32,633 nt of DNA from Deltaproteobacteria bacterium (GTDB taxonomy: Bacteria; Desulfobacterota; Syntrophia; Syntrophales; Smithellaceae): positions 1-32,633 of the forward strand of contig JAKLDS010000026.1 of assembly GCA_022703375.1 (NCBI GenBank), written 5' to 3'. The translations under genes were made by a program, and so were the position numbers. The notes below the pieces were generated by a model, which had not been told where the DNA came from, made no database searches, and was given only the letters and a program-made list of their open reading frames with translations. Shown one piece after another: positions 1 to 32,633 of the stretch. The first letter of the stretch is position 1, and each line of letters opens with the position of its first letter.

Positions 1-285
1 ATGTTCCAGCACCTCACAGCAGATGACGCAATCAAAGCTGCCGTCGGAAAAAGGCAGGACTCTGATATCGGCATCCAGGAACAGATGATTTTCCCTGATA
101 ACGCCGGGAATGTCCCCAAGCAGTTCGCCGGCCTTTTGCAAATCGGCTGAATTTTTATCTATGCCGACAGTCTGCAAACCGGTGATGCCCGCCAGTTCCC
201 TGATATGACGGCCGGTGCCGCAGCCCGCATCGAGAACGACGTCGCCTTTCTGCAAATTCAACTCAGGAAAATCTACGGTGAGCAT
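1..285 (-). CDS. SAM-dependent class I methyltransferase, C-terminus cut by window edge
   Basis: The 95 visible codons begin with ATG at 285 behind a GGGAGG ribosome site. They read as the first half of a Rossmann-fold methyltransferase: motif I is VLDAGCGTGRH (about residues 17-27), an acidic residue closes the second strand (GIDKN), and the motif IV-like stretch SFDCVICCEVLEH ends at the window edge. Known members of this fold transfer a methyl group from SAM, but the substrate cannot be read from this part. The start overlaps the end of the upstream glycosyltransferase by 23 bases, so the two are translationally coupled and probably modify the same glycan or lipid. The rest of the gene lies outside the window. 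Confidence 0.85.
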   Translation of the reverse strand, partial: MLTVDFPELNLQKGDVVLDAGCGTGRHIRELAGITGLQTVGIDKNSADLQKAGELLGDIPGVIRENHLFLDADIRVLPFSDGSFDCVICCEVLEH

Positions 286-1525
286 CAATCGCCTCCCGAT
301 AAACTCCGGCAATGCTTGTCGCCGCTTTCGGCCAGCTGAAGGCGGAATTAACCCTCTCCAATCCAGCTTTTGCCAGTCTGTCGCGCCTCTCTCTGTTATT
401 AAGGAGACCAGTTATGGCCATAGCCAGAGCGCCGGCATCGGCGGGTTGAACAATGACACCCGCATCCCCCACCACCTCCGGCAATGCCCCGCCGCTGGTG
501 GCAACCAGGGGTACGCCGCAGGCCATCGCTTCCAAAGCCGGCATGCCGAATCCTTCATACAAAGAAGGCACCACCGCCACTGTCGCCCCGGCGTAATAAG
601 ATGCAAATTCTTCATTGGCGATGCGTCCGGTAAAATCAACAATGTCTTCCAGCTTAAGCATCGCAACCTGCTTTTTCACCATTCCGTTCTTTTTCGGCTC
701 GCCGATGACGGTCAACCGGACAGGCCTTGTTTTCTTTACCAATGCCAGAGCTTCCAGCAGGTAGCGCAGCCCCTTGAGCGGAGTATCCGCGCTGTTGGTG
801 ACGATAAGCGAATTATCAGGTCTCAGCTCGTTCTCTATCGGATAAAAATACTCGGCATTTATACCGTTATGCACAACGCGGAATTTATCCTCGGCAATGG
901 CAAACTCCACGGCAATATCTTTCTTGGCGCATTCGGAAACGGTAATAATGTGGGATAACTTTTTGGCCACCCTTTTCTGCATGCGGATAAAAGAATACCA
1001 GCGCCTGATTTTTATTTTCTGGAAAAGAGATTTTGCCGCTTTGAATTCTTCCAGCCTGTCCACCGTTATGGGATGATGGATTGTCGCAACTGTCGGTAAA
1101 CCCAAACGCATCAGACTGCCGATGCCGTAAGCAAGGCACTGGTTGTCGTGAACAATGTCGAACTGGGCAAAGCATTTTTGCAAGTGGCGCCGCGCCCGTA
1201 CACCGAAAGTAAAAGGTTCCGGAAAACTGCCGCTGCACATGCTCAGGAATTCATACATGTTCAGAGGCTGAGCGAGATCGCGAAACCGGCTCACTTTAAA
1301 GAGATGTTCCGGATTATAAAGATCCAGGCTGGGAATTTTCCTCAGACGAACATTGGTGTCCAGATGGGGATAAGGCTGGCCGGAAAGAACCTCGACATAG
1401 TGGCCGAGATCACTGAGAGCCTTGCTGAGATGCCGGATATAAACACCCTGCCCGCCGCAGGCGGGATTACCGCGATATGTCAAAAGACAGATTCTTAAAG
1501 GCCGGGCTTCTTCATTTTTTGTCAC
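263..1525 (-). CDS. GT4-family glycosyltransferase
   Basis: This 420-residue protein has the GT-B fold typical of GT4 enzymes, which are retaining and use nucleotide sugars. The N-terminal domain opens with RICLLTYRGNPACGGQGVY, where the glycine loop binds the donor. The C-terminal domain carries the E-x7-E signature in LYEGFGMPALEAMACG, followed by PLVATSGGALPEVVGDAG. There is no signal peptide or membrane span, so it should act at the cytoplasmic face of the membrane. Its start overlaps the stop of the PHP gene by 4 bases and its stop overlaps the methyltransferase start. The sugar and acceptor are not predictable; a role in surface polysaccharide or glycolipid synthesis is an inference from family and neighbours. 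Confidence 0.9.
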   Translation of the reverse strand: MTKNEEARPLRICLLTYRGNPACGGQGVYIRHLSKALSDLGHYVEVLSGQPYPHLDTNVRLRKIPSLDLYNPEHLFKVSRFRDLAQPLNMYEFLSMCSGSFPEPFTFGVRARRHLQKCFAQFDIVHDNQCLAYGIGSLMRLGLPTVATIHHPITVDRLEEFKAAKSLFQKIKIRRWYSFIRMQKRVAKKLSHIITVSECAKKDIAVEFAIAEDKFRVVHNGINAEYFYPIENELRPDNSLIVTNSADTPLKGLRYLLEALALVKKTRPVRLTVIGEPKKNGMVKKQVAMLKLEDIVDFTGRIANEEFASYYAGATVAVVPSLYEGFGMPALEAMACGVPLVATSGGALPEVVGDAGVIVQPADAGALAMAITGLLNNRERRDRLAKAGLERVNSAFSWPKAATSIAGVYREAIDAHRRFS

Positions 1526-2172
1526 GCGATCGCCCTCTGGATAAGATTTTGCGAATTGACGAACATGTCGTCAATTTCCTTTTTCGCCAATCCGGCACCC
1601 AGAGCAATTTTTACCGCCATCTCGCGCCCGACAAAATCCGCCGGAGCATGCGCATCATCATTAAGCACCAGCGCTGCTTTAAACTGGCGGGCGAGTTTGG
1701 CGACATGGCCGTTGGTCAGGCTGTGACCCCGTCGGGTGGTAATTTCCAGATAAATACCGCGCGCGGCGGCCAGTTTCGCTTCTTCTTCCGTGAGCAAGCC
1801 CGGATGAGCCAGAATATCAATATCCGCCTCCAGCGCCGCCTTATTGGTTCCCGCGGGCACCGGTTCCACCAGCGTCTCGCCGTGGACGACAATTATTTTC
1901 GCTCCCAAACGGCGGGACTCACAGGCCAGCGCCGCGATATCGCGCGGAGCAACATGAGTCAGCTCAATCCCGGGCAGCACAAGGATATTGCCGTTGCCCG
2001 ATATCTGTCCGCACACTTTTGCGAGCCGCGGCAGAATAAAATCAAAGTTGGAATGATCCGCATGATCGGTAATTGCGATGGTTTTATAGCCGGCGGCACA
2101 GGCGCGCTGGGCAAGTTCGGAAGGTATAAGAACTCCGTCGCTGAAAATTGAATGGGTGTGCAGGTCAATCAC
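1522..2172 (-). CDS. PHP-domain phosphoesterase, histidinol-phosphatase-like
   Basis: The 216 residues carry the metal-binding motifs of the PHP superfamily in order: HTHSIFSDG near the N-terminus, ITDHADH around residue 36, PGIELTH, VVHGE, ILAHPG and NDDAHAP near the C-terminus. Family members are metal-dependent phosphoesterases, including histidinol phosphatase and small 5'-3' exonuclease-like relatives. No his gene is nearby, so histidine synthesis is not supported by context. Translation starts at GTG (2170-2172), placed 7 bases after AAGGAG. It is the first gene of a tightly overlapping trio with the glycosyltransferase and the methyltransferase, so a role in surface sugar metabolism is possible. 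Confidence 0.85.
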   Translation of the reverse strand: MIDLHTHSIFSDGVLIPSELAQRACAAGYKTIAITDHADHSNFDFILPRLAKVCGQISGNGNILVLPGIELTHVAPRDIAALACESRRLGAKIIVVHGETLVEPVPAGTNKAALEADIDILAHPGLLTEEEAKLAAARGIYLEITTRRGHSLTNGHVAKLARQFKAALVLNDDAHAPADFVGREMAVKIALGAGLAKKEIDDMFVNSQNLIQRAIA

Positions 2173-2266
2173 GTTAATTCTCCTTGCGAGTCATTATGAT
2201 GCATTAATGTGATTAACAAATAAATGGCCGCCGGTCAATATCTCAGTTGGACAAAGATACCGGCAT

Positions 2267-2303
2267 AAAAAAGCCCGCAGACATCATGCCTGCGGGCTTT
2301 TTT
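2267..2303 (-). terminator. Intrinsic terminator of the gmhA-grpE-dnaK operon
   Basis: An 8-bp GC stem (GCCCGCAG at 2273-2280 with CTGCGGGC at 2290-2297) has a 9-base loop and is flanked by six A on one side and six T on the other. It would work in both directions. It lies 78 bases after the dnaK stop and before the PHP gene, so it separates two minus-strand operons. Confidence 0.85.
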
Positions 2304-2380
2304 CAATTTTATCTGTCACTGCGATTTCAGCGGAATTCACAGTGGATTGTTCCGGTTTGCATCTTCTTGCAAAACCGGTG

Positions 2381-4312
2381 TTACTTTACCTCTTCGAAAT
2401 CGGCATCTACCACATCATCATCTTTTTTACCTGCCGACTGAGAACCGCCACCCTGCTGTGCTCCGCCGTCGCCGCCGGCCTGCGGACCGCCCTGACCCTG
2501 CCCGCCGGATGTTTTGGCATACATGGCTTCCGCCAGCTTGTGAGAGACGCTCATCAACTCATCCTGCGCTTTTTTGATAGCGTCAACATCATCACCTTCC
2601 AGGGCCTTCTTTGTTTTGGCTATCGCTTCTTCGATTTTTGTTTTTTCCGCGGCATCAACTTTATCACCGAATTCCTTGATATTTTTTTCGACGCTGTAAA
2701 CCATCGAATCCGCCTGATTCCTGACTTCAATCAGTTCCTTGCGCTTCTTATCTTCTTCGGCATGAGCCTCGGCGTCGCGCACCAGTTTCTGAATTTCCTC
2801 TTCGGACAATCCGCTGGAAGCGGTAATCTTGATGCTCTGTTCCTTGCCGGTTCCCAGATCTTTGGCGTTGACATGGACAATACCGTTGGCGTCAATATCA
2901 AAAGTAACTTCAATCTGCGGAATACCGCGCGGCGCGGGCGGAATGCCCACCAGCTCAAATCTTCCCAGCGTTCTGTTGTCGGCTGCCATCTGACGCTCAC
3001 CCTGCAGAACATGAATGCTCACCGCCGGCTGATTGTCCGCCGCAGTGGAAAACACCTGGCTTTTCTTGCAGGGAATTGTCGTGTTCTTCTCAATCAATCT
3101 GGTCATGACACCGCCCAGCGTTTCGATGCCCAGGGACAGCGGCGTAACATCCAGCAGCAGAACATCCTTCACATCTCCCTTTAAAACGCCGCCCTGAATA
3201 GCCGCGCCGATGGCGACAACTTCATCGGGATTAACACCCCTGTGGGGCTCCCTGCCGAATATTTCTTTAACCTTCTGCTGCACGCGCGGCATTCTGGTCA
3301 TACCGCCAACCAGAATTACCTCGTTAATATCATTGTTGGACATACCGGCATCTTTCATCGCGGTGCGGCAGGGACCAACCACTTTTTCAATCAGTTCTTC
3401 CACCAGTGACTCCAGCTTTGCCCTGGTCAGTTTGATGTTCATATGTTTGGGACCGGAAGCATCCGCCGTGATAAACGGCAGATTGATATCCGTTTCCATT
3501 GCCGAGGAAAGCTCCATTTTGGCTTTTTCGGCAGCTTCCTTCAGACGCTGCAGCGCCATTTTGTCGTTGCGCAAATCAATTCCCTGATCCTTCTTGAATT
3601 CAGCAACTAGATAATCCATCACCCGCTGATCGAAATCTTCACCACCCAGATGCGTATCGCCGTTGGTTGATTTGACTTCAAAAACTCCTTCGCCCAGTTC
3701 CAGGATTGATATATCGAATGTTCCGCCGCCCAGATCGAATACGGCGATTTTCTCGTCCTTCTTTTTGTCGAGGCCGTACGCCAGCGCCGCCGCCGTCGGC
3801 TCATTGATGATGCGCAGAACATTCAGACCGGCAATGCGTCCGGCATCTTTGGTTGCCTGACGCTGTGAATCATTAAAATATGCCGGTGTCGTAATAACGG
3901 CATCAGTTACTTTTTCGCCCAGATAATCTTCCGCAGTCTGTTTCATCTTGGTCAGAATCATCGCCGATATTTCCGCCGGTGAATAATTCTTGCCGCGCAC
4001 CGTCACCTGAGCATCGCTGTTGGGTGCTTCAGTTATTTTATACGGTATAATTTTGATATCGTACTGCACTTCCTTTGCGCTGTATTTTCTGCCAATCAGC
4101 CTCTTGACTGCATAGATGGTGTTTTCCGAATTAGTGATAGCCTGCCTTTTGGCAACCTGCCCCACCAGCCGCTCGCCGCTTTCCGTAATCGCGACAACGG
4201 AAGGCGTGGTGCGGTTGCCTTCCTGATTAGCAATAACGACAGGGTCTCCACCCTCCATTATAGCCACGCAAGAGTTGGTTGTTCCCAAGTCAATTCCAAT
4301 AATTTTTCCCAT
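2381..4312 (-). CDS. dnaK: Chaperone DnaK (Hsp70)
   Basis: This is a full-length Hsp70 of 643 residues. The ATPase domain starts with [14 protein letters not shown] and contains [14 protein letters not shown] and the phosphate-2 loop [11 protein letters not shown]. The interdomain linker is [19 protein letters not shown], then come the substrate-binding beta domain, a helical lid, and a glycine/glutamine-rich tail ending DADFEEVK. It binds exposed hydrophobic segments in an ATP-driven cycle with GrpE and DnaJ in the cytoplasm. I chose the ATG at 4312 because AAGGAGG sits just upstream; a 14-codon upstream extension has no family support. grpE ends 11 bases upstream. No dnaJ follows: the operon ends at a terminator. 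Confidence 0.98.
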
Positions 4313-4323
4313 TTTTATCCTCC

Positions 4324-4944
4324 TTATTCTCCATTCTCCACAATTTTTTCGCACATATTATTTTCTTTATTTATCTTTTTGCAGACAGAAACCCGTGATG
4401 GCCTTAACAGCCTGCCGTTTAACAAATAGCCTCTTTCAAATTCATTGATTACCTTGTTTTCCTCATGTTGCTCGCTTTCCACCTGCAGCATCGCCTCGTG
4501 GAAGTTGGGGTCGAATTCCTGCCCCGCGCATTCAATGCGCTCGACACCGTGCTTTTTCAGGCTGCATAAAAGCTGATCCTGAATCAGCTTTAAACCTTCT
4601 TTAAAAGAATTGATGTCCGGTGCGCTCTCCGCGTGCTCCAGCGCCCGATCCAGAGAATCAACAAAAGGGAGAATATCTTTAATTAAATCTTCCTTGCCGA
4701 ACTTGATTATGTCGGCCCTCTCTCTGGCGGCTCGTTTCTTGTAATTATCGAGTTCCGCAACGGCGCGCACGTATTTATCATAATTAGCGGCAGCTTCTTT
4801 TTCCTTTTCAGCCAGCAGAGCGGAAAAATTTATTTTTTCTGCAGCGCTCCGATCATTTTCAGCATCATTGGTTTCAGCTTGTTGCCCGGCCTGCTGTTTC
4901 TTTTCATCAATATGTTCACTTTTTTGTTCGTGTTTTTTCACCAT
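4324..4944 (-). CDS. grpE: Nucleotide exchange factor GrpE
   Basis: The 206 residues fit GrpE: a charged, disordered N-terminus (residues 1-40), a long dimerising helix ([20 protein letters not shown]), a four-helix-bundle segment, and the C-terminal beta-wing typical sequence [15 protein letters not shown] followed by the conserved GY-L--R-LRPS region. GrpE releases ADP from DnaK. The tail after the [10 protein letters not shown] region is unusually long and Asn/Glu-rich for the family. The gene is 19 bases downstream of gmhA and 11 bases upstream of dnaK, so the three form one transcript. No hrcA gene or CIRCE inverted repeat is visible upstream. Confidence 0.96.
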
Positions 4945-4963
4945 AACCTCTGAAAAACGTATT

Positions 4964-5548
4964 TTATTTTAAATCGGGCTTCTGAAAAAGCCTGATATCC
5001 ACCAGTTCGCAGATAGCATGACCGGCGGTGATATGAGCTTCCTGAATCCGCGCGGTGACGGAGGAAGAAACATTAACCGAATAATCGGCAATCTTGGCAA
5101 TATTCCCGCCGTCTTTGCCGGTGAAAGCCACGGTGACGAGCCCCATCTTCTTGGCCATTTCCAGCGCCTTGAGAACATTGGGAGAATTTCCGCTGGTGCT
5201 GATACCCCAGGCAACATCGCCCTGCTGTCCCAGCGCCCGGATTTGCTTCATAAAAACTTCCGAGAAATCATAATCGTTGCCGATGCTGGTCAGCACCGAA
5301 CTATCGGTGCAAAGCGCGATAGCCGGCAGCGGCGGCCTCTCGATGATGAACCGGTTGACAAATTCCGCAGCCAGATGCTGGGCATCCGCAGCAGATCCTC
5401 CGTTGCCGAAAATCAGAATTTTATTGCCTGATTTCAGCGCCGAGATAATCACTTCGACAATATCAGACAGCTTGCTTAAGTTTTCGTTAACAAAAGCTTC
5501 CTTGACGCGGTTGCTCTCCTTGAAAATTTTTATTATATGATCTTCCAT
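4964..5548 (-). CDS. gmhA: Phosphoheptose isomerase GmhA (SIS domain)
   Basis: This 194-residue single SIS-domain protein has the GmhA signature: ILIFGNGGSAADAQHLAAE, then TSIGNDYDFSEVF, WGISTSGNSPNV, VAFTGKDGG and the C-terminal metal-ligand helix QEAHITAGHAICELVD. GmhA converts sedoheptulose 7-phosphate to D-glycero-D-manno-heptose 7-phosphate, the first step toward ADP-heptose for the lipopolysaccharide inner core. Its length matches the family. It is the first gene of an operon with grpE and dnaK, an unusual partnership. No other heptose gene is visible in the window. Confidence 0.95.
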   Translation of the reverse strand: MEDHIIKIFKESNRVKEAFVNENLSKLSDIVEVIISALKSGNKILIFGNGGSAADAQHLAAEFVNRFIIERPPLPAIALCTDSSVLTSIGNDYDFSEVFMKQIRALGQQGDVAWGISTSGNSPNVLKALEMAKKMGLVTVAFTGKDGGNIAKIADYSVNVSSSVTARIQEAHITAGHAICELVDIRLFQKPDLK

Positions 5549-5595
5549 AGTTACCTTTTCTTTTTTAATTAATCACCCGGTCGGGAAGTGGCAAT

Positions 5596-5624
5596 AATAT
5601 ATTGACGGGCATACCTGCTGTCAA
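5596..5624 (-). promoter_or_regulatory. Sigma-70 type promoter for gmhA-grpE-dnaK
   Basis: On the minus strand, TTGACA (5624-5619) and TATATT (5601-5596) are 17 bases apart, a near-consensus housekeeping promoter about 48 bases upstream of gmhA. There is no obvious sigma-32 box (CTTGAA with CCCCAT) or CIRCE repeat here, so heat control of this operon is not evident from sequence. Confidence 0.7.
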
Positions 5625-5695
5625 GGGCAGCAGCCGGAATTTTCTCATCTTTTTTCCTTTCGGCGGTAAAGACGAAACCCACTGCCGATAAAGTC

Positions 5696-5723
5696 TTGAC
5701 AAGAATATTTTCGTAAATATATT
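5696..5723 (+). promoter_or_regulatory. Sigma-70 type promoter for the Hsp20 cluster
   Basis: TTGACA (5696-5701) is followed after 16 bases by TATATT (5718-5723), about 73 bases upstream of the first Hsp20 start. It points away from the gmhA promoter, so the 248-base intergenic region between the two chaperone operons is a divergent promoter region. Confidence 0.6.
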
Positions 5724-5796
5724 TTAATAAAAGCAGCCGATTAATCAATTAATGTGCGTACTTACACAATTATTAAATAAGGAAAGGAGAAAGTTT

Positions 5797-6237
5797 ATGT
5801 TTACACCAAGTTTATGGAGATGGGGAAGATTAAACGATGCGGCTCCGGAATTGCTGCGTTTGCAGCAGGAAATGAACCGGCTCTTTTCCCATGCCGGACA
5901 AAGAACACCACAGGATTTCCCGGCGGTTAACATCTGGGAAAATCAGGAAAACGCTGTTGTAACCGCGGAACTGCCCGGTCTGGATCCCGCGAAGATAGAT
6001 ATATCAGTTGCGGGTGATACGCTGACGCTGGCCGGAGTAACTGAAGCCGAAACTGTTAAAGAGAAGGATTTTTATCTGCGCCAGGAAAGAGGTCTGGGCA
6101 ATTTCCAGCGGAAAATCCAGTTGCCCTTTCAGCTGGACGCTCAGAAAGTGGAGGCGCGTTATGAAAAGGGCGTGCTGACGGTAACCCTGCCGAGAATCAA
6201 AGAAAGTTTACCGAAGAAAATTAAAATTAATTCATAA
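5797..6237 (+). CDS. Small heat shock protein, Hsp20 family (first of three)
   Basis: This 146-residue alpha-crystallin protein has an N-terminal arm with the amphipathic segment RLQQEMNRLF, an alpha-crystallin core (about residues 38-136) with AELPGLDPAKI and the conserved GVLTVTLP strand, and a C-terminal I-x-I motif (IKI in KKIKINS) used for oligomer assembly. Such proteins hold unfolding proteins in the cytoplasm for refolding by DnaK. The ATG at 5797 is preceded by AAAGGAG; an upstream in-frame ATG at 5752 lacks a ribosome site and would lie in the leader. It is followed 15 bases later by the second Hsp20 gene. Confidence 0.95.
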   Translation: MFTPSLWRWGRLNDAAPELLRLQQEMNRLFSHAGQRTPQDFPAVNIWENQENAVVTAELPGLDPAKIDISVAGDTLTLAGVTEAETVKEKDFYLRQERGLGNFQRKIQLPFQLDAQKVEARYEKGVLTVTLPRIKESLPKKIKINS

Positions 6238-6252
6238 AAAGGAGGCGATGCT

Positions 6253-6645
6253 ATGTCCGAAAAAGATATTCAGAAAAAGGAAAATACGGCCGCCGCGGAA
6301 AGAATCCGCAATGTTAAAACATTCGTGCCGCGGGTGGATATATATGAAACAAAAGATGCGCTGTTCCTGGTAGCCGATATGCCGGGCGTTGATGAAAAAG
6401 CGGTGGATGTTGAACTGGAAAAAAATATTCTGACCATCAACGGCCGGGCGGAAACCGAAGCGGTCAAAAACAGCAGCCTGATTTATTCCGAATATGAAGT
6501 CGGCGATTACGAGAGGTCTTTTACTTTGTCCGATGAAATTGACGGCGATAAAATCAAGGCAACTGTCAAGAATGGCGTTTTGCGGCTGGAGCTGCCCAAA
6601 GCGGAAAAGGTAAAACCGAAAAAAATACAAATAAAGGCAGCGTAA
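6253..6645 (+). CDS. Small heat shock protein, Hsp20 family (second of three)
   Basis: The 130 residues form an alpha-crystallin core with a short N-terminal arm. Visible marks are VDIYETKDALFLVADMPGV, the loop around EKNILTINGRAE, GVLRLELPKAE, and the C-terminal motif IQI in KKIQIKAA. The arm is shorter than in its neighbours and lacks the MN-LF amphipathic helix, so it may join mixed oligomers rather than build large ones alone; that is an inference. AAAGGAGG lies 8 bases before the ATG. The gene is cotranscribed with the first Hsp20 gene, while a hairpin element separates it from the third. Confidence 0.94.
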   Translation: MSEKDIQKKENTAAAERIRNVKTFVPRVDIYETKDALFLVADMPGVDEKAVDVELEKNILTINGRAETEAVKNSSLIYSEYEVGDYERSFTLSDEIDGDKIKATVKNGVLRLELPKAEKVKPKKIQIKAA

Positions 6646-6664
6646 AAAAATTTGAGGTACCAGC

Positions 6665-6733
6665 CCCGCCTGCGGCGGGACAATTCGACTTGCCAATTCT
6701 ACAGTGCTTCGCTTGTAGAATTGGAGTCTCATT
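6665..6733 (+). repeat. Hairpin repeat element, copy A, between two Hsp20 genes
   Basis: Two hairpins lie side by side. The first is CCCGCC/GGCGGG (6665-6670 with 6674-6679). The second is an 11-bp perfect stem (6693-6703 with 6714-6724) around a 10-base loop, bordered by GGACAATTCGACTTG (6678-6692) and AGTCTCATT (6725-6733). The same borders and geometry recur at 24831-24886 with unrelated stem bases. Parts of the borders also pair (GACT with AGTC). The element ends directly before the ribosome site of the third Hsp20 gene, so it could affect processing or translation of that gene. Confidence 0.8.
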
Positions 6734-6745
6734 GGAGGTGAGGAT

Positions 6746-7240
6746 ATGAAAGTAAAAAATTTATTACCGGCAATCAGCAGAAGAAATCAAATCGAAGAAG
6801 ATCATCCCTTTTATAACTTGCAGCGGGAGATGAACAGTTTGTTCGATGATTTCTTCCGTGGCGGTAGCTTGCTTGCCCGCGGATTTTCCAGCGCCGCCGA
6901 GGCTTTCTTCACACCTCATGTAGATGTGAAAGAAACGGAGAAGGAATTCATCATCAATGCGGAACTTCCGGGCGTTGACGAAAAGAATGTCGAGGTCACG
7001 GTAAGCGATGATTCCGTCATCATCAAAGGCGAAAAGAAGGAAGAAAAAGAGGACAAAAGCAAGAACTATTATTATATGGAGCGTTCTTATGGCTCCTTCC
7101 ACCGGGTAATTCCTCTGAATGCGGAAACCGAATCCGGCAAAGCCGAGGCCAGCTTCAAAAACGGCGTCCTCAACATTACTGTACCGAAAAGCGCAACATC
7201 CAAAGTAAAGGGAACAAAAGTTCCCATCAAATCAAACTAA
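6746..7240 (+). CDS. Small heat shock protein, Hsp20 family (third of three)
   Basis: This 164-residue protein has the longest N-terminal arm of the three, with the family pattern FYNLQREMNSLFDDFF (about residues 22-37). The alpha-crystallin core starts at FTPHVDVKETEKEFII and includes AELPGVDEKNVEV, ERSYGSFHRVI and GVLNITVPK. The C-terminal motif is VPI (residues near 160). It resembles the common class A bacterial sHSP type more than the other two do. GGAGGTGAGG precedes the ATG. Transcription ends at a strong hairpin terminator immediately after the gene. Confidence 0.96.
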   Translation: MKVKNLLPAISRRNQIEEDHPFYNLQREMNSLFDDFFRGGSLLARGFSSAAEAFFTPHVDVKETEKEFIINAELPGVDEKNVEVTVSDDSVIIKGEKKEEKEDKSKNYYYMERSYGSFHRVIPLNAETESGKAEASFKNGVLNITVPKSATSKVKGTKVPIKSN

Positions 7241-7243
7241 AGC

Positions 7244-7288
7244 AGAAGCCCGCCGTTCCTGCAAAAAGAACGGCGGGCTTCTCTGTTT
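7244..7288 (+). terminator. Intrinsic terminator of the Hsp20 operon
   Basis: A perfect 15-bp stem (7244-7258 with 7268-7282) with a 9-base A-rich loop is followed by CTG and a run of six T. It begins four bases after the third Hsp20 stop. The minus-strand AsmA-like gene converges from the other side and stops at 7327. Confidence 0.92.
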
Positions 7289-7326
7289 TTTAAAAAGAAG
7301 AAAACATCTGAACAAGATAAGGCAAT

Positions 7327-8772
7327 TTATTTCTTCTTCAGCAATCCCCCGACATCATCGAGTATCTTCTGCTGATCTTCCCTGAGCAATTGCTTGACGG
7401 CGCCCTTGCCCGCCTCTAGGGCCGCTGCGCCTGCAGCTTCTTTGATAATGACATTGAGCGCTCCCAGCTGAGGCCGCACGAGCTTCACAACCGGTTTCTG
7501 TGTCGTGCCGCTGACGGCGGCGCCCAGATCAATCAACCCATCCTTATTGATGAGAGGCTTCATGGCGGATGACGCCAGAGTCTCGCCTTTGACGTACTTT
7601 TTCACATCGGGGCTCTTAATCGCTGCTTCGATTTTTTTGCCCAGCGCCGCCTGCACCGCATCATTAATTTCCTTTTTCATCACCAAACCCATATTCATAT
7701 CAAGGGCCTTCGAATTAAGGTTCATCCCGCCGTCAAAAAGCAATTGCGCCTGCGCCAGATTAATTTTGCCGTTTTTGATATCAGCCTGCCCGGCCTTGTA
7801 GCGCAAATCAAGACCGCTTTCCCGGGAGCCTTTCCACTGCTGTTTGTCCTTGAGGAAGGAAATGTGTTCGCCCAGATAATCGCCCAGCAGAGGGACAGAG
7901 GCCACCGCGTTGAATATCTGCAGGCCGCTGATTTCGCCATCCGGAATGCCGACATGGAGAATAACTTCCGGCTCCAGAAGGCGCGTTTTTATATCAAAGG
8001 GAATTACCTTTCCCGATGCGTCGAGCGTGATATCAAAGCTCTGGACGCTGCCGGTTTTAAGCGCGCCCACGGTTTTAACACCCATACCGAATTTAATTTT
8101 AAGCTCGTCACTGGTTTCCAGCGCCTTCGGATTAACATTGATATCGTAAATCAGAGTGGTGAGTTTATAGATCTGAAAGGTCTGGTCATATTGCGCGTCA
8201 TAATAATTAATCGTGCCGTCTTTCATCCCTATTTCGCCGACAGCCACCGCCACAGGAATGTCATCGGCGCTGATGGGCTTTACCGGTTCCGTTGCCTCTT
8301 TCTTTTCTTCCTTTTTTTCCACGGCAACAGGCTGCGTTTTGGTTTTAATCAAATCGTCAATATTCAAAGCGCCCTGCTTGTTTTTGACAAGGTTGATGAC
8401 GGGGCTCTGCAGCACAATTTCCTTAAGCTCAATCTTTCGCTGCAGCAGCGGCAGGAATTTCATTTTGAAGCGAAACGCCTCCATGCCGGCGAACAAATCC
8501 CCCGGCGGCACCGCCTTGCCTTTCAGCGACACGAGCTCAGCTGCTGTTTTAAAATTAGAAACCGCGAGCTTGTTCACTTCGATGCCGGAAACTATGGAAA
8601 AAACGCTCACGTCAATTTTTTCAATTGTCACGTGCCGGTTTAAAGCGGCCGCCAGACGGGACGCAATAAAATCCTTATCTACCGTGACGACAATTATTAT
8701 TGCGGCAACAATGATCAAAACAACAATCACGGCAACAATCGCGCCGATTGCGATAAGCAGCTTTTTCCCCAT
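7327..8772 (-). CDS. AsmA-family envelope protein
   Basis: The 481-residue protein has one N-terminal membrane anchor (residues 5-30, almost pure Ile/Val/Ala) followed by VDKDFIASRLAAALNRHVTIEKIDVSV-type sequence, cut here for length: this entry region (residues 32-60) is characteristic of the AsmA/TamB/YhdP superfamily. The rest should form an elongated beta-groove in the periplasm; family members are implicated in moving lipid between inner and outer membrane. A charged insert rich in Lys/Glu lies near residues 145-165. The C-terminus ends in a Lys-rich tail (GGLLKKK). AAAGGCGG precedes the ATG. It appears to be transcribed alone and its exact substrate is unknown. Confidence 0.75.
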   Translation of the reverse strand: MGKKLLIAIGAIVAVIVVLIIVAAIIIVVTVDKDFIASRLAAALNRHVTIEKIDVSVFSIVSGIEVNKLAVSNFKTAAELVSLKGKAVPPGDLFAGMEAFRFKMKFLPLLQRKIELKEIVLQSPVINLVKNKQGALNIDDLIKTKTQPVAVEKKEEKKEATEPVKPISADDIPVAVAVGEIGMKDGTINYYDAQYDQTFQIYKLTTLIYDINVNPKALETSDELKIKFGMGVKTVGALKTGSVQSFDITLDASGKVIPFDIKTRLLEPEVILHVGIPDGEISGLQIFNAVASVPLLGDYLGEHISFLKDKQQWKGSRESGLDLRYKAGQADIKNGKINLAQAQLLFDGGMNLNSKALDMNMGLVMKKEINDAVQAALGKKIEAAIKSPDVKKYVKGETLASSAMKPLINKDGLIDLGAAVSGTTQKPVVKLVRPQLGALNVIIKEAAGAAALEAGKGAVKQLLREDQQKILDDVGGLLKKK

Positions 8773-8880
8773 ATCCGATACCGCCTTTCTTGAATAATAT
8801 TTAAAAACAGTGGCCTGGAAACCATTTTGCCAAAGATGGAATGTTGTTTTGAATTATAAGATAACTGACGGACAATTGCC

Positions 8881-8925
8881 ATAATAAAAACCCCCCGGAA
8901 ATGATTTACCAATTTTTCCGGGGGG
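8881..8925 (-). terminator. Intrinsic terminator of the small RNA
   Basis: An 11-bp stem (CCCCCCGGAAA at 8891-8901 with TTTCCGGGGGG at 8915-8925) with a 13-base loop is followed on the minus strand by TTTTTATTAT. It ends the transcript before the AsmA-like gene. Confidence 0.88.
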
Positions 8926-9085
8926 AAATACGAGAGCCGCCGATGCCGTCTTGTCTTTTTCCTGGAGTCACGCTACTCAAATCTTTGGTCTTCTTTAAGG
9001 GTGATAATCACCACATAGACCGGTTTAGTCTATTTAATTCGTCTCCAGCGAGCTGACTCATTACGAACACCGCAGCATCATCGTT
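8886..9085 (-). ncRNA. ssrS: Probable 6S RNA
   Basis: No protein gene fits here, but the minus strand looks like a complete small RNA unit. It has a promoter (9120-9092), a 5' segment GCTGCGGTGTTCGT and a 3' segment ACGGCATCGGCGGC that pair almost completely (12 pairs including wobbles, plus single-base bulges), and a terminator. The GTGTTCG block near the 5' end and the GGCATC block near the 3' end match the closing stem of proteobacterial 6S RNA as I remember it. Inside are CTGGAG/CTCCAG and small hairpins (ATAGAC/GTCTAT; GGTGA/TCACC). 6S RNA binds the housekeeping RNA polymerase holoenzyme. The 5' end is estimated from the promoter. I have not run a covariance model, so another structured RNA is possible. 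Confidence 0.62.
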
Positions 9086-9091
9086 TTTTTT

Positions 9092-9120
9092 AACTTAATT
9101 GCTTCCGCATGATTTGTCAA
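9092..9120 (-). promoter_or_regulatory. Promoter of the probable 6S RNA
   Basis: On the minus strand a consensus TTGACA (9120-9115) is 17 bases from TAAGTT (9097-9092), a weak -10 match. Transcription would start near 9085, just upstream of the paired 5' segment of the RNA. It lies about 70 bases past the stop of the coiled-coil gene. Confidence 0.5.
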
Positions 9121-9192
9121 GGGAAGGATAACTTTTTCCAGTCGCTTATCACCTAAATTATGACAAATTTTACATCTTTTCGGGATTTACCG

Positions 9193-10101
9193 CTAACCGG
9201 TTATTCTTATGCTTGTGAGCGGCGTACTCCGGGCGATAATGCCGGCGGCACTTTTTTCCGCCTCGGACAATTCCCGGCTGATTTTGTTTATCTCCTGCTG
9301 CAAAGCATGATCTTGTAAATGGCGCAAGCGTTCCTTCTGCTTTTCGGCCAATTCCTTTAAGCGGGCAGCCAGCACCCTTACTTCCTGGGCAAACTGCCGG
9401 TCTGCATTGGCAGCCATGGTTTTCTGCTTCAGTTCGGCAGTTGTTTTCTGTAGATAATCATTCATCGCCTGCTGCCGCGCATCCCGGTATTGCTTCATCT
9501 CTCTGCCCGGTTCTTCGCCTGTCAGTGACGGAGACACAGCCTCGTACGGAGTAACACTGCCTCCTTCATCTTGTATCCCGGACACAGTCATTTCGCCTTG
9601 CCCGGCTTTCGCAGCTAATATCACAGGCTCAATCGCCCCGTAGCTCTGCACACTAACCGACATGACATTGATATCGAAGGAACTGACAGTGCCTGCCGTA
9701 TTCTCTTTAGATAATGCGCCTTCCGCTGATGCCGAGGCATATTCGCGCGCCGCTGCGCTTAGTTCTTTCGCCAGTTGAGCAATCCGGCGGGCAATCATTT
9801 TGGGATTGCCGCCCATCATCATCAACAGCTGAAGCTCTTCCCGGATACGTTTGATTTTTTCCGCCGCCGCCAGTTTTCTCGATTGTAAATTTTGGCTCTT
9901 GCCGGCGTGCAATTGGGCAACTGCCTGTTTGGCATCCGCTAATTGCTTTTTCAGGGTATCGGCTTTTTGCGGGTTGTTCCTGCTGATGGCTTCCAACAGG
10001 CTTTCTTCCGACGTACGTTGTTTTCTGCCTGCCGAGGTATATTTCCGCGTCAGCAGTGCGGCAATAGAGATAACGGAAGCTGTCTTGGCGATTACGTTCA
10101 T
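9193..10101 (-). CDS. Hypothetical coiled-coil protein
   Basis: I do not recognise this 302-residue protein. It has two long charged helical regions likely to form coiled coils (about residues 32-128 and 195-290), joined by a non-helical stretch rich in Ser, Val and Gly (about 140-195, with SVSVQSYGAIEPV). The N-terminal 20 residues are mildly hydrophobic but are not a clear signal peptide or anchor. Heptad-like patterns include KQLADAKQAVAQLHAG and AARLKELAEKQKERLRHL. The weak ribosome site AAAGGG precedes the ATG. It stands alone between the 6S candidate and the divergent yhbY gene, so context gives no function. A cytoplasmic structural or surface-appendage role is only a guess. Confidence 0.75.
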   Translation of the reverse strand: MNVIAKTASVISIAALLTRKYTSAGRKQRTSEESLLEAISRNNPQKADTLKKQLADAKQAVAQLHAGKSQNLQSRKLAAAEKIKRIREELQLLMMMGGNPKMIARRIAQLAKELSAAAREYASASAEGALSKENTAGTVSSFDINVMSVSVQSYGAIEPVILAAKAGQGEMTVSGIQDEGGSVTPYEAVSPSLTGEEPGREMKQYRDARQQAMNDYLQKTTAELKQKTMAANADRQFAQEVRVLAARLKELAEKQKERLRHLQDHALQQEINKISRELSEAEKSAAGIIARSTPLTSIRITG

Positions 10102-10290
10102 TCAAGCCCTTTCTTACTAGTATTTATAATCGGCAATCTGCCTTAATAGTTTAATATCAGAGCGGAGAAAAAACATTGCCGGGGATTGTCTCTGATTATC
10201 CGGTCATTGCTTATTTCACCAAATATGATAAGAAACGTTCCCGAAATCAGAAATCCGGATTTCAGCAAAAAGAACGGAGGTCTTCTGCTG

Positions 10291-10584
10291 GTGAAGGGAT
10301 CAACTAAAAAATATTTGCGCTCGCTGGCGCATCACTTAAACCCGGTTGTGTTAATCGGCCGCTCCGGCGTAACGGATCAGCTTATAGCCGCGATTGACGC
10401 CGCCTTGAACGACCATGAATTAATCAAAGTCAAGTTTAATGAATTCAAGGCGGACAAAAAAGAAATAGCGACGGAAATTGCCGGGGCGACAAAAAGCGAA
10501 CTTGCCGGACTTATCGGCAACATCGCCATCCTTTACCGGCAGAATCCCCGGCCGGAATTAAGAAAATTCAAACTGAACGAATGA
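10291..10584 (+). CDS. yhbY: YhbY-type ribosome assembly RNA-binding protein (CRM domain)
   Basis: From the GTG at 10291 the protein has 97 residues, the usual YhbY length. It carries the CRM-domain pattern KYLRSLAHHLNPVVLIG, then GVTDQLIAAIDAALNDHELIKVKF and a C-terminal GNIAILYRQ strand. Homologues bind 23S rRNA precursors during large-subunit assembly. GGAGG ends 10 bases before the GTG. An in-frame ATG at 10186 would add 35 residues that have no place in the family. The stop overlaps the start of the dihydrouridine synthase (ATGA), pairing two RNA-maturation genes. Confidence 0.9.
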   Translation: MKGSTKKYLRSLAHHLNPVVLIGRSGVTDQLIAAIDAALNDHELIKVKFNEFKADKKEIATEIAGATKSELAGLIGNIAILYRQNPRPELRKFKLNE

Positions 10585-11543
10585 TTTATCTTGCGCCGAT
10601 CCAGGGACTAACCGACAGAATTTACCGCAACCTTTTTCCCGTTTATTTCAAGGGAGTAGATGTTGCCATTGCGCCTTTCATCTCCTCGGTAAGGAAAATG
10701 AAACCGGCCACTAACCTGCTTAAAGAATTACACCCCGGAAAAAACACAGGCATTCCCACGATACCGCAGATAACGAGCTCCAACCCGGATGACTTTATAA
10801 AGCTGTCCAATGCGTTATATGATATTGGCTGCGGCACGGTGAACTGGAACCTCGGATGTCCGTTTCGCCTGGTTGTGAAAAAGGGCCGGGGCGCGGGCAT
10901 GCTTTGTTATCCGGACAGAGTTGAATCTTTTCTTGAAAAAACCATGCCGGCAATAAAACCAAATTTGTCAATCAAACTCCGGATAGGGCTAAGATACTCG
11001 GACGATATCCTGACACTAATTCCCATTTTTAACCGCTTCCCGCTTACGGAACTGATTATCCATCCGCGAACCGCCGAGCAAATGTATGACGGTGATGTTG
11101 ACCTCGCTATATTCCAACAGTGCCTGGGCCTATCCAAGCACCGGGTTGTTTATAACGGGGATATTGATTCTGTTGAAAAGTTTAAGATGCTTGCCCGGCG
11201 GTTTGGCTCTATCGACAGATGGATGATAGGCAGAGGACTCATTGCCAATCCCTTCCTTGCCGAAGAAATTAAATTCCAGACAGAAAAGCCTTATGCGGAA
11301 AAAAGCAAAATTCTGAGAGATTTCCATGATAATCTTTTTGCCGAATATGACAAGGTTTTGTCCGGCCCCGCGCATATTGTCAATAAAATGAAAGAAATCT
11401 GGACATATTTTGGCGGCTTTCTTCACGACAGGGAAAAAATCCGCAAGAAAATAAATAAAATCCACCATCGGGATAATTATCTTGATATCGTAAATAAGAT
11501 TTTCCAAGAAACACAAGTTTCAGAGAGGGAATCCGGCGAATGA
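10581..11543 (+). CDS. tRNA-dihydrouridine synthase family protein
   Basis: The 320-residue protein has the FMN-dependent Dus TIM barrel: LAPIQGLTDRIYR at the N-terminus, the catalytic-Cys motif NLGCPFRLVVKKGRGAGML (Cys in GCP), the Lys strand SIKLRIG, the His motif LIIHPRTAEQMYDG, then VVYNGDI and MIGRGLIANPFL for phosphate binding. Dus enzymes reduce uridines in the tRNA D-arm with NADPH. LIIHPRTAEQ and the overall pattern suit the Dus family well, but I cannot assign the A, B or C type. It is coupled to yhbY by a 4-base overlap. The frame stays open for 49 codons after the TGA stop (see the next entry). Confidence 0.92.
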   Translation: MIYLAPIQGLTDRIYRNLFPVYFKGVDVAIAPFISSVRKMKPATNLLKELHPGKNTGIPTIPQITSSNPDDFIKLSNALYDIGCGTVNWNLGCPFRLVVKKGRGAGMLCYPDRVESFLEKTMPAIKPNLSIKLRIGLRYSDDILTLIPIFNRFPLTELIIHPRTAEQMYDGDVDLAIFQQCLGLSKHRVVYNGDIDSVEKFKMLARRFGSIDRWMIGRGLIANPFLAEEIKFQTEKPYAEKSKILRDFHDNLFAEYDKVLSGPAHIVNKMKEIWTYFGGFLHDREKIRKKINKIHHRDNYLDIVNKIFQETQVSERESGE

Positions 11544-11693
11544 GACTGTGTCATAACAGGAAAAAGCGGCTTCAAAATCGTCACAGCGACGAAAGCCGGC
11601 GTCGTACCCCTTCGGTTATATCCGGAAATTATTGATATCACGGGTATGAATCCCGACAGCAATTTCGATAATTACCAGAAACTGTGCTTCTGA
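11544..11693 (+). other. Open frame continuing past the dus stop; possible gene remnant
   Basis: After the TGA at 11541-11543 the same frame runs 49 codons to a TGA at 11691-11693. It contains a protein-like stretch, FKIVTATKAGVVPLRLYP then EIIDITGMNPDSNFDNYQ. No start codon with a ribosome site is present at its head. It may be a decayed gene end, a lost C-terminal extension of dus, or chance. The rest of this 319-base gap holds one terminator-like hairpin near 11794 and nothing else I can identify. Confidence 0.3.
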
Positions 11694-11793
11694 AGACTGA
11701 ATCTCACTAACCGCTGCGGGGTATTATATCCATGCTTTCGGAATAATTTTAGGTCTAATTCTCCTTCCCTTGGGGCGCATGTTTTTTGGGATA

Positions 11794-11820
11794 CCCCGCT
11801 GCTTGCGGCGGGGTTGTTCA
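11794..11820. terminator. Terminator-like GC hairpin between converging genes
   Basis: CCCCGCTGC (11794-11802) pairs with GCGGCGGGG (11805-11813), a 9-bp stem with one wobble and a 2-base loop, followed by TTGTTCAATT. It lies between the end of dus and the end of the chemoreceptor gene, where a two-way terminator is expected. The T tract is imperfect, and the hairpin may instead belong to the repeat families seen elsewhere in the window. Confidence 0.5.
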
Positions 11821-11862
11821 ATTAGCGCATCCTATACTCACTCAAATTATGTATTAATCATT

Positions 11863-13830
11863 TTACTTCTTCCCCGTCTTTCGCCGCATATCTTCATTGT
11901 TAAGCGCAATGAGGCGATCGGACGAGACTTTCCTCGTTGGTACAACATGCGAAGGAGGTTGTGGCGACTTGGACTGGAAAACCGGTTGAATTGACACATC
12001 GCTCTGTTTAAAAGAGGATTGTCCTGTAACCAGCAACATGAGTTCATCTACAGCATCTTTCATTGTCACAGACTGCCGATACATTTCTTCGGCCATGGCA
12101 GCTGACTCTTCGGCGCTGGCCGCTGTTTGCTGGGTAACCTTGTCCATTTCGGAAACGGCTAGGTTGATCTGTCCGATACCCTGGCTTTGTTCTTTGGAGG
12201 CAGCGGCAATCTCGGCAACCAAATCTTTTACTTTAGATGCGCTTTCTGCCATCTTGCTGAAAGCTTGGTTGGTTGCGGCAACCAAACCGGCTCCTCCATC
12301 TATTTTCTTCACCGTGTTTTCGATTAAGGTAGCCGTGCTGTGAGCTGCTTCGGCTGCCCGCAACGCCAGGTTGCGCACTTCGTCGGCCACCACTGCAAAG
12401 CCGGCGCCCGATTCGCCCGCCCTCGCTGCCTCAACCGCTGCGTTTAAAGCCAACAGGTTTGTCTGAAAAGCAATTTCATCGATGGTCTTGACAATTTTTT
12501 GCGTTTCTTTACTGGCTTGGGCAATCTCACCCATCGAGACGGTCAAAGCCGACATGGAATCATTGGCAGTCATTGTAATATCGTAACTGTTCTTGACCAG
12601 TATCTCGGCTTGAGAGGCGTTATCGGCGTTTTGACGCGTCATGGAGGACATTTCCTCCAAAGATGATGATGTTTCTTCAATCGAGGCTGCCTGCTCGGCA
12701 GCGCCAGAAGCAAGCTCCTTGCTGGACTGGGAAACCTGCCGGGACGCATCGCCTGTTTGGTCAGCCCCGCTGACAATGCTATTGGCGATTTCGACGACCG
12801 GTTTTTCAATCAGCGCTCGGACCAGGAAAAACATGCCAATGGCAAATACGACTATAAACAATATGCCCATAAAACTGAGCAGCGCCAAAAAGCTGCGCGA
12901 ACTGGCCTGTATTTCCTTTGTGCTCTGGCGATACACCAGATACCATTCATGTAGAATATTGGCCCGTTCTATTGCCACTTTACTGCCGCAGTAGAAATTG
13001 TCCTGACCCTCAAAGACAGCGTTAAACTCGACGAATTTAGCAGTACCGGCAAAAAGCCGGGAGGTAATGGGCTTGATTTTCTCAACCGCATCTTTATTGA
13101 GAATCATTTCTTTTTGGGGATGAGCGATGAACATTCCGCGGTCATCGACAAAAAAGATATATCCGGTATTGCCAATTTTTAATTTATCTATAAAAAGCTC
13201 GGTAAAATAGCTCATCTGTGGCGCCACCACAGCAGTCCCAATCAGCTTGTTGGCAGAGTTTTTGACCGGAGCGGAAATAACAAAAATAGGATTGCCTCGC
13301 AGCAGGCTCGGGTAGACCTGGCTGATAAAATAAGGTTTTCCTTCTCTGATCGCTTTGATATAGCTGAATTGGGGTCCGCACTTGCCGATGGTCTTGCCGC
13401 CAACCGTATCGGTGATAAAGTTGGCGTCCGAAATTGTTTTGGTTTCTCCGTTGACATTAACAGAGATGGTCTGGCCCTGCTCCAGATTCACGGAAAGCGG
13501 CAGATTCTCATAGTATGGAAAACGGGCGTGGATTGCTTTCAGGTAAGCACTGGCTTTCTGCAAAGCGGCCGGATCGGTCGGGTTTTCCATGGCTGCAATC
13601 ACCCGTTCGTCGGCGGCGATCATCTGCACCATTCGAATCTGATCCCCAATCCAATTTTGCAGCGTAATGGAAATCTCTTCCACCGTTTTTTGCCCGAGGG
13701 TGCGGCTGGCACGCTCCTGATTGCTTGATTCAATCACATAAATGATGCCGCATATCAACACAAAAAAAAGAGAAACCGCCGGCAGGCTCCAGAGCAAAAA
13801 TCTCACCAATATTTTTTTTTGATGATTCAT
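11863..13830 (-). CDS. Methyl-accepting chemotaxis protein with Cache-type sensor
   Basis: The 655-residue chemoreceptor has TM1 (about 11-33), a large periplasmic domain (34-313) of dCache type with the distal-module stretch [20 protein letters not shown]2 (about 314-338), and a cytoplasmic signalling domain whose hairpin tip is [19 protein letters not shown] (452-470). No clear HAMP domain follows TM2, and the signalling helices start almost at once. A Pro/Ser-rich tail (about 605-655) ends [12 protein letters not shown], without the classic WF CheR-tether. I chose the ATG at 13830 because AAGGGAGGAGAG precedes it; the open frame extends 32 codons further without support. It should signal ligand binding to CheA through CheW. 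No che genes are in the window. Confidence 0.95.
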
Positions 13831-13997
13831 ATTTTCTCTCCTCCCTTGAGAATTACGCTCGTTTTTCCAAGTAATCATTTTTTTGATATGATTGCTTTGC
13901 CCCTTTTTAAAAACCATTTTCATCAATTACAAAAGAGACGGCATTTCTTTTCTCAGGCAAAACTGAATGGCGCTTTCCGCCCCGCGTACTCGTAAGA

Positions 13998-14026
13998 ATA
14001 TTAACTCTTATGGTTGTAACAATCAA
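13998..14026 (-). promoter_or_regulatory. Possible promoter of the chemoreceptor gene
   Basis: On the minus strand TTGATT (14026-14021) and TAATAT (14003-13998) are 17 bases apart, about 160 bases upstream of the chemoreceptor start. I saw no sigma-28 or sigma-54 pattern, which chemotaxis genes often use. Confidence 0.35.
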
Positions 14027-14173
14027 TTGTTTTCTGCTGTATTTTTTTAATTCCGCAAAAGCTTTTCGCTTCAATTATTACTCCGGCAATTAAATAGTTA
14101 AAAGTGAATTGCATCAATACTTAATTAACATTCGATTGGTTTTGCGCCGCCCATCAGGAAATATTTTGGCTAA

Positions 14174-14359
14174 TAACTGAAGGCCTTTGGCTTTGCAGTT
14201 AAGGAACATTTATTATTTAATAAGCTGAGCTCCCTTATTGGTTGCGTTCCCGGTCAAGGCAAAGTTCCGATAAAATCGGAATAAACTACGGATAAGCGAT
14301 TCTCCCGATATAATCGGGATTCAAGTACGATGCGGGCAGATAAGTTTTCGAATCGCCCG
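14174..14359. repeat. Cluster of four palindromes downstream of the GTPase gene
   Basis: Four hairpins are packed into 186 bases: TAACTGAAGGCC with GGCTTTGCAGTTA (14174-14201, one bulge); TTCCGAT/ATCGGAA (14265-14281, loop AAA); TCCCGAT/ATCGGGA (14303-14319, loop ATA); and CGGGCAGAT with ATCGCCCG (14333-14359, one bulge). The second and third recur with other loops at 24813-24828 and 24909-24925. Apart from the possible chemoreceptor promoter, the 585-base gap from 13831 to 14415 holds nothing else I can identify. Confidence 0.7.
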
Positions 14360-14415
14360 AAGCAAACCTTAGCTTTATTTCAAAATGTTTCTGACGGCGC
14401 AAAGCAGGAACTAGG

Positions 14416-16377
14416 CTAATCTCTTTGCGACTGTTTTACTTCCGAGAATGCAGCGCCAATATTGCTTTTTTCGGGTTGAAATAAATTAAAGGCAACACCG
14501 TTTTTTGCGGTAGAAAAACAAGGCTCGTGATTTTTCGGCAAAGCAGGTATCAATGAGAAAAAACCTTCCTGCCGCGTTCCTTGCGCTATGACAGTCAAAA
14601 AACGTTCTTTGACGGTTGAATTGGAAAATTGCGATAACTCAAAACGCCCGGCGACGTATTGAAAAAGCATGGGATGGGGAGAATCAGAAAACTCGATGAT
14701 GCCTTTGACGCGAAAGACAGTGTGAGGAAGAGCTTCTACGGCAGAGAGGAATTCGCTTCGATTCAGCGGTTCCGGGATAGGCAAAGTTTTAGACCATACT
14801 TCGTCATGCGCGTGGGTAGGGAAAACCGGCAGCTCCGATTCTGCCGCCACAGGAATATTTTTCCCCTCCCACCGGCTTCCCGTATCGAAAATCAGGGCTG
14901 GGTTTAAATCGCCATTCGTTGTCATAAATAGAAGGGCTTGCGGATTTATATTTTTAATCTGTTGGCACGCAGTCTGCCGGCACGTCTCATTAATCAGATC
15001 GCATTTGTTTAAAATCAGAACATTGGCGGCCCGGATCTGGTCAGCTGCAATAGAAAAATGAGACAATGAATAATCCAGATTCAGGCCGTCAACGACCGTG
15101 ACCGTACAGTCGTAGCGGACAAAATCCTCCAGTTCGCTGATTTCGTCAAACAGGTTAAAAGGGTTGGCCGCTCCCGTAGTTTCGAGGATAATGAAATCCG
15201 GTTGAAAATTTGACAAAATACCATGAACTGCGCGTTTCAGATTACCAACAAGACTGCAGCAGACACAGCCTTCGTCTATTTCGGTAACCTCATAGTCGAG
15301 AAGTTTTCCATCCAGCCCGACCTCGCCGATTTCGTTTTGAATAACAGCAACGAATCGGCTTCGCTGTGTCTGATACTCAATAAAATGACGCAAAAAGCTG
15401 GTTTTGCCGGAGCCCAGAAAACCCGATAGAATCATCAAAGGCGGACGCTCATCAATCCCAAGGCTTTTTTTGTTGAGCGTTTTATAATCCTTCATGCTGT
15501 GGGAAAACCACCAGCATTTTTTCTCATAATCCGGAGGAACAGCATCCCCCTCCTTCCACTTTATTTCCGAGCGCAGGTCATTGTTTGTTTTCGTATGAGC
15601 TTTAAAAAGCTCGCCAAAGGGGCCATAACCATAGCCCAGTCCAACAATAACATTGTCAATGTCCGAGGCGGATGTTTTTTTTACCGTTCCTTTATTATCG
15701 TAAGTAATTTCCGCGCCCGGGAATCTCATCTCATGCAGCCAGGAAGGCGGCTGTTCGAGATGAAACGACAATGAAGCAGCCAGGACTTCAAAGAAATCAT
15801 GAGTCACGGAGTATGCGGGAAAATCCTGGTCGTAACCGCCGGGATGAATGAGTTGCACCATTTGTCCGTTTTGTGGCAACCAAACACCGTCGCTGGCAAT
15901 ACTGCGTTGTGCTGTCAGACTTTCCATCCCGAGATACAACGCTTTCTGCGGAAAATCTATGGCCAGAAACACAGTGCCGACAAAGAAAAGGGAAATCATA
16001 TCTTTATATTGAAGAAACTCGCGGACAAAGGACATGTAATCGGGTTTTTGGGTCCAGGCAGCAGCCTGAAGGGAACAATGCTCCACCAATGTTTCAGCCG
16101 AATTAGGAAAATAGCTCAGGTTGAATGCTCCACACACCCATCCCGGCGCATCTGCAACACCGGTAAAAGAAAGTCCGTAAACTCCTTCATATTTGTCAAT
16201 ACGGGCCGTCCAGCCTTCCAGCTCCGGGGTAATAGATTGTTTCAGGCCCCGCCAGCCAAGAGAATAGCGCACACCCGGAACGAACTGGGAACGCATAAGG
16301 ATAGTGCGCATCAGCTCCTGAATTCCACATTCCGCGTCAGATCCAATATCCCCTGGAAAAAAATCCCGCAGTTTCAC
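14416..16377 (-). CDS. CobW/COG0523-family GTPase with long N-terminal extension
   Basis: Residues 312-600 are a CobW/COG0523 G3E GTPase: Walker A GFLGSGKTS (319-327), the metal-binding CxCC motif GCVCCS (370-375), Walker B-like ILETTGAANP (397-406), and LNKCDL. A CobW C-terminal domain follows, with PHTVFRVKGIIEF. Relatives insert or chaperone metals (Zn, Co, Ni, Fe) into target enzymes. Residues 1-310 form a separate domain I do not recognise, rich in aromatics, with GWVCGAFNLSYFP and VIVGLGYGYGPFGELF. At 653 residues it is about twice the usual COG0523 length. The start is GTG (16375-16377), 10 bases after AAGGAAG. No metal transporter or metalloenzyme lies beside it. Confidence 0.88.
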   Translation of the reverse strand: MKLRDFFPGDIGSDAECGIQELMRTILMRSQFVPGVRYSLGWRGLKQSITPELEGWTARIDKYEGVYGLSFTGVADAPGWVCGAFNLSYFPNSAETLVEHCSLQAAAWTQKPDYMSFVREFLQYKDMISLFFVGTVFLAIDFPQKALYLGMESLTAQRSIASDGVWLPQNGQMVQLIHPGGYDQDFPAYSVTHDFFEVLAASLSFHLEQPPSWLHEMRFPGAEITYDNKGTVKKTSASDIDNVIVGLGYGYGPFGELFKAHTKTNNDLRSEIKWKEGDAVPPDYEKKCWWFSHSMKDYKTLNKKSLGIDERPPLMILSGFLGSGKTSFLRHFIEYQTQRSRFVAVIQNEIGEVGLDGKLLDYEVTEIDEGCVCCSLVGNLKRAVHGILSNFQPDFIILETTGAANPFNLFDEISELEDFVRYDCTVTVVDGLNLDYSLSHFSIAADQIRAANVLILNKCDLINETCRQTACQQIKNINPQALLFMTTNGDLNPALIFDTGSRWEGKNIPVAAESELPVFPTHAHDEVWSKTLPIPEPLNRSEFLSAVEALPHTVFRVKGIIEFSDSPHPMLFQYVAGRFELSQFSNSTVKERFLTVIAQGTRQEGFFSLIPALPKNHEPCFSTAKNGVAFNLFQPEKSNIGAAFSEVKQSQRD

Positions 16378-16478
16378 AATAAATCATCTTCCTTTTTTAT
16401 CAGGCCGGCTTAAGTCATTTAGCCGCCTGTCAGAGATGACAAAACCTTAACTGAATTGCCAACCGTTTTTAAAGTTAT

Positions 16479-16516
16479 TCGTTCGGCAGCCGCAGTTACT
16501 GTCGGCTGCCGAACGA
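16479..16516. repeat. Perfect 14-bp hairpin in intergenic region
   Basis: TCGTTCGGCAGCCG (16479-16492) pairs exactly with CGGCTGCCGAACGA (16503-16516), and the 10-base loop can add CAG/CTG. It lies 46 bases after the stop of the four-gene operon and before the GTPase gene. The minus-strand sequence after it is ATAACTTTAAAAA, not a T run, so it is a poor classical terminator. It could protect the 3' end of the operon mRNA or be a dispersed repeat. Confidence 0.65.
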
Positions 16517-16561
16517 GATTAATACAGCTACATTTACCTGTCCGCGACAGATGCCGGTGTA

Positions 16562-17251
16562 TCAGCGCTTGCCCGCATCTTTTTTCGGCCCAAGGAATTC
16601 CAGAGAAATAATTTTGGAATTCTTCCAGCTCACGCGATAAATCTGAATAACATCGCTGGGAATTTCGCTCGAGGTACCGACGGTGCGGCCTTCAACCGTA
16701 TAAGTAACCACCTGTCCTTTTTTTTCAGTATTGACTACATAAGGCTCCTTGATAACCAGAAGACTCATGGCCTGGCAGATAATACCATTGTCGCAATATT
16801 TTTTAAGCGCCGCCTCATATTGCGCCGGGGAACCATGCGCCTGCATGCACTCGCGCATCTCGGGTATAATCTCCTGTTCTAAACTGGCTTTGGCGCCGTA
16901 AAACTCCAGCGAGACAACCCGTTTGCCCTCCCAACATACGTTGTATGCCTGGATTTTATCAGCAGGCAACGCCGAGAACGCTTCCACAACTTCACCTTCC
17001 ACCAGATAACACACCTTCGGACCATTCTTATCAACTCTTATCACATAAGGTTTCTTGATGACCAGTAAACCCATGGCCTGGCGCATTATGCTGGGCGGAC
17101 AGTATTTTTTTAACACCGCTGCATACTTTTCCGGTGAACTGTGGGACTGCATACACTCTTGCATTTCCGGAATAACACGGGGCCCTGGGTCGGCCCAAGC
17201 CAAACCTGCAAGCAGAGTGCTTATCATAATCACAAAAATAATTTGTTTCAT
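16562..17251 (-). CDS. Exported protein of two tandem copies of an unknown domain
   Basis: I do not recognise this 229-residue protein. It has a signal peptide cleaved after LAWA (residue 20). The mature part is two copies of one roughly 95-residue domain (about 27-120 and 125-222). Each copy runs IPEM-EC, a helix ending LKKYC, I--QAM-LLVIK-PYV, a V-Y-VEG strand, a P-D-IQ-Y segment, and W----ISLEF-G-K. Both copies keep one Cys in KKYC. The next gene upstream encodes a single copy. AAGGA precedes the ATG. It is the last gene of the membrane protein, hydrolase and paralogue operon, so a periplasmic partner role there is likely but unproven. Confidence 0.85.
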   Translation of the reverse strand: MKQIIFVIMISTLLAGLAWADPGPRVIPEMQECMQSHSSPEKYAAVLKKYCPPSIMRQAMGLLVIKKPYVIRVDKNGPKVCYLVEGEVVEAFSALPADKIQAYNVCWEGKRVVSLEFYGAKASLEQEIIPEMRECMQAHGSPAQYEAALKKYCDNGIICQAMSLLVIKEPYVVNTEKKGQVVTYTVEGRTVGTSSEIPSDVIQIYRVSWKNSKIISLEFLGPKKDAGKR

Positions 17252-17326
17252 AATATTTTCCTTTTTTTAGAAAATAATATTAAAGGATTTCCAATGCGTC
17301 ATTTTCAATATGGCATCCCCTCCTTC

Positions 17327-17716
17327 TTAATACTCCACTTTACCACTTTTGGGGCCACCCCACTCAAATGACACAATCCTTTTGTTTTTCCACCCCATCG
17401 TGAAAATCCTTGTTGTCCCGACTGCTGTCGGAGAACAATCGCACTTTTCAACGGTGGATTCCATGGTGTAATAGACAATACCCTCTTTTTCTACTTTTTT
17501 CGTCACGATCGGCTTGGTCATAGCGCACTTAGTTAACTCCTTGGGCACCACGCCTGGCTCACCGTATTTTTCTAAAACTGCCGCCCGCTTACTTAGGTTA
17601 GTGAATTGCTTGATCACTTCTTTCATCTCCGGCACCTCTTTAATGGCGGACCAGCCTAATATTCCGACGAGCAATAACAAAAGCAGGAGATATTTCTTCT
17701 TTCCTTTAATAATCAT
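17327..17716 (-). CDS. Exported protein with one copy of the same unknown domain
   Basis: From the ATG at 17716 this is a 129-residue protein with a signal peptide or anchor made of seven consecutive Leu and GILGWSA. Its mature part matches each half of the following 229-residue protein: VPEMKEVI, AAVLEKYGEPG, AMTKPIVTK, a GIVYYTMES strand and WKNKRIVSFEWGGPKSG. It has CAM, CDC and no KKYC Cys, so the Cys pattern differs from its relative. In-frame ATGs at 17722 and 17749 are possible starts; 17716 gives the best spacing (9 bases) from the ribosome site GGAGG. The gene is 29 bases downstream of the hydrolase gene in the same operon. Confidence 0.8.
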   Translation of the reverse strand: MIIKGKKKYLLLLLLLVGILGWSAIKEVPEMKEVIKQFTNLSKRAAVLEKYGEPGVVPKELTKCAMTKPIVTKKVEKEGIVYYTMESTVEKCDCSPTAVGTTRIFTMGWKNKRIVSFEWGGPKSGKVEY

Positions 17717-17745
17717 TATCATTTTCCTCCTTGCGATTAGAATTA

Positions 17746-18921
17746 TCACACCTCGATCCCAAAACCTATTTTGTCTCCGTTACCCAGATATGCCGTATCC
17801 GGTGTGCGATGTCTGGCTGTGCCTTTTTGCACAGGGTACCCGCGTTCGATGAACTTTTTGGCGCAAAGAACTCCCGTGCAGTGGTTACAGCCAATCTTCC
17901 GGAAGCCATACTTGCCCAGCGAAATCACCAGGTCGTCATACTTGGGATCCCAATCCTCAAACGGTGAAATGTGTAAACCGCCGTAAATGCCGTAAAGTTG
18001 ATTTTTCTCATAAGCGATTTGCCTGAAAGCGGTCTCGGCAAACTGGATAATACCGAAGTGACAACAACCGGTGACACTGACCAGGCCTTGATCTTTCACA
18101 TTAGCGTAAATCGCCTGTTCACCGTACACCCTGCAGATAATGGGCACGGCAAAGACATATGTCGCCAGGCCGGGGATGATGGTATTAAGACCCGGTTTAA
18201 CCGTGATTACTTTGCCCTTATGACCTGAATCCTTGAAGTACTGCAAACCTTCAGGATAGAACCCTTCGGGAATGTAAGTTGTGATTGTCGGATCATACTT
18301 AAAAGTAACAGGCACACCCCAGAAATGATCGAAGTGTTCATGGGAAATGATCAGAGCCTCTATCTCCTTGTTTTTCAGCATCTGATCAATGCCTTCGCGC
18401 TTGAAACACTCATCCATCCATTTGTATGACCAACCGCTGTCGAGAAGGAATTTGCGTTTTTTCCCGCTCATTTCCTCCACCTCTATCAGAGCGGCGAATC
18501 CGCCCGCATTCTCCGGATTCACGGAAAGCTTCTCCGTAATCGCCCATGCTTCCTCCAGTTTATTCGGCAAAAGATGTTTTATCTTGGCGATACCACTCTC
18601 ATAACCGCCTTTGCCCAGGCCGGTGCCGTCGCCAAACGGCGGCCAATTATAAGTGTACTGATTGACCAGAAGACCGCCGGCGCCCTTGATATCTTTCATC
18701 AAGGTGGAATTTACAAACCAACTGGTCTCGGAGATGTTAGTTACTTTCATGCTCTTGCAAACGCCGATGTCCGTCATCTTGCGTTTCACTTCCGGAAAGA
18801 ATGACTTGCGCCAGGGAGAATAAGAATAAATACCCATCCCCAAAGCCGCGCCTCCTAACACTCCCATGGCCGCACCCTTGAAAAAATCCCTGCGGTCAAA
18901 TTTATTTTTTTCTTCAGACAT
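17746..18921 (-). CDS. Tat-exported metallo-beta-lactamase-fold hydrolase
   Basis: The 391-residue protein starts with a twin-arginine signal, KFDRRDFFKGAAMG then a Gly/Ala/Leu stretch, so it is folded, probably with its metals, before export to the periplasm. The MBL metal site is ISHEHFDHFWG (HEHFDH at 194-199), with later candidate ligands in TGCCHFGI, YGGLHIS and GCNHCTG. The layout resembles COG1237-like MBL proteins, whose relatives include enzymes acting on pterin precursors, but the substrate cannot be inferred. Several Cys residues near the metal site are unusual. A strong AAGGAGGAG site precedes the ATG. It lies 22 bases downstream of the membrane protein, and the pair look like a functional unit. 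Confidence 0.88.
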   Translation of the reverse strand: MSEEKNKFDRRDFFKGAAMGVLGGAALGMGIYSYSPWRKSFFPEVKRKMTDIGVCKSMKVTNISETSWFVNSTLMKDIKGAGGLLVNQYTYNWPPFGDGTGLGKGGYESGIAKIKHLLPNKLEEAWAITEKLSVNPENAGGFAALIEVEEMSGKKRKFLLDSGWSYKWMDECFKREGIDQMLKNKEIEALIISHEHFDHFWGVPVTFKYDPTITTYIPEGFYPEGLQYFKDSGHKGKVITVKPGLNTIIPGLATYVFAVPIICRVYGEQAIYANVKDQGLVSVTGCCHFGIIQFAETAFRQIAYEKNQLYGIYGGLHISPFEDWDPKYDDLVISLGKYGFRKIGCNHCTGVLCAKKFIERGYPVQKGTARHRTPDTAYLGNGDKIGFGIEV

Positions 18922-18943
18922 AACTTCTCCTCCTTGTCTTAAT

Positions 18944-20371
18944 CTATTTGATGATGTCGATAGTTTTATACATCCAAGGCAAAATGTTCAGGGTGAGGAA
19001 GTAAACGGCAACGCCGCACACAGCGCCGATTCCCAGTCCCCAGCCCAGAGCAGGATTCCACTTGATTTCTGCCACTTTAGCCTTTTCCGCGGCATGATCA
19101 TGCGCAATTTCTTCCGCTGTTTTGGGCACCATTTTCCAGGCCGGCCAGTTGTCCATGAACCAGTGATGGACAAGCCAAACGTTGATAAGCCAGATGGTTG
19201 GTATCATGGGAAACTGCGCTTCATGCATAAATCCCTTTTGAGTTCCCAGGAAATTATGGGACGTTTTGTAGTACACAATATAGAGCAACATTGCGGCCGC
19301 GATTGTTATGACTGTACGAATCAACACATTGACCGGGATGCTGAAGCGTCGTGGCCAGTTGCCGCAGTAAAAAGTGATGAAAATCGCCGGAACAAGGAAG
19401 AAAACCGCCATTTCTCCGACATGCAGCCAGCGCCAATCAGGCGCGTTGATCAGACGCGTTCCGCGGATAGCCTGGCCCCAAGTCAACTCCTGGGCGAAAT
19501 AAAGGAAGAAAAACAAAGCCCAGGCCATGGCGATGATTCCGAAGAAGGCCACCACGCGCCGCAACCAGTTCGTTTTAATCAGTTTAAAAGGAAAGCGTTC
19601 CCAAATCGTTTCCACAATCCAAACCATTATCGTGCAGCACATAATCCAGGACACATGGAACGTGCCTGAAACCGTGTTGGCGAATGACTCCCAATAGGGC
19701 GGCGCGATAGAAGTAAAGTACTGCCACGGATAATAGAGAATGCCCATGTGGGGATGCATCGTCATAAAGAAAATTACCGTACTCAGAAAGAAAGTGACAA
19801 CGAGAATACTAATACCCTTAGCGGGCTGATTCAGCTTTTTCCAGGGCTCCTCCTCGCAGGCCACGATCCAGGCCGGACTCAGCCAGGAGGCGATCGCCGC
19901 AAACATCAAACAGGCCAACGATGCATACTCAAGGGCAAAAAACTCCGTCATCCGGGGTAACTTCATGAGTCTTTCGGGATTAAAATAGGCAATTCCGAAA
20001 TTGCCCAACAAACCCTCGAAGAAAACTTTGATGAGAAGATACAAAATAAAGACTGATATGCCTGTAAGAATGGCTCCCTTTACAAGCGGGTTGGTCTTTT
20101 CCAGCCAACTGCGCTTGAACGGCCAGTAGTTGAAAATATATACCATCCAAATCAGCATGATCAGCCACCAACGTGTGTACATGTAACCTACATAGGGTGT
20201 GTACATCCGCAACCACCCCCGTGGATCCTGAAAAATCCACCACGTAGCGTAAAAAATTGCCAGCGTCAGCACCAGAGAAACAATCGCGGGGATTGGCTGC
20301 GGCCAGCGCGGAACCAGCTTGCGTTCCTCTAAGTAACCTGCTCCGAAACGCTCTTCGACTTTTGCTTCCAT
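18944..20371 (-). CDS. Trp-rich multi-pass membrane protein of unknown function
   Basis: I do not recognise this 475-residue inner-membrane protein. About 11 hydrophobic spans are visible, for instance near residues 27-46, 65-82, 98-118, 145-168, 185-206, 275-297, 318-340, 351-371 and 446-466. It is unusually rich in Trp, Tyr and Phe (TRWWLIMLIWMVYIFNYWPF is one span). His residues at span ends (MTMHPHMG, VHHWFMD) could bind metal or haem. The amphipathic segment near 410-440 (HDHAAEKAKVAEIK) is probably cytoplasmic. It heads the operon, with AAGGAGGG before the ATG, behind a leader of about 400 bases and two GntR-type operators. A transporter or an electron-transfer partner for the hydrolase are both possible. 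Confidence 0.85.
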   Translation of the reverse strand: MEAKVEERFGAGYLEERKLVPRWPQPIPAIVSLVLTLAIFYATWWIFQDPRGWLRMYTPYVGYMYTRWWLIMLIWMVYIFNYWPFKRSWLEKTNPLVKGAILTGISVFILYLLIKVFFEGLLGNFGIAYFNPERLMKLPRMTEFFALEYASLACLMFAAIASWLSPAWIVACEEEPWKKLNQPAKGISILVVTFFLSTVIFFMTMHPHMGILYYPWQYFTSIAPPYWESFANTVSGTFHVSWIMCCTIMVWIVETIWERFPFKLIKTNWLRRVVAFFGIIAMAWALFFFLYFAQELTWGQAIRGTRLINAPDWRWLHVGEMAVFFLVPAIFITFYCGNWPRRFSIPVNVLIRTVITIAAAMLLYIVYYKTSHNFLGTQKGFMHEAQFPMIPTIWLINVWLVHHWFMDNWPAWKMVPKTAEEIAHDHAAEKAKVAEIKWNPALGWGLGIGAVCGVAVYFLTLNILPWMYKTIDIIK

Positions 20372-20444
20372 AAATTCCCTCCTTTTGGTTTATTATCCGG
20401 AATCTCTAAAAAGAGATCCTTCTTTTAGGGACAAGCCCTGAAAG

Positions 20445-20645
20445 CTAATCGTAATGGCAAGCTCGCGGCAAAAAAACTCGCACCTTGGATAGTAACGAAC
20501 GGGAATAAGCAAAGGGGTTAAAGCAGTGCGCTTTTTGGACAGACGCACCTTCTCGAAGAAAAGCGATTGTGTCTTGTTTGATGGACAGGCAGCACCTACA
20601 TATTTCGCCTCTGATAAAGCTGAGCTTACTTAGACCCACCGACAT
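20445..20645 (-). CDS. Possible 66-codon leader ORF, doubtful
   Basis: An ATG at 20645 follows AAAGGA by 7 bases and opens a 66-codon frame with several Cys and Arg (GEICRCCLSIK, PRACHYD). It lies inside the roughly 400-base leader of the membrane-protein operon and matches nothing I know. It may be a leader peptide or chance. Apart from this and the regulatory sites, the 672-base gap from 20372 to 21043 shows only a small AGAGAT/ATCTCT hairpin near 20402-20417. Confidence 0.22.
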   Translation of the reverse strand: MSVGLSKLSFIRGEICRCCLSIKQDTIAFLREGASVQKAHCFNPFAYSRSLLSKVRVFLPRACHYD

Positions 20646-20753
20646 TACCCAGTCCTTTGCAAAGCGTGTTGAGGTAAAATGTTAAAATGCATTACTCAGG
20701 GAATCTTTTAATTCAAAGCATAGAAATAGACAAAATCAGTCAATCATTCCCCC

Positions 20754-20772
20754 TAATTGGTAGTACCAATTA
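20754..20772. promoter_or_regulatory. FadR/GntR-type operator, promoter-proximal
   Basis: TAATTGGTAGTACCAATTA is a perfect 19-base palindrome whose core TGGTAGTACCA fits the TGGTNNNACCA operator known for FadR-subfamily GntR regulators. It lies just downstream of the predicted start point near 20779, a position where a bound repressor would block transcription. A gene for such a regulator lies about 270 bases away. Confidence 0.8.
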
Positions 20773-20785
20773 ATTCATTATTGTC

Positions 20786-20814
20786 TTCATACGATGACCA
20801 TATAACAATGTCAA
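20786..20814 (-). promoter_or_regulatory. Promoter of the membrane-protein/hydrolase operon
   Basis: On the minus strand a consensus TTGACA (20814-20809) is 17 bases from TATGAA (20791-20786). Transcription would start near 20779. It is bracketed by two TGGTNNNACCA palindromes. Confidence 0.68.
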
Positions 20815-20851
20815 GATATTATTTTAATATAATAACAAATAATACATTTAT

Positions 20852-20862
20852 TGGTATTACCA
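20852..20862. promoter_or_regulatory. FadR/GntR-type operator, upstream
   Basis: TGGTATTACCA repeats the operator pattern of the first site. The centres of the two sites are 94 bp apart, about nine helical turns, on the two sides of the promoter. This suits repression by DNA looping, though that is an inference. Confidence 0.72.
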
Positions 20863-21043
20863 CTTAACCGGGGCTTTTACTGTGATTTTGCCGGCTCATT
20901 TCCGTATTCGGACAATGTTATTGCTGATTTAAACAATAATTGTCCGTGCCCTCTGCATAGCGGCCATGTAGCTGTTTCTCGACAAATCAAAAAAAGCGGT
21001 AATGATAAATTTGCGCGGCATTAAAATGCGCGGGGTAAGTCTG

Positions 21044-21769
21044 CTATCTTTTTTCCGTTATTGCTTTTGACAACGCAGGAGATAATTTCAAACAGGAATA
21101 TTTCTCGGAAAGACGGCAAAAATTCTTAATACGATTTCTGATGACAGACGCCAGTAATTTTCTATCATGTTGTTTTAATGCTTTCAACACTTCCACTTCA
21201 AGGGCAAAATAATGATTCTTTTCCTTTTCATTCATTGAGCTGAATACTTTTCTTAATAATGGCATCGAAGGCTGCAATAAACCCATTATCGGATGGGCGA
21301 TTCCGTTTCCCCAGCACCTCATAATTTTTTGAACGTATGATGATTCACTTATAAGCACGCTTTGTACGTCGGATGCCAATATTGCCTTGCTCAGGTAAAC
21401 TATCCGCTGCTGAAGTTTTTCTATTATCTTATCGCCTATACATTCCGCCGCATACTCCATCAGAACAGGCTCAAGAAGATATCGTGCTTCCAGCTTGTCG
21501 CTTTCCATCGTGCTCTCATCGTTTTTGGATGCGCTGGTTTCATCTCTTTTCTTTAGCCCGTTTAGGTTGATTATATATGCCCCGCTGCCGCCTTTTATCG
21601 AAATATTCCCCTGCGTTTCCAGCACGGCAAACACTCTCCGTAAGGTATTACGACTCGTTCCAAGAATATTGCAGAGGTTTCTTTCTGAAGGCAGGCGGTC
21701 ACCCTCGTTCCATTTTTGGGAGCTGATTAAATCAATTAGTTTATTTAAAATATCATCGCTTTTGGCCAT
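21044..21769 (-). CDS. GntR-family transcription regulator, FadR subfamily
   Basis: The 241-residue regulator has the GntR winged helix at residues 5-68 (WNEGDRLPSERNLCNILGTSRNTLRR, given in two parts: WNEGDRLPSERNL then GTSRNTLRRVF), followed by a charged linker and an all-helical FCD-type ligand domain (about 92-225). FCD domains bind small carboxylic acids, often with a metal. The palindromes at 20754 and 20852 match the expected operator, so it very likely represses the downstream membrane-protein operon and releases it on ligand binding. AGAGG precedes the ATG. It starts 79 bases after the PAS protein stop and may share its transcript. Confidence 0.92.
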   Translation of the reverse strand: MAKSDDILNKLIDLISSQKWNEGDRLPSERNLCNILGTSRNTLRRVFAVLETQGNISIKGGSGAYIINLNGLKKRDETSASKNDESTMESDKLEARYLLEPVLMEYAAECIGDKIIEKLQQRIVYLSKAILASDVQSVLISESSYVQKIMRCWGNGIAHPIMGLLQPSMPLLRKVFSSMNEKEKNHYFALEVEVLKALKQHDRKLLASVIRNRIKNFCRLSEKYSCLKLSPALSKAITEKR

Positions 21770-21848
21770 AAATAAAACCTCTGATAGAAACCGCAGGAAT
21801 CCCCACTTGCGAGGACAAGGCCTCCCCCTGCCGAATCTGTTTCGCCAA

Positions 21849-23165
21849 TCATTTTTGCCGCCACTTGTTAAGCCCCTTTAGAAATCCCGGATAAAGAAGC
21901 GAATACTCGGAAATCGAGTTTTCCGAAAACATATGAGGCGCTGTCGAACAAAGTATCAAAACGGCGCGCATTAACTTTCTGCTGTAGAAGGCTTTCGCAA
22001 AGTAGGAGCGTACGCCATACGGAATGAAAAGAGCCCAGTCAATAGGCTTGATGCTCGAGAAGGTATCATCCACAATAAGATGGTCAAGTTTGAATTTCTC
22101 AATATTTTCGGCAATTGTGCCTTCATAGGGAAATGGTTCGCCCTGCCGCAATTTGGCAAAGACACTTCCCGCTGTATAGACCTGCACCTTTTTCTTATTT
22201 GCAAATATGTCGGAAAAGATGATTGCATCAAATTTCGGTTTGTCGTATTGATTTTCGAGTAATATGCGTAACACCTTAATGATATCATCAGTATCGCCGA
22301 TTTTAGCAAGGATATCCTGGCTATACTGTTGCTTAAAATTTTCCTTGGCATTAAAATCATTAACGGCAACAGCTTGATTTTTCGATAGGTCATTCTGCAT
22401 ATGGATGTCGTGGATAGATACGCGCAACACCTGTTTCCCCCTTAGCCACAGCGCCCGAATGACGACATCGGAAGCAATGGGGGAGCTCGCCTTTCTCCGG
22501 AAAATCAGCGTTCCTTCCCATTTTTTCTCAAAGACCACTTCCTCGTATATTCGGTTGATATGATGGCCGACACTCTGATCATAGACATCGGAAAAATTCA
22601 AATGTCTGAACGCACCAGGCTTAATATTCAATAAATCGCTGGCCGCTTTATTGTGGGCAAGAATCGCTTTTGATTCGAGATCCACAAGAAGCACGGGATT
22701 GTCAGCAAATTCAATCATCGCCTGCAACTCGGTATCTTTGTCGGTGATGGACTGACAGATTTGAACAGTATCGGTCACATCAATAATGCCTCCCAGATAG
22801 AAATCGGGACATCGCCGGTTGATCATACCGACCAGCTTTGTCCACCTTGTTTCATCGTCTTTTATTTTAATGCGGAATATGGTAGTGGCGGGTCGGCCTT
22901 CCTTCAGTGCTTTCATAAAGCTTTCAAAAAGATGAAAATCCTCCTTGTAGATCACCCTTTTACTGAAATTCATATTTTTAATGAGAAGCTGAGTTTCTTC
23001 CCCGAGACCTTCCAGCATGTAGTTGTTCAGAAATTCGATTCTGTTCTTAACAATATCGACATTCCAAAGCAGCGCAGGATAACTTTCAATAAAATGAATG
23101 TTTTCCCCACAAATGGGGCAGTGCCCCTGATACTTACCGTCATGTTTCTCTTTCCCGTCTTCCAC
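21849..23165 (-). CDS. PAS-domain sensor protein without kinase or other output domain
   Basis: The 438-residue soluble protein begins with a small Cys motif, HCPICGENIHF (residues 15-25). Two PAS-like domains follow (about 28-130, with GGIIDVTDTVQI at the end, and about 150-260, with NPVLLVDLESKAILAHNKAA). A C-terminal region (about 275-430) is GAF-like or unassigned. I see no histidine-kinase, GGDEF, EAL, HTH or sigma-54 activator domain, so it must signal by protein contact or be a novel output type. The start appears to be GTG at 23165; AAGGGAA lies 12 bases upstream, so the start is not certain. It is adjacent to the GntR gene on the same strand, suggesting joint control of the downstream operon. 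Confidence 0.78.
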   Translation of the reverse strand: MEDGKEKHDGKYQGHCPICGENIHFIESYPALLWNVDIVKNRIEFLNNYMLEGLGEETQLLIKNMNFSKRVIYKEDFHLFESFMKALKEGRPATTIFRIKIKDDETRWTKLVGMINRRCPDFYLGGIIDVTDTVQICQSITDKDTELQAMIEFADNPVLLVDLESKAILAHNKAASDLLNIKPGAFRHLNFSDVYDQSVGHHINRIYEEVVFEKKWEGTLIFRRKASSPIASDVVIRALWLRGKQVLRVSIHDIHMQNDLSKNQAVAVNDFNAKENFKQQYSQDILAKIGDTDDIIKVLRILLENQYDKPKFDAIIFSDIFANKKKVQVYTAGSVFAKLRQGEPFPYEGTIAENIEKFKLDHLIVDDTFSSIKPIDWALFIPYGVRSYFAKAFYSRKLMRAVLILCSTAPHMFSENSISEYSLLYPGFLKGLNKWRQK

Positions 23166-23305
23166 TTTAAATTACAGTTCCCTTCGTGTTAGATGTTTTT
23201 GCGTCACTTATTTCCGAAAATTACCCTTACACCAACCGGCAAAGCGTCGTATCATCTTTGTTCCACCGGTTGTTATACTTTTTGATTTGATGATAAATTT
23301 ACAGG

Positions 23306-23334
23306 AGTATAGGAATATTGAATTTTTATGTCAA
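23306..23334 (-). promoter_or_regulatory. Promoter of the PAS protein (and perhaps gntR)
   Basis: On the minus strand TTGACA (23334-23329) is 17 bases from TATACT (23311-23306), close to consensus, about 140 bases upstream of the PAS gene. The rest of the gap from 23166 to 23564 shows only a CAACCGG/CCGGTTG pairing and a direct repeat of GAATTCAC near 23552-23568. Confidence 0.7.
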
Positions 23335-23564
23335 GGAAATCTTGGTCAGACCTGAACCTTCTCCGCAGCTTTTCAGAAAATCGCAGGGGCAGATTTTGAA
23401 ATATTGTGAAAAAAAGGCAAAGGAGCGGAGATGATTGCGAATTCCTTCTGTGCCTTATTATTCGGTAACTTTCATAAATTCACACCGATTTGCCAACAAT
23501 AATTCAATGACCGACCCGATCCATCATGTGACCTTTAATTTTTGCATCCCCCGAATTCACGAAT

Positions 23565-24059
23565 TCACCAATTATTCGGAATAGCGAGAGTGCCGAATCG
23601 CCCGAGTACAATTTCAGAAGGATGTTCGCCCTTTTTAATTACATACACTAGGTTTAACGTAATCACGTTTCGAGAAGTTTTGCTGGATTTTTCTCCCAAG
23701 CGTATTTTCCAGATGTCTTTATTCCAGCTATTTTGGTCAACAGGCGGATGATATTTATCTTTTATTTTTATAAGAAATTTAGCAAGGTCTATCACCACTT
23801 TCTCTTCACTGTAATTGGTGATGCCGAATTTCAATACCAGCAAATCATATCCTTTGGGCGCATTTACTCTCTTATTGAGCGCATGGAAATCCCGAACTTT
23901 TACATCCAGATTAGTCCAAACATCTTCTCGAAATAAGTCAAGATCGGTGAGAACAACGTTCGAATTTGCGGCCATCCGATCTTTGTAAACTAATGACGAT
24001 GAGCAGGAAACGCATAATAGTGCGACAAAAAATAAAGTTAATTTCAATAATATTTTCAT
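23565..24059 (-). CDS. Small lipoprotein of unknown function
   Basis: The 164-residue protein has a lipoprotein signal peptide with Cys at residue 19 (LLCVSCSSS), so it should be lipid-anchored in the envelope. The mature part has beta-rich stretches such as GYDLLVLKFGITNYSEEKVVIDL, given in part as YDLLVLKFGITNYSEEKV, a pattern seen in immunoglobulin-like or DUF4352-type telokin folds where exported proteins carry a -V-V-F--TN-S----- strand. I would not name a family firmly. AGAGGTGAT precedes the ATG. The gene is 145 bases downstream of another small lipoprotein on the same strand. Confidence 0.8.
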   Translation of the reverse strand: MKILLKLTLFFVALLCVSCSSSLVYKDRMAANSNVVLTDLDLFREDVWTNLDVKVRDFHALNKRVNAPKGYDLLVLKFGITNYSEEKVVIDLAKFLIKIKDKYHPPVDQNSWNKDIWKIRLGEKSSKTSRNVITLNLVYVIKKGEHPSEIVLGRFGTLAIPNNW

Positions 24060-24204
24060 TGCATCACCTCTTTATATTCAATTCTTTGTCGCGTGTGACC
24101 TCCCTTGACCTTTGGGTTATCAGGTTATGCCCTGACCGTAATCATTCTGGCCCTGATTATTGGCTATAATTTAACAGCCCTCTGTTGCCTGAATCTCATC
24201 GCGC

Positions 24205-24666
24205 CTATTTTTTCATCATCTCTGCCTGTTCCCATTTGGCAGATGCAACTTTCCAGTCACTCGATTCTTTTTTCAGTGTCACATCAAAGTCCCACACGCC
24301 GAGCGACTGCGGAATTACGTCGGTTACCGAGCCGGTCTTTTCTCCACTGGTCAGCACAGTTTGCAATACAGCTCTGGCCGATGTGTTCTCAACGGAAATC
24401 GTGAGATTATTGATATAGACAGATATCTTCGGATACCGGAAGAAATAGCCGACGAGCAGCCCTCTGATACTTTCGTAGTTGAAACCTTGAGGATCGCTGT
24501 AAATTTGCGAGAGGTTGTTTATGATTTTCCCGGCATCCTTATGTTCAGCGGCTTCCTGGATATCCGTAATGACCTTTTCAACCTTTTCCCGGGCGTTATC
24601 TTTGTGACAGCCGAAAACTGCAATGGCTATAATGAAAATAAGGGAAATTGTCGCAACTCGTTTCAT
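24205..24666 (-). CDS. Small lipoprotein, possibly NTF2-like
   Basis: The 153-residue protein has a lipoprotein signal (IAIAVFGCHKD, Cys at residue 20). The mature part begins with an amphipathic helix, EKVEKVITDIQEAAEHKD, then alternates helices and strands and ends with the pattern VWDFDVTLKKESSDWKVASAKW. The helix followed by paired strands and the final W-V--A-W strand recall NTF2/SnoaL-like lipoproteins, but this is from pattern alone. AAAGGAT precedes the ATG. Both small lipoproteins may be transcribed together. The region before it (24667-24905) contains the copy B repeat cluster. Confidence 0.8.
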   Translation of the reverse strand: MKRVATISLIFIIAIAVFGCHKDNAREKVEKVITDIQEAAEHKDAGKIINNLSQIYSDPQGFNYESIRGLLVGYFFRYPKISVYINNLTISVENTSARAVLQTVLTSGEKTGSVTDVIPQSLGVWDFDVTLKKESSDWKVASAKWEQAEMMKK

Positions 24667-24808
24667 GGCATATCCTTTCCATTAAGCGTGCAATATGAAA
24701 AACAGGGAAGTTTCATTTGTAGTCAGGTTAATCAAAAAAAAATTATATTTCAAGGCCGGATTCTGTCTCCCCTTGTTGTTCCGCCCGGCTTTGCCTCGGG
24801 GATAATTC

Positions 24809-24925
24809 CCAATTCCGATGAATCGGAACTGGATAATTCGACTTACAGATTTCAGAAACGCAGTTATCTGAAATCTGAGTTTCATTACAACCATCAAATT
24901 TCAGTTCATCCCGATTTTATCGGGA
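24809..24925 (+). repeat. Hairpin repeat cluster, copy B
   Basis: Three hairpins follow one another: TTCCGAT/ATCGGAA (24813-24828, extendable to 24809-24832); a perfect 11-bp stem (24846-24856 with 24867-24877) around a 10-base loop; and TCCCGAT/ATCGGGA (24909-24925). The middle one is bordered by GGATAATTCGACTTA (24831-24845) and AGTTTCATT (24878-24886), nearly identical to the borders of copy A at 6678-6733, while stem and loop bases are unrelated. The third hairpin lies in the 3' end of the peroxiredoxin remnant. Confidence 0.8.
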
Positions 24926-25229
24926 TTTCTAAAATTTCGGTCTCATTAATTTCCGTGAGGCAGGCCAGTAATTCCTGAGGAGAAGGAATGTCCGCCATCG
25001 AATGGCCGTAATGAACATAGCGCACGATGCCCTGTGGGTCAATTATGACTTGTGCCGGCATTCTGCCCAGCTTGAATATATTTACCTGCTGGCCGTATGT
25101 TTTCAAGACAATGTGCGCGGGATCGGGCAATGTCGAAGGCATCGCCCGTCTCACCAAATATTTCAGTAAAATATCCGGTTGGAATAAAGGCAAACTCACG
25201 GAATTGAAGAACCGGAAAATAAATCTCAA
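24906..25229 (-). pseudogene. Peroxiredoxin/redoxin remnant, N-terminus lost
   Basis: The frame encodes the C-terminal half of an AhpC/TSA-type thioredoxin-fold protein: IVLKTYGQQVNIFKLG, RMPAQVIIDPQGIVRYVHYG and HSMADIPSPQELLACLTEI. The N-terminal half with the peroxidatic Cys (a CPxC or TxxC motif) is absent. The frame begins near 25229 with no ATG and no ribosome site. At the other end the last residues (EILEIPIKSG) and the stop are supplied by the TCCCGAT/ATCGGGA palindrome, so the 3' end has also been altered. It is probably non-functional. Recognisable homology starts near 25175. Confidence 0.72.
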
Positions 25230-25407
25230 TTATAAATGAATAGCCGCAGGACGGAATCCGCAAGTCTGGTCGGATAAATTATTTCCGGTTTGTCCTTTAT
25301 CTTTAGAAAAATGAAAAGTTTTTTTAGATTTTAATGATTTAGGTGCTCAAAATATTTGGCATCGGCTCCGCTTAGTAAACGTTTGCTAACATAAATAGAA
25401 AATTTTC

Positions 25408-25436
25408 TTGATATTTGAGAACCGTTCTTCTATCCT
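25408..25436 (+). promoter_or_regulatory. Possible promoter of the exported-protein cluster
   Basis: TTGATA (25408-25413) and TATCCT (25431-25436) are 17 bases apart, about 130 bases upstream of the TPR protein gene. Both boxes are imperfect. The sequence from 25230 to 25407 shows no gene. Confidence 0.35.
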
Positions 25437-25564
25437 TAATGCCAAGACATGTCCCTTTCCGCCAGATCAATATTGTTTTCAACAAGGCAAATTCAGCCTC
25501 TAAGGGACTCCAGCGAAACATAAATCAATCATTGTCTCTATCATCCCGTCCGGAGGTAAGCGTT

Positions 25565-26377
25565 ATGATGTCTTATAAGAAATGGTGGCTAGCAGTAACA
25601 GTTTTTGTTCTCGGGACTATAATACCTGCTGTCGGCTCCGCAGAAGAACTGAAAGGCCGGTCGTCAGTTTCACAGCTTACTGCTCAAATGACGAATACCT
25701 TTCGTCTGCCATTAAGTGAAGCGGAAAAAGAGCTTGCCGGCAACGCCCAGGCGCTTGCTGCTTTGAAACACGGGAAAGCCGTCAAGCTAAAGCAAGAATA
25801 CCTGCGCTACGGCGACATGAAAAAACTTTACACTGCGCTCAACACTGCCGGAGAAGCGATTGAACTTGCTCCCGACCAGCCTCAGTACTGGATTACGCTG
25901 GGGAGTATTCATTCCGAACTGTCCCGGTTTAATATTTCCCGGTCAAACGAATACGCTCAGGAAGCTTTCCGGCAGGCCCTCGATCTTGCGCCGGATGCCT
26001 CTGCCATGGTGCTTTTGGCCGTCAGCCTTGCGAAGACCGGCGAATACGAGGAGGCGCTGGACTATTTTGAAAAGGCGGTTACAACAAATATTCTGATGCT
26101 CAGCGCCGATATTGCCGGTTGGATGAACGTCTGCTATCTGGCTGACGCCCACACCTGGCGCGGCACTGTCTTTTATGAAAACATCCAGAAAAACCATCCC
26201 GGATACTATTACCTGAATCTCTACCAGGCAGTTCTCTATAAGGCCCATTTCGATTATGACAGCGCTCGCCGGGAGTTGACGCAACTTCTCAAGCGGTATG
26301 ACATTGACCGGGCAACGAAGGAAACCGCGCAAAAGCTTCTTCGGGAAATAGACGAGAAAGGAGGGCAAAACTCATGA
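25565..26377 (+). CDS. Exported TPR-repeat protein
   Basis: From the ATG at 25565 this is a 270-residue protein with a signal peptide cleaved after VGSA (about residue 26). Helical repeats fill the rest. The clearest TPR units are YWITLGSIHSELSRF to YAQEAFRQALDLAPD and AMVLLAVSLAKTGEYEEALDYFEKAV. A last unit is FDYDSARRELTQLLKRYD. TPRs bind protein partners, here in the periplasm. GGAGG lies 8 bases before the ATG; the frame is open 50 codons upstream, but that part has no ribosome site. The stop overlaps the start of the 912-residue gene (ATGA), so the two products probably act together. Confidence 0.88.
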   Translation: MMSYKKWWLAVTVFVLGTIIPAVGSAEELKGRSSVSQLTAQMTNTFRLPLSEAEKELAGNAQALAALKHGKAVKLKQEYLRYGDMKKLYTALNTAGEAIELAPDQPQYWITLGSIHSELSRFNISRSNEYAQEAFRQALDLAPDASAMVLLAVSLAKTGEYEEALDYFEKAVTTNILMLSADIAGWMNVCYLADAHTWRGTVFYENIQKNHPGYYYLNLYQAVLYKAHFDYDSARRELTQLLKRYDIDRATKETAQKLLREIDEKGGQNS

Positions 26378-29112
26378 AAAAAATAATGATAATCATCCTC
26401 CTTCTGTTCTTTTTTGCCGGAGTCAGTTTTGCTGCTATCAGCACTGAACAACTGGCGGCAAAGGCCCGTCAGGGGCAGGAATTGTTCGAAGCTTTGGTGC
26501 TTGAGCGGAATAAAGAAATCGATTGGATAATGGCAAATCCTTCCAAATCGCCGCAGGCAAAGGAACTGGCTGTAAAAAACAAACAAAATGAATTCCTGAA
26601 AAAGAGCAGGGAAATACACCTGAAATACCGTGAGCCGTTCATAAGGCGGGTAATAGCGGAAACAAACGACACTCTGCCGGAGGGTAAAAAAATAAAAACC
26701 GGTCTGGGATCGGACATTTATCAAAGGCACAAGGTAACGGGCAATGTGGAGTTAGATCAAAAGGGCAAAAAAATAATCAACCCGAAACACAGGGGGATGG
26801 AGGGAGACCTGGATCTTGGCGGTGACGGTCGTGCGGTGAAGAGACTGGAAGAAAACTTCGCAAAGTATAAAGACATCTATCTGCCCCAAAAACCAGGCCA
26901 GCCGCCCGGAGGCGTTGTTACCAGCAGCAGCATGGATGCTCCGGGGTACCGCGATTTCGGAGATGTGGAAGTGACGATCAATATTTCCGGAGAACCAGAT
27001 ATTCCCGGTAGTTCCGCCCATCAGACCAGGGTGCAGATGGACGCGTTTTCCAAAGAAACTTATGTGTCCGTGGGCATGAGAAAAAACCAGGTTGGCCGCA
27101 GTGTGGTGGAGACCAACGATCATATTAAAAAAGCTGCCAAGGGGTTTGCCAGTCCTCCGGCCAAACTTCTGGGCATAAGCGGTGAGAAGACCCTGCAAGG
27201 CATGAGCAAGGGCACGTTGAAATCTATTGAATCCGGCAAGGTGGACGATACGCAGTTGGCCAGGGCACTGAAAGATTCCGATTATCCGGGGGACGTAACC
27301 TCATTCAAGGAGCAGTTGAACGGGCTTAAGGAAGGTCACTTGCATCAGGGTGTGGGACTAAATGAGAACAATATTGAAGCATTTCAAAAGGCCTGCAAAA
27401 AAACGGCCGATCAGGCTTTGGGAAATGCCCAGCTTCAGTATGCCCAACAAAAGAAAGCTTTACAGTCACGGATCGATACATATGAGGCCAAAATAAAGTC
27501 CGGCGAGCTTTCCGGCGATCAACTGGAAAGACACAAGAAGGTCTCTAAAAAACTCAGGGAAGAGCTTGTTGATTCCAAAGTAAAGATCGAAGAGACCAGC
27601 CTGGCCAATAAGGTGAAACTGGAAGGAGGGTCCTACGACGACTATTTCCAGAAAAACGCGTTGACCAATGTCACACCGATTACAGCTACACCGAAAATGA
27701 CCAGAATGCAGGCAGTCAAAAACGGCCTTATGCCCGGCCTGCTGGATGTCGCCGGTTATGGGATGTCTGCTTATAACGTTTATAACAATATTACCAGGAT
27801 GCAGAAGGGCGAAATATCCCAGAATGATGCGGTTATCGGTATAACGGCGGAGGCTATTGATACCGGATTCGGCATGGTGACCGATGTGGGGACGGCGGCG
27901 GCCATCGGTTCAATCGGCACCGGCGCTGCGGGAACGGCGGCAACAATTGGTGCCCCTCTTGTTGTGTTAGCCGGGGCCGGATATGCCGTAAGCACTGCTG
28001 CTGAAGAAGGGCTGAAGACATTTGCGGCCTTTAAGGTCGAAGAAATTGCCGAAAAGATTGCCAAATCAAAAAAAGAAGAAACCATCAACACGCTGCAGCT
28101 CCAGGCTGAGGAGTTGCTGAAGTCGGGCGAGGCCACCGGCGACTGGCGCTATTTTGCCAAAGCAGAGGATATTGCAAGCTCGCTGGAACGGATGTATCAG
28201 GTGACCGGCGATGATGATTTTAAAAAGACTTTTGAGGCCGTCTATAACCGGGTAAATCAGAAGAAGGACAGCCTCGAGGCGAAGTACAATTGCTCAATTT
28301 ACGCCCTGCAGGGCAAGATGGATACGGCAAAGGCCATTGAGCTCAAGACGGAGAAGGCGGAACCGGCGGAGCTGAAAATCAGGGTTTCACGGGTACTTTT
28401 GGGCGATCAGTACGGCAATTACAGCATTACGGCGCCGGAAGGTTTTAAAGAGCCTTTCACGGTTCGTGTAGCCGGCGGTGAACTCGAGGTCAAAAAGTCA
28501 CCGGATCCTCTGCGTGGCCAATTTCGCGGCACGGTTTCCGCATCTGACAGCACCCATACCTTGTCTTTTCTGGTGAAGGATGTAAATGGACGCACTGCCC
28601 GGGGCACTGCCGTTGTCAATGTCCGCGGGCTCGATCCCAAAACCATTAACAGCATGAATCGTCCTCAACAAACGATTTACACCGCTCCGCCCCGCCAGAC
28701 CCCGGTAGTTCAATCCGGCAAAAAAGAAAGCGGGGAACCGGATGATTATAACAAAAAGATTAAAGGTATCATGGATGATTACAATCAGGAGATGATTCGT
28801 ATACAACAACAAAAAAACAAGGTTCCGGCATACAAGCCTCAGCCGCAGCCGGCCACACCAAACCGGTTATCCGGCGGCGCCCAAGACAATCAAAGTCAGC
28901 AGAAGAAATGCCGGTCATTTTCTATTAATGCGAGTTCCTGCCAGAGCAGTTACTACAGTTGCTCGAAGCAATGTCGGGGAAGTAATACCTGTCTTTATCA
29001 ATGCGGCAAGGCGAACGAGGCTTGCATAAATGGACTAAAATCACAGTGCCGGAGTCAGGGTGGAAGTTTAAGCGGTGTGGGATTTAATCTTACATGTAGA
29101 ATCTGCCAATAA
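26374..29112 (+). CDS. Large exported multidomain protein with Cys-rich tail
   Basis: I do not recognise this 912-residue protein. In order it has a signal peptide (1-20), a charged helical N-terminal region, a Gly/Pro region (about 165-215), and coiled coil (about 330-420). Next is a Gly/Ala-rich hydrophobic segment (about 449-545, with GTAAAIGSIGTGAAGTAATI) that could insert in a membrane, then a helical part. A probable Ig-like beta domain follows (about 670-760, with SFLVKDVNGRTARGTAVVNV), then a Pro/Gln linker, and a 69-residue tail (844-912) with ten Cys, likely disulfide-bonded. Colicin-like or polymorphic toxins have comparable hydrophobic centres, but no toxin domain or immunity gene is recognisable. 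AAAGGAGGG precedes the ATG. Confidence 0.88.
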   Translation: MKKIMIIILLLFFFAGVSFAAISTEQLAAKARQGQELFEALVLERNKEIDWIMANPSKSPQAKELAVKNKQNEFLKKSREIHLKYREPFIRRVIAETNDTLPEGKKIKTGLGSDIYQRHKVTGNVELDQKGKKIINPKHRGMEGDLDLGGDGRAVKRLEENFAKYKDIYLPQKPGQPPGGVVTSSSMDAPGYRDFGDVEVTINISGEPDIPGSSAHQTRVQMDAFSKETYVSVGMRKNQVGRSVVETNDHIKKAAKGFASPPAKLLGISGEKTLQGMSKGTLKSIESGKVDDTQLARALKDSDYPGDVTSFKEQLNGLKEGHLHQGVGLNENNIEAFQKACKKTADQALGNAQLQYAQQKKALQSRIDTYEAKIKSGELSGDQLERHKKVSKKLREELVDSKVKIEETSLANKVKLEGGSYDDYFQKNALTNVTPITATPKMTRMQAVKNGLMPGLLDVAGYGMSAYNVYNNITRMQKGEISQNDAVIGITAEAIDTGFGMVTDVGTAAAIGSIGTGAAGTAATIGAPLVVLAGAGYAVSTAAEEGLKTFAAFKVEEIAEKIAKSKKEETINTLQLQAEELLKSGEATGDWRYFAKAEDIASSLERMYQVTGDDDFKKTFEAVYNRVNQKKDSLEAKYNCSIYALQGKMDTAKAIELKTEKAEPAELKIRVSRVLLGDQYGNYSITAPEGFKEPFTVRVAGGELEVKKSPDPLRGQFRGTVSASDSTHTLSFLVKDVNGRTARGTAVVNVRGLDPKTINSMNRPQQTIYTAPPRQTPVVQSGKKESGEPDDYNKKIKGIMDDYNQEMIRIQQQKNKVPAYKPQPQPATPNRLSGGAQDNQSQQKKCRSFSINASSCQSSYYSCSKQCRGSNTCLYQCGKANEACINGLKSQCRSQGGSLSGVGFNLTCRICQ

Positions 29113-29156
29113 AGATATGCTTTAGATAAACTGTTTATGCAGTAAGATTTAAGGAC

Positions 29157-29185
29157 GCTTGCCGGAAAACAAAATTACGGCAAGC
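29157..29185 (+). terminator. Hairpin after the 912-residue gene, weak terminator
   Basis: GCTTGCCG (29157-29164) pairs with CGGCAAGC (29178-29185), followed by TGTTTCATCC. The T content is modest, so it may only attenuate transcription into the next gene. Confidence 0.4.
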
Positions 29186-29244
29186 TGTTTCATCCTGCTG
29201 TAATACGATATAAAAACATCCATTTCCGGAAAAAGGAGGAGATA

Positions 29245-30003
29245 GTGAAAATCAGAAGAAAAATCATGCTGATATTAGCGGTTATTATGGCTGGTTTATG
29301 GGGTTGCGCTTCAACACCGGATAGTGTTGAGCGGGTTGTAAAAGTCATGTATCTGGGACCGGACACGAACCATACCGGGCAAGTTGAAGCCGGAAAGATA
29401 ATGCTGCAAACCCAAAAGGGAGATTTCTTTAACGCCTACGAACTCAGCGAAGCGGTGATAGGCTCGTTTCTGGGAAATTCCTGTACGGTGTCGCCGCAAC
29501 TGTTGATCAATATCCGTCAGGATGACGAGTTCTATTACGGAATATCAGGGAAGGATTATGCAAAACCATCCCCTATGAATTGGCAGATGAAGGATTACCT
29601 TCGCACCTGCCCCTGTGGAGTCAAATTTTCCAAAAAAGATCTGAAAGTTGTAGAGGTTGTTTTCGAGCATAAGAACGGCACGATTGACAAGATGGGTCCC
29701 AACAGCATCAATGGCAATGCGCAGCCTGTTTTGAAACAGGTGACGATGATCGATATGCAAACACCTAGTTTCCTGCGGAAGACCCTTAAATTCGACTCCT
29801 TTGCCGATGATTTTCTGACTCTTCGCTACATGGAGGAACGGGGCAATCCTGTATCTGGGACACCTGATGTGACTGAACGGATGTATGAGTTTGATTTGCA
29901 GATGTCAAAAACAATTAATGTACAGGGTGCGAAAATAGAGATTCTCGATGCCCGACCGGGCAAACTCACTTATAAAATAATCAGGCAGATGAGCGTTGAA
30001 TAG
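29245..30003 (+). CDS. Lipoprotein of unknown function
   Basis: The 252-residue protein starts at GTG 29245, four bases after AAGGAGGA. It has a lipobox (AGLWGCAS, Cys near residue 21), so it is lipid-anchored. The mature part is mixed beta with a pair of close Cys residues (RTCPCGVKF) and one more in GNSCTVS; these could form a disulfide. I see no known domain. It follows the 912-residue protein in the same direction with a hairpin between them, and precedes a DUF1566 protein. It belongs to the run of exported proteins that fills this end of the window. Confidence 0.85.
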   Translation: MKIRRKIMLILAVIMAGLWGCASTPDSVERVVKVMYLGPDTNHTGQVEAGKIMLQTQKGDFFNAYELSEAVIGSFLGNSCTVSPQLLINIRQDDEFYYGISGKDYAKPSPMNWQMKDYLRTCPCGVKFSKKDLKVVEVVFEHKNGTIDKMGPNSINGNAQPVLKQVTMIDMQTPSFLRKTLKFDSFADDFLTLRYMEERGNPVSGTPDVTERMYEFDLQMSKTINVQGAKIEILDARPGKLTYKIIRQMSVE

Positions 30004-30072
30004 TGATTTTATTTTTTTTCAGAAAGGAGAGAAGCCTTTAGGCTGCCGAAACAGTATACGGACACATGAACC

Positions 30073-30630
30073 ATGAGTGTATGGTATGAAAATAATAAAA
30101 CTTTTCGTATAACGATTTTGTTGTTGGTTGCCCTTTTCTTTCTTGCATCCGGAACGACATCTGCCGGAAGTTCAGATGCGGAAGGGCCAGCAGATCTGTC
30201 ATGGACTGATTCATCAACAAAGCTGATGTGGTACCGGCACGGGTACCGGTCTTACCGGAATATTTACGGAGGGGTTGCGCCCGCGGACTGGAAGAGCGTC
30301 AATGAATGGATTCGCTCTCTCAATGCAAACCGGACCGGCGGATTTTCCGACTGGCGTCTGCCGTCTGCTAAAGAATATGCCACCATTTTTAAAAGTGAAG
30401 CAGGCGCTGCCGTATATGATTACCGGAACAGCGAGGATATAGAGCTTTACCGTTTGGGCTACCGCCCTGAAATCAAAGGTTGGAAACGATATGCCTGGTC
30501 AGGTGAACAAAAAGGCGGCAAAGTTGTCTGCTATGATTTTGTGGAAAATCAGACAGTGGAGTATGATGCATCTTTGGATATGACTTACGAATTTGATGCT
30601 CTGGCGGTGCGACCCGTTACTGACAAATAA
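30073..30630 (+). CDS. DUF1566 (Lcl C-terminal domain) exported protein
   Basis: The 185-residue protein has a signal peptide (hydrophobic ITILLLVALFFLASG, cleavage near TSAG) and then a single DUF1566 domain. The hallmarks are DLSWTDSSTKLMWYR, a WKSVNEWIRSLN helix, GGFSDWRLPSAKEYATI and AWSGEQKGGKVVCYDF. The family is common in exported and lipoproteins of Delta- and Gammaproteobacteria. It has a C-type-lectin-like look, but its ligand is not known. An in-frame stop lies two codons before the ATG at 30073, so this is the earliest start. No good ribosome site precedes it, so expression may depend on the upstream gene. Confidence 0.88.
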   Translation: MSVWYENNKTFRITILLLVALFFLASGTTSAGSSDAEGPADLSWTDSSTKLMWYRHGYRSYRNIYGGVAPADWKSVNEWIRSLNANRTGGFSDWRLPSAKEYATIFKSEAGAAVYDYRNSEDIELYRLGYRPEIKGWKRYAWSGEQKGGKVVCYDFVENQTVEYDASLDMTYEFDALAVRPVTDK

Positions 30631-30806
30631 AAATTTATCAATCAGTTTTTTACCGGAAAAAGTTTCTCTTTCCGGACTGCACGAAAAATTGTTTGTTCAT
30701 TAAACCTGATAGCAGGATGTTTGATTTTTCCACAGCTTTAAGCGTTTTTTTACTGATCCGGTCAGGGGTTGCATCCCGGGCATTTCTGTAAAGGGGAAAA
30801 TAAAAA

Positions 30807-31979
30807 ATGAAGCTTTCACGAACCGCCGGAAAAGGAAATGGCGTCATTATTATAACCCTGGAAAAATTTTTGCTATTATCATTTATTTGTCTGCTTTTTT
30901 CAGGACTATGCATCAACTCAGCTGCGCATGCAGTTATGCCGCCGGCGCATTATGAAAAGATGGTGCAAAAATCTGCAATCAAGGCCAGTGCTGTGGTGAA
31001 AGATGTTATTATCCTGTCCGAAACAAAGCAACACACTCGGAAAAAGATAGTCTTTACCCTGGAAAAACCTTTTGAAAAAAATATTCCGCAGGAATTTACC
31101 GGCACCTGCTATTCCGTGGATCATAAATGGCAAAAGCCGGGAGAAGGCGGAACAATTTACTATTATCCGGTAAAAGGAACAAAAGTGCTGGTTACCATCA
31201 CCAATAACCATGATCGTATTACAAGTTTTACTCCCCTTGATTCCGGTCTGGCCGGGGAAATTGATGTTAACGGCCTGGCCAATATTTCTTTTGTCATGGG
31301 GCATGCCCAAATCCGGCCAGAGAAGAAACAAAATGGCAAGAGGGAACAATGGTTTTTGTTTTATTTAAACGGCAGGGCATCAGGATATATTCACATAAGC
31401 CGGACGGATCGTTTGCATAATATGATCAGGCAGCTTAAGCATGAGCTGCTGGTGGGTGAACTGGACAAAGGCCGCCGTCTTTTCAGAATGGACACTCAGT
31501 TCCGGGATAATGGGTTTTTTACACCGGAAGCGATCACTATTGAGATAACCGAATATTTCCCTGAGAAAACAATAACCCACCCTCCCAGAAAAATCGGATT
31601 TCTGCCTGTGGAGCAAAAGGATATCGGGGAAGGAATTCTGGCAAAAGGTGTCAGTGATGTCTATGATGTGCCAATACCGCAGAAAACGGCCACAGACTTC
31701 GGCTTATTTACATTGATTGAGACATTCCCTTATCAAAAGGATTTTTCCGTTCAAATTAACCTTATTGAAACATTGGAACTTTATTTGAAAAAAAATATTC
31801 AGATCCGTTATCGGGGCAGGGATCCGCATAAAAACGGCCTGCACATGTTCTCCGAAACCGGCAGCGCGAACGCCACCTACTGGCTTGATGACAGACATAA
31901 ACTAATTGAATTGCAATGGAACAGCGATAAAAGATTTGTCCGGGGCACAAAAGATGAAGCAATGACGATTTTACAATAA
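30807..31979 (+). CDS. Exported protein of unknown function
   Basis: The 390-residue protein has a long signal peptide: a charged N-terminus (about 18 residues), a hydrophobic core LLLSFICLLFSGLC, and a cleavage site after SAAHA (near residue 42). The first mature part (about 43-150) alternates strands, resembling a small beta-barrel; the rest has strands typical of a beta-sandwich (RIQIRYRGRD-like IQIRYRGRDPHKNG, ATYWLDDRHKLIELQW). The final part resembles DUF3108-like envelope proteins in its W-D--H-LIELQW strand, but I would not assign it. AAAGGGGA precedes the ATG. It is followed 61 bases later by another exported protein. Confidence 0.82.
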   Translation: MKLSRTAGKGNGVIIITLEKFLLLSFICLLFSGLCINSAAHAVMPPAHYEKMVQKSAIKASAVVKDVIILSETKQHTRKKIVFTLEKPFEKNIPQEFTGTCYSVDHKWQKPGEGGTIYYYPVKGTKVLVTITNNHDRITSFTPLDSGLAGEIDVNGLANISFVMGHAQIRPEKKQNGKREQWFLFYLNGRASGYIHISRTDRLHNMIRQLKHELLVGELDKGRRLFRMDTQFRDNGFFTPEAITIEITEYFPEKTITHPPRKIGFLPVEQKDIGEGILAKGVSDVYDVPIPQKTATDFGLFTLIETFPYQKDFSVQINLIETLELYLKKNIQIRYRGRDPHKNGLHMFSETGSANATYWLDDRHKLIELQWNSDKRFVRGTKDEAMTILQ

Positions 31980-32040
31980 GGTAGCGTTCCAGACTTTGAT
32001 TGCAGGCCGATAATTGCTGGCCTCTAAGGGAGAACACTAA

Positions 32041-32633
32041 GTGCGTACAAAAATAGTTTTGTCTGTTTTGATTTCACTTATCATTGTTCCGGCGACCTGC
32101 GTCGTTTTGAAAGCAGCCACCCTGGAAGAAAAGTATTTTGAATCTCGCGACCGGTTTATCCGGCAAGCGGAGAAAGCAACGCCCCCGGGTGATGATCGCT
32201 CTGCTCTTGCGGAGCTGGAAAAACAAATGCGGGCAATTGTGGGGAAGGTAAAGATTAAAGGATTTTCCGGGCAGGGGAAAATTAACTTATGGACACTTAA
32301 AAATGATGATATCGGTTTCGGACAGGTTGATGGGCTGAGATTCGATTCCGACAGGGAGTCTCTCTTTGTCACGACGAAAGGCTTGCTTAAACGCTACCTG
32401 GCAGAAAGTCCGAACCTGCCTGCGGCCTTAAGTGAAATTTCAAAAACCGGAGATTTTTACCGCCGTGTTTTTCATTCGGATGCCGGGGTTATGAACTTTG
32501 CGGAAGTGCCGGTTGCGAGCAGGAAAAATCAATCTTTTGCCTATGCCTTTCTCGGTATAAGCGCTCAGGATATTGCTCTTTTTATTCCCAGCGAGATTTT
32601 TGTTTTCGTCTCAACAGGCAAGAGGATACTTAT
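32041..32633 (+). CDS. Exported protein, C-terminus beyond window
   Basis: The 197 visible codons start at GTG 32041, seven bases after AAGGGAGA. A signal peptide (IVLSVLISLIIVPATCVV, cleavage near LKA) leads into a charged helix with EEKYFESRDRFIRQAEKA and DDRSALAELEKQMRAI. A beta-rich part follows (KINLWTLKNDDIGFGQVDG, SLFVTTKGLLKRYL). I do not recognise a family. It continues the run of exported proteins on the plus strand, so the cluster extends past the window. Confidence 0.8.
   Translation, partial: MRTKIVLSVLISLIIVPATCVVLKAATLEEKYFESRDRFIRQAEKATPPGDDRSALAELEKQMRAIVGKVKIKGFSGQGKINLWTLKNDDIGFGQVDGLRFDSDRESLFVTTKGLLKRYLAESPNLPAALSEISKTGDFYRRVFHSDAGVMNFAEVPVASRKNQSFAYAFLGISAQDIALFIPSEIFVFVSTGKRIL

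Follow-up and report, generated by a model that had tools for sequence, protein, structure and literature searches.

A recurrent gene set of anaerobic bacteria pairs an unnamed Trp-rich membrane protein with a putatively Tat-exported metallo-beta-lactamase-fold hydrolase

The 32.6-kb stretch of DNA from a Smithellaceae bacterium analysed here (the window) contains six consecutive minus-strand genes at positions 16562–23165. Read along that strand, they encode a PAS sensor, a GntR/FCD regulator, a Trp-rich membrane protein (MEM), a metallo-beta-lactamase-fold hydrolase (MBL), and two exported proteins (EXP1 and EXP2). All six were found where an earlier reading of the DNA alone (the original prediction) had placed them. 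The close spacing it described is borne out by gaps of 22 bp between MEM and MBL, ~23 bp between MBL and EXP1, counted from the EXP1 start codon given in Table 1, and 75 bp between EXP1 and EXP2, and the strong ribosome sites are AGGAGG-type sequences preceding MEM, MBL, and EXP1. The end of the unit, on the other hand, had been set too early, as a gene for a CobW fusion protein, 184 bp beyond EXP2, also belongs to it. A gap of this length makes co-transcription of the CobW gene, the last in the row, uncertain. The gene of a dCache_1 chemoreceptor follows after another 489 bp, and gntR and MEM are separated by an intergenic gap of 672 bp. A second, divergent copy is present in the same genome, arranged as NtrC-MBL-MEM-CobN-small protein.

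Table 1 Features of the locus, in window coordinates
Feature	Start	End	Strand	Description
dCache_1 methyl-accepting chemotaxis protein	11863	13926	-	Gene after that of the CobW fusion
CobW fusion	14416	16377	-	653 aa; N-terminal CobN domain of ~300 aa and CobW/COG0523 GTPase
EXP2	16562	17251	-	Putative exported protein; EXP1 domain present twice
EXP1	17327	17722	-	Small putative exported protein; better start is the ATG at 17722, behind AGGAGG
MBL	17746	18921	-	Metallo-beta-lactamase-fold hydrolase, predicted Tat export, presumably COG1237-like; HEHFDH, TGCCH, and NHCTG motifs
MEM	18944	20371	-	475 aa; 11 predicted helices; Trp-rich inner-membrane protein of an unnamed family
Candidate GntR operator 2	20758	20768	.	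TGGTnnnACCA; TTGGTACTACCAA on the - strand
Candidate GntR operator 1	20852	20862	.	TGGTnnnACCA
GntR/FCD (FadR-type) transcriptional regulator	21044	21769	-	GntR E 3e-13; FCD E 8e-7
PAS sensor	21849	23165	-	PAS_9 E 2e-7; 51% identical to the one at locus L026

MEM had been described as an aromatic-rich protein of 11 spans, and both traits were recovered: the AlphaFold2 model comprises 11 long helices (pLDDT 83, pTM 0.87), and Trp accounts for 6.5% and aromatic residues for 19% of the sequence. The predicted topology places the N-terminus inside, with loop charges that fit the positive-inside rule. Over 90 homologs, reaching down to ~27% identity, 24 residues are invariant, including Y57-T58-P59, E148, H206, H208, Q217, W227, T233, R314, and H317, and 21 of the 24 fall in the predicted periplasmic half (Fisher p = 2e-4). 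The strictly invariant set includes just three His; at position 383, His is found in 85 of the 90 homologs and Gln in the other five. E148, H206, H208, and H317 lie on the predicted periplasmic side, which suggests a plausible metal site.

Searches of Pfam, NCBIfam, PADLOC, and PDB sequences, run with single sequences and profiles, yielded no convincing family for MEM, and no fold was recognized by Foldseek or VIA-align. A weak match to Ureide_permease, seen in 12 of 47 members and covering ~65 residues of the window protein (best E 2e-4), was rejected. The top three Foldseek matches all belong to ActC, a subunit of alternative complex III (E 0.012–0.075); ActC does not appear among the VIA-align rows listed, the best of which are GPCRs at noise level (Z 4.5). 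NrfD is not among the Pfam families matched by the 47 MEM homologs at E ≤ 10, and a search for NrfD in the window's own genome gave no match for comparison. The weak hits to the NrfD-like ActC were set aside; neither Pfam nor a sequence profile supports such a kinship.

MBL exceeds the Pfam Lactamase_B cut-off (28.1 versus 22.7 bits), and each of its residues H194, H196, D198, H199, H288, and H347 is kept in at least 95% of 91 homologs. The nearest solved structures, 7dck, 2p4z, and 3h3e (profile E 5e-17 to 2e-6), place it in a recognizable family, which we take to be COG1237, a point on which the original prediction needs correcting. MBL shares the HxHxDH, TGCxH, and HCTG/HCSG motifs with these hydrolases, but is set apart from them by its Tat motif, by extra N-terminal segments, and by its MEM neighbor. 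Export via Tat, as originally proposed, is predicted from an RR motif followed by a hydrophobic segment, the RR being present in 84 of 87 relatives; the Pfam TAT_signal model remained below its cut-off (15.7 versus 22.7). The sole PADLOC hit was LmuA against MBL, with E 0.0045 and a score of 14 bits across 68 core residues, and the gene set does not qualify as a known anti-phage defence system.

The CobW part of the fusion protein matches Pfam cobW (PF02492) at E 6e-40, without reaching any NCBIfam subfamily cut-off, and the motifs GFLGSGKT, CVCC, and NKCD can be read in its sequence. Walker A, CxCC, and NKxD are thus common to this protein and COG0523/CobW GTPases such as CobW and ZigA, from which it differs by its fusion to CobN and its linkage to an exported MBL. 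In the divergent copies, CobN is a stand-alone protein with an H/C-rich C-terminal tail (HHFHDDSCYLCSCYHEHH at locus L002) located where the fused form runs on into CobW, a pattern that fits metal handling. CobN, modelled with a pLDDT of 86, has no curated family match and no clear relative among solved structures. We claim no fold for it, the best VIA rows (2ejx and 3w9k, START-like, Z 5.4) being inside the tool's stated noise range.

EXP1 matches both repeats of EXP2 (E 4e-14 and 1e-13), which are 54% identical to each other (E 3e-38), in agreement with the proposal that both exported proteins belong to one family. Relatives at loci L016, L040, and L048 carry a lipobox. A Uteroglobin match of EXP2 (E 3e-4) was under the cut-off and judged to be chance. 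Although EXP1 and EXP2 are present as described, they are lineage-specific extras, their family being found in 18 of the 87 loci compared below. A small SRRxFF protein that is part of the core at other loci is absent from the window locus, where a search for a remnant of its gene found none; it has no curated family match.

The GntR/FCD regulator passes the Pfam cut-offs for the GntR helix-turn-helix (49.5 versus 27 bits) and for FCD (30 versus 24.3 bits), and it reached no NCBIfam equivalog cut-off. Its FCD domain suggests a small-molecule effector. The operators that had been noted as visible are two TGGTnnnACCA sequences, the only ones in the window and both situated in the gntR-MEM gap, against 0.21 expected; 2 of 100 shuffles reach two occurrences. 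In 37 of 42 gntR-bearing relatives this motif lies at most 400 bp upstream of gntR (~1.7 expected), often twice, and at alphaproteobacterial loci it sits between gntR and a divergent PAS gene. We also scanned the whole genomes of 14 relatives for a longer, strong form of the site, WTTGGTnnnACCAAW, which was restricted to this locus in six of them (G057–G060, G063, and G064), with one or more additional sites in the others. As the strong sites are mostly found at this operon, the regulator looks largely local. It resembles FadR, NanR, and LldR in combining a GntR helix-turn-helix with FCD and TGGTnnnACCA operators, and differs from them in this concentration of strong sites and in having a PAS protein as partner. 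The latter had been presented as a sensor lacking an output domain; indeed, none was found in its last ~170 residues. Only about one locus in two has the PAS/GntR pair, and the closest MEM relatives of the window carry a sigma-54 (NtrC-type) regulator together with a NifX-like protein, or neither, which indicates that the regulator was swapped in the clade of the window. Chemoreceptors are also found at loci L044, L048, L057, and L060, and the dCache_1 protein is a probable associate of the gene set.

To describe the distribution of the gene set, an alignment of five MEM sequences was compared with 84,980 species genomes, yielding 172 confirmed loci, 80 of which were kept. Adding seven loci of the family to which the window belongs, the copy in the window among them, gave a set of 87 loci, whose gene content was mapped by tblastn; some lie on truncated contigs, making the lower gene counts minima. 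MBL adjoins MEM in 86 of the 87 loci, in several phyla. The CobN domain was found in 73 and the CobW GTPase in 67, and the CobW fusion is therefore a core member of the set; the small SRRxFF protein follows with 57 loci, GntR with 43, PAS with 39, the NtrC-type regulator with 18, ExbB, ExbD, and TonB with 16 each, and the NifX-like protein with 15. MEM and MBL distance matrices correlate with r = 0.92 over 90 loci and 0.88 inside the close group, some correlation being expected from shared history alone. The co-occurrence of both genes, maintained at this level of linkage and correlation, answers the concern that they might prove unlinked in relatives. At several loci (Rhodospira, Roseospira, L058, L059, L064, L068, and L084), only the small protein, MEM, and MBL are present within the sequence retrieved, which shows that the set can do without a CobW gene of its own at some loci. 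The core and, largely, the gene order are kept across several phyla, with hosts that include the gut genera Bilophila and Parasutterella, sulfate reducers, and purple bacteria; cultured hosts are, for example, Pseudovibrio exalbescens, Rhodoplanes serenus, and Malonomonas rubra. The gene set is a real, recurrent unit in many anaerobes of several phyla.

Its distribution is patchy: MEM is present in 19 of 394 genomes of the window's phylum and in 5 of 51 of its family. Rows of Pseudomonadota and Thermodesulfobacteriota are intermixed in the tree, which, with many of the rows being metagenome bins, suggests rather than proves horizontal transfer; the system is probably horizontally mobile. No plasmid match to MEM or MBL was found in PLSDB. 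Neighboring genes, namely beta-oxidation, aldehyde/alcohol dehydrogenase, and TRAP transporter genes near some loci and betaine-type ABC genes near L117, gave no substrate clue that recurs across loci. Where ExbB-ExbD-TonB genes occur, they are mostly located downstream of CobW; two large ORFs tested as TonB receptors near such loci turned out to be PheT and MetE. A small CxxCH cytochrome gene lies upstream of MBL in the divergent relatives L116–L118, no cytochrome gene was found near most loci, and DsrC-like and HdrD-like genes were seen at a few.

Judged by sequence comparison, MBL, CobW, GntR, and PAS are members of known families, and MEM, CobN, and the SRRxFF protein are not. No open-access paper was found that describes MEM or the gene set. 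The original prediction of an undescribed system is upheld: the set has no match among curated families, defence models, structures, or open-access papers. Its further suggestion of an inducible pathway that senses an acid-like ligand is conjectural, as a catabolic role would be. The gene system is new as a set; this novelty rests on its parts and on the absence of any match, and its chemistry could still prove familiar.

We propose that these genes together encode a single, regulated hydrolase module of the periplasm, in which a chaperone-metallated MBL works with MEM, a reading that we regard as about evenly balanced between right and wrong. The GntR/FCD protein would bind both operators and control a MEM-MBL-EXP-CobW transcription unit, with the PAS protein, and perhaps also the dCache chemoreceptor, reporting on the ligand. 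The CobW fusion would act as a dedicated cytosolic metallochaperone, with MBL as its presumed client, charged with metal before export. Folded MBL would then leave via Tat and, possibly in contact with MEM, carry out a putative hydrolysis on the periplasmic side of the inner membrane. MEM, with its own conserved periplasmic His/Glu site, may bind metal as a second metal-dependent enzyme or may provide the entry route of the product. A bolder version, which we put forward tentatively and would not bet on, makes MEM an integral-membrane metalloenzyme that founds a new family and whose E/H/H/H site opens to the periplasm; together with the chaperone-loaded, Tat-exported MBL, it would constitute a periplasmic pathway of two enzymes acting on a compound that is common in anaerobic habitats, and this pathway would have passed between phyla by horizontal transfer.

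MBL might instead serve scavenging or detoxification, hydrolyzing a small extracellular compound in the periplasm, with MEM as a transporter of the product that has no metal chemistry of its own. The polytopic nature and transporter-like size of MEM, the FadR-type regulation, and the chemoreceptor and ExbB-ExbD-TonB genes would suit this role, yet MEM matches no transporter family and its strictest conservation concerns H/E/Q/R/Y on one side, unusual for alternating access. Moreover, the strong operator is found only at this operon in several scanned genomes, leaving no receptor or catabolic gene in the regulon there, and we consider this explanation somewhat unlikely. A redox module, in which MEM would be a periplasmic-face oxidoreductase that binds haem or a metal and MBL an accessory or maturation hydrolase, appears improbable: the conserved periplasmic His of MEM, the ActC chains heading the Foldseek matches, the cytochrome gene of L116–L118, and the DsrC-like and HdrD-like genes point in this direction, but only three His are strictly invariant, the VIA-align rows listed do not include ActC, and near most loci no cytochrome gene was found. 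Processing of envelope lipids or cell wall, with MBL in the role of a membrane-surface phosphodiesterase or esterase, would agree with a position of this enzyme at or near the membrane, if MEM is its partner, and with the lipoboxes of EXP relatives; it is nevertheless highly doubtful, given the few loci with EXP genes and a patchy spread and local, ligand-type regulation that fit an accessory trait better than housekeeping. Zur regulons of other bacteria typically include COG0523 proteins and TonB-linked genes, but a zinc-starvation operon with CobW and MBL as low-zinc paralogues is hardly credible for a set that is controlled by regulators of the GntR or NtrC type, with FadR-type sites, and whose MBL/MEM pair does not duplicate a housekeeping enzyme.

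Out of four core proteins, three, namely MEM, CobN, and the SRRxFF protein, match no curated family, and many anaerobes keep under tight local control a function that is absent from current maps. Its dedicated metallochaperone and conserved operators make the system testable, and the ligand of the regulator should point to the substrate.

A small protein with an SRRxFF-like motif is part of the core system in most relatives and is missing from the window locus. In several homologous loci, among them L048, L025 and L046, the motif lies at the N-terminus and resembles a Tat n-region, and these proteins carry no clear hydrophobic segment. In the divergent relatives L116, L117 and L118, a small CxxCH cytochrome gene is found directly upstream of the gene for the Tat-motif metallo-beta-lactamase-fold hydrolase (MBL).

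Stand-alone forms of CobN, the N-terminal domain of the CobW fusion, end in a His/Cys-rich tail at the same point at which the fused form continues into CobW. DsrC-like proteins with tandem domains adjoin the CobW fusion at L010 and L011, on either side of it in the latter.

Coordinates of features in the window and at homologous loci (L-numbers, own coordinates)
Feature	Locus	Position	Strand	Remark
dnaK/grpE-like genes	window	2381-4944	-	near Hsp20-type genes
Three tandem small-heat-shock-like (Hsp20-type) genes	window	5752-7240	+	
dCache_1 chemoreceptor gene	window	11863-13926	-	adjoins operon
TPR protein	window	25415-26377		adjoins 912-aa protein
912-aa exported protein	window	26374-29112	+	Cys-rich C-terminus
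Stand-alone CobN	L002	2809-3771		
Stand-alone CobN	L005	446-1411		
Stand-alone CobN	L007	455-1411		
DsrC-like protein	L010	14977-15666		
DsrC-like proteins	L011	5912-6571, 8684-9361		
SRRxFF-like protein	L025	9678-9998		
SRRxFF-like protein	L046	9674-9952		
SRRxFF-like protein	L048	9685-9975		
Second system copy	G000:C39 (L088)	6024-11650		
CxxCH cytochrome gene	L116	10581-10934		
CxxCH cytochrome gene	L117	7162-7500		
CxxCH cytochrome gene	L118	7162-7608		

Pfam gives no match for the 912-aa exported protein. Chemoreceptor genes also adjoin the operon in four relatives (L044, L048, L057 and L060), and at L048 one lies between the PAS and GntR genes. The system is present twice in the window's own genome; the second copy is divergent and has an NtrC-type regulator.
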